A DNA stretch of 62,183 bases from the NCBI GenBank assembly GCA_017634975.1, contig JAGBMJ010000005.1, positions 1 through 62,183 of the forward strand, in the 5' to 3' direction. A program made the translations under genes and the position numbers. Within the stretch, counting starts at the first letter, position 1. Each line of letters begins with the position of its first letter. The stretch comes from Lachnospiraceae bacterium. GTDB taxonomy: Bacteria > Bacillota > Clostridia > Lachnospirales > Lachnospiraceae. The notes beneath the pieces were generated by a model. The model saw nothing but the letters and a program-made list of their open reading frames with translations, had not been told where the DNA came from and did no database searches. Shown piece by piece: positions 1 through 62,183 of the stretch.

Positions 1-30
1 CATCCTGAGCCAGGATCAAACTCTCTAAAT
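1..30 (-). rRNA. rrs: 16S ribosomal RNA, 5' end only
   Basis: Read on the minus strand, this stretch contains the universal 16S start AGAGTTTGATCCTGGCTCAG. Only the first 30 or so bases of the gene lie in the window; the rest continues past the left edge. A promoter is visible about 200 bases upstream. The exact mature 5' end is estimated from the family, not measured. Confidence 0.95.
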
Positions 31-231
31 AAGTTCTCTTCCCAGCCAGTTCAAACTGGCTAAAAATCCATTCTTTACTGTTGGTTCGTTAAAACCGTTC
101 TGAAATCTTCCAGAATAAAATTCATTGAAATCTTTCAGGGTTGGATAGCTGTGTAATTATCAAGGTTCTTCGGGCTTTTCAGCCGTTTCCGTCGCTCTCA
201 AGTTTTTGTTCTCTCTTGCGGCGACTTGATT

Positions 232-260
232 AGAATATCACTTTTCAACTTTCGTGTCAA
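232..260 (-). promoter_or_regulatory. rRNA operon promoter
   Basis: On the minus strand there is a perfect -35 box TTGACA (255-260), a 17-base spacer and a -10 box TATTCT (232-237). Just upstream, 261-300 is almost pure A/T in short tracts, like an UP element. Transcription would start near 225 and give a leader of about 195 bases before 16S. The stretch 31-230 is this leader, with no gene seen in it. Confidence 0.85.
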
Positions 261-424
261 CACTTTTTTTCAATTTTTTTCAAAATCTTTTTTTGTGTTA
301 TTTCCGACACCGAAATCAGCGGTATTCTCTCATTTCCGGAGCAAGATCTACTATATAAAGAGTCAACTTATTATGTAAATCAGTCCTTGAAATGAAGAAA
401 GGACGACATCCGTCATCCCTTCAA

Positions 425-512
425 CGGAGATGGAGGGATTTGAACCCTCGCGCCGGTCACCCGACCTACACCCTTAGCAGGGGCGCCTCTTCGGCCTCTT
501 GAGTACATCTCC
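425..512 (-). tRNA. tRNA-Ser (anticodon GCT)
   Basis: The minus strand folds as a tRNA with acceptor arm GGAGATG/CATCTCC, an anticodon loop CTGCTAA giving anticodon GCT, the long variable arm typical of serine tRNA, and the T-loop GGTTCAAATCC. The discriminator base is G and CCA is not encoded. It reads toward the rRNA operon but has its own strong promoter. It would decode AGC/AGT serine codons. Confidence 0.95.
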
Positions 513-564
513 GAATTGCTTACTTTCTTATTCGATTACACACTTCTTTCGAAGTGCAAGAATG

Positions 565-594
565 ATTATAGCAAAGGCATAAGGGGAATGTCAA
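565..594 (-). promoter_or_regulatory. tRNA-Ser promoter
   Basis: Consensus -35 TTGACA (589-594) and -10 TATAAT (565-570) lie 18 bases apart on the minus strand, immediately after the fumarase stop codon. The predicted start, near 558, is about 45 bases before the mature tRNA. Confidence 0.85.
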
Positions 595-605
595 GTGTAA
601 TTTTC

Positions 606-1157
606 CTATTCTTTACGGTATTGTTCTACTGACCGGATATACAGGTCGTCCCCTGTGCTGTCGATGACAACGATTGCCGGAAAATCTTTTACTTCCAGCC
701 TGCGGATCGCTTCGGTTCCCAGATCATCATAGGCGACTACCTCAGACGCCGTGATCGCTTTGGATAACAGTGCCCCCGCCCCTCCGATGGCCGCAAAGTA
801 TACTGCTCCATTGCGGACAATCGCATCCTTTACCGCCTGGGAGCGTTTGCCTTTTCCGATCATACCGCGCAGTCCCAGATCCAGAAGCCGGGGGGCATAT
901 TTATCCATACGGCTGGCTGTGGTAGGCCCCGCCGATCCGATCGGCCGTCCTTCTCTCGCCGGAGACGGTCCCATATAATAGATCGTCTGTCCTTTGATAT
1001 CAACCGGCAGTTCGTCCCCGCGATCCAACGCTTCCTGCATACGCTTGTGTGCAGCATCTCTGGCTACATAGATCGTGCCGGTGATATATACCATATCGCC
1101 GGATCTCAGATTTCTTAATTCTTCCCCGTCAAAAGGGGCACTCAAATGATAATCCAT
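606..1157 (-). CDS. Fumarate hydratase class I, beta (C-terminal) subunit
   Basis: This 183-residue protein matches the C-terminal domain of class I Fe-S hydro-lyases (FumA/TtdB family), which interconvert fumarate and L-malate in the cytoplasm. Visible family marks are MGPSPAREG, the conserved GSAGPTTASRMD segment and GMIGKG. In anaerobes class I fumarase is commonly split into two chains, as here: the alpha chain gene is directly upstream with a 19-base gap. The start has a GAGGAAG ribosome site. A related tartrate dehydratase cannot be told apart from sequence alone, but fumarase is the usual assignment for this Clostridia pair. Confidence 0.9.
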   Translation of the reverse strand: MDYHLSAPFDGEELRNLRSGDMVYITGTIYVARDAAHKRMQEALDRGDELPVDIKGQTIYYMGPSPAREGRPIGSAGPTTASRMDKYAPRLLDLGLRGMIGKGKRSQAVKDAIVRNGAVYFAAIGGAGALLSKAITASEVVAYDDLGTEAIRRLEVKDFPAIVVIDSTGDDLYIRSVEQYRKE

Positions 1158-1176
1158 AATTCTTCCTCTTTTTTAT

Positions 1177-2019
1177 TTATAATACCCGAACTGCGTGCCG
1201 GTTTACGTGACAACAGATATTCACGCCGACCGGCAGGCCTGCGATATGGGTAGCATAAGTTTCAATGTTTACGGCAAAAGCGGTCGTGCTGCCGCCCAGT
1301 CCGCCCGGACCGATGCCGCTTTTGTTGATCTTTTCCAGCAATTCTTCTTCCATTTCACGGATATAGGGAATCTCCGAGCGCTGCTCCACGCTTCTGGTCA
1401 GTGCCTTTTTGGCAAGGAATGCACACTTTTCAAACGTGCCGCCGATCCCGACCCCGACGACCATCGGAGGGCAGGCATTCGGCCCCGCATCACGAACCGC
1501 CGTAAGCACCGCTTCCTTGATGCCTTCCACACCATCCGCCGGTTTGAGCATAAAGACACGGCTCATATTTTCACTGCCGAATCCTTTGGGCGCGAGAGTG
1601 AGCCGGATCCGGTCGCCGGGTACGATCGTATAGTGGATCACTGCCGGCGTATTATCCTTTGTATTCACGCGCTCGATCGGACAGCTGACCACAGACTTAC
1701 GCAGATACCCTTCGGTATATCCCTGACGTACGCCCTCATTGATCGCATCTTCGATCCAGCCGCCTTCCACATGGACCTCCTGCCCCACTTCGGCAAAAAC
1801 GACCGCCATGCCGGTATCCTGACAGATCGGGATCCGGTCTTCTCCTGCGATCTGCAGATTCTGCTCCAGCTGCTTAAGGATCTGCTTCCCCAACGGAGAA
1901 TCCTCTGCTGCCTCCGCCTTGTACAGAGCTCCTTCCATATCCTTTGTCAGAGTATGGTTTGCTTCATAACACATCTCTTTAAGTGCAGCCGTGATCTCCG
2001 CTGCCTGTACGATCTTCAT
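1177..2019 (-). CDS. Fumarate hydratase class I, alpha (N-terminal) subunit
   Basis: This 280-residue protein is the Fe-S cluster-bearing partner of the downstream beta subunit. Cysteines likely to hold the 4Fe-4S cluster are visible in RIPICQDTGMAVVF, in GPNACPPMVVGVGIGG and near the C-terminus in VNICCHVNRH. The length is normal for a split class I fumarase alpha chain. A GAGGAAACAG ribosome site supports the start. The two genes form a simple operon that probably serves the reductive branch of the TCA cycle or malate/fumarate interconversion. A terminator belonging to the preceding gene separates it from upstream transcription. Confidence 0.9.
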   Translation of the reverse strand: MKIVQAAEITAALKEMCYEANHTLTKDMEGALYKAEAAEDSPLGKQILKQLEQNLQIAGEDRIPICQDTGMAVVFAEVGQEVHVEGGWIEDAINEGVRQGYTEGYLRKSVVSCPIERVNTKDNTPAVIHYTIVPGDRIRLTLAPKGFGSENMSRVFMLKPADGVEGIKEAVLTAVRDAGPNACPPMVVGVGIGGTFEKCAFLAKKALTRSVEQRSEIPYIREMEEELLEKINKSGIGPGGLGGSTTAFAVNIETYATHIAGLPVGVNICCHVNRHAVRVL

Positions 2020-2054
2020 ATTCTGTTTCCTCTTTATTTCTGTATTTTTGCGTA

Positions 2055-2085
2055 TAAAAAGCCATTATCACGAGGAATAATGGCT
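2055..2085 (-). terminator. Rho-independent terminator after the 203-aa gene
   Basis: On the minus strand AGCCATTAT / ATAATGGCT form a 9-bp stem around an 8-base loop, followed by TTTTTAT. It sits between the 203-residue gene and the fumarase operon. Confidence 0.85.
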
Positions 2086-2124
2086 TCATACGTAACTAAA
2101 TCAACTCATTTCCGAACGTATCGA

Positions 2125-2736
2125 TCAGGAATTCAGCACACGTTCAAATACGATCACCGTCTGCTTCTTGGTCGATGCAAAACCTGCCATCATCAGTTTG
2201 CCGCTGTTGCCGGTCTCTCTGGTCAGGAAGCTCTTTACGTGGAACCCCTGTGCTGCATAGCGGTTCAGCAATGTCTGCAGGGATACAAATTCCATTAAGG
2301 AATTGCTGCCTTTTTCTTTATCCAAAACGATCTCATCTACGATCTCTACAGCGTATTCCACACGGCTGGATGCCAGGCTGTCCAGCTTCTCGGATACCTT
2401 CATCAGATTATCCAGCAGGCAGACATTCATCAGCTTATCCAGTTCCTCCGGTTCTGCTTCCGAAAGCGTATCCTCTACTATTTCGCGACGTCTGCGTACA
2501 CGCACGGTATCAGAAAACTCAGAGCTCTCCATGATATGCTGCTTTGCCATATCCATATTCTGAACGGACCGGCTGTAACCCTTTTCTTCCAGATATTCGA
2601 TCGCGATCTTCTGAATATTGTCCTCGGTCTTCTCCAGACCGGTATCCACAACCTCTTCGATCTCCATCACGTTCGAAGTTTCTACCGTATTGCTTTTTCT
2701 GATCATATCAAACATGATCTGATTCACGTCTATCAT
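2125..2736 (-). CDS. Uncharacterised 203-aa protein
   Basis: I do not recognise a family for this protein. It is acidic and mostly helical in appearance, with no signal peptide or membrane segment. The first 130 residues are rich in Glu, Asp, Lys and Arg, with a cluster RVRRRREIVED near residue 80; the last 45 residues look more beta-rich and include GNSGKLMMAGFASTKKQT. A GGAAGG ribosome site lies 11 bases before the ATG. It forms a one-gene unit closed by its own terminator, between fumarase and a chemoreceptor. A cytoplasmic role is likely; function is unknown. Confidence 0.7.
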   Translation of the reverse strand: MIDVNQIMFDMIRKSNTVETSNVMEIEEVVDTGLEKTEDNIQKIAIEYLEEKGYSRSVQNMDMAKQHIMESSEFSDTVRVRRRREIVEDTLSEAEPEELDKLMNVCLLDNLMKVSEKLDSLASSRVEYAVEIVDEIVLDKEKGSNSLMEFVSLQTLLNRYAAQGFHVKSFLTRETGNSGKLMMAGFASTKKQTVIVFERVLNS

Positions 2737-2833
2737 AGGCCTGCACCTTCCCCTCTTTGATCCGGAATGCTTCCCTAAAGAAACCCCATATAACAGATAT
2801 TATCATAGAAAGCCCGTGTTTTCAAGTGTTGTG

Positions 2834-4588
2834 TTATAATTTCGCAAATCTGCCAACCTCATATTTCAGACTGTCAGAAATGCTCTGGTTGATATCTACC
2901 GACGCCGCAATATCGGAAATGCCTGCAGCGATCTCTCCGGAGCTGCGCTCGGTCGCTTCCAGCGCTGCCACACTGCCTTCCACCGAATCCGTGATCGCGG
3001 CCACCGAATCGCTCATCGCCTGCATCGACCGGTTCAGCTGCTCGGTATTGGAACGGAATTCCTGCAGCAGCTGATCAAAATGCCGGGCACTCTGCTCGTA
3101 TTTGTTCCCGGTATCCACAAAGGCATCATAATCCTTCAGCACCACATCATTGATGAATGCGATCATTGCCGTCGCATTCTCCGACAATTCCTTCACGGCC
3201 GCCGTAACTGCCGCACTGATCTTCTGGATATCATTTGCCGTACGGCTGCTGTCTTCGGCCAGATGGCTGATCTCGCCCGCAACTACCGCGAAACCACGCC
3301 CGGCCTCGCCGGCTCTGGCTGCTTCAATACTGGCATTCAGGGAAAGCAGATTGGTCTGGGAAGCGATCCCCAGGATCACATTCGTCAGTTCGTTAATCCG
3401 GGATACCTGTTCCGAATTCTCTACCGATTTTTTCAGCACACGGTTCAGTTCCTCGATCCGATTGCCCGTATTCTGCTTCTTTTCTGCCGCTTCCTTCTGG
3501 ATCCCGTTTGCTTCCTTTACCACTTCTTCCGCAAACCGGCTGCCCTCACCGGTCCTGGTATCCATATCCGTTACAGATCCGTTTACTTCCTGCAGACGCA
3601 GGGTGATATGATCCGCCGCAGAAGATACTCCCTGCATGCTTCCGGCCACCTGCTCCACTGCTGCCTCCGTATCCCGGATATTTCCTCTCGCCTTCTCCAT
3701 CTGGCGGTTGATCGATGCCGAGGTTTCATTCAGACGTTCCGTATTCTCCTGCAGCTTCTTCATGATCGTCTGCAGTGTTTCCACAAATTCATTGATGCCG
3801 GTGACCACATCCCCGATCTCGTTCTGCGATCGCACCTTTATGCGTCCGGTCAGATCTCCCTTCTTGTCCCGGATCTCCCGGATCATCACATTCAGCTGCC
3901 CTGTTGTATCCTTCAGCGGACCGGTGACATATTTTACGACCACAAAGACCGCTGCCACTGCCACGATCAGAAACAGGATCATACCAACTACCGTGATGTT
4001 ACTGCTGTTCTTCATCAGGACATCCGACCGCGCGATCCCCTGTGCCTGGATCGCATCTGCCTGCTCCATCAGCGCCGTAAAATCGTTCTCGATCTGCCCC
4101 TTCTGTTCCTCCAGCCCGAAATATACCTGCTCAAACGCCACCTGACGGTTCATTTTGGAAACCGCCAGCGCCTCATCACACCCTCCGATATAGGCTTCTA
4201 CCGAAAGTCGCAGACCCTCCGCTACGCCTCCTGCTCCGTCTATGCCATCTGCCGCTATACTGCTCTCAAGCGCTTCGATCTGTGTGAGCAAAGTCGTTTT
4301 GGTCGCTTCATAATCCTGCAAAGAAGCATTCCGCGCTTCATCATTTGCAGCAAGGATCGCTACCATCGCATAGCGCTGCAGCTCTTCCGTAGACACACGG
4401 ATCGCCGCCTGCTGGTTGGCATAGCTCACACAGGAGCGCATGATCTCTGCATTCTCCTTCTGCATATTTCTGCTGTTGAAGATACTGTATACGCCGGTGA
4501 CCGCGTATACCACTGCCATCATGGCAAAAGAAAGCACAACGATAAACGTAATGCGTTTAAAGAAAGGAATTGTATTTTTTCCCATCAT
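2834..4588 (-). CDS. Methyl-accepting chemotaxis protein
   Basis: This transmembrane chemoreceptor of about 584 residues starts with a membrane segment (roughly residues 8-30), then a mainly helical extracytoplasmic sensor region, a second membrane segment near 195-220, a HAMP linker and a long coiled-coil signalling domain. The hairpin tip carries the typical [18 protein letters not shown]. The start is placed at the ATG after GGAGGG with 6-base spacing; a second ATG follows directly. It lies just downstream of the YesL-type gene and the sugar ABC transporter, which suggests, but does not prove, that it reports on carbohydrate. No CheA, CheW or flagellar gene is in the window. Confidence 0.93.
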
Positions 4589-4642
4589 CCGTAACCCTCC
4601 AATCCCCACATATGTTATTTTGAAATGCGCGCCCGCTTTCTT

Positions 4643-5347
4643 TTACAGTTCCATCCACCAGGCGTCTTCGCCTTCCGCCGGTTCCGGGAGAAACTTTTTC
4701 ATTCCCTTCTCGATCATCCGGGATCCGATCAGTGCCCACACGCCGGGAACAAACATCATTGACACCGGGAGCTTTACCGCCAGCACTGCCAGGGCCAGCA
4801 GCATAAGTACCAGCAGGATCGTATAATAGAAATAACGAACCGCCATCACGAATGCAATGAACAGGATCTTCATACAAGGCAGATCAAAGCGTGACAAAAC
4901 GGGAAACGCATAGATGAACAGGATCACTACGCCGATCATCGCCAATCCGCAGATAGCATACAATCCAAGTGCTGACTCCCCGGTTTCCGCCGTAATGGTC
5001 TGTGCCGCGATCTGTTCCTGCATGGAAAACCCTAATATTTCCCTGCAATTATATAACAATATTATACATAATAGTAAAAACACCGTCAATATACAGCCCC
5101 GGAAAAGGTTCTGTTTCCAGGCCCGAAAATACTCTTTTACCGCAGTTCCCCGTTTGCAGCGCAGTGATTTTACCACCGCATAATACAGTGCCGAAGTGGA
5201 GGTACCGATCGTAATGATCGGGACACTGGTAAAAAACCACAGAAGACTCAGGATCACGATCTCACCGGTGCTCCAGAGCATCTTTGTCACAGGACTGTCT
5301 TCCGAAAAAAATGCAGCCACTTTTTTATTCTTCTTGTTGTCCGCCAT
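4643..5347 (-). CDS. YesL-type (DUF624) membrane protein
   Basis: This 234-residue integral membrane protein has about five hydrophobic segments. Its opening FFTSVPIITIGTSTSALYY is the usual signature of the YesL/DUF624 family. Members typically sit beside carbohydrate ABC transporters of the CUT1 type in Firmicutes, as here, but their biochemical role is not established. It is separated from the permease genes by a terminator, so it may be expressed apart from them. The chemoreceptor follows 54 bases later. Confidence 0.85.
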   Translation of the reverse strand: MADNKKNKKVAAFFSEDSPVTKMLWSTGEIVILSLLWFFTSVPIITIGTSTSALYYAVVKSLRCKRGTAVKEYFRAWKQNLFRGCILTVFLLLCIILLYNCREILGFSMQEQIAAQTITAETGESALGLYAICGLAMIGVVILFIYAFPVLSRFDLPCMKILFIAFVMAVRYFYYTILLVLMLLALAVLAVKLPVSMMFVPGVWALIGSRMIEKGMKKFLPEPAEGEDAWWMEL

Positions 5348-5401
5348 TCTTTATTTCCTCAGCTAGTCTCAGTAAGTCTGATAAACATACTTTCTATAAG
5401 G

Positions 5402-5433
5402 TAAAAAAGCGTGTGGGCAAAAAACCCACACGC
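5402..5433 (-). terminator. Terminator of the sugar ABC transporter operon
   Basis: The minus strand shows GCGTGTGGG / CCCACACGC, a 9-bp GC-rich stem, followed by TTTTTT. It lies 28 bases after the second permease gene. Confidence 0.9.
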
Positions 5434-5461
5434 CTCATCATACACTAATCAGTCTTTGAAA

Positions 5462-6334
5462 TCAACCCTTTACGGCACCTGCTGCCATACCGCCTACAAT
5501 GTACTTCGAGAGGAACAGATAAACAACGATCACCGGGAAGATCGAGAACGTGATCATCGCATACACCTGGCCCATATCGAACTTCAGGAAGTCTGCACTA
5601 CGCAATGCTGCGATCAGGATCGGCAGCGTCTTCTTGGTCTCGGTAGAAAGTACCAGCGCCGGAGTAAAGTAGTTGTTCCAGCTGCCTACAAAGGAGAAGA
5701 TCGCCTGAACCGCCATTGCCGGTACCATCAGCGGAAGCACGATCCCATTGTAGATACGGATCTCACCGGCTCCGTCAATACGCGCCGCTTCCAGCAATTC
5801 CATCGGCAGGTTGCTCTCCATATACTGCTTCAGGTAGAAGAATACGATCGGAGAAGCGATCGCCGGAACGATCAGAGGAACCGGGTTATCCATCAGTTTC
5901 ATCTTGGTGATCAACTGGATGAAACCGAGTGCAGTAACCTGTGTCGGGATCATCATGATCGCCAGGATCATGGTAAACAGAGCATTTTTCAACTTGAAAT
6001 CATACGCATGGATCGCATATGCCGTCATTGCCGAGAAATACACACACACCAGGCAATTGAGTCCGGATATCGTGACCGAGTTCAGCAGACCTCTCAACAC
6101 CGGCTGCGTACTGTGGAACAGATTGTGCATATTATCGAACAGATGCGTCGAAGGCAGCGGTGTAAAACCGGTGCTCAGTTCCGAGTGCGAACGCGTCGTA
6201 TTGATAAATAACACATAAAACCAAAACAGGCAGAGAAAAGAGAAGATCCCTAATACGATATAACAAATGGTTCTTCTTTGTTTGACTCCTCCCTTTGTTT
6301 TATCATCAATCATATTTACCTGCATATCTGTCAT
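5462..6334 (-). CDS. Carbohydrate ABC transporter permease, MalG/CUT1 type
   Basis: This inner-membrane permease of about 290 residues has six predicted spans and the EAA loop characteristic of importer permeases (ELLEAARIDGAGEIRIYNGI), which docks the ATPase. The start is placed at the ATG behind AAGGAGG; a longer in-frame ATG at 6379 lacks such a site. The gene overlaps the end of the first permease, so translation is probably coupled. No ATPase is encoded nearby, so a shared MsmK-like ATPase elsewhere is likely. Substrate is inferred to be a starch-type maltooligosaccharide from the neighbouring GH13 gene. Confidence 0.93.
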   Translation of the reverse strand: MTDMQVNMIDDKTKGGVKQRRTICYIVLGIFSFLCLFWFYVLFINTTRSHSELSTGFTPLPSTHLFDNMHNLFHSTQPVLRGLLNSVTISGLNCLVCVYFSAMTAYAIHAYDFKLKNALFTMILAIMMIPTQVTALGFIQLITKMKLMDNPVPLIVPAIASPIVFFYLKQYMESNLPMELLEAARIDGAGEIRIYNGIVLPLMVPAMAVQAIFSFVGSWNNYFTPALVLSTETKKTLPILIAALRSADFLKFDMGQVYAMITFSIFPVIVVYLFLSKYIVGGMAAGAVKG

Positions 6335-6347
6335 TGATCTTCCCTCC

Positions 6348-7268
6348 TTACGCCTTGCCATACTTATCCTGATTGCCATTAAACCGGAACACGATCACAC
6401 TCAGGATACCCGTGATGATGAACAGGAATACCGACAATGCACCGCCCATACCATAGTTCTTACTATACAAATGTTTGTTCAGGAACATGATCAGCGTCAT
6501 AGAGGAACGCATCGGGTCACCGGTACCATCGGTCAGGATCTGAGGAACATCGAACATCTGCAGACCACCGATCAGGGATGTTACCATAACGTAGATCAAA
6601 ATCGGCTGCAGGATCGGAAGGGTGATCCGCCAGAAGATCTGTCTCGGCGTAGCCCCATCCACCTCCGCTGCTTCAAACAGGGAAGTATCGATACCCATCA
6701 TACCTGCCAGCAGCAGGATGGTGGTATTACCAAACCACATAAGGAAGTTCATGGTTGCAACCAGAGTTCTTACTGCGGTCTTATCTGCCATAAAATTGAA
6801 CGGCTCGTTAAAAATGCCGATATTTACCAGAATACTGTTGATCGGGCCGCTGATCGCAAACAGTGTGAAGAACAGCATTGCGAATGCGGATGCCATGATC
6901 AGGTTCGGAAGATAGATCACGGTCTTAAAAAATCTCTGTCCTTTCAAGCGCAGGCTCGGGTCGGAAAACCAGGCTGCAAACAGCAGAGAAACAATGATCT
7001 GCGGAACAAAGCCCATGATCCACATAATCATCGTATTTCCGAAATAAGTCCAGATATCACCATCGGAAAACAGTTTGATGTAATTCTTGATTCCGACAAA
7101 ATTCGGTCCGATCTCTTTCATGCCGCTGAAATAGTGCTCATAAAAGCTGTTTCCGATCGTACTTACCAATGGGATCAACTGGAATACAATAAACACGACA
7201 AGGAACGGGATCAGAAAGATATAACCCCATTTGTTGTATGAAACAACAGATTTTCCCTTTTTGTTCAT
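6348..7268 (-). CDS. Carbohydrate ABC transporter permease, MalF/CUT1 type
   Basis: This is the 306-residue partner permease. It has an N-terminal span (about 13-35), further spans, and an EAA loop reading LFEAAEVDGATPRQIFWRI. It would pair with the MalG-type protein encoded downstream to form the channel for a sugar captured by the binding protein encoded upstream. The gap from the binding-protein gene holds a terminator-like hairpin, so permeases are expected to be made at lower levels than the binding protein. Confidence 0.93.
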   Translation of the reverse strand: MNKKGKSVVSYNKWGYIFLIPFLVVFIVFQLIPLVSTIGNSFYEHYFSGMKEIGPNFVGIKNYIKLFSDGDIWTYFGNTMIMWIMGFVPQIIVSLLFAAWFSDPSLRLKGQRFFKTVIYLPNLIMASAFAMLFFTLFAISGPINSILVNIGIFNEPFNFMADKTAVRTLVATMNFLMWFGNTTILLLAGMMGIDTSLFEAAEVDGATPRQIFWRITLPILQPILIYVMVTSLIGGLQMFDVPQILTDGTGDPMRSSMTLIMFLNKHLYSKNYGMGGALSVFLFIITGILSVIVFRFNGNQDKYGKA

Positions 7269-7372
7269 GCCATACCCTCCATGTCTCTTTTTACTTTCTC
7301 TTCATTATATCATCTACACAAAAAAATGGAACCCCTCCGCCTGTTTTTTGTGTAGTTTTTTTTCTTTTGTTT

Positions 7373-7403
7373 AAAAAATGTGCCTGCCCGGATGGACAGG
7401 CAC
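7373..7403 (-). terminator. Intra-operon terminator or attenuator
   Basis: On the minus strand GTGCCTG / CAGGCAC form a stem, with partial extension, followed by ATTTTTTAAAC. It stands between the binding-protein gene and the permease genes, an arrangement that commonly gives excess binding protein. Confidence 0.75.
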
Positions 7404-7443
7404 ATCAGGTATTGCTTTTTTGAATCTGAAGCTAAACTTCTGA

Positions 7444-8892
7444 TTAGTGAGACAGCTCCGGATACTTCTCCTCTACTGCCTTGTAGAACAGGTCATAAGC
7501 CTCTTCCTTGGTAGCATTGCCATCGAAGTAGTTCTTCATAGCGTGCTGGAATTCTTCGGTGCAACCCTGATCATACTCAGACAGGTTGGACAGGTCGATC
7601 TTCTCAGCGCCTGCAGCCAGCTGTGCATACGGGTTCTGACCGCCAAGCAGTGCGATGTTGCCATCATCAGAAGCAGCCAGCTCAGCCAGTACAGCCTTGC
7701 TGTTTACACAATCGGAATCCTTTACAGCGATGTCTTTCAATACAGCCTGATCTGTTGTCATAGTAAGGATAACATCCTTAACCAATGTCTGGTTGTCAGT
7801 ACCGGTTGCAGCGCAGATCCAGGTACCGCCCCAGAAGTAACCCTGCGGTCCTTCGCAGAAGCCCCAGCCGCCATCGTGCGCGATGGAACCTTCACGATCT
7901 GCATCCAGGCAGAAGTTGAAGAACCAAGCCGGCCCAAAGTAGCAGAAGGTCTTACCAGCAGGATCCTTAGCCTTTGCCCAGTCATCGCCCCACAGGTCGA
8001 AGGTGTTCTCAGCCTTTGCATCAACCAGAGCCTTGGAGTCATCTACCCAGGCTTCCAGGTTCTTATCAACTACGATCTTGCCATCCTGTACCCACTTGCC
8101 GGATACGTTGTTGGAATAGGTACGATAGGTATCGTTTACGGAACACATTGTGTAGCCCTTAGCCTGTGCAGCCTTAGCGGTCTCTACATACTTGCTCCAG
8201 TCAGATACTGCCTTCTGAACCTCTGCCGGATCATCTGTTCCCAGAACGTCCTTTGCAGCTTCGCGGTTGTAGATCAGACCAGCGGAGCAAGCCTGCCAGG
8301 AAGCACCTCTTAAGTTACCGCTTGCATCGGTAACAACGTCCTTGGTGTACTCATACTGATCTGCCAGATCTGCATCGGTGATACCCAGATCGGAAAGCTT
8401 CATAGCTACGTCGATGCTCTCATCAACATACTTCAGAGCGTAGTCAGCTTCTACCAGGAAGATATCTACCTTATCATCTGCTGCTGCGGAAGCATTGCCC
8501 GGAAGGGTGCTGTCCAGCTTGTTCTGGTATGCATTGTCATCTGACGGAGTGATCGTAAACTTAACGGTTACATCACCGATCTTACCGGTAGTAGCATCTA
8601 CCTTCTCATATCCCGGATAGTGATCCTCCAGACGGCTCTTGAACTCCTCGTTCCATACATAGATGTTCAGAACGGATCCTTCCTCGCCTGCTGCTACAGT
8701 AGCATCTCCGCCTTCTGCCGGTGCTTCTGTAGCTGCCGGGGTCTCACTGCCTCCTGCTGCCGGTGCCTCTGTAGCTGCCGGAGTCTCACCGCTGCCTGCT
8801 GCCGGTGCAGCCGGGGTAGTCCCACCACATCCTGCCAGAGAACCCATTGCCATGATTGCTGCCATGCTGAGTGCCATCAGTCTCTTTTTCAT
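7444..8892 (-). CDS. Sugar-binding lipoprotein of ABC transporter
   Basis: This solute-binding protein of about 482 residues begins with a lipoprotein signal ending LAGCGG, then an Ala/Pro/Glu/Thr linker with repeats such as AAGSETPAATEAPAE, then an extracellular sugar-binding fold with a Trp/Tyr-rich binding half (for example EGPQGYFWGGTWICAA). It would capture sugar outside the membrane and deliver it to the two permeases. The start at MKKRLMALSM follows GGGAGG; earlier Met codons lack a usable site. The promoter and a cre-like palindrome lie just upstream. Confidence 0.93.
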   Translation of the reverse strand: MKKRLMALSMAAIMAMGSLAGCGGTTPAAPAAGSGETPAATEAPAAGGSETPAATEAPAEGGDATVAAGEEGSVLNIYVWNEEFKSRLEDHYPGYEKVDATTGKIGDVTVKFTITPSDDNAYQNKLDSTLPGNASAAADDKVDIFLVEADYALKYVDESIDVAMKLSDLGITDADLADQYEYTKDVVTDASGNLRGASWQACSAGLIYNREAAKDVLGTDDPAEVQKAVSDWSKYVETAKAAQAKGYTMCSVNDTYRTYSNNVSGKWVQDGKIVVDKNLEAWVDDSKALVDAKAENTFDLWGDDWAKAKDPAGKTFCYFGPAWFFNFCLDADREGSIAHDGGWGFCEGPQGYFWGGTWICAATGTDNQTLVKDVILTMTTDQAVLKDIAVKDSDCVNSKAVLAELAASDDGNIALLGGQNPYAQLAAGAEKIDLSNLSEYDQGCTEEFQHAMKNYFDGNATKEEAYDLFYKAVEEKYPELSH

Positions 8893-8953
8893 GTTGCTCA
8901 TTACCTCCCATAAAATGTTTTTGTCAAATGACCCTTTGTCACTTGCAATACGG

Positions 8954-8982
8954 ATTGTAGCACAGCAAAATTCATTATTCAA
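8954..8982 (-). promoter_or_regulatory. Promoter of the sugar ABC operon
   Basis: The minus strand has -35 TTGAAT (8977-8982), a 17-base spacer and -10 TACAAT (8954-8959), about 60 bases before the binding-protein start codon. Confidence 0.75.
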
Positions 8983-9035
8983 GGCAATTTTTTGTTAATT
9001 CAGTACAAAAAACGAATTTTGTGAAACCTTTACAA

Positions 9036-9049
9036 TGAAAGCGCTTTCG
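9036..9049. promoter_or_regulatory. cre/LacI-family operator palindrome
   Basis: The sequence TGAAAGCGCTTTCG contains the perfect palindrome GAAAGCGCTTTC (9037-9048), close to the CcpA cre consensus and to operators of LacI-family sugar regulators. It lies in the divergent region between the sugar transporter and the GH13 gene, 54 bases upstream of the transporter -35 box. No regulator gene is present nearby. Confidence 0.7.
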
Positions 9050-9248
9050 TTTTTAATATTTTCACAGTGTGTTCATTTCCTGTTCATAATCTTGTATACA
9101 AGCCCGGTTATCCCCGAAAATATCCCTGCGAATCGAAACTTTCCCCTACCAGAGCCTATACTTTGTCGGGATATTGTGTAAACACTTTATTCACAGATTA
9201 TACATAAATTCGTTCTGCCGCGAAAAGTGCGCGGCGCGACACTTTTCC

Positions 9249-9277
9249 TTGTAATTTTACCATGATTATTGTAATAT
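9249..9277 (+). promoter_or_regulatory. Probable promoter of the GH13 gene
   Basis: TTGTAA (9249-9254) and TAATAT (9272-9277) are 17 bases apart. This would give an untranslated leader of about 85 bases containing the hairpins noted at 9284-9334. Confidence 0.5.
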
Positions 9278-9283
9278 ATATTA

Positions 9284-9334
9284 GCATTCCGCTTGCGGAA
9301 CGCTCGCGCCGGCAACATTTTCCATACGCGCGAG
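9284..9334 (+). promoter_or_regulatory. Two mutually exclusive hairpins in the GH13 leader
   Basis: TTCCGC-TT-GCGGAA (9287-9300) and CTCGCGC...GCGCGAG (9303-9309 with 9328-9334) are inverted repeats. The base at 9303 can be used by either, so the two stems may compete. No poly-T tract follows. Confidence 0.4.
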
Positions 9335-9370
9335 TGCACATCCCCCGGGAGGGCACAAGGAGATATTTTC

Positions 9371-11482
9371 ATGCAGGAAGTCAGTTTTACCCGACTCAAT
9401 CACAAATACATCGCAGGAATGCGTCCGATCCTTCGAAAGCATGCCCTGTATTCCGATACAACAGCGAATTATATCTCACCGGCGCAGCCGTCCGGCTACG
9501 ATCAGGTACAGATCCGCTTCCGTACCTACATCAATAATGTAGATAAAGTGATCCTCGTAAACGGTCCGGAAAAGATCACAATGGAAAAGACCGACCGGGA
9601 TGAGCTTTTTGATTATTATTCCACCAAGATCCAGCTGGAAAACGAAACCTTTTCCTACTATTTTGAGATACACACCGGAAATGTATCCGTTTTTTTTGAT
9701 ACGCGCGGCGTGGTGCGTACGATCGATGAACACTTCAAGTTCCGAATCATTCCCGGTTTTCAGACACCTTCGTGGGCGGAAGGTGCCATTATGTACCAGA
9801 TCTTTGTCGACCGTTTCTGCAACGGGGATCCCTCCAATGATGTGGAGTCCGGTGAATACAGCTATATCGGCGAACATACCGTCAAGGTAGACGACTGGGA
9901 CAAGTATCCCGCCGCCATGGGCGTACGCGAGTTTTACGGCGGCGATCTGCAGGGTGTGCTGGACAAGATGAGTTACCTGGAGAAACTGGGCATCGAAGTG
10001 ATCTACTTCAACCCCCTGTTTGTTTCTCCCTCCAATCATAAATATGATATTCAGGATTACGACTATATCGACCCGCATTTCGGCCGTATCGTAAATGACA
10101 GCGGCGATCTGTTAGCTCCGGGCGATCAGGAAAATACCCATGCCACACGCTATATCAACCGTGTAACGGACCGGGAAAATCTGGAAGCCGGCAACGAACT
10201 CTTTGCAAAGGTGGTTGCCGAAGCACACCGCCACGGCATCCGCGTGATCCTGGACGGTGTCTTCAACCACTGTGGTTCCTTCAACAAATGGCTGGACCGT
10301 GAACGGATCTATGAGAACGCCGAGGGCTATGCCAAGGGCGCCTATGTAGAGGAAAACAGCCCATATCATGATTTCTTCTTTTTTCATGACCGGCACAAAT
10401 GGCCCTACAACAGCACCTATGACGGCTGGTGGGGACACGACACCCTGCCGAAACTGAATTATGAAGACTCCAAAGCCTTACAGGATTATATCCTGCGCAT
10501 CGGTCAGAAATGGGTATCTCCGCCTTACAATGCAGATGGCTGGCGTCTGGACGTAGCCGCCGATCTGGGACACTCTACCGAATTTAACCATATCTTCTGG
10601 CAGGAATTCCGCAAGGCTGTCAAAGCCGCCAATCCGGAGGCTATCATCCTGGCAGAGCATTATGGTTCCCCTGCTGCCTGGCTGCAGGGAAACGAATGGG
10701 ATACGGTGATGAACTACGATGCTTTCATGGAACCGCTGACCTGGTTTCTGACCGGTATGCAGAAGCATTCGGATGACTTTAAGGGGGACCAGCTGAATCA
10801 TACGGAAAATTTCTGGAATGCGATGATGTATCACAATGCCGATATGACTGCACCTTCCATGTTCTGTGCGATGAATGAGCTGTCCAACCATGACCATTCC
10901 CGCTTTTTGACACGTACCAACCACAAGGTGGGACGTACCGCTACCGCCGGTCCCGAGGCTGCGAACGAAGGGATCAGCACTGCCGTGATGCGCGAGGCCG
11001 TACTCTTCCAGTTTACCTGGACAGGCGCTCCTACCATATACTACGGTGACGAAGCCGGCGTATGCGGCTGGACCGATCCGGATAACCGGCGCACCTATCC
11101 CTGGGGACACGAAGATACGGAGATGATCGACTTCCACCGCAAGATGATCCGCATCCGGCGCAACTGCCATGAGTTCAAACATGGCTCGATCAAGGTGCTG
11201 GGCAACGCCCGCGGTGTGATCGCTTTCGGCCGTTTCGACCGGGAGGGGCAGTCTGCCGTCTTCCTCAACAACAACGATGGTCCGGTCACGGAAGAATTTC
11301 AGCTTTGGACACTGGGGATCCGCAAAAACGCCACCTTAAAGCAGATCATGCTCACGACCGAGGAAGGCTTTGATGACAGCGGTGAAGAATACTGGCTCGA
11401 AAACGGCCGCATCACCATCACACTTCCGAAGCATTCCGCGATGATCCTGCGGCATGCCGGAGATGGCGGTCTGCATTTTTAA
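9371..11482 (+). CDS. GH13 alpha-glycosidase, neopullulanase/cyclomaltodextrinase type
   Basis: This enzyme of about 703 residues has an N-terminal CBM34-like beta-sandwich (about 1-130) and a GH13 barrel. Catalytic regions are visible: DGWRLDVA with the nucleophile Asp near residue 394, LAEHYG with the acid/base Glu near 429, and the NHDHSR segment with the third acid. Such enzymes hydrolyse cyclodextrins, pullulan or maltooligosaccharides. There is no signal peptide, so it probably acts in the cytoplasm on imported oligosaccharides. The start follows AAGGAG; an earlier in-frame ATG at 9293 lies in the leader hairpin. It is divergent from the matching ABC importer. Confidence 0.93.
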   Translation: MQEVSFTRLNHKYIAGMRPILRKHALYSDTTANYISPAQPSGYDQVQIRFRTYINNVDKVILVNGPEKITMEKTDRDELFDYYSTKIQLENETFSYYFEIHTGNVSVFFDTRGVVRTIDEHFKFRIIPGFQTPSWAEGAIMYQIFVDRFCNGDPSNDVESGEYSYIGEHTVKVDDWDKYPAAMGVREFYGGDLQGVLDKMSYLEKLGIEVIYFNPLFVSPSNHKYDIQDYDYIDPHFGRIVNDSGDLLAPGDQENTHATRYINRVTDRENLEAGNELFAKVVAEAHRHGIRVILDGVFNHCGSFNKWLDRERIYENAEGYAKGAYVEENSPYHDFFFFHDRHKWPYNSTYDGWWGHDTLPKLNYEDSKALQDYILRIGQKWVSPPYNADGWRLDVAADLGHSTEFNHIFWQEFRKAVKAANPEAIILAEHYGSPAAWLQGNEWDTVMNYDAFMEPLTWFLTGMQKHSDDFKGDQLNHTENFWNAMMYHNADMTAPSMFCAMNELSNHDHSRFLTRTNHKVGRTATAGPEAANEGISTAVMREAVLFQFTWTGAPTIYYGDEAGVCGWTDPDNRRTYPWGHEDTEMIDFHRKMIRIRRNCHEFKHGSIKVLGNARGVIAFGRFDREGQSAVFLNNNDGPVTEEFQLWTLGIRKNATLKQIMLTTEEGFDDSGEEYWLENGRITITLPKHSAMILRHAGDGGLHF

Positions 11483-11507
11483 AACATTTGAAAACATACA
11501 TGATCGA

Positions 11508-11535
11508 ACAGCCACCCGACCGGGTGGCTGTTTTT
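11508..11535 (+). terminator. Terminator of the GH13 gene
   Basis: ACAGCCACCC / GGGTGGCTGT form a 10-bp stem with a GACC loop, followed by TTTTA. It overlaps the stop codon of the convergent cyclase gene. Confidence 0.9.
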
Positions 11536-13327
11536 ATAAGATCTTTTCCAATTTTAGTACTTCGAAGCCATCCGCTTTCCCCTTCAGCTTCACGGTTCCG
11601 CCCAAAGAGGTCGCCTCGATCCGGTCGCCCAGGGCATCTGCCACGGCCCGGCTGATATAGACCGTCCCGCCCGGAGCATTTGCTTCCAGACGCGCCGCCG
11701 TATTAACAGTATCACCGATCGCCGTATAATCCATATGCCGTTCGGCACCCATATTGCCAACGATCGCCGGACCGAAATGAACCCCTACACCGACCCGGAA
11801 TTCTTCCCCAATCTCTTCCTTCAGTTCATCCGACACCCTGGCGGCGCCATCCACGATCGCCTGTGCGGTTTTGACGGCATTATACACCGCGTCTTCCTGC
11901 GGCAGGGGCGCCCCCCAAAATGCCATCATTGCATCACCGACAAATTTATCCAGTGTTCCTTTATTGTCTTCCACGCAGCCACTGGCCATTGTTAAATAAT
12001 GATTTAAGATATAAACTACTTTTTCCGGTTCCAGCCGCTCGGACATCGTGGTAAAACCGCGCACATCCACAAACAGGACTGCGATATCGCAAAGCTTGCC
12101 ACCGAGGGATAACGCTCCGGTACCCTCCTTCAGGATCTCCTGCACGATCTCCGGCGCCACATAGCGCTCAAACGTATGCGTGATCTGCTGCCGCTCCCTG
12201 GCCGCCTGTATATAATGCACGACCACGGTAAACAGATAGATAATCAGCGCTCCCGCCGGCAGCCACAACGGATGCAGTATGTATCCGGCATCGTATACTT
12301 TAACGGATACCAGGATCGGTATACCGATCAATGCGCCGCAAAGCGCCGTGGATGGGATCAGTTTCCAGCGGAAGAACAGGATCCCCGTACCAAAGCACAC
12401 CACAAACAGCACAATGTACTGCAGGCGGTTCGATATTTCCCTGGGATAGTTCTGCGCCAGGAACTGCTGGGCTTCGTTTGCCTGAAACTCCACGCCGTAC
12501 ATTGCCTCCGCACGGTCGATGGGGGTAAAATAAGCATCCTGCAGACCGGCCGCATACGGTCCGATATAAACGATCTTGCCTGCATAATAGCTCGGCGGAA
12601 TCTTCCCTTCCACCAGATCTGCAAAGGACTGGTCATAATAATCCTTCGGCCTTCCCGTAAATGCCACATAAAACTGCCCGCGGCGATTGGTCTGCGGTGC
12701 CTTGAACTCCTCTCCGCGGCTCTCAAGATACTTACGTACGACCTGGTACGCCATGGAATATACCCTCTGCTCCGGCTCAATATACAAAAGACCATGCCGC
12801 ATGATCCCGTCGTTATCGTACATCGCATTGATGTGCCCCTGGGTCGTTACTGCCTTCAGCTGTGCATACGGCTCTTCATACTGCACGATCCGATAATCAT
12901 CCCACTGCAGGGAACCATCCGGCGCTTCATACCAGCCGGAATCATACGCTGCTGCCGTTGCCGTTACCACACAGCCCAGATCCTCTGCCGCCTTTGCCAG
13001 ATGTGCATCTGCCTCCGGATCGGTCTGCATCGAATACAGTGTATCGATCGCAACCACCGCCGGTTTCTGTTCCGGATCGGAATTCAGCGCTTCCAATGCC
13101 CTGGCCATGATATGCCGGTCCCAGGTATTATACGGTCCCAGTTTGGCCAGTGAATTTTCATCAATCCCAAAGAGCAGCACCTCACCGCTCATATACTGCG
13201 GTTTCTGATACAGATGATCCTGCATCCACTGGTCCGGCCAATCCAATACCCCCAGTCCCACCAGAATGGTAAGGACCAGAGTGATCACAAAGGAATATAA
13301 GATTGTGCGGATATTACGTTTTTTCAT
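11534..13327 (-). CDS. CHASE2-domain class III adenylate/guanylate cyclase
   Basis: This 597-residue membrane protein starts with one span (about 10-27), a large extracytoplasmic CHASE2 sensor (about 40-295), three closely spaced spans (about 300-385) and a cytoplasmic class III cyclase domain (about 410-595). The catalytic features are present: FVDVRGF and GDAMMAFWG carry the metal-binding Asp residues, LDKFVGD the base-contacting Lys, and YTAIGDTVNTAARLE the Asn and Arg that stabilise the transition state. It should make cAMP or cGMP in response to an outside signal. It follows the FecR/Big2 gene by 7 bases, the usual CHASE2-FecR pairing, so the two are probably one functional unit. Confidence 0.92.
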   Translation of the reverse strand: MKKRNIRTILYSFVITLVLTILVGLGVLDWPDQWMQDHLYQKPQYMSGEVLLFGIDENSLAKLGPYNTWDRHIMARALEALNSDPEQKPAVVAIDTLYSMQTDPEADAHLAKAAEDLGCVVTATAAAYDSGWYEAPDGSLQWDDYRIVQYEEPYAQLKAVTTQGHINAMYDNDGIMRHGLLYIEPEQRVYSMAYQVVRKYLESRGEEFKAPQTNRRGQFYVAFTGRPKDYYDQSFADLVEGKIPPSYYAGKIVYIGPYAAGLQDAYFTPIDRAEAMYGVEFQANEAQQFLAQNYPREISNRLQYIVLFVVCFGTGILFFRWKLIPSTALCGALIGIPILVSVKVYDAGYILHPLWLPAGALIIYLFTVVVHYIQAARERQQITHTFERYVAPEIVQEILKEGTGALSLGGKLCDIAVLFVDVRGFTTMSERLEPEKVVYILNHYLTMASGCVEDNKGTLDKFVGDAMMAFWGAPLPQEDAVYNAVKTAQAIVDGAARVSDELKEEIGEEFRVGVGVHFGPAIVGNMGAERHMDYTAIGDTVNTAARLEANAPGGTVYISRAVADALGDRIEATSLGGTVKLKGKADGFEVLKLEKIL

Positions 13328-13334
13328 AACTAAA

Positions 13335-16300
13335 TTACCCTATCGGAGCTACCGAAAATGAAACATAGATCACGTTGTCATAAACCTTATCCAAGCCGTC
13401 TGATCCCGTAATGTGCAGTTTCGTCGCATAACTGCCTCCTGACTCTCCCTGAACATCGATATGCCCTTCTCCGGTGCTGCTGTCGATATTGCTGTCGTTG
13501 AATTCGATAAGTCCCTCCGTTGACTCAGCTATATTGACATAGTACATTTCGTCAGAGTTCAGACCGGACAGCGAAAAATGGATCCGCATCACCTCCGCGC
13601 TCATACTCTCCTGTGTTCCGACGGTCAATACCGGTGCCGTAGGCGCTTCCACTACCGTTACCGTACACGACGCTGACACCGTAGGATCCACCGTCGATGT
13701 AACAGTGATCGTGGTCGTTCCTACCGCAACGCCGGTGATGGTAACCACTTTGTCACTGTCCGGTACGGATATCGTTGCTACAGAAGTATCTTCTATACTC
13801 CAGCTTACACTGTCATCCGCATCCTCCGGATCGATCGCCGAAATCCATACATAATCCATATTCCCTACACTGATCGTAAATGAAGACTGGTTTAATCCCA
13901 GCAAGGTCGGGGCTGTGACCGGTGCCAAAATCGTGATACTGTGTTCCGCAAATATCGTACTGTCATCTTTCGATGTCGCAGTGATCGTTACCTCGCCTTC
14001 GGCCAGCGCAGTAACCATTCCGTCATCAACCGTTGCTACCGCAGGATTGCTGCTCGTCCATTCCACTTCCTTGTTGGTCGCATTTGACGGCATCACCGAT
14101 GCACTAAGGGTAATGGTATCATCCACATAGATCACCTCATCACCGGTAATGGTAATTGATGTTACCGCTACTTTCTGTACCGTCACGGTACAGGTAGCTT
14201 TTACGCCGCTGCCATCTTCTGCTTCTGCAGTAACGGTTGCCGTTCCGGCGCTCTTTCCGAAAACAATGCCTTCGCTCACCAACACGACAGATGTGTCACT
14301 GCTGGTCCAGCTCAGCTCCTTATCGGCGGCATCTTCCGGGGTTACCGCTGCTGTCAGGATCTCTTCCGCTCCTACGTTTAATGTCAACGTGGTCTTATTC
14401 AGCGTTATTCCTGTTACGGCTATCGGTTTTACAGTAATTGCACAGGAATCCGTCAGACCGCCGTCCTCTGTCGTCACGGTAATATTTGCCGTTCCCGCTT
14501 TCAATGCCGTCACGACACCATCCGTCACCACTGCGACCGTTTCATCACTGCTGCTCCAAGTCACCGTCTTGTCCCCGGCATCCTCCGGTACTACCGTCGC
14601 TGTCAGGGTTCCGGTCTCTCCCACTTCCAGTGTCAGTTCTTCCGCATCCAGCGATACTCCTGTTACCGCTACCGGATTGACCGTTACACTACAGCTTGCT
14701 GTCTTTCCTCCGTCCGTTGTCTTCACGGTAATGGTTGCGGTTCCCGCTTTCTTCGCTGTCACCACACCGTTGCTTACCGTCGCCACAGCCGTATTGCTGC
14801 TGCTCCAGGTCACCGTTTTGTCGCCTGCATCCTCCGGTGCTACCGTCGCTGTCAGGGTTCCGGTCTCTCCCACTTCCAGTGTCAGTTCTTCCGCATCCAG
14901 CGATATTCCTGTTACCGCCACCGGATTGACCGTTACACTGCAGGTTGCTGTCTTTCCTCCATCCATTGTCTTCACGGTGATCGTTGCGGTTCCCGCTTTC
15001 TTCGCTGTCACCACTCCGTTGCTTACCGTTGCCACAGCCGTATTGCTGCTGCTCCAGGTCACCGTCTTGTCCCCGGCATCCTCCGGTGCTACCGTCGCTG
15101 TCAGGGTTCCGGTCTCTCCCACTTCCAGTGTCAGTTCTTCCGCATCCAGACTCACTCCTGTTACTGCTACCGGATTTACTGTTACGGTACAGGTCGCGGT
15201 TTTTCCGCCATCCGTTGTCTTCACGGTAATCGTTGCAGTTCCCGCCTTCTTGGCAGTGACTACACCGTTGCTTACCGTTGCCACAGCCGTATTGCTGCTG
15301 CTCCAGGTCACAGTAGTATCTTCCGCATCATCCGGTGATACCGACGCTGTCAGACTTCCTTCTTCTCCCACTTCCAGCGTCAGCTCGTCTTTATCCAGCG
15401 TTACGCCCGTTACTGCCACCGGTGTAGGGGTCGGCGTTGCCGTCGGAGTCGGAGTAGGAGTCGCTGTAGGCGTTTCCGTCGGGGTTGCTGTCGGCGTTAC
15501 CGTCGGGGTTGCCGATGGCTTCGCTGTCGGCGTCGGTGTTGCCGACGGTTTCGCCGTAGGTGTTGCAGACGGCTTCACGGTCGGACTCGGCGTTGCCGTC
15601 GGCTTCACAGTCGGTGTAGCGGATGGTGATGAATTCTTATGATCATCCCCCTTCGTCGGTGTCGGGGTCGGAGTGATCGTCGGAGTCGGCGTTACTGTCG
15701 GGGTTGGCGTTACCGTCGGGGTAGCAGTTGCTACCGGCGTCGGGGTAGCAGAAGGATCTCCGTTCCCACCGTTTCCGTTACCACCGTTACCGCTGCCACC
15801 ACCTTGCTGACCGGCATTTACCGTCGTCGGTGTTGCTGCAGGAGAAGGCTTGCTGCTTCCGTTTTCATTTCCATCTCCATTTCCGTTTCCGCCTTCTGCT
15901 TCTTCTGTCGGTGTAGGAGTCACTGTCGCTGTCAGGCTAGGTGTTGCTGTCGGGGTTGCTGTTGCCTCCGGCGTCGGTGTTGCCGCTGCCTTCAATTCTT
16001 CTCCACGCACACGGATCTTTTCCGGATCCCATCCGGTCTCTTCGCATACCTTTGCAAACAGGTCCTCATGTCCCGGCTCCAGAAGGAACAGGATCACTTC
16101 CGGATCGATCATATCTTCCGTTGCATCCGTCAGATCAAATTGAACTGTTTTCTCAGGATCTTCATCTTCCACCAGATATACATAAACAATCTGTCCGGCA
16201 GTCACCGTAGTCGTTTTTTCCACACCGGTAAACGGATTGATACCGGTGATCTCCACCTCACCGGTGGTCAGCAGGATGCCATCCTTACCGTCTTTCTGCA

Positions 16301-16745
16301 CGTAAACATAACCGGAGGTACCCCGGATACCCACGATCATCGTAGAGGTACGTACCTGGAAGGATTCATCATCCTCCAGTTTTTTATTCACTTCAAAAAA
16401 GAGGGACCCTTTCTGCAGATTCAGATCCAGTTTCTTTCCATCCTGAATGAATTCGGCAGAGCTCAGCTCCTCCAGCGTCACGGCCTTGTTATCGTCCAGA
16501 CTGATGGAAGCCAGACTCTCCGTTTCTGTGGAAAGCACATCACCGCTGTTCAGCTTCAGATTGTTCACGATATCTTTCTTTACACCGCCGGATTCCAGGG
16601 TAACGGTTCCCTCGATCCGCAGCAGACGCATCGTGGTAGCTGCGATCTTCTTATCTTTTCCAAACAGCAAAACAACAACGACCGCCGCAATGATCACGAC
16701 CGCCGCTGCCACTCCACCTATGATCAGTCCTTTCTTTTTACCCAT
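13335..16745 (-). CDS. FecR-domain surface protein with Pro/Thr linker and Big2 repeats
   Basis: This 1136-residue protein has a short cytoplasmic start, a membrane span (6-28), a FecR-like domain (about 40-190, with IVGIRGTSGYVYV), a long Thr/Pro/Ala linker (about 255-440) and seven Ig-like Big2 units of about 83 residues (about 445-1030), ending in a further beta-rich domain. The first four Big2 units are nearly identical and contain TVTWSSSNTAVATVSNGVV. The linker and Ig-like stalk should project the protein through the cell wall. FecR domains pass envelope signals and are often encoded beside CHASE2 cyclases, as here. The start follows GGAGG. Confidence 0.92.
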   Translation of the reverse strand: MGKKKGLIIGGVAAAVVIIAAVVVVLLFGKDKKIAATTMRLLRIEGTVTLESGGVKKDIVNNLKLNSGDVLSTETESLASISLDDNKAVTLEELSSAEFIQDGKKLDLNLQKGSLFFEVNKKLEDDESFQVRTSTMIVGIRGTSGYVYVQKDGKDGILLTTGEVEITGINPFTGVEKTTTVTAGQIVYVYLVEDEDPEKTVQFDLTDATEDMIDPEVILFLLEPGHEDLFAKVCEETGWDPEKIRVRGEELKAAATPTPEATATPTATPSLTATVTPTPTEEAEGGNGNGDGNENGSSKPSPAATPTTVNAGQQGGGSGNGGNGNGGNGDPSATPTPVATATPTVTPTPTVTPTPTITPTPTPTKGDDHKNSSPSATPTVKPTATPSPTVKPSATPTAKPSATPTPTAKPSATPTVTPTATPTETPTATPTPTPTATPTPTPVAVTGVTLDKDELTLEVGEEGSLTASVSPDDAEDTTVTWSSSNTAVATVSNGVVTAKKAGTATITVKTTDGGKTATCTVTVNPVAVTGVSLDAEELTLEVGETGTLTATVAPEDAGDKTVTWSSSNTAVATVSNGVVTAKKAGTATITVKTMDGGKTATCSVTVNPVAVTGISLDAEELTLEVGETGTLTATVAPEDAGDKTVTWSSSNTAVATVSNGVVTAKKAGTATITVKTTDGGKTASCSVTVNPVAVTGVSLDAEELTLEVGETGTLTATVVPEDAGDKTVTWSSSDETVAVVTDGVVTALKAGTANITVTTEDGGLTDSCAITVKPIAVTGITLNKTTLTLNVGAEEILTAAVTPEDAADKELSWTSSDTSVVLVSEGIVFGKSAGTATVTAEAEDGSGVKATCTVTVQKVAVTSITITGDEVIYVDDTITLSASVMPSNATNKEVEWTSSNPAVATVDDGMVTALAEGEVTITATSKDDSTIFAEHSITILAPVTAPTLLGLNQSSFTISVGNMDYVWISAIDPEDADDSVSWSIEDTSVATISVPDSDKVVTITGVAVGTTTITVTSTVDPTVSASCTVTVVEAPTAPVLTVGTQESMSAEVMRIHFSLSGLNSDEMYYVNIAESTEGLIEFNDSNIDSSTGEGHIDVQGESGGSYATKLHITGSDGLDKVYDNVIYVSFSVAPIG
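14400..15415 (-). repeat. Four tandem 249-bp Big2-coding repeats
   Basis: A 249-bp unit is repeated in tandem with only scattered changes. The same block, encoding TLEVGETGTLTATVAPEDAG, recurs near 14580, 14830 and 15079, with a more diverged copy near 15330. It encodes Big2 units 1-4 of the FecR-domain protein. The high identity suggests recent duplication or ongoing homogenisation. Confidence 0.9.
15418..15990 (-). repeat. Thr-Pro-rich linker-coding microrepeat region
   Basis: Short GTCGG/GTAGGCG-type units encode runs such as TPTATPTETPTATPTPTP, interrupted by a Gly/Asn stretch (about 15755-15895). It is the flexible wall-spanning linker of the FecR/Big2 protein. Confidence 0.85.
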
Positions 16746-16783
16746 ACCGCCTCCAAAAAGACCTGCAAAAAATCCTTCCGATT

Positions 16784-17563
16784 TTATAATTCAAACACGT
16801 CCCCTGCTTTTGCAAAAGAGGCTCTGTGATCTGTCAATGCATTTTCCATCTCCCGCAGCTTCGCATCGGAATGTCTGGGATCATGATGCACAAATACGAT
16901 CCGCTTTGCACCGCTTTGCTTCAGGACCTTCATACCTTCCGCAACCGTGGAATGTCCGAACCCTTTCATGCGGGCATATTCCTCTTCCGTATATTGTGCA
17001 TCGTACAGAAGCAGATCCGTATCACGTGCAAATTCCGACAGCTCACTCTGCTTTTCTTCCGTATGCTCATAGTCGGTTGCGTATACCAGCGATCTTCCTT
17101 CCAAATCCAGACGATAGATCGTGGATCCTCCCGGATGGTTGGATTCCATACCGGTCACTTGCACTCTCCCGAGCTGCATGGGCAGTTCCAGATCATGAAA
17201 AAGCACCTCGGAAGGATATTGTTCCACCCCCACCGGCCACAAAGGCGGTGCCATCAGGCGCTCCAGCTGATCTTTGGCCGAAAGCCCTTCCCGTTTCTTA
17301 AGATACAGATCCAGTGTTTTGTCCGAAAGCAATACCGGTGAAAACGGCAGTCCCAGGATATGATCCATATGCGAATGCGTGAGCAGGATCGATACCTCTG
17401 CCTCCCCCGTATTCGGCGCACGTAAAAGCCCGCTGCCGGCATCCAGATAGATCGCCCGTCCGTCTGCCTCCACCAGTATGCATGACGTAGCTCCGCCATA
17501 CTCACAAAATTCCGGTCCATCCGTCGGGATGGATCCGCGTACCCCCAATATCGTAACCTTCAT
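16784..17563 (-). CDS. Metallo-beta-lactamase-fold hydrolase
   Basis: This 259-residue cytoplasmic protein has the MBL metal motif THSHMDHILG, an upstream LDAGSG, a later YATDYEH with a metal-bridging Asp, and a final FVHHDP. The layout is that of the PhnP/phosphodiesterase-like branch of the superfamily, not of beta-lactamases or RNase J. Class II cyclic-nucleotide phosphodiesterases share this HxHxDH fold. Given its place between a diguanylate cyclase and a class III cyclase unit, hydrolysis of a cyclic nucleotide is a reasonable inference, but no substrate can be read from the sequence. Confidence 0.85.
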   Translation of the reverse strand: MKVTILGVRGSIPTDGPEFCEYGGATSCILVEADGRAIYLDAGSGLLRAPNTGEAEVSILLTHSHMDHILGLPFSPVLLSDKTLDLYLKKREGLSAKDQLERLMAPPLWPVGVEQYPSEVLFHDLELPMQLGRVQVTGMESNHPGGSTIYRLDLEGRSLVYATDYEHTEEKQSELSEFARDTDLLLYDAQYTEEEYARMKGFGHSTVAEGMKVLKQSGAKRIVFVHHDPRHSDAKLREMENALTDHRASFAKAGDVFEL

Positions 17564-17649
17564 GTCTTCAAGTCCTTTTCTGTCAGCTGATAAACACCTT
17601 ATCCGTCCTTCGGATACCTGTCTCGCAAAGGGAAAGCAGGAACATCATT

Positions 17650-18657
17650 CTACCCTTCGAAGACTACCTTATTTCGTCCGGTTTCCTTTGCGGTGTACAA
17701 CCGTCCGTCCGCGACTGCCACGTTATCTTCAATGGATTTTTCCGGATCAAAAGTCGCACATCCGAAGCTCATCGTGAGATTAATGATATTGCCCTCCGCG
17801 TTGCACGGACTGTTCATCAGTTTTACACGGGCTTCCTCAGCTTTCTGTACCGCCTGTTCCAGCGTGGTATCCGGCATGAGCATGATAAACTCCTCACCGC
17901 CCCAGCGGTATACCCCCATGTTCTCATCCGCAAGTGACTCCAGCAATTCTGCAGTAAACGAAAGCACCGCATCTCCTGCATTGTGTCCATAGGTATCATT
18001 CACCCGTTTAAACTTATCGATATCGGAAATAAACATGGAAAGCGGCTTATCGCTGTGCAGTACCGCATCGTACTTTCTCGCAAAATCTCCGTAAAAGCCC
18101 ATGCGATTTTTCAGTCCGGTCAGGCGGTCGTGCAAAGAAGCCTCATGGAACGTCTCCGCTTCCAATGCGATCCCGCAGATGATCGCCGCCATCGAGAGAC
18201 TGCGCACATCACGCTCCGCATCAAAGCCGCCTTCCAGTTTGTTGATGATCTGGAATGCACCGATGTATTCGCCATTCACATTTGTTACCGGCATCACCAG
18301 AATGGATTTTGTCACATAGCCGGTCTGCTTATCTACATTCCGGTTAAAATCCGGATCGTTATACGGATCGTTTGTTACGATCACACGTTTTTCGCGCAAT
18401 GCCTTGCCTACCAAGCCGGTATCGTCCGGGATGATGATCCGGTCCGTTCCCGTCGCCGAAGTGGTCCATAGCTGATGCTTTCTTTTTTCCCATTTCCAGA
18501 AGCTTGCGCGATCCGCACCTGCCAGCACTTTTCCAAGCTCCGTCAGATACGTAAAGATCTCAGAATGATCTCTGGTCCTCGCCGTTGACATCCCCGTATA
18601 GATCCGGTCACAGATGTCATAGATTTCCTCCAATACTCTGCTGTTGTTTTCCTGCAT
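17650..18657 (-). CDS. GAF-GGDEF diguanylate cyclase
   Basis: This soluble protein of about 335 residues has a GAF sensor domain (about 20-165) and a GGDEF domain (about 170-335). The active site is RWGGEEF and the substrate motif FKRVNDTYGHNAGD is intact, so synthesis of cyclic di-GMP is expected. The product-inhibition I-site (RxxD five residues before GGEEF) is not present. The start is the ATG after GGAGG. An imperfect palindrome GTTAA-N4-TTAAC lies at 18691-18704 upstream. It may supply c-di-GMP to the pilus motor encoded 14 kb away; that link is inference. Confidence 0.92.
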   Translation of the reverse strand: MQENNSRVLEEIYDICDRIYTGMSTARTRDHSEIFTYLTELGKVLAGADRASFWKWEKRKHQLWTTSATGTDRIIIPDDTGLVGKALREKRVIVTNDPYNDPDFNRNVDKQTGYVTKSILVMPVTNVNGEYIGAFQIINKLEGGFDAERDVRSLSMAAIICGIALEAETFHEASLHDRLTGLKNRMGFYGDFARKYDAVLHSDKPLSMFISDIDKFKRVNDTYGHNAGDAVLSFTAELLESLADENMGVYRWGGEEFIMLMPDTTLEQAVQKAEEARVKLMNSPCNAEGNIINLTMSFGCATFDPEKSIEDNVAVADGRLYTAKETGRNKVVFEG

Positions 18658-18749
18658 CCCCAATACCTCCTCTGAAATTCTTATAAATTCGTTAATATTT
18701 TAACATGCAAACCTTTTGCTCCGCAATGAAAATGCGCACTTTCTATATG

Positions 18750-21578
18750 CTACTTTTTGTTAAAGCGGAACACATTTCCCTTATCTTCTTCGCTCATAGA
18801 GCGGATGTAATCGCAGTATTTTTCCGTAACAAAATCTGCCCTGCCTTCTTCGATGATCTTAGCAAACTGCTCCACGGCATCCGTACGGCGTCCCAGATGG
18901 AACAGACGCACGCCCTCGCGGAAATCTTCTTTGTTCGCTTCCCGTTTTTTCCGTTCCGTCTCCTCCAGGCAGTCCAGGATCTCATACAGACCGTTCACAT
19001 CATTAACTCCCGCAACCTGCACCATCCCGAGATAGCGGCGGCTGAACATATCCGGATCCGCCATACGATCCAACGTATCCTTGGTAACGATCATCGCCGT
19101 GTGATACATCTTCGTCAGCGATTCCAGACGTGAACTGATGTTGACCGCATCCGAGATCACGGTACCGGAAAGACGCTCGTCTTCCCCGACGATACCAATG
19201 CTCGCCATACCGGTGTGAATCCCCACACCGATATTGATATCCCGCACATGCAGTTTCTCCGCGGTTTCCGGATTCTGTACGATCTCACGATACATCCGGA
19301 TACCTGCACGGATCGCGGCATCCGGCTCCTCAAAGAGCGCCATCACTGCATCGCCGATATACTTGTCTACGAAACCTCCGCAGTCACGGATGATCGGACC
19401 GGCGATCCCGTAGACCACGTTGGCAAACTCAAAACTTTCCTTTGCCGTGAGCATCTCGGAATTGATGGAAAACGAACGGATGTCACAGAAGAGTATGGTA
19501 AATTCCTGACTCTTCGCATCGCCCAGGGAGAGATCCGTGAACTTTTCCTTTCCCAGTAATTCCCGGAACTTTTCCGGTACAAACTTGTAATAGAACTGCT
19601 CATTCCGGTCTTTTTCATCAAACATCTCTTCCAGATTTTCCGCCATCGTATCGACCTGCCGGCAGATTTCACCCAGTTCATCTTCCGACCGGCTTTTCAT
19701 ACGGAAGGCCAGATCTCCGTCCGCGATCCTGGATACCGCATCGGTAGCCTTTCGGATCCGCATGCTGATCAGAAGGGAGACCAGTACGATGATCAGTATC
19801 AAGCCTGCCAGACATGGGATCAGCGTCTTCATCAGGATCTGCATGACCAGCGCCTGTGTCACACCAAGTGAATAGGTATCTGTGCTCAGCACCATATAGC
19901 CGGCAATATTTCCGGACGAATCGCGGATCGCCGTAGCGGCAACGATCATATCTTTTCCGAAATCACTGTACCACTGTGCCGCTTCATTCTCATCCAGATC
20001 AATGATATACAGACTGCTGTCGCTGTTTTCTCCCAGCCGGAATGCATCCAGATAATCCAAATACAGATAACGGTCAGCCACGGTAAACGGGATCATGTTT
20101 TCTCTGGTGTCTGCAGCGATCATCGCATACCCGTTCTCCGTCGGAACACTGATCCGCAGATCGTAAATACCACTCCACCAGTTACGGTTATGATCCAGCG
20201 TATTCAGCATCTGCATCCGCATCTCCTGATACCATTGCGGATCGGAAACCGGATCTGCTGCATAGCCGGCTAGTTTATCTCCATCCACAGCCTCTGCACT
20301 CATCTCACATACGGCAGCGGCACCGTCTTCTTCTTTTTCAAAATAGATCTCCAGATACTTTTCCCCGATCACCTGACAGATTCCGATCGACATGATGATC
20401 AGTACGGGCACCATCAGCATCAGCAGCTTCAAAAGCAGTCCTTTGCGGACAAAGACCAGAAACAGGATCAGAAAGACCAGCGCAGCTGTCCAAAGCAGCA
20501 TGGTTAAAAAAGGCAGCAGGGTTGCCAGCACATTTTTTGCCGGCATCGTATACGTTGTTTTATGTGCAGCAAGCGTCTCTCCGTCCCAGGTGACGATCTT
20601 TCCGCCAAAATCCAGATACAGTACCCCATCCGCACTCTTCATCTGTGTTGTCGTCATTTCCTTTTCCCAGAACAGATCTGCCCCGGGATTTTTGGCAAGC
20701 GAATTCAGATCCGCAACCTGCGTCATCGAGCCGTCCTGTAACAGGTACAGCTTATCCTGCCGGTATCCTGCCGTCACATATAGTTTTCCGTCCAGTTCCG
20801 CCGCAGTGCCGATAAAGTCACCGGCTTCCGGGTCTGCAGCCGAAACGCTGCACTCATATACAGTATCCGTGATCTCGCCGGCATCGTTGATCCGACGTAC
20901 CATACCGTTACTCTCCACCAGAAGATAATCCTGATCCAAAGCGATTATATGTCCTGTAAACACCCCTTCTTCCGATACATAATGTCCCGTCGGAACCTGA
21001 CTGTCTGTCGCCGCGTCGATCTTATAAAAAGAAACACCTTCGGAATCCGTATAGCAAAAATGCAGCGCTCCGTCCCGGAAAGAAAATGCGCAAAGCCTCG
21101 GGGTACGTGTGGGCCGGTCATCCATCCCCTGATAACCGATACCGCCGACATCCATAAAGCGTTTTCCATCCTCAGAAATCTTCATGATACGTTCATATTC
21201 GATCGCCGCATTATTACCGGACCAGCCTACATAATGCAGATACAGTTCCCCGGCATCCCCCAGCACAACATCATAGCGGGACAGCGTACCACAGTAATCC
21301 GCCAGAATATCATCCCCCGCCATCCACTGTGCTTTTCCGGACTTCCTGTCCGCCACCATAATATAGTTATTCGTCGCAGTACGTTCATTACAAGCAAAAA
21401 AGCCCCCGTCGGAGACATCAAAATAACGGATGCCTCCGGCCGTCAGGCTGTTGGTCACGGTAAATGGTGTACCATTGCTGTAGCGGCAGACCGGTTGTAT
21501 ATCGCACAGGATATACAGCAGTCCGCCGAGCAGCAGAAATGTCAGAAACAGATAGGGCTTTTTCAGCTTATTCCTCAT
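18750..21578 (-). CDS. Large class III cyclase with two outside sensor regions and HAMP
   Basis: This protein of about 942 residues has a first span (about 9-28), a large beta-rich outside region (about 30-345) with short repeats suggestive of a propeller, two close spans (about 350-400), a second outside sensor (about 402-590), another span (about 595-620), HAMP, and a class III cyclase domain (about 695-880). Catalytic marks FCDIRSF, VDKYIGDAVMALF and SDAVNISSRLE are complete. A helical tail of about 60 residues follows. The start lies inside the last codons of the protease gene (11-base overlap), so the two are translationally coupled. Confidence 0.9.
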   Translation of the reverse strand: MRNKLKKPYLFLTFLLLGGLLYILCDIQPVCRYSNGTPFTVTNSLTAGGIRYFDVSDGGFFACNERTATNNYIMVADRKSGKAQWMAGDDILADYCGTLSRYDVVLGDAGELYLHYVGWSGNNAAIEYERIMKISEDGKRFMDVGGIGYQGMDDRPTRTPRLCAFSFRDGALHFCYTDSEGVSFYKIDAATDSQVPTGHYVSEEGVFTGHIIALDQDYLLVESNGMVRRINDAGEITDTVYECSVSAADPEAGDFIGTAAELDGKLYVTAGYRQDKLYLLQDGSMTQVADLNSLAKNPGADLFWEKEMTTTQMKSADGVLYLDFGGKIVTWDGETLAAHKTTYTMPAKNVLATLLPFLTMLLWTAALVFLILFLVFVRKGLLLKLLMLMVPVLIIMSIGICQVIGEKYLEIYFEKEEDGAAAVCEMSAEAVDGDKLAGYAADPVSDPQWYQEMRMQMLNTLDHNRNWWSGIYDLRISVPTENGYAMIAADTRENMIPFTVADRYLYLDYLDAFRLGENSDSSLYIIDLDENEAAQWYSDFGKDMIVAATAIRDSSGNIAGYMVLSTDTYSLGVTQALVMQILMKTLIPCLAGLILIIVLVSLLISMRIRKATDAVSRIADGDLAFRMKSRSEDELGEICRQVDTMAENLEEMFDEKDRNEQFYYKFVPEKFRELLGKEKFTDLSLGDAKSQEFTILFCDIRSFSINSEMLTAKESFEFANVVYGIAGPIIRDCGGFVDKYIGDAVMALFEEPDAAIRAGIRMYREIVQNPETAEKLHVRDINIGVGIHTGMASIGIVGEDERLSGTVISDAVNISSRLESLTKMYHTAMIVTKDTLDRMADPDMFSRRYLGMVQVAGVNDVNGLYEILDCLEETERKKREANKEDFREGVRLFHLGRRTDAVEQFAKIIEEGRADFVTEKYCDYIRSMSEEDKGNVFRFNKK

Positions 21579-24123
21579 AGAACCAGAGATCCCCGTTCTC
21601 ATCCACATTGAACGTTACAAAATCCGACATATAATAATCGCCATAGATGTCATCGATGCAGAACGCGTACAGATAATCTGCCGCATCCAGCCATCCGTAT
21701 ACGATCTCATTGTCGCCTTCATAAGTATATGCACCACCGTAATATACGGATTCCTCTTCCGTATCCGCATTTATGCTGGTATAAACCGGAACGATCTCGT
21801 CCCCGGCATTCAGCTTACGTACATCTCTTGCCGCCATACCGTTTTCATCAATACCATTCCAGACACCCTCGATCGTTACGCTCCAGTCCTCCAGATTCTG
21901 ACGCAGACGCAGGTTGGTTTCTACACCGTTCACCTCTACCGGAGATGTATAGATGATATAATCCTCATCGTAATCTACGATATAGGTTGCCAGATTCTGT
22001 CCGTCCGGCAGAGACAGCCAGTATCCGTCAAAACCATCCTCAAAATGCCCGGTCTCCCAGTCTCCGAAGACATCATAGGTTTCGCCCAGAAGCAGCAGGT
22101 CATTTTCATTCTCCATATACTCATATACATAGCCGTATACCAGTGCCGCATTGTCGATCCCCTTTGCATTAAGCGTAAAGGAGAGTGTACCTTCATCATC
22201 CAGTCCCGGTTTCTGCGAGAACGTGATCCTCTTACTCTCACCGGTCACTTCAAAATCATCCACATAATCGAAGCGGTCATCCTGTACCGACTTGCTGCGA
22301 TAGCAACCGCTATCCTCATCGTAGTAACATTCATCCCAGCCGAAGGTCCACATATCATCCTCGTCATACCAGCAGTCATCATCATAAGCATAGGAATCAT
22401 CACTGCCTTCCGAATCATCTACGACATACCACTCATCATCATTCTCATCGTAATAATAGTATTCACCCTCATTTTCGTCATATGCATAGGTGACACCATC
22501 CTCAGCAAAATAGAAAATACCTTCTTCTTCATCATAATAGGTACTTTCTTCGTCGATACAGTTTCCTGCCTCCGTATCGTCACCGAGTTCATACCATTCA
22601 TCCTCATCTTCATCATAATAATAGTAGGAACCGTCATTTTCGTCATAAGCAAACAGAATGCCTTCCTCTTCAAAATAGAAGATGCCCTCTTCCTCATCAT
22701 AGTAGGTATTCTCCTCATCAATGGAATACCCGCTGCTTTCCCCCGTATCATAAACGCTGCCGTAGCTCTGTCGTTCCACAAAGGACAGATAATACGGGCT
22801 GACACAGATATCGCCAAAGATCTTCATTTCCATGGAGCCCTCCAGGCTCAGCGGATAATAGGTGGAAAGACCGCATGCGCTCTTATGATCCGAACCGACA
22901 CGCTTATAAACCACAGCATCATCGATTGCCGAGATCACGTTTTGTGCAGAAGAAGAATACGCTGAACAGCCGCTCACCAGGCCGGCCAGATCCACCATAT
23001 TGGTATAACCTTCACTGCGGTTGTTACCGCCGAAGTTATCGCCGTTTTCGATGCTGCGGACCATATCTGCCAGTTCAGATGCCCCCTCACCGGCTTCGTA
23101 AATATCCTTCGCAAAGGTATTGAAGCTGATCAGGATATCATCTACCTTATCCAGATCGATCACTGAAAGGGTTGCCATATTTCCGGCTCCGATTCCTTCA
23201 CACATATCATAAAAGCTGTCGCAGATGACCTGACCGATCTCTGTTCCGTCTGCCCCGGGATTCTTTGCGAGATAATTGCCGATCTCTTCATAATCCCATC
23301 CGTATCCCGGTTCGATCTCCTCCGAACCGATCATATATCTGGCATACGGTGCCAGAATGTTTGCACTTTCGATCGTTCCCATCAGACATGCATCAAAACC
23401 GATAAACTCAAACCGGTCGGTCATCGTATCGGTAATGCTTAAGAATGCATTATCCAGATCCCGCAGAGCCAGGGAATTGTCATGATCCGTTTCATCAAAA
23501 CATACACCGTTGATACTGCCGCTGCCGTGATCCCAGAACACCACGCCCATATGCTCCGCCGGATATTCCGAAACACCCCAGCGCAGGAAATCCGTCAGCG
23601 TGGATACATCCGCCATACTTCTCGCAGACTCACTGTATACTTCCTTCAGGTCATTGTTCTCCACGACAAAACGCTGGATCTTTTTGGCATCCACGGCATT
23701 ATGGTCCCAGCTGTTTGCTCCGCCGGTCTGCACTACAAAGCGCACATTATCACTGGCATTCGCATCCAGCATCTCCTGCAGATCGCCGGTTGCCATGCCG
23801 TTTTCCGATTCCAGATCTGCGCCGCAAAGGTATACAAAGATGGTCCAGGCATCATCCGTCCCCATGCTCTTGTTACCGAACGGACTTCGCGTGATCGTCA
23901 TCTCACCGGTCGTCCGATTCACCTGCAGTCTGGTCGAAGCCCCCTCCAGATTACGTACCGGTGCTGCCGAGCCGCCGCCTTCCGTGCCTTCTCCGTTCTC
24001 CCCGGATACTTCACCGCCGTTTTCCTCTTCCGTCACAAGCGCATCATCGTCTTCCCCGCAGCCTCCCAAAAGGCCGGTACACAGGCTTAATGTCAGCAAC
24101 AAAGCTATCCATCTTCTTTTCAT
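21568..24123 (-). CDS. Clostripain-family (C11) cysteine peptidase lipoprotein
   Basis: This protein of about 851 residues has a lipoprotein signal ending LLGGC (Cys 22), a Gly/Glu-rich linker, then a C11 protease domain. The catalytic pair is visible as VVFWDHGSGS (His 199) and IGFDACLMG (Cys 246). Residues about 460-620 hold acidic Tyr/Asp/Glu repeats such as YYDEEEGIFYF and AYDEN, and the rest is beta-rich. It should be anchored outside the membrane and cleave after basic residues, as clostripain relatives do. The start follows AAAGGAG. It overlaps the downstream cyclase gene, which suggests a shared signalling role. Confidence 0.92.
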   Translation of the reverse strand: MKRRWIALLLTLSLCTGLLGGCGEDDDALVTEEENGGEVSGENGEGTEGGGSAAPVRNLEGASTRLQVNRTTGEMTITRSPFGNKSMGTDDAWTIFVYLCGADLESENGMATGDLQEMLDANASDNVRFVVQTGGANSWDHNAVDAKKIQRFVVENNDLKEVYSESARSMADVSTLTDFLRWGVSEYPAEHMGVVFWDHGSGSINGVCFDETDHDNSLALRDLDNAFLSITDTMTDRFEFIGFDACLMGTIESANILAPYARYMIGSEEIEPGYGWDYEEIGNYLAKNPGADGTEIGQVICDSFYDMCEGIGAGNMATLSVIDLDKVDDILISFNTFAKDIYEAGEGASELADMVRSIENGDNFGGNNRSEGYTNMVDLAGLVSGCSAYSSSAQNVISAIDDAVVYKRVGSDHKSACGLSTYYPLSLEGSMEMKIFGDICVSPYYLSFVERQSYGSVYDTGESSGYSIDEENTYYDEEEGIFYFEEEGILFAYDENDGSYYYYDEDEDEWYELGDDTEAGNCIDEESTYYDEEEGIFYFAEDGVTYAYDENEGEYYYYDENDDEWYVVDDSEGSDDSYAYDDDCWYDEDDMWTFGWDECYYDEDSGCYRSKSVQDDRFDYVDDFEVTGESKRITFSQKPGLDDEGTLSFTLNAKGIDNAALVYGYVYEYMENENDLLLLGETYDVFGDWETGHFEDGFDGYWLSLPDGQNLATYIVDYDEDYIIYTSPVEVNGVETNLRLRQNLEDWSVTIEGVWNGIDENGMAARDVRKLNAGDEIVPVYTSINADTEEESVYYGGAYTYEGDNEIVYGWLDAADYLYAFCIDDIYGDYYMSDFVTFNVDENGDLWFYEE
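22430..22740 (-). repeat. Acidic Tyr/Asp/Glu-coding repeats in the C11 protease
   Basis: Two copies of a unit of about 160 bp encode related strings (TYYDEEEGIFYF..., then AYDEN, then YYYYDE and EWY). A third partial unit lies further toward the protein's C-terminus. Calcium binding is possible from composition only. Confidence 0.75.
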
Positions 24124-24166
24124 AATTACTCCTTTGCATCGTGATGTTCTGATCAACAGTTACCTT

Positions 24167-24196
24167 ATTATATAGTAGAAAAAGCTCCGCTTTCAA
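24167..24196 (-). promoter_or_regulatory. Promoter of the protease-cyclase operon
   Basis: On the minus strand -35 TTGAAA (24191-24196) and -10 TATAAT (24167-24172) are 18 bases apart, about 45 bases before the protease start codon. Confidence 0.8.
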
Positions 24197-24212
24197 TACT
24201 CAAAAAAGACAC

Positions 24213-24243
24213 AAAAATCCTCCCGGTGCTTAGCCGGGAGGAT
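24213..24243 (-). terminator. Terminator of the repeat lipoprotein gene
   Basis: ATCCTCCCGG / CCGGGAGGAT form a 10-bp stem with a 7-base loop, followed by TTTT on the minus strand. Confidence 0.9.
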
Positions 24244-24296
24244 CTCACTCACGTAACTACAGTAAATTTCATCCGGCCTTCCTGCCGTATTATGAA

Positions 24297-25196
24297 TTAT
24301 TCTGCTACAGCTTCCAGGATTGCCTCAGCCTCTTCCTCGCTCAGCTCAGCAGCTGCTGCCAGGTTGCCGTCCTCATCAACGATGTACCAGTCATCGCCAT
24401 CGGTCAGATAACCAAGTACTACATCGCCAACCTGTACCAGCATATACGGTGTGCCGTCTTCGGTCTCAGCCTCTGCTACATCATACTCAGCAAAAACTTC
24501 GTTCTCGCCATCGTTTACATAAGCTACCTGAGAACCGTCAGAACCCTGGAAGAAGCAGATCACTGCATCGCTGCTGCCATCATTTACATAGAAACCGCTG
24601 TCATAAGTGAAGTCTGCATCTGCAGCCTCATCTGCAGCAGCTTCCTCATCAGCAGCGCCTGCATCTACAGCAGACAGAAGAGCGTCAGCCTCTTCCTCGG
24701 TCAGCTCAGCTGCTGCTGCCAGGTTACCCTCTTCGTCAACAATGTAGAGATCCTCGCCATCGCTGATGTAACCAAGAACTGCATCACCTACCTGAACCAG
24801 CATATACGGTGTGCCATCTTCCAGCTCTGCTTCTGCTACTTCATACTCAGCAAAGATCTCATTCTCACCATCATTCAGGTAAGCTACCTGAGAACCATCA
24901 GAACCCTGGAAGAAGCAGATCACTGCATCGCTGCTGCCATCGTTTACATAGAAGCCATCATCATAGGTGTACTCAACCTCTGCATCAGCTTCCTCTGCCG
25001 GAGCCTCAGTTGCTTCCGGTGCTTCGGTTGCTTCCGGAGCTTCGGTAGCTGCCGGTGCTTCAGTAGCCTCTGCTGCCTCAGTTGCAGCCGGTGCCTCTGC
25101 GTTTGCTGTTGTAGCCGGAGCATCTCCGCCACATCCTGCCAGGATACCCATGCTCAGTACGCCTGCCATTGCCAGTGCCATAATTCTCTTCTTCAT
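24297..25196 (-). CDS. Acidic lipoprotein with two near-identical 120-aa repeats
   Basis: This 299-residue protein starts with a lipoprotein signal ending MGILAGCGG, then an Ala/Thr/Glu/Pro linker (EATEAPEATEAP), then two copies of a domain starting GFYVNDGSSDAVICFFQGSD and ending in an Ala/Glu-rich helix (ELTEEEADALL). I do not recognise the domain. It is very acidic and contains one conserved Cys per copy. A GGGAGG ribosome site, a strong promoter, a 5' hairpin and a terminator make it a single, probably highly expressed gene. It is probably displayed on the cell surface; ligand binding is a guess. Confidence 0.85.
   Translation of the reverse strand: MKKRIMALAMAGVLSMGILAGCGGDAPATTANAEAPAATEAAEATEAPAATEAPEATEAPEATEAPAEEADAEVEYTYDDGFYVNDGSSDAVICFFQGSDGSQVAYLNDGENEIFAEYEVAEAELEDGTPYMLVQVGDAVLGYISDGEDLYIVDEEGNLAAAAELTEEEADALLSAVDAGAADEEAAADEAADADFTYDSGFYVNDGSSDAVICFFQGSDGSQVAYVNDGENEVFAEYDVAEAETEDGTPYMLVQVGDVVLGYLTDGDDWYIVDEDGNLAAAAELSEEEAEAILEAVAE
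24312..24971 (-). repeat. Direct repeat, 360-bp period, inside the lipoprotein gene
   Basis: Matching blocks lie exactly 360 bp apart; for example the same 20 bases occur at 24541 and at 24901. Each copy encodes about 100 well-conserved residues plus a linker. The near-identity indicates recent internal duplication. Confidence 0.9.
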
Positions 25197-25231
25197 AATC
25201 TTTTTCCTCCCTTTGAAAAAGTGTTTATTGT

Positions 25232-25298
25232 CGGGATCACATTATCCCGCTCTCTTGTTGCCGAAACGTATCATATTACAGCCTGCACAAAATGTAAA
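25232..25298 (-). promoter_or_regulatory. Promoter and 5' hairpin of the repeat lipoprotein gene
   Basis: The minus strand has -35 TTTACA (25293-25298) and -10 TATGAT (25270-25275) with a 17-base spacer. The transcript would then begin near a hairpin CGGGAT-N6-ATCCCG (25232-25249), placed like an RNA-stabilising 5' stem. Confidence 0.7.
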
Positions 25299-25371
25299 GC
25301 GATTTTTATGCACTTTTTCTTCATAACTCGCACTTGACTTTTTCAAAATACTTGTTCCATCGTTGCAATTA

Positions 25372-25400
25372 TTGATTTCACACCACTTCTGCGCTATAAT
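25372..25400 (+). promoter_or_regulatory. Promoter for a probably leaderless mRNA
   Basis: -35 TTGATT (25372-25377), a 17-base spacer and a perfect -10 TATAAT (25395-25400) precede the ATG at 25407 by only 6 bases. The predicted start site coincides with the start codon, and no ribosome binding site is visible. Confidence 0.75.
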
Positions 25401-25406
25401 ATTTTT

Positions 25407-26123
25407 ATGAAAACGATCCGCATTGCGATGTGCGATGACAACATAATGGAATACAAAATACTGCAAAAAGCACTGCAGGTTGCCGAAATTTCCGCAGAGT
25501 GTTCTTACTATTCCTGCGCCGAAGATCTCCTGAACGATTACCACACGGACCGTTTCGATCTGGTTCTTTTGGATATCTATATGGAGGGAATCGGCGGGAT
25601 TTCCGCTGCAGAACAGCTCCGGAATACAGATCAACTGGTCCCGATCGCGTTCATCACCGCCAGTCCGGATCATACGATGGACGGATTCCGGCTGCATATC
25701 GACCGCTATCTGCAGAAACCCCTGCGCCCCGATGATCTGAAGGAAGTCTGTACCATGGCTCTGCAGAGACAGGAAATGCGACCGGGCCTGACCCTAAAGG
25801 TTGACGGCAAGATGCAGCGTCTGCCTTTTGATTCCATTGTTTATGTGGAACAGAACGGACATAATCTCTTTTACCATATGACGGACGGAAGCATCCCGAA
25901 ACGGACCGGCAGCCTGGAAGAAATGGCGGGTATCCTGCCGGATTGCTTCTTTCACTGTCACAAAAGCTATATCGTAAATTGCAAGCATATCACCGGATTT
26001 GACAGCGAGCTGGGCTTTTTTGTCATGTTCGGCGGTAACCATGCGCATATCCGCCGCAGCAGTCTGAAGGACGCCAAAGCCGCTTATCAGAAATACAGCC
26101 GGTGTAGCGATCCAAAAAAATAA
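25407..26123 (+). CDS. LytTR-family response regulator, orphan
   Basis: This 238-residue protein has a receiver domain (about 3-120) with acidic residues CDD at 9-11 and the phosphorylatable Asp 56 in LLDIYMEG, and a LytTR DNA-binding domain (about 135-230) with FFHCHKSYIVN. Members of this family control cell-surface, quorum or virulence genes in Firmicutes. No histidine kinase is adjacent, so its partner is elsewhere. The reading frame starts at the first base a transcript from the visible promoter would contain. The gene is 13 bases upstream of rsmG and may be co-transcribed with it. Confidence 0.92.
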   Translation: MKTIRIAMCDDNIMEYKILQKALQVAEISAECSYYSCAEDLLNDYHTDRFDLVLLDIYMEGIGGISAAEQLRNTDQLVPIAFITASPDHTMDGFRLHIDRYLQKPLRPDDLKEVCTMALQRQEMRPGLTLKVDGKMQRLPFDSIVYVEQNGHNLFYHMTDGSIPKRTGSLEEMAGILPDCFFHCHKSYIVNCKHITGFDSELGFFVMFGGNHAHIRRSSLKDAKAAYQKYSRCSDPKK

Positions 26124-26136
26124 AAAAGGAAACACA

Positions 26137-26892
26137 ATGGAAAAAGATCGTCTGATACAATATATGAAGCAGCTCCCGATCGATCTGACGGAAGCACAGG
26201 CAGAACAGTTTCTCCTGTACAATGATCTGCTGCTGGAATGGAATTCTTTTATGAACCTGACAGCCATCACCGAACCGGAAGAGGTACTGCAGAAGCACTT
26301 TGCTGACAGCATCCTGCCGGTTCTTTTACCGGATAGCCGTTCTATGGAAGGCATCCAAAACGGCAGTTCCCTGTCCGTCATTGATATCGGTACCGGAGCC
26401 GGCTTTCCCGGCATCCCGTTAAAGATCGCCTTTCCCAAACTGCAGGTTACCCTGCTGGATTCGCTGAACAAGCGCGTCAATTTTCTGAATGAAGTGATCG
26501 CCCGTCTTGGTCTGCAGGGGATCACGGCGATCCACGGACGCGCAGAAGATTTTGCCAGCCCGGACCGTCTGCGGGAAAGCTTTGACTTTGCCGTCTCCCG
26601 TGCCGTTGCCAATATGTCCACGCTTGTGGAATACTGCCTGCCTTACGTAAAGACCGGCGGATACTTTATTGCATACAAGGCCTCCGGCTTTACCGCTGCC
26701 GAAACCGGCACTTCCGAGTATGCCGCGGCGGCAAAAGCACTCAAACTGCTGGGGGGCACCGCGGAACAGGTGACCGAATACTGCCTGCCGGAATCCGGGG
26801 ATTTCAGATGTCTCGCCGTCATCAAAAAAACAGCCCCCACGCCGAAGAAGTACCCGCGCAAGGCAGGTCTTCCGGCGAAGGAGCCGCTGTAA
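26137..26892 (+). CDS. rsmG: 16S rRNA (guanine-N7) methyltransferase RsmG
   Basis: This 251-residue S-adenosylmethionine-dependent enzyme methylates the 530 loop of 16S rRNA (G527 in E. coli numbering). The cofactor site is VIDIGTGAGFPGIPLKIAFP, followed by LLDSLNKRVNFLNEV and the VSRAVANM segment, all family hallmarks. The C-terminal 20 residues are basic. An AAAGGAAACACA ribosome site supports the start. In many Firmicutes rsmG lies near the origin next to noc/parAB; here those genes are absent, although a parS-like site occurs 1.6 kb downstream. Confidence 0.95.
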   Translation: MEKDRLIQYMKQLPIDLTEAQAEQFLLYNDLLLEWNSFMNLTAITEPEEVLQKHFADSILPVLLPDSRSMEGIQNGSSLSVIDIGTGAGFPGIPLKIAFPKLQVTLLDSLNKRVNFLNEVIARLGLQGITAIHGRAEDFASPDRLRESFDFAVSRAVANMSTLVEYCLPYVKTGGYFIAYKASGFTAAETGTSEYAAAAKALKLLGGTAEQVTEYCLPESGDFRCLAVIKKTAPTPKKYPRKAGLPAKEPL

Positions 26893-26904
26893 ATCCCGGC
26901 AGAC

Positions 26905-27081
26905 TCACATCTGATGCTTTACGATCTGATATTCATCCCCCTGTTGAAAAAAGGGACAGCCTTTTGCGTTGCCGGTCAGGAAACGATACATATCATCCTC
27001 GTCCAGCCCGGCATCGCACTCATAATTATCGTATTCCTCATCATATTCATAGTGCATACATAATTCGCATGGATCGTTCAT
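26905..27081 (-). CDS. Small Cys-rich DUF6472-like protein
   Basis: This protein of about 58 residues contains four cysteines (CELCMHY, YECDAG, GCPFF), which suggest one metal site, in an otherwise very acidic chain (YDEEYDNYECDAGLDEDDM). It resembles small Lachnospiraceae proteins that I recall as DUF6472; the match is from memory. The start is the ATG after GGAGG with 5-base spacing. That ribosome site directly abuts the T-tract of the terminator of the zinc-ribbon gene, so it may be expressed by read-through. Function unknown. Confidence 0.75.
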   Translation of the reverse strand: MNDPCELCMHYEYDEEYDNYECDAGLDEDDMYRFLTGNAKGCPFFQQGDEYQIVKHQM

Positions 27082-27091
27082 ATCTGCCTCC

Positions 27092-27120
27092 AAAAAGATT
27101 CAGAGCCCGAAGGCCCTGAA
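27092..27120 (-). terminator. Terminator/attenuator between the zinc-ribbon gene and the small Cys-rich gene
   Basis: The minus strand shows TTCAGGGCC-TTCG-GGCTCTGAA followed by TCTTTTTGG. The T-tract runs straight into the GGAGG of the downstream small gene. Confidence 0.75.
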
Positions 27121-27125
27121 CCGGA

Positions 27126-28409
27126 TCAATCGTTATTATTCTGTGTCTGGCGCTTCCGCACAAACTCATGTCTGGTTCCCGTATAACGATCCAGCTGGTT
27201 GGTAAGCGCAAACGAGTTGTCCACCAGGAAATGGTCCGCCTGTGTCTTTTCCGAAGCAACCATTGCCGCTTTAGCGGAGGATAAGGAAATCCCGCCCACG
27301 ATCAGACCGATGACTATCGAAGCGATCAAGGCCGTCCCGAACTCACCCAGGATAAAATACAGGAGGATCGTTGCGATCACTGCGGTGATCAGGGCTGTAG
27401 ACAGAAACAGCTTGGTACTCTTACCGGAATCGATCGGCAGATCACCTACCACCTTTCCGCTCTGTCCGTTCATTGCAAAACTGTATACCTGTCCGTTCCA
27501 CTGGGTGGAAAGCATCCACACCGGCAGCATACAGTAGCGCACACGTCCGTCACGGATATTGATATTCTCCGCCGTCGCATTTACACTGGAATAGCCTTTT
27601 ACGGTATCGCGGATCTTCTGCTTTGCCGTCGAACGGATACGTCCGTCCACACGTTCCTTCACCGCATTGGCATCTTCATCGTATTTGTTTGCCACATACC
27701 CGGACATATAGGCGGGATTGTAATCCGTGATCTTGGAATAATCAAACGGCTCTAAGGAATCCATATAGGCGTCCTTCATTTCCTTGGAAGCATCTGCCGG
27801 CACCTTTTCAAAACGCATCTTTGCGCTTCTGGTAACGGCATAGTCTTCAATCTCCTTCCAGACCTCATCCCCCTTATCATACTCCCGTTCTTTCGTAGCA
27901 CGATAGAAACAGTCACCATCGGTATCGCAGTCAAAGAGCCAGAACGGCACATACAGACCATTGATATTGTCAATACGGTTTTTATCGATAAAACTGTCCG
28001 GGATCAGTTTCTTCCCCTTATAGAAATTATGCAGTGCTTCCTGTGCTTTGGCCTTATCCACCGCAAAAGGAATGATACCGTCCGGCAGGTTGATGCCCTC
28101 AAAGGTATCCTTGATGACCAGCGGATTGCCGCAATACGGACATTCCGTCGCGCCCACATTTTCTTCCGCTACCAGAACAGCCGCACAGGTATTGCAGACA
28201 TATTCCTTCATGCCTGTCCCGTCCATCTGCTGTGTTGCCGACTGCTGCCAGTCCGTCACCTCTTCCTTGACCTGCGTATCCTGTGAGAATTCCGACATAT
28301 CAAACTGACTGTCGCAATACTCACAAACCATCTTGTTCAGATCGCCGCGAAACGCCAGCGGTCCCCCACAGTTCGGACACTTATAATCATGAAATCCGTT
28401 ATCTGCCAT
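27126..28409 (-). CDS. Zinc-ribbon membrane protein
   Basis: This protein of about 427 residues starts with two zinc ribbons (YKCPNCGG with YCDSQFD, then VCNTCAAVL with CPYCGNPL), followed by a conserved beta-rich region (about 90-320) with KKLIPDSFIDKNRI and LPVWMLSTQWNG, and two spans near 330-385. The layout is that of the TFIIB-type zinc-ribbon membrane proteins common in Firmicutes, whose function is not established. The start is chosen at the ATG after GGGGGTAGG. It has its own promoter at 28457-28485. Confidence 0.85.
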   Translation of the reverse strand: MADNGFHDYKCPNCGGPLAFRGDLNKMVCEYCDSQFDMSEFSQDTQVKEEVTDWQQSATQQMDGTGMKEYVCNTCAAVLVAEENVGATECPYCGNPLVIKDTFEGINLPDGIIPFAVDKAKAQEALHNFYKGKKLIPDSFIDKNRIDNINGLYVPFWLFDCDTDGDCFYRATKEREYDKGDEVWKEIEDYAVTRSAKMRFEKVPADASKEMKDAYMDSLEPFDYSKITDYNPAYMSGYVANKYDEDANAVKERVDGRIRSTAKQKIRDTVKGYSSVNATAENINIRDGRVRYCMLPVWMLSTQWNGQVYSFAMNGQSGKVVGDLPIDSGKSTKLFLSTALITAVIATILLYFILGEFGTALIASIVIGLIVGGISLSSAKAAMVASEKTQADHFLVDNSFALTNQLDRYTGTRHEFVRKRQTQNNND

Positions 28410-28456
28410 TTTTCCTACCCCCATATAACAAGTTTTTTGGCTTATCACCAATACTA

Positions 28457-28485
28457 ACTATAACAGAGAAACGATTGTTTTGCAA
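28457..28485 (-). promoter_or_regulatory. Promoter of the zinc-ribbon gene
   Basis: -35 TTGCAA (28480-28485), a 17-base spacer and -10 TATAGT (28457-28462) lie on the minus strand about 50 bases before the start codon. Confidence 0.75.
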
Positions 28486-28508
28486 ACGTATTGTTGCTGA
28501 AATGAGAC

Positions 28509-28524
28509 TACTTCACGTGAAACA
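28509..28524. promoter_or_regulatory. parS-like site
   Basis: TACTTCACGTGAAACA matches the Spo0J/ParB site consensus TGTTTCACGTGAAACA at 14 of 16 positions. The 10-base core TTCACGTGAA is a perfect palindrome and the right half-site is exact. It lies in the intergenic region between the zinc-ribbon gene and the DUF4250-like gene. Confidence 0.6.
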
Positions 28525-28601
28525 TTTTTATACGGCAGACAATGGAAAAAATAGCACAAACATTTTCCCTTGCAAAGAAACATTTTCGTATCTTTCATGA
28601 A

Positions 28602-28646
28602 TTGTATTTCTGCGGTTTTGGAGATAGAATGTTAGCAACAACTAAC
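28602..28646 (+). promoter_or_regulatory. Promoter with operator-like palindrome
   Basis: -35 TTGTAT (28602-28607), a 17-base spacer and -10 TAGAAT (28625-28630) are followed at once by GTTAG-CAACAA-CTAAC (28631-28646), which covers the expected start site. The position is that of a repressor operator. Confidence 0.6.
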
Positions 28647-28666
28647 ACAAAACAAGGAGAGAGACC

Positions 28667-28846
28667 ATGATCCCAAAAGATCCTGTCATGCTGTTAAGCT
28701 ATGTGAACACCCAGCTGCGCGATAACTATTCTTCTCTGGCGGACTTTGCCGCATCCAACGGCCTAAACGAAACCGAACTCACCGAGAAGCTTGCTTCCAT
28801 CGGCTACACTTATGATGCGGGACAAAATCGTTTTGTTGCGAAATAA
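28667..28846 (+). CDS. Small DUF4250-like protein
   Basis: This 59-residue protein begins MIPKDPVMLLSYVNTQLRD and ends GYTYDAGQNRFV, matching the small cytoplasmic DUF4250 family as I remember it. It is a short helical protein without a membrane segment. An AAGGAGAG ribosome site lies 8 bases before the ATG. It has its own promoter with an operator-like palindrome, and its last codons carry the promoter of gpmI. Function is unknown. Confidence 0.85.
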   Translation: MIPKDPVMLLSYVNTQLRDNYSSLADFAASNGLNETELTEKLASIGYTYDAGQNRFVAK

Positions 28847-28864
28847 AAGGGCTTGTTGTATAAT
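28836..28864 (+). promoter_or_regulatory. Promoter of gpmI
   Basis: -35 TTGCGA (28836-28841) and -10 TATAAT (28859-28864) with a 17-base spacer overlap the end of the small DUF4250-like gene. The leader of about 90 bases contains the inverted repeat ACGCAG...CTGCGT (28887-28911). Confidence 0.7.
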
Positions 28865-28959
28865 CGAAATGTTGTGAAACTTGCCAACGCAGTACACACG
28901 CCGTTCTGCGTCTGGTTTGAACGAATAACCAAATCAACTTTCATAAAGGAGAAACAATT

Positions 28960-30555
28960 ATGAAACAAAGACCTGTTGTTTTAATGGTACTGGATGGTTA
29001 TGGTCTGTCCGACAATCCGGAGTCCAATGCCATCGCAATCGCAAAGACACCTGTTATGGATAAACTGGAAGCAGAATGTCCTTTTGTAAAGGGCTACGCT
29101 TCCGGTCTGGCGGTAGGTCTGCCGGACGGACAGATGGGCAACTCCGAAGTGGGGCATATGAACATCGGCTCCGGCCGCATCATCTATCAGGATCTGACCC
29201 TCATTACCAAATACATCGAAGACGGCGTATTCTTCAAGAACGAAGAATTGCTGCGCGCGATCGAGAACTGCAAGAAAAACAATTCTGACCTGCACATCTG
29301 GGGCCTGCTCTCCGACGGTGGTGTACACAGCCACAATACGCATCTGTACGCGATTTTGGAACTGTGCAAAAAGGAAGGTCTGGAGAATGTCTTTATCCAT
29401 CCGTTCTTTGACGGACGTGATACACCGCCTGCCTCCGGCAAAGGATATCTGCAGGAACTGGTAGACAAGACCAAAGAGATCGGCGTAGGCAGAGTCGCTT
29501 CCCTGTCCGGCCGTTACTACGCAATGGATCGTGATAACAACTGGGATCGTATCCAGAAGGCATACGACAGCCTGGTACTGGGCAAGGGTGTAGTAGCAAC
29601 CGATCCGGTTGCCGCTATGCAGGCATCCTATGATGATGGCGTAACGGACGAATTTGTTCTTCCGACCGTGATCACCGACGAAGCCGGCAAGCCGCTTTCC
29701 GTGGTAAAACCGAACGATTCCGTGATCTTCTTCAACTTCCGTCCGGACCGTGCAAGAGAGATCACCAAGGCATTCTGCTTCACCGATGAGGATATCGCTG
29801 CCCAGCCGGGGGATGCAGCGGATACCAAGTGCATCAAGTACCTGAAGCGAGCAAACGGTTATATGCCGCTGACTTATGTATGCTTTAAGGATTATGACGA
29901 GACCATCCCGAACAAGTTCGTAGCCTTCAAGAAGGAAGAGATCAAGAACACCTTTGGCGAATATCTGGCAAATAACGGTCTGAAGCAGCTGCGTATCGCT
30001 GAGACCGAGAAATATGCACACGTTACGTTCTTCTTTAACGGTGGTATCGAAGAGCCGAACAAAGATGAAGACCGCATCCTGGTAAACTCTCCGGCAGTTG
30101 CTACCTACGACCTGAAGCCGGAAATGAGCGCACCGGAAGTCAGCGAGAAGCTGGATGCTATGATCACCTCCGGCAAGTATGATGTAGTGATCATCAACTT
30201 TGCAAACCCGGATATGGTCGGCCACACCGGTGTACTGGAAGCTGCCGTAAAGGCAGTGGAACGTATCGATGAATGTGTAGGCGCTGCCGTAGAAGCCGTA
30301 AAGCAGATGGACGGCGTACTCTTCATCTGTGCGGATCACGGCAACTGCGAACAGATGGTAGACTACACTACCGGCGCTCCGCATACCGCGCATACCACCA
30401 ACCCGGTACCGTTCATCCTCTACAACTACGATCCGGCTTACACCTTACGTGAAGGCGGACGCCTGTGTGACATCGCTCCGACCCTGCTCCAGATCATGGA
30501 TCTGCCGCAGCCGAAGGAAATGACCGGTGAAAGCCTGCTGGTGAAGAAAAACTAA
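28960..30555 (+). CDS. gpmI: 2,3-bisphosphoglycerate-independent phosphoglycerate mutase
   Basis: This 531-residue Mn-dependent enzyme of the alkaline phosphatase superfamily interconverts 3- and 2-phosphoglycerate in glycolysis. VLDGYGL near the start binds metal, GNSEVGH contains the Ser 62 nucleophile, and the C-terminal metal motifs INFANPDMVGHTG and CADHGNCEQM are intact. Length is normal for the family. It is a one-gene unit with its own promoter and a strong terminator. Confidence 0.97.
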   Translation: MKQRPVVLMVLDGYGLSDNPESNAIAIAKTPVMDKLEAECPFVKGYASGLAVGLPDGQMGNSEVGHMNIGSGRIIYQDLTLITKYIEDGVFFKNEELLRAIENCKKNNSDLHIWGLLSDGGVHSHNTHLYAILELCKKEGLENVFIHPFFDGRDTPPASGKGYLQELVDKTKEIGVGRVASLSGRYYAMDRDNNWDRIQKAYDSLVLGKGVVATDPVAAMQASYDDGVTDEFVLPTVITDEAGKPLSVVKPNDSVIFFNFRPDRAREITKAFCFTDEDIAAQPGDAADTKCIKYLKRANGYMPLTYVCFKDYDETIPNKFVAFKKEEIKNTFGEYLANNGLKQLRIAETEKYAHVTFFFNGGIEEPNKDEDRILVNSPAVATYDLKPEMSAPEVSEKLDAMITSGKYDVVIINFANPDMVGHTGVLEAAVKAVERIDECVGAAVEAVKQMDGVLFICADHGNCEQMVDYTTGAPHTAHTTNPVPFILYNYDPAYTLREGGRLCDIAPTLLQIMDLPQPKEMTGESLLVKKN

Positions 30556-30582
30556 TAAAGAGGGACATATCACCCCTCATCT

Positions 30583-30614
30583 GCCCTTCCCGTAAAGGGA
30601 AGGGCTTTTTTATT
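30583..30614 (+). terminator. gpmI terminator
   Basis: GCCCTTCCC-GTAAA-GGGAAGGGC forms a 9-bp stem followed by TTTTTTATTT. Confidence 0.95.
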
Positions 30615-30627
30615 TACGCCAAATATT

Positions 30628-30657
30628 ATAAAAAACACAGCAGACGAATCTGCTGTG
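30628..30657 (-). terminator. Terminator of the major pilin gene
   Basis: On the minus strand CACAGCAGA / TCTGCTGTG form a 9-bp stem with a 4-base loop, followed by TTTTTTATAAT. Confidence 0.9.
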
Positions 30658-30685
30658 CTGACCTCAAATTATTATCTATAATCAA

Positions 30686-31144
30686 TCAACCACCATTCGT
30701 TCCATCAAAACCTGACGGTTTATCTGCCGACCAAGTATTGTTCATCAGATAATAATTATTACCATTAATTGTTACATGCATTTTTAATATCTGATAAGAA
30801 TTATTCGTCTTATCAAGAGTAACCGCATCATAACTTACCGGGACCCCATCCAAAGTATAATTATTGTTACTACCTGTAGCGCCTACAAGCCGCCAAACAC
30901 TTGAAGCCTCTACTTTATCCTCTAAATTACCATTACCATCCCACTTTGCATATGCTTCTGCAAGAGCTGATTGATATGCAACTCTAACCGTTTGCGCCGT
31001 GGAGAAATCTTTCTCCTTCTTCGCTCTGTCAATATACCCCATCAGTGTCGGCACCAGAATCGCTGCCAAAATTGCAAGAATGACCAAAACTACGATCAGC
31101 TCAACTAATGTGAAACCTTTGTTGTTCATTTTTCTTCTCTTCAT
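30686..31144 (-). CDS. Type IV major pilin-like protein
   Basis: This protein of about 152 residues has a short basic leader MKRRKMNNKG, then the prepilin cleavage motif G|FTLVELIVVLVILAILAA, with Glu at +5, which runs into the N-terminal helix (VPTLMGYIDRAKKEKDFSTA). The rest is a small Asn/Ser/Tyr-rich globular head. It should be cleaved and methylated by a prepilin peptidase and assembled by the PilB/PilC machinery encoded to the right. The start shown is the ATG 9 bases after AAAGGAG; the ATG two codons earlier is the alternative. Having its own promoter and terminator fits a major pilin needed in excess. Confidence 0.9.
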   Translation of the reverse strand: MKRRKMNNKGFTLVELIVVLVILAILAAILVPTLMGYIDRAKKEKDFSTAQTVRVAYQSALAEAYAKWDGNGNLEDKVEASSVWRLVGATGSNNNYTLDGVPVSYDAVTLDKTNNSYQILKMHVTINGNNYYLMNNTWSADKPSGFDGTNGG

Positions 31145-31226
31145 AATCATGTACTCCTTTACCTTTAGATTTTTTATTGGTGGGACATCCTGTCCCTCTG
31201 CCACAACTATTATATGTATCGGTACA

Positions 31227-31255
31227 ATTATACAAAACTTTAGGGGAATTATCAA
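31227..31255 (-). promoter_or_regulatory. Promoter of the major pilin gene
   Basis: -35 TTGATA (31250-31255), a 17-base spacer and a perfect -10 TATAAT (31227-31232) on the minus strand. The leader is about 75 bases long. Further right, ATGTAAA (31321-31327) and TTTACAT (31355-31361) form a widely spaced inverted repeat of unknown meaning; nothing else is evident in 31256-31444. Confidence 0.8.
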
Positions 31256-31444
31256 TAAATTTTATGCACATCTTTTTGCAACATTTTTATATATATTGTG
31301 CAATTACCCATAATCCAGCTATGTAAACCGGATAGAAGGCCCCTCTGAAAAGACTTTACATCTCACGAAGATAATGCTATTATTGCTTATGCTGTTTCTG
31401 GAAATCTTATTGGCAGTTCGCCACATTTTTCCACGAAATTATAG

Positions 31445-31473
31445 TTGCAGGCAATAAACAGTTTCTTTATAAT
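31445..31473 (+). promoter_or_regulatory. Promoter of the small two-gene cassette
   Basis: -35 TTGCAG (31445-31450), a 17-base spacer and -10 TATAAT (31468-31473). The predicted start overlaps the AAAGGAGAG ribosome site, so the leader is very short (about 10 bases). Confidence 0.7.
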
Positions 31474-31489
31474 GAAAGGAGAGATGTGA

Positions 31490-31711
31490 GTGAAAAAAAC
31501 ATTTATTAAGCGACCAAGCGATATTCCCCGACCGGAACAGGAAAAGATCCGCCACGAAATAAATACCTTTTACTTCAAGTACAAAAGTAAATCACGAATA
31601 TGGCATCGTTCTGTAGGTTTAGACGACAAGTATTATATCTACATTGTGGATAATTTCGGTTTTGATGACTATCAAATGATCGCAAGAATACCGGATTGGG
31701 AGGAGGAATGA
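31490..31711 (+). CDS. Small uncharacterised protein, first gene of cassette
   Basis: This 73-residue protein uses a GTG start after AAAGGAGAG. It is basic at the N-terminus (KKTFIKRPSD) and acidic at the C-terminus (ARIPDWEEE), rich in aromatic residues, and contains YYIYIVDNFGFDDYQMIA. There is no signal peptide or membrane span. I do not recognise a family. Its stop overlaps the ribosome site region of the second gene, so the two are co-translated. Confidence 0.65.
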   Translation: MKKTFIKRPSDIPRPEQEKIRHEINTFYFKYKSKSRIWHRSVGLDDKYYIYIVDNFGFDDYQMIARIPDWEEE

Positions 31712-31713
31712 AT

Positions 31714-31944
31714 ATGGAATACTTTATGAATCTGCTGAAAAATGTTACTGATTCCTACGATGATTTTGTTCGCGGTGTCATCTCCTATGTAAAGATTCCC
31801 GGAAATGAATATAAGCAAAATCTGATCGAGGAGTATATACAGGATCACCCTTCATCAAATACCTCAGATGTAACTAATTATATTTTAGAGGAAACCGATT
31901 TTTGGAGCGAATATAAAGAAAAGAAAGTTGCAAACTATAGATAA
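31714..31944 (+). CDS. Small uncharacterised protein, second gene of cassette
   Basis: This 76-residue protein starts MEYFMNLLKNVTDSYDDFVR and is mostly helical and acidic, with no membrane segment. The ATG at 31714 lies 7 bases after GGAGG; an ATG at 31708 is possible. It ends ETDFWSEYKEKKV. No family is recognised. A toxin-antitoxin, immunity or phage-derived role is possible, but nothing in the sequence shows it. Confidence 0.65.
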   Translation: MEYFMNLLKNVTDSYDDFVRGVISYVKIPGNEYKQNLIEEYIQDHPSSNTSDVTNYILEETDFWSEYKEKKVANYR

Positions 31945-31949
31945 TGAAT

Positions 31950-31978
31950 GTCCTCCCCAACCGGGGAGGACTTGTTTT
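31950..31978 (+). terminator. Terminator of the small cassette
   Basis: GTCCTCCCC-AACC-GGGGAGGAC is a perfect 9-bp stem followed by TTGTTTT. It reaches into the stop codon of the convergent pilB gene. Confidence 0.85.
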
Positions 31979-33665
31979 ACTCGTTATACGCGATACGCTG
32001 CACCTCTTCCATCGTGGTGACGCCTTCTTCCAGCAGACGGAGTGCTGCCATCTTGATGCTCTCCATCCCCTGATATTCAATGGCATACTTTGTGATCTCT
32101 TCTGCGGTTGCACCGGCTGCGATCATACTGCGTACCATCTTATCTGCCACCAATACCTCATGCACGGCGATACGTCCGGAATATCCGGTATTGTGACATT
32201 TCGAGCATCCCATCGCCTTCTTCGCCGTCGGGATATCCCTGCCAGCAAATTCCCGCTCGGCATCATCCAACCCTACCACCTGTCCGCAATACGGGCATAC
32301 CTTACGGAGAAGTCGCTGAGCCACCGCACCTACCAGAGCCGAGGACAGCAGATACGGTTCTGCTCCCATATCGATCAGACGGATGATGGTGGATACCGCA
32401 TCGTTGGTATGCAGGGTGGAAAGCACCAGGTGACCGGTGATCGCGGCGCGAAGAGAAATGCTTGCAGTTTCGGGATCTCGCGTCTCACCGACCATGATAA
32501 CATCCGGATCCTGTCGCAGCAGAGCCCGCAAGCCCACTTCAAAGGTAAGTCCCGCCGTCGGATGTACCTGCATCTGGTTCAGATGCGCCAGGTTCTTCTC
32601 CACCGGATCCTCAATGGTCGAGATGTTTACCGGCTTGGTCGCCAGAGAACCGAGCGCCATATATAGGGTTGTCGTCTTACCGGAACCGGTCGGACCGGTG
32701 ATGTAGATCAGACCATTCGGCGATTTCAGCATTTTGATAAACTTATTGTAGTTATTTGGTGTCATACCAAAGGTATCGCTGCGGTCAATGTCGGAATTGG
32801 ACGCCAGGATACGCATTACCACCTTTTCGCCGAATACGGTCGGGATCACACTGACACGGACGTTGACGATCTGATCGCGGATACGGATACGGAAATGTCC
32901 GTCCTGCGGTACACGGCGTTCCGCGATATCCAGTTCACCAATGATCTTGATACGTGCCACCAGTGCGTTCTGCACGTTTTTATTCAGAGTCATATAGTTC
33001 AAAAGCACACCGTCCGTACGCATACGCACCAGGATCTCTTTTTCAAACGGTTCGATATGCACGTCGGATACGCCGTCCTGATAAGCTTTATCCAAAAGCG
33101 AGTTCACCAGATTGATGATAGGAGCATCATCCGCTGTCGCATTAGCATCAATGATGACTTCCTGGGTTTCGCTGGCGGATGCGTTTTCACTCGCGTTTGC
33201 CGCCGCCTGCTTGGTCTTGATCGCTGCGTAATGATAGGTGATGGCATCTTTCAGCGGCTGGGATTCTGCCAGCAGGGAATGGATATTCATACCTGTGGTC
33301 TGACGGACATCCTCAATCGCATACAGGTTCAGCGGGTCATTCATTGCCACCGTCAACAGACCATCCTGCAAAGATACCGGCAGGATCAGATACTGCTGCG
33401 CCATCTGGATCGGTATGGTCTTTACTGCCTCTTCCTCTACCGGATAGGTGGAGATGTCGATCAGGCTGGTCTGCAGACGATCTGCCAACGCTGTCAGCAT
33501 CTGCCGTTCCTGCACATACCCCTGCTCGATCAGGATCTGACCGATACGTTTGGAACGATCCTGTTTCTGCAGAGCCAGCGCCTCCATCAGCTGTGCCTCC
33601 GTGATGTACCCGGAATTGACCATTAAGTCGCCCAGTCGTATTTCTTTTATGAGTTTATTATCCAT
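31977..33665 (-). CDS. pilB: Type IV pilus assembly ATPase PilB (GspE family) with MshEN-like N-terminus
   Basis: This 562-residue hexameric ATPase should power pilin polymerisation from the cytoplasm. The Walker A motif is GPTGSGKTTTLYMALGS, with Asp/His boxes around it, and the C-terminal metal-binding tetracysteine is CPYCGQ...CSKCHNTGYSGR. The N-terminus holds two tandem motifs, RLGDLMVNSGYITEAQL (from residue 10) and RIGQILIEQGYVQERQM (from residue 40), close to the c-di-GMP-binding MshEN consensus. No PilT retraction ATPase is found in the window. It is the last gene of the pilus operon, which runs from the right. Confidence 0.93.
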   Translation of the reverse strand: MDNKLIKEIRLGDLMVNSGYITEAQLMEALALQKQDRSKRIGQILIEQGYVQERQMLTALADRLQTSLIDISTYPVEEEAVKTIPIQMAQQYLILPVSLQDGLLTVAMNDPLNLYAIEDVRQTTGMNIHSLLAESQPLKDAITYHYAAIKTKQAAANASENASASETQEVIIDANATADDAPIINLVNSLLDKAYQDGVSDVHIEPFEKEILVRMRTDGVLLNYMTLNKNVQNALVARIKIIGELDIAERRVPQDGHFRIRIRDQIVNVRVSVIPTVFGEKVVMRILASNSDIDRSDTFGMTPNNYNKFIKMLKSPNGLIYITGPTGSGKTTTLYMALGSLATKPVNISTIEDPVEKNLAHLNQMQVHPTAGLTFEVGLRALLRQDPDVIMVGETRDPETASISLRAAITGHLVLSTLHTNDAVSTIIRLIDMGAEPYLLSSALVGAVAQRLLRKVCPYCGQVVGLDDAEREFAGRDIPTAKKAMGCSKCHNTGYSGRIAVHEVLVADKMVRSMIAAGATAEEITKYAIEYQGMESIKMAALRLLEEGVTTMEEVQRIAYNE

Positions 33666-33703
33666 ATATCATAATCTCCTCGCTCAAGTTTTCCCCTCCG
33701 GTA

Positions 33704-34534
33704 TCAATCTTTCTTCCTTGGCACTTCGATGCCTGCCATCTTTTCGTCGTACATATACAGTCTCAGCCGTACCGTCAGCTGTTTTTCACGGCTGTCCGAT
33801 ACCAGCACGGTCCCATCTTCCAAAGTCCGCACGACCGGCGGCATCTCATCCCAGGCAAAACCGGTCACGCGAACAGACGGTTTCACCAGAATATCATCCA
33901 AAAGCTTCTGCGCCCGATCTGCAGTTCCGGTCAGTACGATCGTCACATCCGCCGCCCGAACCCCGGATGCTGTGGTATCCTTTACCATCATCTGTTTTTC
34001 AGAATATACCTCCAACGGCGTCTTAACAAAATTCACCATCAGATCATCCGCAGAAATACCTTCCGAAGAAGAATCCGTATCCGTTTCTTCCGAAGCTGTA
34101 TTGGAAGACGAAGATGATGAGGAACTCTCTCTTGCCGCCAATACCTTTCCGATCTCAGAATGCTTATATGGCATTTCCTCCAAAGCGGAGATTGGCATAG
34201 CGATCAGCAGATCCTTCGCCCGCAGACCAAATCCCAGCACATACATAGTGAACATCTTATCGATCTCGGAGGAATCCATAGGCGCATAATATTCTCCGGT
34301 AGCCTCCTCCAGATCTTCTTCAAACGTGTCCATCAGGATCTGTGCCGATGTGAGTCCCATCACCTTATTCTCATTCTGCTGTTTCAATGCCTGCGCCGAC
34401 ACGATATCTTCATCTGTTTCCATGATCGACTTGATGATCGGCCGCATCAGGACCCAACCGAATACAAACAGGATCACGATGAATCCCAGCATATATAAGA
34501 GTTTTTTGTCTCTCGGTGTTAATGTAGCTTCCAT
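33704..34534 (-). CDS. PilO/GspM-like pilus alignment protein
   Basis: This 276-residue protein has one N-terminal span (about 14-32) and an outside part with a helical coiled-coil stretch, a serine-rich linker (about 136-160) and a ferredoxin-like C-terminal fold. Topology and position directly after the PilM-PilN fusion match PilO, which links the inner-membrane platform to the pilus. The similarity is structural and contextual rather than by strong motif. Confidence 0.75.
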   Translation of the reverse strand: MEATLTPRDKKLLYMLGFIVILFVFGWVLMRPIIKSIMETDEDIVSAQALKQQNENKVMGLTSAQILMDTFEEDLEEATGEYYAPMDSSEIDKMFTMYVLGFGLRAKDLLIAMPISALEEMPYKHSEIGKVLAARESSSSSSSSNTASEETDTDSSSEGISADDLMVNFVKTPLEVYSEKQMMVKDTTASGVRAADVTIVLTGTADRAQKLLDDILVKPSVRVTGFAWDEMPPVVRTLEDGTVLVSDSREKQLTVRLRLYMYDEKMAGIEVPRKKD

Positions 34535-34537
34535 TGA

Positions 34538-35989
34538 TCAGCCCTCCGCCAGCGTGCATACCACATGGATCGACCATGTATTGTCCTCTTCGTTCTTGGT
34601 ATAACCGGTATAATCCACCAGTTCAAAGATATCCATTGCCAACAGACGTGCGATGAACTTATTGATCTTTTCCACATCCTCTGCTGTAGCGATCACTTCC
34701 AGGATGCCGCTCTCTGCCGAATAGGAATCGATCACCACACCGACATCTTCCAGCCCTGCCGCATTCATAATGCTCTTATTCACGGACGAATCCGGGATCG
34801 GATAGGTATCCCGATATTCCTTCAGCAGATCCACACTTCCCTGTGCCACGCCCAGCTTTTCTGCCTCTTTCATCAGCATATCATGCTCCGCTGCCGATTC
34901 CACGATCGAAGGCTGCATATTGTACTGCTGCAACACTGCCAACTCCGCCTTTTTCTGACTCCGGATCACCAGGAGTACTATCGTGACAATGAGCAACAGG
35001 ATGACTACCGCCACATAAGGAACGATCAAAGTGGTCATTGTCTTTTTCTTTTGATAATCCTGTGAATCCCGTTTCCACGCTTCCAGAATGGATAACCCCT
35101 CCTGGGTACCGAAAAAGCCTGCGATCGAGAACAGATAATCGCCGAACTTATCCGCAGCCGTATTCATGATCACACTGTCCGGCTTCGTCATAATCCCTAA
35201 AACATCCCCCAGCGGATATCCCTGCAGCTCACTCTTCAACAGGTTCATATCTTCCATGTTCAGACCGGCGATGTAAATATTACTGATCTCATGCTCTATA
35301 TGCTGTGCCGTAGCAAACTGACGAATAGCGGAGATCGCGTTCCGGATCTCTGCCGAGAATTCTGATGTACCGGGGATCGAATATACACGGGTGTTCAGAT
35401 TGTTAAAGTAATTTCCTTCCGCAAACAGGATCGTCGTCAGGTTCATACCGTCCAGGATCATATAGACCACGGTATTTTTGTTTACCTGCGTCTGCATCAT
35501 ATTTACGGCCAAGTTGATGCCGGCATGAAGGGAATTCAGTTTCACCCCTGCGGCTTCAAAAATACGGATATAAGTCTCCACAAACTCCTTCTCCGCCATC
35601 TCCGAGATCACCTGCTGGGTCTTCTTCTTTTTGCTGATCGGATACCATCCAAGGATCGGTTCGCTGAATCGCGCCGTATCCTTCTCATCCACTTCATTAT
35701 TAACAAACTTATTAGCCTTGTTCCCCGTAAGCAGCGGCATCTCGATACGCCTTGCCAGCAGATTCGGGCTGTTGATCACCAGATCCACATTTTTTTCCTT
35801 GATGGCATGCTTACGCCAGGTATCGCGGATCGTATCCTGCAGGACCGATTCATTGATCACGGTACCGTTCAGCAGGGTTCCATCCGGGATCGCATCCGCA
35901 TAAAGCGCCTTGATCTTTACTTTCTTTCCCGATTTTTCTCCCAGCACCACCTGTATGCTGCTGTTGGATAAAAAGACATTTACCTTCAT
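34538..35989 (-). CDS. PilM-PilN fusion protein
   Basis: This 483-residue protein appears to join two normally separate pilus proteins. Residues about 1-300 look like the actin-like cytoplasmic PilM (VNVFLSNSSIQVVLGEKSG, then DLVINSPNLLARRIEMP and MILDGMNLTTILFAEGN). A single span lies near 335-357 (LIVPYVAVVILLLIVTIVLLV), and the rest is a PilN-like outside domain with a coiled coil. PilM binds the N-terminal tail of PilN in known systems, so a fusion would make that link permanent. A GGAGATATTTCAA ribosome site supports the start. Confidence 0.82.
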   Translation of the reverse strand: MKVNVFLSNSSIQVVLGEKSGKKVKIKALYADAIPDGTLLNGTVINESVLQDTIRDTWRKHAIKEKNVDLVINSPNLLARRIEMPLLTGNKANKFVNNEVDEKDTARFSEPILGWYPISKKKKTQQVISEMAEKEFVETYIRIFEAAGVKLNSLHAGINLAVNMMQTQVNKNTVVYMILDGMNLTTILFAEGNYFNNLNTRVYSIPGTSEFSAEIRNAISAIRQFATAQHIEHEISNIYIAGLNMEDMNLLKSELQGYPLGDVLGIMTKPDSVIMNTAADKFGDYLFSIAGFFGTQEGLSILEAWKRDSQDYQKKKTMTTLIVPYVAVVILLLIVTIVLLVIRSQKKAELAVLQQYNMQPSIVESAAEHDMLMKEAEKLGVAQGSVDLLKEYRDTYPIPDSSVNKSIMNAAGLEDVGVVIDSYSAESGILEVIATAEDVEKINKFIARLLAMDIFELVDYTGYTKNEEDNTWSIHVVCTLAEG

Positions 35990-36034
35990 TTGAAATATCT
36001 CCGTTTACGAGTTTTTTATCAAGATCAAAATAAA

Positions 36035-37228
36035 TCAGCCTGCTCCGATCGTGGAATAACTCTGATAGATCGGGGTGATAACACCGATCATAACGAAACC
36101 TACGATCACTGCCATCACTATGATCGTTACCGGCTCGATATATTTTACCAGCCGTGACATAGCCTGTGCGGCCTTAAAATCCAGATCATTTGCGATCGAG
36201 GTGAGCATCTTGTCCAGCATACCGGTTTCCTCACCGACACGGATGACCGACGGCAGCTTGATGATAAAGCCATCCACCTTTTCAATGGCATCCGAAAGCG
36301 CCACACCGGCCTGCAGGTCTTTGTTTACCTGTTCAAACTGCTTTTCCACATATTTGTTCCCGATCGTCTGGCTGGCGATCGACACGCACCGGTCTACCGG
36401 AATACCGGCTGAATACAGGGAACTTAAGGTTCTCGCAAAACGCGCAGAATAAATGGTGTTGTTTAATTTACCGATCTTTCCCTTTGTTTTCATGGTATCT
36501 ACAAAGAGCTTGACCTTCGGAACACGGAGCAGAATGCGTCCGAAGAAGACGAACGCCGCCCCCCCGATGATGATCACAGGCCAGAAACCCGACACAAAAT
36601 CGCTGATGGCGATCAGAATACGTGTCGTGATGGGCAGCGAAGGCATCTGTGCAAAGAGTTCCTGGAACTGCGGCATTACAAAACCGAAGATCGCCAGTAC
36701 CACACCCACAATGAGCGCCATCAGGATCTTCGGATAGACCAAAGCACTCTTGGTATTCTCTTCGAGCTGAAACTCTCTGGTAAACTGATCTGCCAGATTC
36801 AGGGCCGTGATATCCATATTTCCGGAGCTCTCTGCTGCACGGAACATATAGATCATCAAAGGCGGAAATGCGGGATACAGACCCTCCATCGTCGTGGATA
36901 AACCGATACCCTGTATTACCTTGGTCCGCAATTCCGTAAACAGATATCTCTCGTAGGGCGTGATGGACTCGTTCCCGGCCAGGATCTCCAGCAGGCGCAC
37001 CAAAGGCACACCAGCCTGGGTCATGGTTCCCAGCTCGGTACAAAAATTCGCCAGTTCACTTTTTTTCAGTGGCTTTAGTGTGATCCTTTTACCGGCCGCT
37101 TTGGCGCTGATCAGCATCTGCCCCTTAAGCCGCAGCTTCTTCTGCAGATCCGCCTCATCTACTGCGATCACCTTGCCGCTATACTGCTTTCCGTCCGCAT
37201 CCTGCGATCTGAACTTATACTCCGGCAT
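36035..37228 (-). CDS. pilC: Type IV pilus inner-membrane platform protein PilC (GspF family)
   Basis: This 397-residue protein has two repeated GspF-type helical domains and about three membrane spans (near 165-190, 215-235 and 365-390). Family marks include FCTELGTMTQAGVPLVRLLE and its second-half copy FARTLSSLYSAGIPVDRCV, and SVIRVGEETGMLDKML. The N-terminal part YKFRSQDADGKQYSGKV is typical of PilC. It should anchor PilB and couple ATP hydrolysis to pilin insertion. A GGGAGATAGTAG site precedes the ATG. Confidence 0.95.
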   Translation of the reverse strand: MPEYKFRSQDADGKQYSGKVIAVDEADLQKKLRLKGQMLISAKAAGKRITLKPLKKSELANFCTELGTMTQAGVPLVRLLEILAGNESITPYERYLFTELRTKVIQGIGLSTTMEGLYPAFPPLMIYMFRAAESSGNMDITALNLADQFTREFQLEENTKSALVYPKILMALIVGVVLAIFGFVMPQFQELFAQMPSLPITTRILIAISDFVSGFWPVIIIGGAAFVFFGRILLRVPKVKLFVDTMKTKGKIGKLNNTIYSARFARTLSSLYSAGIPVDRCVSIASQTIGNKYVEKQFEQVNKDLQAGVALSDAIEKVDGFIIKLPSVIRVGEETGMLDKMLTSIANDLDFKAAQAMSRLVKYIEPVTIIVMAVIVGFVMIGVITPIYQSYSTIGAG

Positions 37229-37263
37229 CTTCTACTATCTCCCGCTGCCTTATTTTATTACTG

Positions 37264-37725
37264 TCATTCCCACGCTGTCGTATAGGTTAATACATGGAAC
37301 TCATAGTAGATGTCCCACTGACCGTCCGTCGTCCCCCCATCACCAAGCGCCTGATACTCCACCATAAACGAACCCTTCCGGTAGGTGAAGGATCGCGGCA
37401 GACCGCTCCTGTCATCCCATCCCGTCAGTACAATTTTTCCGTCCGCATACGTCAGTTCCCGGATCCGCTGTGCCGCCCCTTTGAGCATTCCGTCCGGTGT
37501 CGTCGGATCGTACAGAGCTTCTCCGGCAGCCGAGCATTCCAATGCCGTCAATCGCATCGCCACGCGGATATCCCTGGCTTCCTGCATCGCATGGTGCGCC
37601 TGCGAATCGATCCTGCACCAGCAAAAGAAGATCGCCAGCACGACCAGCAGGATCACACCCGGAAGAAGCATCTTCCGCAATACGCTCCATATAGTTCGTT
37701 GTTCAAATATGATCTCTTCTTCCAT
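37264..37725 (-). CDS. Single-span protein of the pilus operon
   Basis: This 153-residue protein has a charged start (MEEEIIFEQR), one span (about 20-40, LLPGVILLVVLAIFFCW) and a small outside domain. It resembles a minor pilin in size and layout but has no prepilin cleavage motif. It lies between the giant pilin gene and pilC in the same orientation. A pilus accessory role is likely from context only. Confidence 0.7.
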   Translation of the reverse strand: MEEEIIFEQRTIWSVLRKMLLPGVILLVVLAIFFCWCRIDSQAHHAMQEARDIRVAMRLTALECSAAGEALYDPTTPDGMLKGAAQRIRELTYADGKIVLTGWDDRSGLPRSFTYRKGSFMVEYQALGDGGTTDGQWDIYYEFHVLTYTTAWE

Positions 37726-37790
37726 ACGTATCAGTATACCATATTTTATAAAAATCTGCTCACATTATCTGTACTATATCGGCTGCAGCA

Positions 37791-40700
37791 TCAAGCCGCC
37801 GGCTCGGTAATCTCCCCGGAAGTATCCTCTTCAAAATCCTCTTTTTCAGGAACATCTAAATCATCCATGTTTTCATCTACGCCATTTGATTCAGCTTCAG
37901 GTGTTTCCTCTTCATCTTCAAGGCTTTCCGATTTCTCAGTCTCATCGCCTTCAGTAGATGGATACTCCTCTTCTGCCGGCAGATCTTCCTCAAACATTTC
38001 TTCATCGGTTTTCAGTGACGGATAGTACTCTTCTATCTCCTCAGGATTCATCTCATCCAATCCATCCTCAATCGAATCCTCTGTAAAATCTTCTCCTGCA
38101 CTATCATCCTCACTAGTCACTGCCTGATCATCAAAGCCTTCGATATCAGTGGCGATTTCCACATTTTCGATAACACCTTTTTTATTATTTTCTCCAACAT
38201 AACCTGCGCGAGGCTTCGTCATATCACAATGATCTTTATCGATCTGTACATTATGAATATGATAGACCAGTGTTCCACCACTTTCCGAAAATACACCACA
38301 TTTTCCTTTTTCATTGTTATACCCGAGAATAAACCCTGTTTTCTTTCCGCTTACAATGATCTTCCCACCACCAGGTTGCACGTCAAAACTATCACTTCCG
38401 GCTCTGCCAAAACTGCCGGCATTTGCCCCCATGATTCCACCGGCATGACCATTGGTCGCAGCTACCCTAAACTCTCCGCTTGATACCTTAATAGCAATGT
38501 CCGGTATGAATTTTGCATAATTACTACCTATCATTCCACCTGCATATTCAGTATTGGCAGTTATAGAAGAAACTCCACCATCCATATTGATCGTATATGT
38601 AGTTCCCTTACTCACAGCTGCCCCGCCATCAAGATATCCTATGATGCCTCCGACATTTCTAGCGCCTTCTATTGTTGTGCCAGACATTGTTACATTCATA
38701 GTGCTTTGCATTGCAGATGCATCACCTTCCACAATCGAATCACCAGCCTTACCAATAATCCCGCCTACATCGTTACCGCTACTTGTGATCGTAGCTCCTG
38801 TAAGGTCTGCCTGAATAAAACTATTAATCTTTTGTGTCGGAAACTTAATACCTGTCTGTCCGATCACTCCGCCTACACCATTTCCGCCCCCCTTAATCAC
38901 TGCCCCTTTAAGATCGGCTATGATAGTACTATTGATATTACCAGGGGTATGATTACCACCCGTAACACCGATCACTCCACCAACACCGCCTGCACTTCCG
39001 GTAACAGAAACAATCCCGTTGACCTCAAGCCTGGAACTGCTATCCTGTCCAACCCTTCCGTCCATACAGCCAATCCAGCCGCCAACATATTCCTGTCCGG
39101 AAACAATAAACAAAGTATCTTTGGACGTTATGCTTCCATCAAGGTTTCCCATCATATATCCTATAATACCGCCCAAATCCCATGTCTTTCTTCCTCTGCC
39201 CGTGTCCGGAAGAATGCGGATACAACACTTCTCACCGTCCTCACGCTGAGATTTAATCTCTATACTCTCTATTGTTGCATTTGCGCTCTCACACTGCCCT
39301 ATAACGCCGCCAAGCGAACTGAAACCGGAACGGATTGTCAAATCATATTGTAAGTAAAGCTTAAGATCTCCAATATGAACAATATCGTTTCTCCCATTAT
39401 CGTTAAAATTTCCGATGTGTCCGATCACACCACCGATACTCTTGTGATCTCCTAAAACCGTAGCCCCTCCCAGCGGCGTCCCGGCTTCAACATTATCATT
39501 TACATATTCACTGTCTATATAAGTAGAAAGTGTCCCTGTAGCATCACTTTTTTGAATGTAACCAATTACGCCACCTCTATGTCCATAATTTCCCAAAACC
39601 TGCCCCCCGGCAAGATGTGTTGTATAATTTCCATACAGATTACTATTTTCCACTCTGCCAAAAACACCACCGATATTCCATCCGCCGCCCTTGACATAAT
39701 ATCCCTCTTTCAATGTCACATCCACAGAGCAGTTTACTTTAGAACCGCCATAAACAGCTCCAACAAATCCTCCGGTTCCCCTTTCCCCTCTACCGCCGGT
39801 AGCTACAGATTCTACTGATTGGATTCCCGTGATTTTAAAGGAATCCCCCGATGTTCCTACAACGCCTGCCTTTATCTCTCCAATACAGCCACCCACATGC
39901 TGATTTCCCGAAATATTAAGCAGGACAGTATCAGAGAAAGCAATTTTCCCCATAGTACTATCTGTTAATGTCCCTATATAACCTCCAACATTGTTTAACG
40001 CATTAATACGAATAGATGCAGTTCCGGTCAGGTTGGAAACAGTGCTGTTTTCCGTAATCTGACCGACCATTCCACCTACGGAGGAGGTTTTCGGCACATC
40101 CAATATAACTTCTCCACCGGACAGATTCACATTTTCCACCTTGCTGCCTTTTCTTACCCAGCCAACAACCCCACCTATCGCCGTATAGGAATTGGCCGGC
40201 GTTGTTACCAGTTTTCCTGTTTCTGTCATGCTCACAGAGGCTTCCTGTACAATTGGTCCATTCTGATCACTTCCGATACAACCAATGCTGCCTCCGATAT
40301 AACTGTTTGTTGCATCGATAGCTGACATATCCATTATACCGGTACCATCATATTCTACTGCCACACGAGAATACACAGCAGTACCATCGACCATACCAAT
40401 ACCACCACCCACATAGGCCTGACTTGCAGAAATCACATGATTTGCCGAAATTCTGGCACTGACAATTCCCGCGCTGGTCTGAATATTTGTATAACCTATA
40501 GCACCACCAACATAACCTTTGCCTATGATCGCATTGTCAGCTCCAATCACACTACTTATGGAGCCTGTCATATTTGGAGCATTTACAGCACCTATAGCGC
40601 CACCAACATAACTTGTCCCCGTTATCACCTGCGTTGCATTTCCGCCGGGGATAGCCACTTTCACATCCGCAGCAAAATCAGAACTGCTGCTTTGTGCATT

Positions 40701-43700
40701 GATATCATCATAGACGTAGCCGATTGCTCCGGCCACATACAGGTCTATCCCCGATATCGTTGTCTTTGGATGCAAAGCTACCGCATACGTATATTTATCG
40801 TTACCTGTCATTGCCACGGTTCCATTGTGCTGACCTGCACCTTTCAGGTCATGCATATAAAAACATCCGGCCATACCGGCTACATACTTTCCGCCCGCAA
40901 TATTCATAACCAGCTGATCGGAACCATTTTGTGTCGGCATTTCAATCTGTACACCATAAGCTCCGTTATAGGTTCCGACAACGCCTACTACACCACCAAT
41001 ATTCTTATTATCCGCCTGTACCGTAGTATAATCCTTGCATCCCTTTACGGAAAGCGTCGGCACATCTGCACTTCCTTTCAGTTCGTCATCTGCCGGTATC
41101 ACTCTCCGCAAAGCCATAGTTATCTCTGTAGCTACCCCTTGCTGTTGGCCGCATCCTACCACACCACCAACATTTCTATGTCCGCAGATAAAAGCATCGC
41201 CATACACCTGTGTATTGATCATACTATAAGCAGCCTGCGCTCGCAAATAGCCAACACTCCCGCCTATATTGATACCTTTTCCTTTGATCTGAGCATAATC
41301 GCAAACCCCTGCGATTATGCTTACTGTTTTTCCGGGCGCCCCCTTTACTTCCTTTCTGATACACCCTACAGCCCCTCCAACATTATTACCGTTAGCTATC
41401 ACAGCAGCATTTTTCTTCAGAAGACTATAAATATGAGAATTATTTTGCAAACCATAGATGTATCCTATAGCTCCGCCTACGCCATAGCAATAATCCTGAG
41501 CCCCCTTCCAATATTTATCCTCTGTCTGATTATTTATAGAATCTTCACCATATACTGCGCCGCCATTTTCTGCTCTGACATAAATGGAAGGATACGCCGG
41601 ATTGCCGGATGTCATCACATAAGAACCAATAGCCGTTCCAATGCCATACTCATAAGAATTCTGAGTCTGATTCAGATTCATATTCAGATTACAACAAAGT
41701 ATACCTTCATTATCTACATTAAATACATACGTATCTGACACCTTCCCAAAGTCTTTTATATACCCGATCCCTACTGCAGCAGAGCGTGATTGACCATATG
41801 CTTTATTTCCGTTATCCGAATCGATTGCTGTATCTCGTGTTCCTATCCGTCCCGTCTGTGTATTCTGAGCACTGATATACATCGCACTTGCGCTTCCCTG
41901 ATTGATATATCCGACAGCTCCTCCTAAATACCTGCCGTAACTATTGTTAGAAGTTAAGATATACCCTTTATTTATACTTTTTATACTAAGAACCTTGCTC
42001 TGATCATATTTATATATCTGCCCTACTGCACCTCCAATCCCTTCATATCCGGCGGCAGTATCATCCGAGTGTCCCCCATATTGCCAGATATATGAATTCT
42101 CAGCCAGAATCACCGATATCGCATATTCTACATCCGTCTGTTCCTTTATCGATACAACGCCATCATTACCACTACTGTAATCCGACTCTGTCATTGGTGT
42201 TTTTTGGGCAAAATATCCTTCAACAACATAACCAACTGCACCGCCTATATACTTTCTTCCCATAATAAGGCTATCAACACCAGCCGGAAAAGCAACAATA
42301 TTTTCAATAGTATCTTTTTCACTATCCACGCCTAAACAAGCATCCACGCCTCCGTGGACATTACCTATTACACCACCAACGAAATATGCTCCTGCAACTG
42401 CATAATCACCATCTGTTTCAATATAGCCTGCTGATCTTGCTTCTTTAGAGTAATATCCGATCACGCCGCCGATTCCTGCCGGTTGGTCAGGGTCAGATAC
42501 ACCCTTTCTAATATACATTCTGAATTTTTTCCAGTTTGTTCCTTCCCATATCCCTGCTAACACTATAGGATTACTCATCCTTATGGTATTATCTTCCTTG
42601 GAGATACTGAGATCATCCAACCCCAGCGTTCCGTTTTGAACCCCTATTAAGCCGCCCACAGGATATGGTTTGATCTGTTTGCCATCTGCCAATTTGTATT
42701 TTGTATTATCATCTATGTTAATAAACGAATCATTTTTATCTTCTCCATGTTTAAACAGACGTACCAAAGTCTCTGCTACGCTCTGCCCACTCGGCTCTGT
42801 TTGACCATCTGTAACGCTTTCCAAGGTCAAACAGAAATTCTCACAACGAATATTACAAATAATTCCCTCGTTCTTACATATAAAAGCATATCCTTCATCC
42901 GTGGACACAAAGGACTGTCTGCGCATCTGTACGTTACGGATGACCGCTGTTTTATCATCGCTTGCTGTACTTATTGCATTCTCTTTTGCAATAAGGATCT
43001 GGTTGGATGAAATCTCCGGTAATGCAGGCCAGGAGACCACTTTAAGATGTGCCAAATCTGCTGATCCTCTGTAGTTTCCTACCGGTGAATAGCCGGTCAG
43101 ATAATTACTGGTTATATTATAAACTTCCACTTCACTGGTATAAGCATTTTCTGATTTACGATACCAGTCCAGATCTCTTCGGATCTCGTATACGATTGGC
43201 TTCACTTCTTCTGAATTCTCAAATTTACAATTCACAGTATAGCGCATATTATAGAGATGGCGGAACGAGGTGATGCTTGCGATCTGCTGTTTGCCGGCTT
43301 TCCCGTTTTCCTGTACATCTACATAATCATTCTTATTACCAAAACTGCCATATCCGAGGTCACCAAAAAAGGTATTGCATACGGCATACCCTGCAGCATC
43401 TCTGGTCGCACATTCTTCCGGAGCGCACTTGCCCGGATCTTTATATACATACCGTCCATCCCCTGCCATATAAACCGGGTCGTCATACGCCCTTTTCGCA
43501 TTAACCGACTCCGAAGCCGGCAGATTCTCCGTATAATTATACTTTGCTAAATCTGTGTCGGTAAAATCATCTACCGCCGCTGTCATAGATACTCTTATGT
43601 TTTTTGGCGAAGATTTATCCAGCAAAAGTCTCGTAATGCTGTAGTTCAGATACTTATCATTTTCAGTCTTCTTCAGCTCCGCATTACGAGACATCATGGC

Positions 43701-45026
43701 ATCCAGCGCAATCGAATAAGAAACATATTCTCTCCGATCCGTTTCGGAATACTGTTTGATCACATAGGAGATCGTCAACGGAAAACGATAAAACTTTCCA
43801 TCCGTCAGATCATTCGCCGATAAAAGATTATAATCGAAATCATTATGCCCACCGGTATTTACATATACCAACGCCGTCGTTTCCACAGAGGCCTTGTATC
43901 GCACAAAATGCGCATTGGTATCATCTGTCATATGATCAATGGTATACACTACCGGCAGCTCTCTGCCACCGACGTTTTTATTTACCACAGAGCCGTTTCC
44001 GTAACTGTTCGGCGCAAACTTCAGATCCTTGCAATAGTCCACCGGCTGACTCCCGTCCGGTCTTCCCTTCGTCAGATACGCTTCACTGATCACCAGATCT
44101 GCAAGCCATCTGTCGTCACTCGTATCATAAATCGATGCTGTATAGTGAAGGTAATTATCGGTTCCCTCACCTGCACCCATTCCGGTCAGATTCTTGCCGT
44201 CATAGATTGCGCTGAACGACAACTCCAGCTTCTCTCCATTACGCATTGCCAGTTCTGCAAATTCCATCTTTTTGTTTACAACAGGAGTATATACGGAATC
44301 AACTGCCGCCGGATTACCGCCATTATAATATCCTACCAGGCTGGTGTCCGAACGATACGCATATTCCCTCCAGGGAACCACATTCCCGGATTCCTTCAGT
44401 GCCTTTTCATCCCAATCCGTACGTTTTTCATCATAGAAAACAGCATAGGTATTAACACCATAGTGAACCTGTCTGTCACCACCGATCGTTTTTTCCACAT
44501 CAAATTCGATCGTAAAGGTAGCATTCAGGATGGAGGTATCGTAGAAATACCCCCCGACCAGGTCTGTGATGGCCTTATTACCTTCACCATTTCCGCCTTT
44601 CTGATATGATAAGATATAGCGCATATGCACAGACTCACCGACCGAATTATGATTTTCATCAAACTGTTCAAAAGCGGTCGCATTAAAACAATCATCCAAT
44701 ATGTTGCCGGACGCATCTTTGTCATTATTCGGATGCGCACCGGTATCACAGGGATCCTGCTGGCCCTTCTTCATCAGTGTATTTTGGATCCAGTCTTCAA
44801 CATCTCCGGCATTCTTTTTACGTCCCAGTGCGGTCTGTACTGCCTGATATATGCTCTGTGCATTCTGTTCATTATTGTCAAATCGGGATCTGTCAATATA
44901 CCCGATAATCGAAAAGACCGCGACCGAAGCCAATATAGACAGGATCGCCAGCACGACAATAAGCTCCACCATAGTGAAGCCCTTCCGATTTCTTATATAC
45001 CTGTATTGTTCTGCATACTTTTTCAT
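37791..45026 (-). CDS. Giant prepilin-type adhesin with GLUG-like repeats
   Basis: This 2411-residue protein begins with a bona fide prepilin signal: a basic leader ending NRKG, then FTMVELIVVLAILSILASVA with Glu at +5, then a pilin-like helix containing SRFDNNEQNAQSIYQAVQTA. Residues about 50-790 form a mixed region. From about 795 to 2285 there are dozens of units of 30-60 residues with the core GGVIGYI or GGAVGYI, which resemble GLUG repeats and suggest a long beta-solenoid. The final 110 residues are extremely acidic. It should be cleaved by a prepilin peptidase and incorporated into the pilus, probably at the tip. The gene is more AT-rich than its neighbours. Confidence 0.9.
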   Translation of the reverse strand: MKKYAEQYRYIRNRKGFTMVELIVVLAILSILASVAVFSIIGYIDRSRFDNNEQNAQSIYQAVQTALGRKKNAGDVEDWIQNTLMKKGQQDPCDTGAHPNNDKDASGNILDDCFNATAFEQFDENHNSVGESVHMRYILSYQKGGNGEGNKAITDLVGGYFYDTSILNATFTIEFDVEKTIGGDRQVHYGVNTYAVFYDEKRTDWDEKALKESGNVVPWREYAYRSDTSLVGYYNGGNPAAVDSVYTPVVNKKMEFAELAMRNGEKLELSFSAIYDGKNLTGMGAGEGTDNYLHYTASIYDTSDDRWLADLVISEAYLTKGRPDGSQPVDYCKDLKFAPNSYGNGSVVNKNVGGRELPVVYTIDHMTDDTNAHFVRYKASVETTALVYVNTGGHNDFDYNLLSANDLTDGKFYRFPLTISYVIKQYSETDRREYVSYSIALDAMMSRNAELKKTENDKYLNYSITRLLLDKSSPKNIRVSMTAAVDDFTDTDLAKYNYTENLPASESVNAKRAYDDPVYMAGDGRYVYKDPGKCAPEECATRDAAGYAVCNTFFGDLGYGSFGNKNDYVDVQENGKAGKQQIASITSFRHLYNMRYTVNCKFENSEEVKPIVYEIRRDLDWYRKSENAYTSEVEVYNITSNYLTGYSPVGNYRGSADLAHLKVVSWPALPEISSNQILIAKENAISTASDDKTAVIRNVQMRRQSFVSTDEGYAFICKNEGIICNIRCENFCLTLESVTDGQTEPSGQSVAETLVRLFKHGEDKNDSFINIDDNTKYKLADGKQIKPYPVGGLIGVQNGTLGLDDLSISKEDNTIRMSNPIVLAGIWEGTNWKKFRMYIRKGVSDPDQPAGIGGVIGYYSKEARSAGYIETDGDYAVAGAYFVGGVIGNVHGGVDACLGVDSEKDTIENIVAFPAGVDSLIMGRKYIGGAVGYVVEGYFAQKTPMTESDYSSGNDGVVSIKEQTDVEYAISVILAENSYIWQYGGHSDDTAAGYEGIGGAVGQIYKYDQSKVLSIKSINKGYILTSNNSYGRYLGGAVGYINQGSASAMYISAQNTQTGRIGTRDTAIDSDNGNKAYGQSRSAAVGIGYIKDFGKVSDTYVFNVDNEGILCCNLNMNLNQTQNSYEYGIGTAIGSYVMTSGNPAYPSIYVRAENGGAVYGEDSINNQTEDKYWKGAQDYCYGVGGAIGYIYGLQNNSHIYSLLKKNAAVIANGNNVGGAVGCIRKEVKGAPGKTVSIIAGVCDYAQIKGKGINIGGSVGYLRAQAAYSMINTQVYGDAFICGHRNVGGVVGCGQQQGVATEITMALRRVIPADDELKGSADVPTLSVKGCKDYTTVQADNKNIGGVVGVVGTYNGAYGVQIEMPTQNGSDQLVMNIAGGKYVAGMAGCFYMHDLKGAGQHNGTVAMTGNDKYTYAVALHPKTTISGIDLYVAGAIGYVYDDINAQSSSSDFAADVKVAIPGGNATQVITGTSYVGGAIGAVNAPNMTGSISSVIGADNAIIGKGYVGGAIGYTNIQTSAGIVSARISANHVISASQAYVGGGIGMVDGTAVYSRVAVEYDGTGIMDMSAIDATNSYIGGSIGCIGSDQNGPIVQEASVSMTETGKLVTTPANSYTAIGGVVGWVRKGSKVENVNLSGGEVILDVPKTSSVGGMVGQITENSTVSNLTGTASIRINALNNVGGYIGTLTDSTMGKIAFSDTVLLNISGNQHVGGCIGEIKAGVVGTSGDSFKITGIQSVESVATGGRGERGTGGFVGAVYGGSKVNCSVDVTLKEGYYVKGGGWNIGGVFGRVENSNLYGNYTTHLAGGQVLGNYGHRGGVIGYIQKSDATGTLSTYIDSEYVNDNVEAGTPLGGATVLGDHKSIGGVIGHIGNFNDNGRNDIVHIGDLKLYLQYDLTIRSGFSSLGGVIGQCESANATIESIEIKSQREDGEKCCIRILPDTGRGRKTWDLGGIIGYMMGNLDGSITSKDTLFIVSGQEYVGGWIGCMDGRVGQDSSSRLEVNGIVSVTGSAGGVGGVIGVTGGNHTPGNINSTIIADLKGAVIKGGGNGVGGVIGQTGIKFPTQKINSFIQADLTGATITSSGNDVGGIIGKAGDSIVEGDASAMQSTMNVTMSGTTIEGARNVGGIIGYLDGGAAVSKGTTYTINMDGGVSSITANTEYAGGMIGSNYAKFIPDIAIKVSSGEFRVAATNGHAGGIMGANAGSFGRAGSDSFDVQPGGGKIIVSGKKTGFILGYNNEKGKCGVFSESGGTLVYHIHNVQIDKDHCDMTKPRAGYVGENNKKGVIENVEIATDIEGFDDQAVTSEDDSAGEDFTEDSIEDGLDEMNPEEIEEYYPSLKTDEEMFEEDLPAEEEYPSTEGDETEKSESLEDEEETPEAESNGVDENMDDLDVPEKEDFEEDTSGEITEPAA
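38170..42640 (-). repeat. GLUG-like Gly-rich repeat array in the giant pilin gene
   Basis: Degenerate units encode (V/I)GG(V/A)(I/V)G followed by Y/C-(I/V), spaced 30-60 codons apart. Matching antisense strings such as 'acaccaccaa' and 'ccgcctac' recur throughout. DNA copies are diverged, so the array is old rather than freshly amplified. Confidence 0.85.
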
Positions 45027-45925
45027 TCTGTCACTCTCTTGTTATCTTCCGCAAAACAAAGTACTGCTTCCCTGCTGTATACCAGCTTATCCGTTCCCGT
45101 CTGTTCTTCAAAGCTACCTTGATATACATAGATCGTAGCAACCACATAAGCCGGTCTCAGATCCTCCGGTAATAAAGAACCCGCTACAACTGCCTGATAA
45201 GCAGGTTTCGAAAATTCTATCCTGACCGTAAAGCCGTTATATGCATTTACCGTAAACGGATTGGTATAATCATAGGCTTTATCCAGCTGAAAATTATCTA
45301 CTTTTTTTTCATTTGTCACCGGAACCGGGACCGTTCTCGTGGAATAATAGCCGCAATGCAGATATCCGGGTCTGGTTTCCGCCGGCATAGTCTCTTCGGT
45401 ATAGCTGTCCTTCTTCGCATACGAGATCAGCCGGTATACCGCCCTTGAGGTTACAAGCCCCATTTTGGCACCTTCCGCCGAATCGTTGTTCCGGACTTCC
45501 TCATAATCCTCTACCGATATGTAGGTATTCCAATAAAGTGCCTTTGCATATCCTTCGTTGATACGGAATACCAGCGCATTCCCCGGAGCATCCGTTTTTA
45601 TTCCGGCTGTATTCAGACTGTCTACCAGTACATTATCACCACTCGTGTGATTTGCCGCATCCGGTATATTTAAGACTTTAACATCCGCCACACTGTTAAC
45701 ATAGGCCGACGCACATTCCTTTCGCAATGCATCGGTTACCGTATCTGCCACCATCTGTGCCCGAGAGAGTTTCTGCATATCCATAAATATGCTCACGACC
45801 GGAAACATGATCGAAGCAACCGCCGTCGCCAAAATAGCTGTCAGTGCCATAGAAACAATCAGCTCCACCAAAGTGTAACCATTGTTACTCTTTCTGTTGT
45901 CTTTTTTCCACAGCTTTCGTCTCAT
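45023..45925 (-). CDS. Minor pilin-like protein (PilW/GspJ type)
   Basis: This 300-residue protein has a basic leader (KKDNRKSNNG), the cleavage motif G|YTLVELIVSMALTAILATAV, and an N-terminal helix running into a beta-rich head. Size and motif match PilW/GspJ-type minor pilins, which prime pilus assembly and sit under the tip. Its stop overlaps the start of the giant pilin gene by 4 bases, and its start overlaps the previous stop, so four pilin genes are translated as a coupled set. Confidence 0.88.
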   Translation of the reverse strand: MRRKLWKKDNRKSNNGYTLVELIVSMALTAILATAVASIMFPVVSIFMDMQKLSRAQMVADTVTDALRKECASAYVNSVADVKVLNIPDAANHTSGDNVLVDSLNTAGIKTDAPGNALVFRINEGYAKALYWNTYISVEDYEEVRNNDSAEGAKMGLVTSRAVYRLISYAKKDSYTEETMPAETRPGYLHCGYYSTRTVPVPVTNEKKVDNFQLDKAYDYTNPFTVNAYNGFTVRIEFSKPAYQAVVAGSLLPEDLRPAYVVATIYVYQGSFEEQTGTDKLVYSREAVLCFAEDNKRVTE

Positions 45926-46272
45926 TCAAATACCCAGTATGTCAATTCTCCGTTCACCGCAGTATATCGGACTGCCTTAATTGCGTTCGCATTATCTACC
46001 CCTTCAACAAATGCCTGTTTTGCCGAAGCCGGCGCAGCCTCTGCCCCGGGCTCGTTCCCGCCGTAGATCTTACTCTGTAACTGCCGCATGCCCTGATCTG
46101 CTTCCCGTCTGATATCAATCGCATACTTCTGCGCTTCTCCGGCCGCCAGAATGGAATTTCCAAAAAATGCCAGTAGGATCAGGAGTACCATAAAAGCAAC
46201 CATCACTTCCACAATGGTCTCGCCCCGGTTACCCTTTTTCTGATTTTGGATGCATTTCATTATTCCGCACAT
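45922..46272 (-). CDS. Minor pilin-like protein (PilV/GspI type)
   Basis: This 116-residue protein has the leader QNQKKGNRG and then ETIVEVMVAFMVLLILLAFF, with Glu at +5 after cleavage. It has the length and motif of PilV/GspI minor pilins. Its start follows AAGGATATGAGAA, giving a 13-base overlap with the previous gene; a second ATG at 46260 overlaps the stop directly. Confidence 0.85.
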   Translation of the reverse strand: MCGIMKCIQNQKKGNRGETIVEVMVAFMVLLILLAFFGNSILAAGEAQKYAIDIRREADQGMRQLQSKIYGGNEPGAEAAPASAKQAFVEGVDNANAIKAVRYTAVNGELTYWVFE

Positions 46273-46739
46273 TTCTCATATCCTTCGTCTTTTTGTGCCT
46301 GATAGATCCCGGTCCAGATATATGCTGCTTTCCCTACTTTCGAGGTTACTTTCACAACAAATCGTCCCCCGGCATCTTTTGAAAGGACCGCTTCCACCGA
46401 GGCATCCGGCAGTCCGTCAAAACCGGACATCTCCATGATCGTTTTGTGATCACTCTGACCTAACACTTTTTCCGGATCCAGCAACGCCTTTTTCGGTTCT
46501 GCCCCTTCTTCGACCTCATCGGCTTTTTCCCCGTTGATGATCCGTTCCTCCAGCGCATTTCCCAGGCTCGTTGCCAGTTCATAGGCCTGATCCTGGTTCA
46601 GCTGCTGGTTGGCAGAGGCCATAATGATGCCGGCTAAAATCCGCAGGGACACCGTCAAACCGATAATCACCACGGTCAGAGCCGCAACAAGGATCAAGCT
46701 TGAACCTTTGTTCGATTTTAAGAACTTGAATTTATGCAT
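46260..46739 (-). CDS. Minor pilin-like protein (PilX-type), first gene of the pilus operon
   Basis: This 159-residue protein starts MHKFKFLKSNKG, then SSLILVAALTVVIIGLTVSL and a helical part. The G|SSLIL pattern is that of PilX-type N-termini, which lack the Glu at +5. The rest is a small acidic head. It is preceded by AAAGGAAAT and is the promoter-proximal gene of the operon that runs to pilB. Upstream 46740-46820 has an imperfect palindrome GGCATATTTGCC but no clear promoter. Confidence 0.78.
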   Translation of the reverse strand: MHKFKFLKSNKGSSLILVAALTVVIIGLTVSLRILAGIIMASANQQLNQDQAYELATSLGNALEERIINGEKADEVEEGAEPKKALLDPEKVLGQSDHKTIMEMSGFDGLPDASVEAVLSKDAGGRFVVKVTSKVGKAAYIWTGIYQAQKDEGYEKCAE

Positions 46740-46820
46740 ATTTCCTTTCCCATGCCAAAAAAAGCCTAAATTTCCCTATCTAACTTATCGGCATATTTGC
46801 CAAAAAATTTAGTCTCTGAC

Positions 46821-46852
46821 AAAAAAGGATAAGCAATTGCCTATCCTTTTTT
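46821..46852. terminator. Bidirectional terminator near the VapC gene
   Basis: AAAAAAGGATA and TATCCTTTTTT form an 11-bp stem with a 10-base loop. It has T-tracts in both directions and closes the toxin-antitoxin unit. Confidence 0.85.
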
Positions 46853-46862
46853 ATATTACTAT

Positions 46863-47258
46863 CTATTTTGCGCTAAATGGCATAACATAGGGGTATCCAT
46901 ACTGTGGAATAATACTATCCGCTGTCAGTAGTTTCATATCTTCACATTTTGCCTGTATTATCAATAGCCGATCAAACGGATCATTGTGTATATCCTTAAG
47001 TATCGACAAATCGAATATATGTATAGGTGCAATACTAAGTAGATCAAACTCCCCTATTGCATCCGTCATAACATCTCTTGCAGCATATGGCATTGCTATG
47101 GGATGCTTATCATGCTTAATCTGTATCTCCCATAATGTTGCTATGCTGAAAAATACATCATTTTCTTCAGATTCAATCACCGAAATCACTTCAGACGGCA
47201 ACTTTGAACTTTTATATAACGCCCATAACAACGTATGCGTATCCAATAATATTTTCAT
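46863..47258 (-). CDS. vapC: PIN-domain toxin, VapC type
   Basis: This 131-residue protein has the PIN nuclease fold with acidic residues in MKILLDTHTLLWALY (Asp 6), SIATLWEIQIK and HNDPFDRLLIIQAK, followed by LLTADSIIPQYG. It is expected to be an Mg-dependent RNase, often cutting tRNA, held in check by the antitoxin encoded 5 bases upstream. The DNA is AT-rich compared with nadD next door. Confidence 0.88.
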   Translation of the reverse strand: MKILLDTHTLLWALYKSSKLPSEVISVIESEENDVFFSIATLWEIQIKHDKHPIAMPYAARDVMTDAIGEFDLLSIAPIHIFDLSILKDIHNDPFDRLLIIQAKCEDMKLLTADSIIPQYGYPYVMPFSAK

Positions 47259-47263
47259 AATCC

Positions 47264-47497
47264 TTAATCACTTACCCCAAACATTTTAGCAATCTCATCA
47301 TTGCAAAAATCTATATCGTCAGGTACATCGTATTTTCCATTATATTTTCCTACTACTCTTTTGATTTTCTTCTGTGTGCCGGACTCATGTGCTGATTCGA
47401 TCCCCTGAATAAAGATTTCCATCAGATTGGCCAACATATTCTGCTCACTTTCCGATAACTGATATGCTTTTTTTATTGTTGATTGCAGTTCACTCAT
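47264..47497 (-). CDS. Antitoxin of the PIN-domain pair
   Basis: This 77-residue protein is charged and helical, with a C-terminal tail KYDVPDDIDFCNDEIAKMFG similar in style to DUF2281-type antitoxins. Its position directly before the toxin is standard for type II pairs. The start follows GAGGATAAAGAT. Its DNA-binding domain cannot be assigned from sequence with confidence. Confidence 0.75.
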   Translation of the reverse strand: MSELQSTIKKAYQLSESEQNMLANLMEIFIQGIESAHESGTQKKIKRVVGKYNGKYDVPDDIDFCNDEIAKMFGVSD

Positions 47498-47571
47498 ATC
47501 TTTATCCTCGCTTTCTGCAGCTTCTTATCCGAAACAGCTCATCATCTAATACTATTGTATCACCTGAATGA

Positions 47572-48174
47572 CTAGATATACAGTCTTCTTTTTTCGATAT
47601 ATTCCGCCACTTTTTCCGGCACATATGCAGAGATATCCTCCCCATCCCGGATTTTCCTGCGCAATTCTGTAGAGGAAAGTTCCGATGATTCCATATGGTA
47701 GATCATAATCCTGCCGCCAAAGTTTTTCTCAAGCTCTGCCGCCTTATCCTCCATCTCCTGTTGATCAAAGCCCCCCCGATCCGCCACCAGCATCGTGGCC
47801 AGCCGTAAAATTTCCTCCGGATTCTTCCATTTTTCCAAAATGAAAAGCTGGTCGGCGCCGATGATAAAGTAAATATCATCTTCCGGGTATAGCACTTTTA
47901 ACTTTTGCAGCGTTTCGCAGGAGTAGGTCAGCCCCTCCTGGTCCGTTTCGATCGTGGAGACCTCAAAGCCCTCACATTCCTCTGCCGCCAGTTCCGCCAT
48001 CCGCAGGCGATCCTCCCGGGATGCGATCTCCTTCGGATCTTTCATCCACGAAAAACCGGAAGGCACCAGAAGCATCCGGTCGAGGCCGAAACGCTCTTTT
48101 GCCTCCTGTGCGATCCGCAGGTGCGCATTATGTATCGGGTTGAAGGTTCCTCCAAAGAAACCGATCTTTGCCAT
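47572..48174 (-). CDS. nadD: Nicotinate-nucleotide adenylyltransferase
   Basis: This 200-residue enzyme makes deamido-NAD from nicotinate mononucleotide and ATP. The nucleotide-binding motif GGTFNPIHNAHLRIAQEA is at residues 9-26 and the second ATP motif SSTELRRKIRDG near 166. Length is normal. Its usual partners (obgE, yqeK, rsfS) are not adjacent. The GAGG of the ribosome site comes from the edge of a dispersed repeat. Confidence 0.95.
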   Translation of the reverse strand: MAKIGFFGGTFNPIHNAHLRIAQEAKERFGLDRMLLVPSGFSWMKDPKEIASREDRLRMAELAAEECEGFEVSTIETDQEGLTYSCETLQKLKVLYPEDDIYFIIGADQLFILEKWKNPEEILRLATMLVADRGGFDQQEMEDKAAELEKNFGGRIMIYHMESSELSSTELRRKIRDGEDISAYVPEKVAEYIEKRRLYI

Positions 48175-48182
48175 ATTTTCAT

Positions 48183-48270
48183 CACCTCATCCGTCAGCTT
48201 CGCTGACACCTTCCCCTCAAGGGGAAGGCTAAAAAAGAAAATCTCTCGCCATCTCTCCAAAGAGAGACTC
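48183..48270. repeat. REP-like palindromic repeat, copy 1
   Basis: CCTCATCCGTCAGC begins a set of hairpins: GTCAGC-TTC-GCTGAC, CCTTCCCC-TCAA-GGGGAAGG and an AT-rich TCTCT...AGAGA arm. The sequence is like dispersed palindromic repeats that I recall from gut Clostridia. It fills the gap between the alpha-galactosidase and nadD genes. Confidence 0.75.
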
Positions 48271-48271
48271 A

Positions 48272-50491
48272 TTAAACTTCTGTTATATGCAGCAACATTC
48301 CCTGAAAATCGCCCCAGGTCTTGTCGATCAGGATGCCGGCCTGCATCAGGGTTTCGCCATATAAGGCCTGCTTTATGTTATATGCTTCCTCTTTGCCCGT
48401 CGCAATATTGAACCGTTTGATCTTATAGCGTTTCTCCGGATCCAGGCCCTGCAGACGGATCTTTTTCGTATGCACGTTTGCCTGTGCCAACACCTGTATA
48501 TAGGTCAGAAGCGCTTCCGACCGGTCCTTTTTCACGGTCATATAGCAGTCATAGCTGTGATTCTCTCCATAGGAGGCGATACGGTAATAATCCCCATCCG
48601 CCACCAGATTATGATATTTGTGATACATTGCCACCTGCTTCGGGATCATCGCCCGGTCCGCTTCCGGGATTTTTGTGATGTCCAGTTCGTAGCCAAACGT
48701 TCCTGCCAGGGCAACGTATCCCCTGGTCTCAAAGGGCGTCACACGGCCGACCGTATGATTGGGGCAGTCACTCACATGCGCTCCCATGGTTGATAACGGG
48801 TAGATCAGCGCCGTCCCTTCCTGGATCATCAGCCGTTCCACGGCATCCGTATCGTCCGAGCACCAGATTTGCGGGCTGTAATACAGCATACCCGGATCAA
48901 AGCGTGCTCCGCCGCCGGAGCAGTTTTCCAGAAGCAGCTTCGGATAACGCCGGATCAGGCGCTCCTGTAGTTCATATACCGCCAGAACATAACGATGGGA
49001 AAGCTCTCCCTGCCGGTCTGCCGGCAGATCATAGCTCCCCAGATCCGTCAGCTGCCGGTTCATATCCCACTTCACATATTCAATATTGGCACTGTCCAGG
49101 ATCGCGGATACCCGCTCGAACACATAATCCCGGATCTCTTTTCTGGACAGATCCAGTACGTACTGATCCCTGCCCATCACCGCCCGGCGCCCCGGTACCG
49201 CAATTGCCCAGTCCGGATGCGCACGGTACAGATCCGAATCCGGCGAGATCATCTCCGGCTCAAACCAGATGCCGAATTTCATCCCCAGCGCATTCACGCC
49301 GTCCACCAGTTTCTTCAGGCCGCCCTTCAGCTTCTTCTCGTTTACAAACCAGTCGCCCAGCGCCGAACGGTCATCGTTACGGCTTCCGAACCAGCCATCA
49401 TCCATCACCAGCATTTCGATCCCGCTCTTTGCCGCCTCTTTAGCGATCGCGAGCAGCTTCTTTTCATCAAAATCAAAATACGTTGCTTCCCAGTTATTGA
49501 TCAGGATCGGGCGCTTCTTTTTCAGGTACGGCGAGCGGATCAGATGCTGCCGGTACAGATCATGATAGATCCGGCTCATCCCGCCCAGGCCTTCTGCAGA
49601 ATAGGTCAATACCACCTCCGGCGCCTGAAAATCCTCTCCCGCCTCCAGTTTCCAGCAGAAGTTTTCCTCGCCGATCCCCATCGTGACGCGCAGCTGGTCA
49701 AACTGATTCTTATATACACTGCCGCAGAAATTACCGGAATAGACAAAATGAATGCCATACACTTCGCCCTTTGTCTGATCTGCCCCCTTTGCTGCCAGCG
49801 CCATAAACGGATGATGCTGGTGGGAAGACTCGCCCCGGCCGGAGGATATCCCCTGAAATCCGTAGTTTATGGGATTTCTGCTGATATGCCGCTCCCTCGC
49901 CCACGCGCCATTCAATGTGACCAGATCAAATCCGGTATCATCCATATCAAACGAAGCGGAAAGCACTTTTTCCAGCCATACCGCATCCTTACCGCAATTG
50001 ACGATCCGTACACTGCGCATCAGCGCATCGCTGTCCGAGAAGATGGAATAGGACAGTTCTGCCTGTACCCCGCAGATCGTATCTTCCATAAGGATTTTTA
50101 AGGTCTGCGCTTCCTTGCCGAACGTTGCCGGCAAGCCTTTCAGTTTCGCTTTTTCCTTTACGATCGCATAGGATTTGTAATGCAGATCCAGCACTTCATG
50201 CCCGCCGTTTGTGCGCACACGCAGCGCCGTACCGCGGAAGTCTCCGGTGCCATGTACCGGATATTCCATCGGATAGGTATCCATAAAGACCAGTTTATCC
50301 CTGGCATTTCGTGACGGAACAAAAGGCATCTCCGCCGTCCGCAGCAGATACGACAGATCAGGATCTTCTACACGGGCACCATAATATATATGCCCCACAT
50401 ACGCCGGCTTGTCCGCCAGACCGATAATATAAGACGTATGCGTCGTGTCGATCTTGAATACTTTCTCTTTTTCAAAACAGGTGATTGGCAT
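48272..50491 (-). CDS. Alpha-galactosidase, GH36
   Basis: This enzyme of about 739 residues has the GH36 layout: N-terminal beta-sandwich, catalytic barrel and C-terminal beta domain. VMDDGWFGSRNDD, the nucleophile segment YVKWDMNRQLTD and the acid/base segment PQIWCSDDTDAVERL are all present, as is the LLLENCSGGGARFDPGM signature. It should release terminal alpha-galactose from raffinose-family sugars or galactomannan. There is no signal peptide, so it acts inside the cell. The start at MPITCF follows GGGGGATACAA. With the upstream beta-mannosidase it would degrade galactomanno-oligosaccharides. Confidence 0.95.
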   Translation of the reverse strand: MPITCFEKEKVFKIDTTHTSYIIGLADKPAYVGHIYYGARVEDPDLSYLLRTAEMPFVPSRNARDKLVFMDTYPMEYPVHGTGDFRGTALRVRTNGGHEVLDLHYKSYAIVKEKAKLKGLPATFGKEAQTLKILMEDTICGVQAELSYSIFSDSDALMRSVRIVNCGKDAVWLEKVLSASFDMDDTGFDLVTLNGAWARERHISRNPINYGFQGISSGRGESSHQHHPFMALAAKGADQTKGEVYGIHFVYSGNFCGSVYKNQFDQLRVTMGIGEENFCWKLEAGEDFQAPEVVLTYSAEGLGGMSRIYHDLYRQHLIRSPYLKKKRPILINNWEATYFDFDEKKLLAIAKEAAKSGIEMLVMDDGWFGSRNDDRSALGDWFVNEKKLKGGLKKLVDGVNALGMKFGIWFEPEMISPDSDLYRAHPDWAIAVPGRRAVMGRDQYVLDLSRKEIRDYVFERVSAILDSANIEYVKWDMNRQLTDLGSYDLPADRQGELSHRYVLAVYELQERLIRRYPKLLLENCSGGGARFDPGMLYYSPQIWCSDDTDAVERLMIQEGTALIYPLSTMGAHVSDCPNHTVGRVTPFETRGYVALAGTFGYELDITKIPEADRAMIPKQVAMYHKYHNLVADGDYYRIASYGENHSYDCYMTVKKDRSEALLTYIQVLAQANVHTKKIRLQGLDPEKRYKIKRFNIATGKEEAYNIKQALYGETLMQAGILIDKTWGDFQGMLLHITEV

Positions 50492-50512
50492 TTGTATCCC
50501 CCTTTTTTCGAT

Positions 50513-50550
50513 CCCCTCATCCGTCAGCCTCCCCGGAGGGAAGCCGGGAA
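50513..50550. repeat. REP-like palindromic repeat, copy 2 (partial)
   Basis: CCCCTCATCCGTCAGCCTCC followed by GGAGGGAAGCCGGG shares the CCTCATCCGTCAGC edge with copy 1 and fills the gap between the mannosidase and galactosidase genes. Confidence 0.65.
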
Positions 50551-53151
50551 TCATGTTGTTTTTTCTCCGCTCTCTTTTTCGCTTTCCGGCGCTTTGCCCT
50601 CGTCCTCTGTACGCTCCTCCGGCTCCGGCACCTTCACCCCGCCCTCATAAGAGCCCTGCAGCGTATATACGACCAGCTGGTCCAGCAGCCCCTGCGCATT
50701 GCTGATCTCCACGCCTTTCGGACAGTGGATCCCGTCTTTTTGTACATATACAAGCTTCTCTTTTTCCTTATGCAGCGAAAAGACGTTTTCGGAAAAAATC
50801 ACGTCCGCCAGCTGCAGATCCAGACAGACAAACGGTATATATCCTTCCGATCGCAGCCGGATACAATAGACCTCCTCCGTCTCCGTCACATCGACCAGTG
50901 GGGCAATGGGTGCCAGCCGCAGGTGTTTGTACGGTACAAAAACCGCATCCTCGCACAACACTTTTCCCTCTCCGCAATCAAACTCCGCTGCCACATATAC
51001 CTCCCGCAGACTGTGACCGTTCAGGAAATGCCCAAGTTCCCGCCCACGGCTCTTCCAGACACTGCCTGCGGCGCACTTCGCCTCTTCCCGGTACGAGGTA
51101 AGTTCTTTGCCCTCCATCGTGAGCAGGCTCACCTTCACCCGGATCAGCATATCATCCCGGGTATCATTGACAATATAGACAAACGCTGCGGTATCCTTCA
51201 GCACGATACTCGGCGCCAGCGGTGCATAAAAACGGCAGGCCAGATAATGCAGCGCTTTCCAGCGGCCATAGTAATCAATACTCGACCACGATGCCACCGG
51301 CCAGTTATCATTCAGCTGCCAGTACAACGTTCCCATACATCTGCCGCGATGCCTGCGGAAATGCTCCACCCCGCTCTTGATCGCCATTCCCTGCAGGATC
51401 TGACTTACATACAGGAGCTGTTCAAAATCCTTGGGATAACGGAAGTTTTCGGACAGATAATACAGGATCTTTCCGTTTCCGGCGGGATTCTTCTGATGGC
51501 TCTCCATAACCGGTGAAAAGATATTGAGGTCCTCCGGCTCTGTAAAAGAGCGTACGGTCTTGATCCCCGGAAACGACTGAAAACCAAACTCCGACAAAAA
51601 ACGGAAATAGTGTTCCCGAAATGCCTGGAATGGTTTCTGCTCATGCCACACTCCCCAGTAATGCGCGTCTCCCCGGTCCTCCCGGTCCGGTTCGTCAAAA
51701 CATCCTCCGGAGGACGGCGACGACGGCCAGTAAAAGGTCTGCTCGTCATTCTCCCGCACCGCTTTGGGCAGGAGATACTCAAACATTTTAATATAATCGG
51801 CACGCAGCTGCGGCGACTGCTTTTGGAATTCTCCCCAGTGATGCCAGCCGGATTCCATCTCGTTATTCCCGCACCACAGTCCCAGACATGCGTGATGACG
51901 CAGCCGGATCACATTATCCCTGGTTTCCGCCAGGATACTGTTTTCAAAACCTGTGGTCAGATCATAAGCATTGCAGGCATACATAAGATCCTGCCATACC
52001 ACGATACCATAGGCATCGCACAGATCATAGAACAGATCGGACGGATAATAACCGCCGCCCCATACCCGCAGACAGTTGAAATGTGCCAGGCAGGCGCTCT
52101 CGATCAGCGTACGGATCTTATCTTCCCGGATATACGGATAGATCGCATCTTCCGGGATATAGTTTGCGCCTTTTGCAAACATCTTCTGTCCGTTCACCAC
52201 AAAACAGAATTCCTCGCCATACTCGTCTGCCTCCCGGCTTACCGTAATGGTACGCAGTCCGATGCGGAAACTCTTTTCATCATAGACCTTATCTGCTTTC
52301 TTCAGGGAAACCTTCACGTCGTACAGCGGCTGGGCGCCCATCCCGTTCGGCCACCACAGCTGCGGATCATGGATCGGTATCCCCACCTCATTTTCCCCTT
52401 TTTCCGTCTGCCGTCTTGCGGCATCCGTCATTCGGGTCATCACCGTCACCGGTTCTTCCCCGGTCACACGTACCTCAATCTCCACGGGGATCGGATCTGA
52501 AAATTCAATGAGCGGGTCCACAAACAGTGTAACCTCGCCATCGATATGCTCCTGATAGAAGGAAACTTCCCGGATATGCGCATACGAAAACGCCTCTATA
52601 CGGATCTCACGGAAAATCCCCATATCCGGAAGCTGCGGTCCCCAGTCCCACCCAAAGGACGACTGCGTCTTACGCAGATACTGTCCGCCGGGCAAAGCCC
52701 CGGTGGGACAGATCGTGATCTCTTTGTGTAACTGCGGCTGATAGTCCCGGATGTATTGCAGCGGAGAGTGAAAATGAATAAACAACTCATTCGCCCCCAT
52801 ATGCAGCCGGTCCTTTACCTCAAAGCGGTAGGTACGGTGCATGTTTTTGGTGATCGCCAGCTTTTCCCCGTTCAAAAAAATCTCCGTGACGGTATCCAGT
52901 CCGCAAAATACCAGTTCGATGCAGTCCTCCTGCATCAGTTCCCCATCCACATTAAAATTCCGGGAAAAGATAAAATCCCTCTCCAGATATGACAATGTGT
53001 TTTTTTCATTTTCACGGTAATACGGGTCTTTGATCACACCCGCTTCCAATAAAACAGACAGGACGGAACACGGCGCCGCAGCTGCATAGGTCTCTTTGCT
53101 GCTGCAATCCGTCATCTTCCAGCCTGTCCCGTTCAGACTCATATGATTCAT
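50551..53151 (-). CDS. Beta-mannosidase, GH2
   Basis: This enzyme of about 866 residues has the GH2 series of beta-sandwich domains around a barrel. LWCGNNEMESGW carries the acid/base Glu and RFLSEFGFQSFPG the nucleophile Glu; the pattern WCGNNE is typical of beta-mannosidases rather than beta-galactosidases. No signal peptide is seen. It should remove terminal beta-mannose from imported mannooligosaccharides. The start is placed at the ATG 8 bases after AGGGA; neighbouring ATGs at 53160 and 53142 are possible. The last 30 residues are highly charged. Confidence 0.93.
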   Translation of the reverse strand: MNHMSLNGTGWKMTDCSSKETYAAAAPCSVLSVLLEAGVIKDPYYRENEKNTLSYLERDFIFSRNFNVDGELMQEDCIELVFCGLDTVTEIFLNGEKLAITKNMHRTYRFEVKDRLHMGANELFIHFHSPLQYIRDYQPQLHKEITICPTGALPGGQYLRKTQSSFGWDWGPQLPDMGIFREIRIEAFSYAHIREVSFYQEHIDGEVTLFVDPLIEFSDPIPVEIEVRVTGEEPVTVMTRMTDAARRQTEKGENEVGIPIHDPQLWWPNGMGAQPLYDVKVSLKKADKVYDEKSFRIGLRTITVSREADEYGEEFCFVVNGQKMFAKGANYIPEDAIYPYIREDKIRTLIESACLAHFNCLRVWGGGYYPSDLFYDLCDAYGIVVWQDLMYACNAYDLTTGFENSILAETRDNVIRLRHHACLGLWCGNNEMESGWHHWGEFQKQSPQLRADYIKMFEYLLPKAVRENDEQTFYWPSSPSSGGCFDEPDREDRGDAHYWGVWHEQKPFQAFREHYFRFLSEFGFQSFPGIKTVRSFTEPEDLNIFSPVMESHQKNPAGNGKILYYLSENFRYPKDFEQLLYVSQILQGMAIKSGVEHFRRHRGRCMGTLYWQLNDNWPVASWSSIDYYGRWKALHYLACRFYAPLAPSIVLKDTAAFVYIVNDTRDDMLIRVKVSLLTMEGKELTSYREEAKCAAGSVWKSRGRELGHFLNGHSLREVYVAAEFDCGEGKVLCEDAVFVPYKHLRLAPIAPLVDVTETEEVYCIRLRSEGYIPFVCLDLQLADVIFSENVFSLHKEKEKLVYVQKDGIHCPKGVEISNAQGLLDQLVVYTLQGSYEGGVKVPEPEERTEDEGKAPESEKESGEKTT

Positions 53152-53173
53152 GATGATCATCCCTGATAAATGA

Positions 53174-54316
53174 TTATTTTTTTCTCGTTACCGTCGGTTC
53201 CTTTCCGTCCCGCAGTGCCTCCAGATACTCCTCGTACATATCCGTCATGACATAACGGTTATCCATCGTCTTTAACAGATCCTTGATCTGCATTTTCTCA
53301 AATACCTTGCCGTCTCCAAGATTATAGATCCGGTTATCGTGGAAAGACAGAACAAACGGCCGCAGGATATCGCCTTCATTTTCCGTAAGAACGATTCCCT
53401 TCGTGCCATTCGAAAACTGTACGGTACAGCCGACCGGCACCAGACGGATCGCCTGGGTAAAGGCACGTACCACCTGCTGGTTCATCCGATTGCGCGGATG
53501 ATGCAGGAACTTGTAAGCCGCGATATCCGATTGCGGATCCTCCCCGTATTTCATCGCCGTCATCGTATCAAACAGATAGGCTACCTTCAGTGTTTCCACC
53601 TGTGCATCCGGTGCTTTGATATTCTGAATGGCCCCGCTGAGGCGCAACTCCTTCAGATCCTTGAGCATATAAGAGATATTCTTCATCACCTCAGAATCCA
53701 GATCACAGTTTTCACGGAGCAGCCGGTAGCCTTCCTCTTTGCACCGTTCGATTGTCTCCAGGTCCGTATCTGTCAGATCCTTGTTCTTTTTGTGGGAGAT
53801 CGTCTCCGGAATGTCCAGACAGCCGATATCATGCAGCAGCGCCGCCATAACAACATATCTCTGCCGTTCCGCATTATGAGCCAGCTTTCCGTAAATCGCT
53901 GCCGCCAGGATCGCGACATTCAGAGAATGTTTATATACATTATCCTCCGGGCTGCGCAGGTTCTGCGTAAATCCGATCTTTTCCACGCTGTTCCCAAATC
54001 GTCTGAGCACTTCCATCGTTAGCGCTTCCAGCTTGTGCGGCTGGTGTCCGTCACGGATATCCTGCATGATCTCCTGCAGCGTAAACACCGACATCGTCTG
54101 GAACCGTTCAAATTCCCTGTCCGCTTCCGTAAACGGCGGCAGCGGCTCTGCCGGTTCCAGTATATACAGACCGATCAGTCCGAAGTTCCGTACACTCTGT
54201 ATACCCTGACTGGTCAGTTTGGAATCCCTCTCATACAGCATGACACCCTGCTTATTATAAATCGGTTTGGCAAGGCGCATCCCTTTCTTCAGTTTCTCCG
54301 CCGGAACAAAGATCAT
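53174..54316 (-). CDS. Degenerate HD-GYP-type protein
   Basis: This 380-residue protein has an N-terminal domain like those before HD-GYP domains (VPAEKLKKGMRLAKPIYNKQG), then an HD domain with KHSLNVAILAAAIYG and AALLHDIGCLDIPE. The later c-di-GMP phosphodiesterase motifs are missing: the expected H in the IExH...G segment is Cys (TIERCKEEGYRLL), and the HHExxDGxGYP block is not there. It may bind rather than cleave a nucleotide, or be inactive. It heads the unit that continues with beta-mannosidase. Confidence 0.85.
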   Translation of the reverse strand: MIFVPAEKLKKGMRLAKPIYNKQGVMLYERDSKLTSQGIQSVRNFGLIGLYILEPAEPLPPFTEADREFERFQTMSVFTLQEIMQDIRDGHQPHKLEALTMEVLRRFGNSVEKIGFTQNLRSPEDNVYKHSLNVAILAAAIYGKLAHNAERQRYVVMAALLHDIGCLDIPETISHKKNKDLTDTDLETIERCKEEGYRLLRENCDLDSEVMKNISYMLKDLKELRLSGAIQNIKAPDAQVETLKVAYLFDTMTAMKYGEDPQSDIAAYKFLHHPRNRMNQQVVRAFTQAIRLVPVGCTVQFSNGTKGIVLTENEGDILRPFVLSFHDNRIYNLGDGKVFEKMQIKDLLKTMDNRYVMTDMYEEYLEALRDGKEPTVTRKK

Positions 54317-54385
54317 TGTATTAACCCCTTATCTGCCTCAATTTTCAGGAACCTTCCTTACTTGGCCTGCACAACTCCATGTTGT

Positions 54386-54414
54386 ATTATATCAAATCCC
54401 GCAGGGTTTGTATA
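54386..54414 (-). promoter_or_regulatory. Probable promoter of the HD-GYP-mannosidase unit
   Basis: A perfect -10 TATAAT (54386-54391) with a weak -35 TATACA (54409-54414) at 17 bases on the minus strand, followed by a small leader hairpin ACAAC-ATGGA-GTTGT. Confidence 0.55.
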
Positions 54415-54421
54415 TTTATTT

Positions 54422-55864
54422 TTACAGGTACGAAAATTTTACTTTCCCGATCTCGATCTCATCTTCCCGCTCCAGCATTACCGATTCCTCCGGCTCCAGC
54501 TGTACGCCGTTCAGATACGTTCCGTTCGTGGAACGGCAGTCCTGCAGATAGGCTCTTCCGTTCTTCTGAACGATCCGAGCATGGATCCTGCTGACCGATC
54601 GGTCCGTCAGGGCCAGATCCACGCAATCCTTCCTTTTGCCGATCGTATACGGAAAATGGTCGATCGGATATTCTTTCTTTTTTCCTTTTTCCACCAGGAT
54701 GTTTTCCGCCGGCAGATCCACCGCCCCGACAAAAACCGTCTTTCCGAAGTTTTCTTCCGGCTCCCGCTCACCTGCTTCTGCTTCAAAATTCTGCGATACA
54801 TCCGGCTCCTCCGGGCTCCGATTCCGGCCGACAGGATCGGTCCGGTACGATTCCCGCAGATCCATATCCGCAAATACATCCTCAATATCTCCGGGTGTCA
54901 AAGCATCTCTATCATTACTCTTTTTTCCGCCATCCGGTCTCTTCCGCAGCTGTAAAAAAAGAATGCCTGCGCCTGCTGCCACGATCACACCCGCTACCAG
55001 TTTGCCCGCACGGTCTGCATACCATCCGGGAATACTTCCGCTCAGCAAAAGGCTGCCTGCCAGGATGAGCACCACTGCAAGAATGAACGGAATCCTGTTC
55101 TTTTCCGCGCTTTCCATCCTTTCGGCTTCCGCTGTTTCCGGCAGCTCCAACAGCTCCGTATCTGCCTCCGGCCTGTTCTTTGCTTCACGCCCCTCCGGTC
55201 CCCGGTCTTCCCACAGCGGTTCTCCGCAATCCGCCTGCAATTCCGGGAGTCTAACCGTTTGTTCTGCGGAAGCTGTCTCCTTTTCCTCAAAAGCCCTGCG
55301 CAGATCCTCCGTCACATAGTTTCCTTTCCGGATCGTCTGGTAAACACGATATGCGCAAAGAGCCGCCTGAGGATCCCGGTGATCCGCATGTTCCATCAAA
55401 AACTCCGCAACCGCCAGCAGCGGATCCTCCTCTGCCGCTTCTCCCTCACCCTTTGGCAAAAACAACAGGTGGATCGTACCGTTTTCCATATCCGCAAAAA
55501 TATAAGCCGGGTCCAGTATCGCACTATCTTCCTCGAGCATATAATCCTGCATCTCCCCCAAAACATCCATGATCCCATACAGGATCTTCCGAATGTCTGT
55601 ACCCGAAAGCTCTCTCCGATCATAGATCCTGGTCAAAGGCTGCATGGAACTCACATCATAATACAGATTTTTTCTTCCCTCACGACATTTTATTTCCATC
55701 GGTATCAATCCCCGGATCCGGTTTTCCAAAACCATCCGCAGTTGATAATCCTCCTCATGATCCGCTTCCGCTGCCACTACCAGATAGTAATGCTCCAGGT
55801 TTTTCTGATAACGGATCTGCAGATTGCTCATACGTCCGCTGCTGTTTGTCCTGCTGTTTCTCAT
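54422..55864 (-). CDS. FHA-domain membrane protein of the Tad locus
   Basis: This 480-residue protein has an N-terminal domain of about 190 residues that resembles the DUF6382 region often fused to FHA, an acidic linker, two spans (about 265-310) and a C-terminal FHA domain (about 400-475) with TIGKRKDCVDLAL, SVSRIHARI and STNGTYLNGVQ, the residues that bind phosphothreonine. FHA proteins are found beside Tad and secretion loci, where they relay Ser/Thr kinase signals. The ATG overlaps the stop of the TadE-like gene and follows AAGGAGG. Confidence 0.85.
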   Translation of the reverse strand: MRNSRTNSSGRMSNLQIRYQKNLEHYYLVVAAEADHEEDYQLRMVLENRIRGLIPMEIKCREGRKNLYYDVSSMQPLTRIYDRRELSGTDIRKILYGIMDVLGEMQDYMLEEDSAILDPAYIFADMENGTIHLLFLPKGEGEAAEEDPLLAVAEFLMEHADHRDPQAALCAYRVYQTIRKGNYVTEDLRRAFEEKETASAEQTVRLPELQADCGEPLWEDRGPEGREAKNRPEADTELLELPETAEAERMESAEKNRIPFILAVVLILAGSLLLSGSIPGWYADRAGKLVAGVIVAAGAGILFLQLRKRPDGGKKSNDRDALTPGDIEDVFADMDLRESYRTDPVGRNRSPEEPDVSQNFEAEAGEREPEENFGKTVFVGAVDLPAENILVEKGKKKEYPIDHFPYTIGKRKDCVDLALTDRSVSRIHARIVQKNGRAYLQDCRSTNGTYLNGVQLEPEESVMLEREDEIEIGKVKFSYL

Positions 55865-56373
55865 TCCTCTGTTCCTCCTTCTGTTTGCATCTCCGTTACT
55901 GTTCCTTCCCCGTTCCTATCCTGCTCCCGGTGTTTTTCCGCAAGACGATCCACACGCCGGATCGTTCTCACGATCTGCGAGGAACGCATGCGTTCGGCGC
56001 TGTACTGCGCCTCCACCGACCAATTCCCGCAAAACCCGGCCAGCACCGGTGCATTAAGATATCCCTGCATACCCGCCCGGATCATCCCGTACTCTACCTT
56101 GACCTCCATCTGCGGCATCTCCATCAGGACCAGCTTATTTTCCAGCAGCTCAAAAATCTTTTTCTGCACATAGTCACTGATCTCCTCATTCGATTGCTCC
56201 GCCATCCGGCTTCCCTGTATCACCGCCGTCGATACGGCATAGTTCACAGCTGTTCTGTTGTACAGCAGCATCCCCGTCCAAAGCAGCAGAAACGTGATCA
56301 TCAGGGAGAGTGGGATGATCACGCATGCTTCGATCGTCATCATCCCTTTATTTCCGATTTTCCCTTTTCCCAT
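55861..56373 (-). CDS. TadE-like pseudopilin
   Basis: This protein of about 170 residues has a short basic start MGKGKIGNKG, then MMTIEACVIIPLSLMITFLL, the TadE-type N-terminus, and a long helix followed by a small outside domain. TadE pseudopilins are processed by the Tad prepilin peptidase. The start follows AAAGGG and lies 11 bases after the peptidase gene; an open frame continues upstream to 56745 but overlaps that gene. A charged tail (residues about 130-170) is unusual for TadE. Confidence 0.8.
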   Translation of the reverse strand: MGKGKIGNKGMMTIEACVIIPLSLMITFLLLWTGMLLYNRTAVNYAVSTAVIQGSRMAEQSNEEISDYVQKKIFELLENKLVLMEMPQMEVKVEYGMIRAGMQGYLNAPVLAGFCGNWSVEAQYSAERMRSSQIVRTIRRVDRLAEKHREQDRNGEGTVTEMQTEGGTEE

Positions 56374-56384
56374 ACTTCGCCCTT

Positions 56385-56816
56385 TCAGATGATCAGATAT
56401 CCTAAAAAACCGGCTGCCAGAAACGGCACAAACGGGATCCTGGTCTTTGCATCCGCCCTTCGCGATCCGATCAGAATAACCGCAATAACTGCCGTTAGCA
56501 GGACAGCGATCAGCAGCTGTTCCCCACACCCCGCTCCGCCGTACAAAAGCCCCATGATCATCACCATGACTCCGTCCGCCACACCGATACACCCGCTGAG
56601 CTTTCCCACAAGCAAAAGACTGCCGCCCAGCAAAATGCCGATCCCTTTCTGCTGCCAGTCTCCCGGATACTGTACTGCGATCAGCACCAGACTCCCGGCA
56701 CCGAACACCGCCATAAACCACACGGGCAGTCTCTGCGTTTTCCAATCCATTACACTGCCAAGCAACAATGCAATCCCTGTCCAGATCTCTCTGCTTCCGA
56801 GTATCCTATTTCCCAT
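56385..56816 (-). CDS. Small type IV prepilin peptidase (A24, TadV/CpaA type)
   Basis: This integral membrane protease of about 143 residues contains only the peptidase core without the methylase domain of PilD. The two catalytic Asp residues are in GSVMDWKTQRLP and GVADGVMVMIMG. Four to five spans are predicted. It should cleave the Flp pilin and the TadE-like proteins. It is the only prepilin peptidase in the window, so it could also serve the type IV pilus locus. The start follows AAAGGAGAAG. Confidence 0.87.
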   Translation of the reverse strand: MGNRILGSREIWTGIALLLGSVMDWKTQRLPVWFMAVFGAGSLVLIAVQYPGDWQQKGIGILLGGSLLLVGKLSGCIGVADGVMVMIMGLLYGGAGCGEQLLIAVLLTAVIAVILIGSRRADAKTRIPFVPFLAAGFLGYLII

Positions 56817-56839
56817 TTTCTTCTCCTTTCCGTCTTTTT

Positions 56840-57712
56840 TTACCGTGAGCATCTGGAACACGGCCGCCGATCCCCCACCTGCGAGATCGGTATCTCGTAT
56901 ACCGTTCTTTTCAGCCCGCTGCATGATAACGAGGTGTGATAACGGTCGCCTTCCTTTGTGATATAATACGTTCCCTGCGAAGCAGTCAGCATACCGCACA
57001 TTTCACACACCCGATAGGTCCCTCCCGATGCATTCCGACTCGCGGACAGCTGTCCCGCTGCCACCGGGCTGATCGCGAGATCCAGATGGGTACAGCTTCT
57101 GCTCAGGTGATAGACCGTTCCTGTTTCGGTCACATAAACCATCTGCTCCTTTTCTTCTCCCTCTTCCGCCGCTCCGCCGATCCGATATCCGGTCCAGGCG
57201 TGCGTTCTGGCACGGTTCACCAGCAGCTGACCCGGTATACCGAAAACGTTACAGCGTGGCTGTATTTCATACACAGCTACCAAATCGACCAGATCATCCT
57301 TAAGCAATACATTGGAACGCCAGAGTTCAACCTCTCCCTGTACCCCCATCTGACTTCGATATCCCTGCGGGATCCTTTCCTGCAGCGCACGATCCACATA
57401 CAGATCTGCCAATACGGTAGCCGCCACACCTTCCACTTTTTCCGCCGCTGCGCTGCCACCATTCGCCGCATCCTGCGCGGTCTGTTCCTCCTGCGCCGAA
57501 GCTGCCCGGGGATTTTCCAATAAGCAGTCTGCAGATGCATACAGTGCGATCTGTTTGCTGATCCGGCTCAGATGATGATCCATCGTCATAGAAAACTGCA
57601 TCATCTCCATGATGGATAACAGCGCCAGAAAGAAAAAAAGATACAACGGCAAAACCACTGCCGCTTCCAACGTCAGCGAAGCAGATATACTATTTCCGAA
57701 GCCCTTAAACAT
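56840..57712 (-). CDS. TadE/F-like protein with tandem Cys motifs
   Basis: This 290-residue protein begins with a TadE/F-type N-terminus (SISASLTLEAAVVLPLYLFF) and a helical stem. The last 95 residues hold two copies of an extracellular Cys motif: VYVTETGTVYHLSRSCTHL with YRVCEMCG, then YYITKEGDRYHTSLSCSGL with PCSRC. Such YH...C...CxxC units occur in secreted Firmicute proteins and may bind metal. It overlaps the DUF5702-like gene by 8 bases. The fusion of this module with a Tad pseudopilin is notable. Confidence 0.8.
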   Translation of the reverse strand: MFKGFGNSISASLTLEAAVVLPLYLFFFLALLSIMEMMQFSMTMDHHLSRISKQIALYASADCLLENPRAASAQEEQTAQDAANGGSAAAEKVEGVAATVLADLYVDRALQERIPQGYRSQMGVQGEVELWRSNVLLKDDLVDLVAVYEIQPRCNVFGIPGQLLVNRARTHAWTGYRIGGAAEEGEEKEQMVYVTETGTVYHLSRSCTHLDLAISPVAAGQLSASRNASGGTYRVCEMCGMLTASQGTYYITKEGDRYHTSLSCSGLKRTVYEIPISQVGDRRPCSRCSR

Positions 57713-59171
57713 AGCGGAATCTCCTCTCCATCAGAAAGGTATATCCGTAACGGCTGCGAAAAACCAGCTGTACGGTTGCCCCGGCCACGCAATCATCCAG
57801 ACGAAAATGCTCATACCCGGGAACTCTGCGGATATCCAGTTCCACTACATTCATACAGCGATCCAGCCGCTGCTGCTCCGGCGTAAGATACAGGAGCAAA
57901 CGCAGGTGATCCTTATAACTCAAGCCCTTTCCGTATGCTTTTCCGTCCGTTGCAGCATCTGCAGCGATCGAAAGCGCGTGACTCAGACTCAGGTTCCAGT
58001 CTTCGTGTTCTTTGATCAGAGGGATCCTGCCTCCATCCAGCAGGATGCGCACATCTTCGAGGCTTTCCGCATAGATCCATGCCGCTGCGATCAGCGCTTC
58101 AAAAACCGCTTCACATTCCGGCATAAAACATACAAAAGCCAGACCGGCTGCCATCGCCTTGGCTTCCGACTGCAGATAGGAATCCCGGAAATAATGTGCC
58201 GTATTGGCCCCTCCCCGGAACAGCAGCAGACGATGCGCCACTGCTTTTAGGTTATCCGTATCGTTATCATGTCCCATAGCGATATATTCGATCTCGTATT
58301 GCAGGTGACTGTTTTCTTTTGGCTCGGTATAGCAGCCGCATTTTTCCATGATGAATTCCTGAAACAGCAGATGTTCCGCGACCGAATTCCTCTCTTCCCA
58401 GTCTTCGCAGTATCCGTCCCCCTGCACCAGACTGCGTTTATCCACTCCCTGCGCCGCATCGAATGCCGTCTGTGATACTTCTTTTTTGCAGACTAACGTC
58501 AGGATCCCTTTTGACCGGACCGTATGAACATTGCCAGCAGGATCATCTTTTTCCGGCGGATTCCAATTCTGCGGGATCTCATTTCCTTCCTCGTCATATT
58601 CCGGTTCCGGCTGCGGAACCTCGATCGCATCCACCGCTCCCTGGGCATCACTGCAGTCCGCTTCAATATCACTGTCATAAAGCTGTTGCGAAGAGGACGT
58701 CTCGATCATATCCTGCACATCTGCCACATACGCAATACCGTACTTTTCCAGCATCGACGAGATCGCCAGATACCGAAATACTTTTCCGCTCTCATCGGTT
58801 GCCCTGGATACCTTTGTGATCTCTGCCGACTCTAGCTTGAGTCCCAGCAGATCCCGGTCTGAAAACAAAAGCTGCTCCTTCGAGGGCTGCAGATTATAGG
58901 ATAGATAGTCTTCCAGATGCTGCAGCATATGATCCAGGGAACCACTCCCCCGGTCATATGCCGTATCGATCAGCAGGATATCATACTGATCCAGCAATTC
59001 TTTGTTATATTCTGCCAGCAGCGAATCCGCCATCAGATCCGCCGCGCATTCCAGCCGCAGTTTGATCGCACTGATCCTGGCCCCCTCGATCATCGTCAAA
59101 AGGATCGGGATCATCACTGCCATCATCAGTGCCAGATACAGACTGACTGCCGCATTTTTCTCTTTTCTCAT
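57705..59171 (-). CDS. DUF5702-like TadG-type protein
   Basis: This protein of about 488 residues has one N-terminal span (NAAVSLYLALMMAVMIPILL) and a large outside domain without known motifs. It resembles the family that I recall as DUF5702, found in Clostridia Tad loci in the place of TadG. The start is uncertain: ATG at 59171 or GTG at 59180 has a weak AAAGAG site, and the frame is open to 59231. Confidence 0.78.
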   Translation of the reverse strand: MRKEKNAAVSLYLALMMAVMIPILLTMIEGARISAIKLRLECAADLMADSLLAEYNKELLDQYDILLIDTAYDRGSGSLDHMLQHLEDYLSYNLQPSKEQLLFSDRDLLGLKLESAEITKVSRATDESGKVFRYLAISSMLEKYGIAYVADVQDMIETSSSQQLYDSDIEADCSDAQGAVDAIEVPQPEPEYDEEGNEIPQNWNPPEKDDPAGNVHTVRSKGILTLVCKKEVSQTAFDAAQGVDKRSLVQGDGYCEDWEERNSVAEHLLFQEFIMEKCGCYTEPKENSHLQYEIEYIAMGHDNDTDNLKAVAHRLLLFRGGANTAHYFRDSYLQSEAKAMAAGLAFVCFMPECEAVFEALIAAAWIYAESLEDVRILLDGGRIPLIKEHEDWNLSLSHALSIAADAATDGKAYGKGLSYKDHLRLLLYLTPEQQRLDRCMNVVELDIRRVPGYEHFRLDDCVAGATVQLVFRSRYGYTFLMERRFRYV

Positions 59172-59276
59172 TTTTGACACGCTCTTTCTTTTCCATCCCT
59201 GTTTTGAAAAGATGCGGCTGCCGGTACCCATGACCGGCCGGCCGCTCTTTTTATTATCGTTCTATCCCCATTATGA

Positions 59277-59450
59277 TCAGCTTGCCACCTGTGATGATTT
59301 GGATACGATACCGTCAAACAGATCATTCACGATCGAGATGATCTGATTCTTAAAGATCAACACCAGTCCGACCAGCACCACGATGATCAGGATCACTTCC
59401 ACGGTTCCCATACCTTCTTCATCCTGAAGATATTCTTTGATCGCTCCCAT
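59277..59450 (-). CDS. flp: Flp-type pilin of the Tad system
   Basis: This 57-residue protein starts MGAIKEYLQDEEGMGTVEVI, with the Flp cleavage region followed by a hydrophobic helix (LIIVVLVGLVLIFKN) and a short tail. The AAAGGAGG ribosome site is strong. It should be cut by the small prepilin peptidase and polymerise into a thin type IVb filament. Its position between tadC and the pseudopilins is the usual order in Clostridia. Confidence 0.9.
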   Translation of the reverse strand: MGAIKEYLQDEEGMGTVEVILIIVVLVGLVLIFKNQIISIVNDLFDGIVSKSSQVAS

Positions 59451-59537
59451 TCTCTTTTCCTCCTTTCCGAATCTTTTCTATGTTGTAAACATCGTTCCGT
59501 TACGTTCCATCCCACATCCCGCGGTAAGCCCGCATAC

Positions 59538-61094
59538 CTAAATGGACATAAAGGCCGGAACGATGATCACCACCATAACGATCGCAAGCATAAGCATCAT
59601 CGGGACCAGCAGCTTTGTACCAGCTTCTTCCCCCAGTGTTTTCGCATTGCTGCGACGCTCTTCCAGGGCTTCCCGGCTTTCCTTTCGCAAGGATTCCAAA
59701 AATCCCTTTGCCCCCAGTTTTACGTTCTGCTCCAGCAAAGAAACCAGTTTTACATACTTCTGCAGCCGACAGCGTTTCGCAAAATGCTGGTAGGCCTGTA
59801 ATTCGCCGACACCGCTTTCCATTTCGCGCATTGTGAATACCATTTCTTCGTATACATATCGTTTTCCATTCTCCCTTTCTTTGCTTTTTGAAATCTTTTT
59901 GTTCTTCCGGCCATCTGCAGTTTCCTCCTTCTTTTGTTCCTGCTTTTTGAGATATTCCGATGCCATTTTTTTCCACGCCAGACGGACAGTCATACCGGCT
60001 CCCACATACAGGGCCAGCTTACTGACTACTTCCGAATAATCACCGGTCATCTGTGCATCCCGTTCTTTCACCTGTTTTTCCAGATCTTTGTCCTTTCCAA
60101 GATACACACCGGCAGCGGCCGCTATTACCAGCAGGATCAATACAAATACGCTGCTCTTTTTCTCTTCCCTCCAGACGATCTTTATACCGTCCGCTTCTGT
60201 GGGCAGTGTATACGTTTCGGAAGTACGACTGTTTTCATCCGCAAGACGCAATGCCTCCCGGATCTTCTCCCGTATCCCTTCTTCCCCGACAATCTCCCTC
60301 GGCCACACCATCACTGCGAAATCATGATCCGCCTCAAATTCCCCACATTCGATCTTTGCATCCAGCGTCAGGAGTGCTCCCCCCTCCGGGATCTCTTCTT
60401 TTAATCTCCCCCTGTGATCGATCAGAGAATGATCACTGTAGCTCCATTTCACCGTAAACGGATACTCCGCAAGTGCTTCGATCAGATTCAGATCGCGGCA
60501 TACGTGATCTGCACTTTCGTTACCGGCGAGTACTTCCTTTTCCAGCTTATCCCGAAACGACGGCAGCATCTCCTCCAGTTCTTTTGCTGTATATTCCCGC
60601 TGCTGCACTTCCACATCGATCGTTTCTTCCACGGACAGTGACGGATCCTTATCATCTTCGATCACCGCCGTCAGAGCCACGTTATAACGCCCTTTTCCAT
60701 AGGCTTTACGCAGCAGTATATTTCCATCTTCCAGCGTATGTTCCTGCGATTCGCTGTACGAGATACCCAGACATAGCAGCATTCCCGCACCAAGCAGCAA
60801 AAGACACAGCCCGGTCTTACGGATAAACTGCAGTGACACTTTCTCCTGCACATTTCCCGCCGGATCCAGCAGTCGGATATATTCCGTATTTTTCTGAAAC
60901 ACACATTTTCGGATCTCCTCCGGAAACTTCCGATCCCCGGCAGATTTCGACAGTTTCCGCTCCAGGAAGACTGCCATTTTGTAAAAAGGCTTTGTAACCG
61001 TAGACGCTTCACATGCATCCGGTATCCGTTCTTTCCCAGCACATATGCCCAGTACCAATAAAAGTACGAGCACAGATACCGCGAACCATTCCAT
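59538..61094 (-). CDS. tadC: TadC-like platform protein with outside insertion
   Basis: This 518-residue protein ends with a TadC-type platform domain (about 340-518) with MTGDYSEVVSKLALYVGAGM and spans at the C-terminus. Before it are two spans (about 5-20 and 98-118) and a beta-rich outside region of about 190 residues (about 125-310), with VKWSYSDHSLIDHRGRL resembling an Ig-like bacterial domain. TadC proteins are usually close to 300 residues, so the outside part is an addition. The start follows GGAGGAAAACAG. Confidence 0.85.
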   Translation of the reverse strand: MEWFAVSVLVLLLVLGICAGKERIPDACEASTVTKPFYKMAVFLERKLSKSAGDRKFPEEIRKCVFQKNTEYIRLLDPAGNVQEKVSLQFIRKTGLCLLLLGAGMLLCLGISYSESQEHTLEDGNILLRKAYGKGRYNVALTAVIEDDKDPSLSVEETIDVEVQQREYTAKELEEMLPSFRDKLEKEVLAGNESADHVCRDLNLIEALAEYPFTVKWSYSDHSLIDHRGRLKEEIPEGGALLTLDAKIECGEFEADHDFAVMVWPREIVGEEGIREKIREALRLADENSRTSETYTLPTEADGIKIVWREEKKSSVFVLILLVIAAAAGVYLGKDKDLEKQVKERDAQMTGDYSEVVSKLALYVGAGMTVRLAWKKMASEYLKKQEQKKEETADGRKNKKISKSKERENGKRYVYEEMVFTMREMESGVGELQAYQHFAKRCRLQKYVKLVSLLEQNVKLGAKGFLESLRKESREALEERRSNAKTLGEEAGTKLLVPMMLMLAIVMVVIIVPAFMSI

Positions 61095-61114
61095 CTGTTT
61101 TCCTCCGTTTTTCT

Positions 61115-61918
61115 TTAATATGCGATATCCAGTATTTTCTCTGCCATCAGATAAGCCGCCAGATATACTGCCATCAGCGCACTCATCAGTGCCACGCCCA
61201 TGGCATTGTGATAAAGTGATCCAAAAAATCCCGGCGTAGTCGCATCGATATAGAGAATGATCCCAAATGGTACCAGATCCATGATCGTCTGTTCCATTTT
61301 TTTTGCACTGATCTGCGTTGTGACCTCTCTGCGTACCTCGATCTTTTCACTGATCAGGTCCGCCGTATTTTTCAATATTCCCGGCAGGTCTCCTCCGCTT
61401 CGCTTGGCGATGCGGAACACTTCTGCAAAATCCCGGATATCCGGAATATGCGCCCGCTCTGCAAGTTCCGTAAGTACATCTTCCAGATTCCGGTTATTAC
61501 GCAGTTCACGATTGATCAGCAGCAATTCTTTGCTGATCAGTGCATTTTCCCCATACAAGAGACGCATATCTCCATAGGCCTGCACAAATGCATTTTCGAT
61601 CGAATACCCCGCCTGAAGCCCTGCGATCACGGCATGCATCATTTCGCGAAACTGCATCGTCAACTCTTCTTTTCTCTTTTTGATGTAGGATCTCCGTCGA
61701 TAGGCCAGAAACGGCAAAAGTGCCGGGATCATCAGAACAAATACGAACGCCGAACGGTAAAATACATAGGAGAACAGTGCCAGTATCCCGACTCCCTGCA
61801 AAAGGCAGAACAATGCTTCCGCAGGACTCAGCCGGTAATCATCATAATCCGGCGGCCCGGAGTTTTTCTGTTCGTTGAAGCGGATTGCACTTTGCAAGTG
61901 TTCCGACAATCTTTCCAT
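61115..61918 (-). CDS. tadB: TadB-like platform protein
   Basis: This protein of about 267 residues has two N-terminal spans, a GspF-type helical domain (FREMMHAVIAGLQAGYSIENAF; RSGGDLPGILKNTADLISEK) and two C-terminal spans. With TadC it should form the inner-membrane platform of the pilus motor. The start at 61918 follows GGAGGAGAGGA and lies within the end of tadA, giving a 77-base overlap. Confidence 0.88.
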   Translation of the reverse strand: MERLSEHLQSAIRFNEQKNSGPPDYDDYRLSPAEALFCLLQGVGILALFSYVFYRSAFVFVLMIPALLPFLAYRRRSYIKKRKEELTMQFREMMHAVIAGLQAGYSIENAFVQAYGDMRLLYGENALISKELLLINRELRNNRNLEDVLTELAERAHIPDIRDFAEVFRIAKRSGGDLPGILKNTADLISEKIEVRREVTTQISAKKMEQTIMDLVPFGIILYIDATTPGFFGSLYHNAMGVALMSALMAVYLAAYLMAEKILDIAY

Positions 61919-62183
61919 GCGTATCCTCTCCTCCTTCCTGAAATTCATACAATACGGATGTTTCGATTTTTCCATCCACATAGTCCAGTATTTCCACCAC
62001 CTGCAGTACCTTTCTGCTCTTATCACGCAGCCGCCCCAGGTGTACGATCACATCGATCCCGCTGGCCAGCTGTCCGCGGATCGCCGACAAAGGCAGATCC
62101 ATTCCCATCAGGATCATCGTCTCCAAACGGCTCAGCATGTCCGCTGCACTGTTTGCATGCCCGGTAGACAAAGATCCGTCATG
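61842..62183 (-). CDS. tadA: TadA/CpaF ATPase, C-terminal part
   Basis: The last 113 residues of the Tad ATPase are visible, beginning HDGSLSTGHANSAADMLSRL, which is the typical late ATPase motif of CpaF, then GMDLPLSAIRGQLASGIDV. It powers Flp pilin assembly. The 5' part lies beyond the right edge, so this is cut by the window and not a pseudogene. Confidence 0.93.
   Translation of the reverse strand, partial: HDGSLSTGHANSAADMLSRLETMILMGMDLPLSAIRGQLASGIDVIVHLGRLRDKSRKVLQVVEILDYVDGKIETSVLYEFQEGGEDTHGKIVGTLAKCNPLQRTEKLRAAGL

Follow-up and report, generated by a model that had tools for sequence, protein, structure and literature searches.

A 2411-residue open reading frame in the 62,183-nucleotide stretch of Lachnospiraceae DNA analysed here (the window) encodes a giant type IV pilin, which we read as a modular minor pilin that presents a β-helical fibre of ~20 nm at the tip of a pilus for adhesion (rough probability 0.57). 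It is a modular pilin of an already known sort, far larger than those named in the available text of PMC8179133, PMC9934059 and PMC6561018; what is new, as far as the literature searched shows, is its size, its conserved core, its tie to an operon of K-, I- and J-like minor pilins and its spread over the order. The first-pass annotation, which named no strand, had proposed a pilin-anchored giant subunit forming a tip fibre, perhaps one that binds mucus or glycans. The frame lies on the minus strand (Table 1), and of that proposal a prepilin-anchored giant is supported, its module looking like a β-solenoid by profile similarity to a solved β-helix and by periodicity; tip position, mucus or glycan binding and processing by the peptidase are inferred.

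Table 1. Parts of the giant pilin and genes of its operon, in window coordinates
Feature	Position	Strand	Evidence or remark
Giant pilin, 2411 aa (254.5 kDa mature, pI 4.69)	37791..45026	minus	ORF
Leader peptide, residues 1-16, last residue Gly16	44979..45026	minus	sequence and rule check
Pilin helix and core common to relatives, residues 17-585, stopping just short of RHLYNMR (589-595)	43272..44978	minus	alignments
Entry to repeats, residues 586-780 (RHLYNMR ... RRDLDW), GGxxG-free	42687..43271	minus	
Repeat region, residues 781-2230, 32 GGxxG motifs at 791-2196	38337..42686	minus	motif count, PDB profile
Acidic tail, residues 2281-2411, pI 4.05, poorly conserved	37794..38186	minus	
K-like minor pilin, 159 aa, without Glu5	46260..46739	minus	no Pfam match
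I-like minor pilin, 116 aa	45922..46272	minus	N_methyl above cut-off; overlaps K by 13 bp
J-like minor pilin, 300 aa	45023..45925	minus	N_methyl above cut-off; 4 bp overlap each with I and giant
153-aa protein, hydrophobic N-terminal stretch	37264..37725	minus	recurs in operons
PilC platform protein	36035..37228	minus	T2SSF 6.1e-48
PilM-N fusion	34538..35989	minus	PilM_2 2e-5, sub-threshold; N part by eye
PilO-like	33704..34534	minus	T2SSM 0.0086, weak, sub-threshold
PilB extension ATPase	31977..33665	minus	T2SSE 2.6e-122, MshEN 1.5e-16
Major pilin candidate	30686..31255	minus	N_methyl 9.3e-10

The giant begins with a basic leader to Gly16, followed by FTMVE, in which Glu +5 is E21, and then by 23 uncharged residues. 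This start fits both the published Gram-positive pilin rule ([GAS]x4[DE] plus 14 uncharged residues) at G16 and the general type IV pilin signal, a hydrophilic leader to Gly/Ala, ~21 hydrophobic residues and usually Glu5. Pfam N_methyl (5.2e-8) and NCBIfam TIGR02532 (1.9e-7) also matched above their cut-offs, confirming the prepilin N-terminus claimed in the first pass. A profile of the N-terminal part matched solved pilins, best of all S. sanguinis PilE1 (profile positions 17-70, E 9.8e-6), whereas no solved structure in the PDB matched the core-domain profile, and Pfam found nothing besides N_methyl in the window protein. GspH was considered as an identity for the giant and rejected: its model matched 11 of 19 giants from the order far below cut-off and, wherever positions were given (the window protein and the first order member), within the common pilin helix. 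We assign the signal and the family with very high confidence. Such a class III signal would direct the protein to the membrane, and a prepilin peptidase would cut after Gly16.

The giant gene lies inside a type IV pilus operon. Three minor pilin genes stand upstream, each overlapping the next gene and the last overlap containing the giant's own start; downstream follow the 153-aa gene, PilC, PilM-N, PilO, PilB and the major pilin, the last two separated by 721 bp (first start codon as listed). Both an ATPase (T2SSE) and a platform protein (T2SSF), the companions by which a type IV pilin is judged, were thus found above cut-off in the giant's operon. Of the operon as first described, PilB and PilC scored above their Pfam cut-offs; PilM and PilO reached only sub-threshold scores. 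The names K, I and J rest on the missing Glu5 (K) and on gene order: Glu5 is missing in all nine aligned K-like proteins, a K subunit without Glu5 is described in the available text of PMC9934059, and a PDB search with K-like and J-like profiles gave no GspK or GspJ match and nothing naming these proteins beyond the pilin helix. A protein of ~150 residues with one hydrophobic stretch and a motif like LREAKNVRLA adjoins PilC in many operons, with no Pfam match above cut-off.

Behind the pilin part, the repeat region carries a regular glycine motif. The first pass had described over 2300 residues dominated by repeats, which proved too wide, as the motifs are confined to residues 791-2200 and the first 780 residues have none. 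The pattern G[GAS]x[VIAFLMC]G matched 33 times in residues 781-2295 (32 at 791-2196 and one at 2200), whereas 2000 shuffled versions of this stretch averaged 5.2 matches and never exceeded 14. Motif spacing had a median of 37 residues, with 26 of 31 spacings within 28-50. A ten-sequence profile (residues 1120-2295) found three distinct S. pneumoniae IgA1 protease chains in the PDB (E 2.3e-4), and the aligned stretch is β-helix by the residue ranges given in the available text of PMC7695701, with the numbering deduced from chain length. Given this similarity to a solved β-helix and the rung periodicity, the C-terminal module of the window protein is predicted with high confidence to be a β-helix; scaled from the ComZ solenoid (~380 residues per ~60 Angstrom), residues 781-2230 would be ~23 nm long. 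Assignment of the repeats to GLUG held for some relatives and fell short for the window protein itself, in which Pfam Glug (PF07581) gave no match at E ≤ 1 over the whole protein and the best single repeat scored 18.2 bits against a gathering score of 20.5. Since the same loose search also matched in 9 of 14 control genomes (2 above cut-off), sub-threshold Glug matches say little alone.

Sequence conservation falls along the chain. Mean pairwise identity (45 pairs) was 0.66 in the helix, 0.57 in the core, 0.48 and 0.41 in the two repeat halves and 0.17 in the tail, so that the repeats diverge faster than the pilin part, as expected of a ligand-facing end. The strongly acidic tail noted in the first pass is a property of the window protein (55 D/E among the last 130 residues) rather than of the group, as the tails of several of nine orthologues are T/P-rich, G-rich or not acidic.

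At a threshold of 1e-15 the giant was matched in 11 of 60 genomes, all of one genus (its own genome and 10 of 34 others), and in none of 25 outside the genus. Nine of the ten other matches are long frames of 2276-2507 aa, or 2271-2504 aa as listed from the first start codon (that of G003 reaches its contig end), 40-56% identical to the window protein in the eight orthologues aligned; in the tenth, G014, the gene is in pieces, lying in several frames on two contigs. Gene order was the same in the orthologue operons as far as contigs and our ORF filter show, the filter having hidden an I-like gene in L035 and a small gene after the giant in L037. With nine long orthologues in the same operon of other genomes, the giant ORF is not an assembly artefact. 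Ten named loci recovered with the genus profile, a listing that may omit records near the window's own genome, were all titled Lachnospiraceae, three of them mentioning rumen or omasum, and include the isolates XPB1003, NK4A179 and AB2028. Contig C44 of the window's own assembly (1-4951, L043) holds part of another giant, a 1590-aa frame 65-67% identical to those of G002 and G027. We rejected it as a paralogue: it is only ~34% identical to the window protein, and the assembly is scored as 7.46% contaminated and has one PilM-N match. C44 is probably a stray contig of a relative.

The family reaches beyond the genus. A search with PilM-N led to 11 further pilus operons, ten within the genus (26-35% identity) and one in another family (22%); nine of them contain a giant frame of 1628-2448 aa, and the contigs of the remaining two stop before that point. 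The giants of L046 and L047 were cut by the fetched stretch, and their starts are not visible. N-terminal parts of six of these giants can be aligned with that of the window protein as far as RHLYNxR, which is invariant in the nine sequences compared. A core profile built without the pilin helix then matched, at 1e-5, 29 of the 392 order genomes searched, spread over 17 of 173 genera. All 29 homologues start with a prepilin signal; 25 of the frames reach 1000 aa, 15 reach 2000 and 6 reach 3000, with a maximum of 4121 aa. The core profile A8, into which order giants went, favoured relatives with RHLxN, a motif found in 13 of 19 order giants, 12 of which were used (L109 was left out). Of the four shorter members, G148 is split and G293 is truly short; the other two are G255 and G266. 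In wider samples, with own and order members counted, there were 13 matches in 391 genomes of the class and 5 in 398 of the phylum, and five frames above 1000 aa that start as pilins lie outside the order (G519, G657, G508, G727 and G1153). A 2995-aa frame from elsewhere in the phylum (G1099, L140:6871-15858, minus strand) was set aside, as it has GGxxG repeats and a Sec-like start without a prepilin signal.

Of twenty order loci retrieved, all but L117, whose gene is split, entered the alignment of 19 members. The 19 unsplit giants range from 1185 to 4121 aa, the 1580-aa giant of L115 running to its contig end, and minor pilins or other pilus genes flank 18 of them, with ORF starts assigned by reading. 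The exception is the G412 giant (L113), with no pilus gene visible in the 20 kb read and with dprA and comM relatives nearby. The family thus keeps a pilin core with C-terminal parts of variable length. GGxxG density varied from 0.34 to 1.76 per 100 residues across the 19 giants (37 motifs in 2097 aa, 19 in 4121 and 9 in 2633), and because the motif is sparse in several of them, not all giant chains need be solenoid throughout. Pfam Glug matched 5 of the 19 at E ≤ 0.01. When seven giants were read singly, N_methyl and Glug were both above cut-off in two (L104 and L110), and the union of prepilin motif and GLUG in one protein, suggested in the first pass as something to look for, is therefore real in the family. 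Searched singly against the PDB, the L104 giant gave one weak match only (E 0.021).

Some members carry further features. In G028, a second large modular pilin of 1192 aa with DUF285 repeats (1.4e-77; L050:16328-19906, minus strand) stands beside a GGxxG giant in the same operon. The 4035-aa giant of G214 (L099:4374-16481) closes with a hydrophobic stretch and then basic residues, resembling a second membrane anchor. In the giant of a distant relative (L054, G057), residues 1877-1918 between P/T-rich linkers resemble CBM_5_12 below threshold (21.8 vs 26.2 bits). This stretch is the only hint of a ligand; the window protein itself yielded no binding domain.

Across the order, the giant core tends to accompany the pilus genes. 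The PilM-N profile hit 29 of 392 genomes, 22 of them near full-length (at least 423 of 490 positions), and the core was present in 21 of these 22, on the same contig in 16 and on a different contig in 5. The other seven hits (at most 346 positions) had no giant core, giving 21 of 29 over all hits, and eight genomes with a giant core had no PilM-N hit at 1e-20. The Fisher value for co-occurrence, 2.8e-27, treats related genomes as independent. In G394, the one exception among near-full-length carriers, no giant pilin was found in the 20 kb read. In G293 the giant's place in the operon is taken by a 213-aa pilin that has the beginning of the core but lacks the solenoid. Both genomes were placed among giant carriers in a PilM-N tree, which omitted 7 of 39 sequences whose giants were unseen or broken and in which long branches make the placement unsure, hinting that the giant or its solenoid was lost there.

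Under our preferred reading, the giant would join the K-, I- and J-like minor pilins in the type IV pilus, at its tip or close to it. By analogy with S. sanguinis PilB and PilC and with ComZ, its pilin part would let the machine build it in beside the other minor pilins, while the C-terminal β-helix of ~40 rungs, roughly 20 nm, would project from the filament as an extended binding surface for a ligand on the host, on plant fibre or on another cell. Assembly into the pilus is likely. The bulky module makes a position at the tip likely, and on balance we favour tip position and adhesion. Since a monoderm has no secretin to pass, modules this large may be allowed. In the available text of PMC8179133 and PMC9934059, S. 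sanguinis PilB (50.5 kDa), whose module is a vWA domain, is shown to act in adhesion and PilC, whose module is a lectin, to bind glycans. Those pilins are alike in having an N-terminal pilin part with a grafted module, in coming from a monoderm and a minor-pilin operon, and in their proposed tip complex; unlike them, the giant is of 254.5 kDa with a repeat region, and separate genes encode its K-, I- and J-like partners. As a putative large tip effector it would also be a functional analogue of PilC/PilY1, the very large protein presented by minor pilins on the type IV pili of diderms (PMC9934059, PMC10191384, as far as their text was available), though PilY1 is not a pilin and the giant is.

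Alternatively, the giant might be a pseudopilin-like surface protein, cleaved by the machinery and held in the membrane, whose repeats cross the wall as a stalk or adhesin without a long pilus. The ~23 nm estimated for the repeat region is on the scale of the Gram-positive wall, hydropathy shows a single membrane helix with no second membrane-like segment, and the C-termini of the ten giants from the genus contain no LPxTG anchor within 80 residues of the end. Against this stand the retained Glu5, a residue that serves filament assembly in other systems, and the gene's setting, in the operons read, among K-I-J, PilB, PilC and major pilin genes. We regard this as a minority possibility, though one to be taken seriously.

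An unlikely role is that of a DNA receptor for transformation, like ComZ of Thermus thermophilus, a DNA-binding β-solenoid pilin argued to sit at the pilus tip (PMC6561018, available text). Both would be pilins with a β-solenoid domain, that of the giant by profile only; ComZ, from a diderm, has a ~380-residue solenoid inside the pilin sheet, whereas the giant has ~1450 residues behind the pilin part, and ComZ was not among the PDB matches of the repeat, N-terminal or core profiles. In G026 (L036) and G003 (L038), dprA stands directly upstream of the K-I-J-giant operon, a comM-type gene (Mg_chelatase/ChlI) was confirmed before dprA in G026, and genes of both kinds adjoin the G412 giant; these neighbours leave room for a ComZ-like DNA role. 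The dprA and comM-type genes of the window's own genome, however, adjoin a second PilB/PilC/peptidase locus (C101). The giant is moreover acidic throughout (pI 4.69; repeat part 5.34), though ComZ itself has no evident positive patch, and this acidity and the graded divergence weakly favour adhesion over a DNA role.

The β-helix of IgA1 protease is of the GLUG type. A pilus-borne M26-type peptidase was weighed, a role we consider highly improbable. The repeat profile aligns with the N-terminal β-helix region of that enzyme, over ~150 residues only, and Peptidase_M26_N matched 3 of 19 relatives at E ≤ 0.01. At that threshold none of the 19 giants matched Peptidase_M26_C, no M26 family matched the window protein at E ≤ 1, and the zinc motif HExxH is in neither the window protein nor its nine orthologues and occurs once among the 19 order giants (L115). 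With HExxH absent, the resemblance to M26 IgA1 protease concerns the β-helix (PDB 6xja, 6xjb, 7jgj; PMC7695701, available text). Least credible of all is a decaying or non-functional gene, for which the broken G014 and split G148 copies might speak, but open, diverged copies stand in nine genus genomes and in other genera, and codon-position GC of the giant gene is uneven, as in coding DNA (0.519/0.418/0.383).

We take IPR011493 to be the GLUG entry, and an architecture joining it to IPR012902 may thus be of the giant-pilin kind. Raynaud et al. 2021 (PMC8179133, available text) read the IPR012902-IPR011493 architecture as M26 peptidase. Searches of open-access literature gave no paper joining type IV pili or pilins to GLUG, and the titles and abstract openings listed named no giant pilin, a GLUG pilin being possible in Dataset S1 of that study; the available text of PMC3672088 describes a 14-kDa pilin. 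Among the PilFind criteria is an upper length limit of 350 aa (PMC3244431, available text), and a filter of that kind would miss pilus subunits of 2000-4000 aa.

More tentatively, at somewhat less than even odds, the type IV pili of many Clostridia may bear a giant tip fibre of variable size, in which the core would replace the fourth (H-like) tip subunit and the long C-terminal part, which one species lacks and which exceeds 3500 residues in others, would be a changeable element of reach and binding. Such a fibre would be a monoderm counterpart of PilY1, possible where there is no outer-membrane secretin. If these are tip fibres, the nature of the pilus tip in monoderms of the gut and rumen could be put to a direct test, with the solenoid-free G293 version as a natural control and with chains of 1185-4121 aa.

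Other genes in and around these loci deserve mention. PIN-domain genes lie beside or inside giant operons in three genomes, at window 46863-47258 (minus strand, 2.5e-8), L098:1070-1486 (minus strand, 2.1e-14) and L099:3939-4328 (plus strand, 1e-15); that of the window sits between the operon and a nucleotidyltransferase gene and is not listed there in L032 or L035. Two 1129-aa frames with Glug above cut-off (G000 C6:45466-45954 and C103:8259-8747) have matching spacings and scores and are seemingly the same gene twice. The prepilin peptidase family PF01478 was above cut-off at three places in the genome, one of them in the window (56472-56774); PF06750, which matched in 8 of 14 control genomes, was not detected in the window's own genome. 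Positions 55861-62183 of the window (minus strand) resemble a Tad/Flp-type pilus locus, with an A24 peptidase above cut-off, TadE-like proteins recognized by eye and, where the window stops, a T2SSE fragment scoring below threshold.
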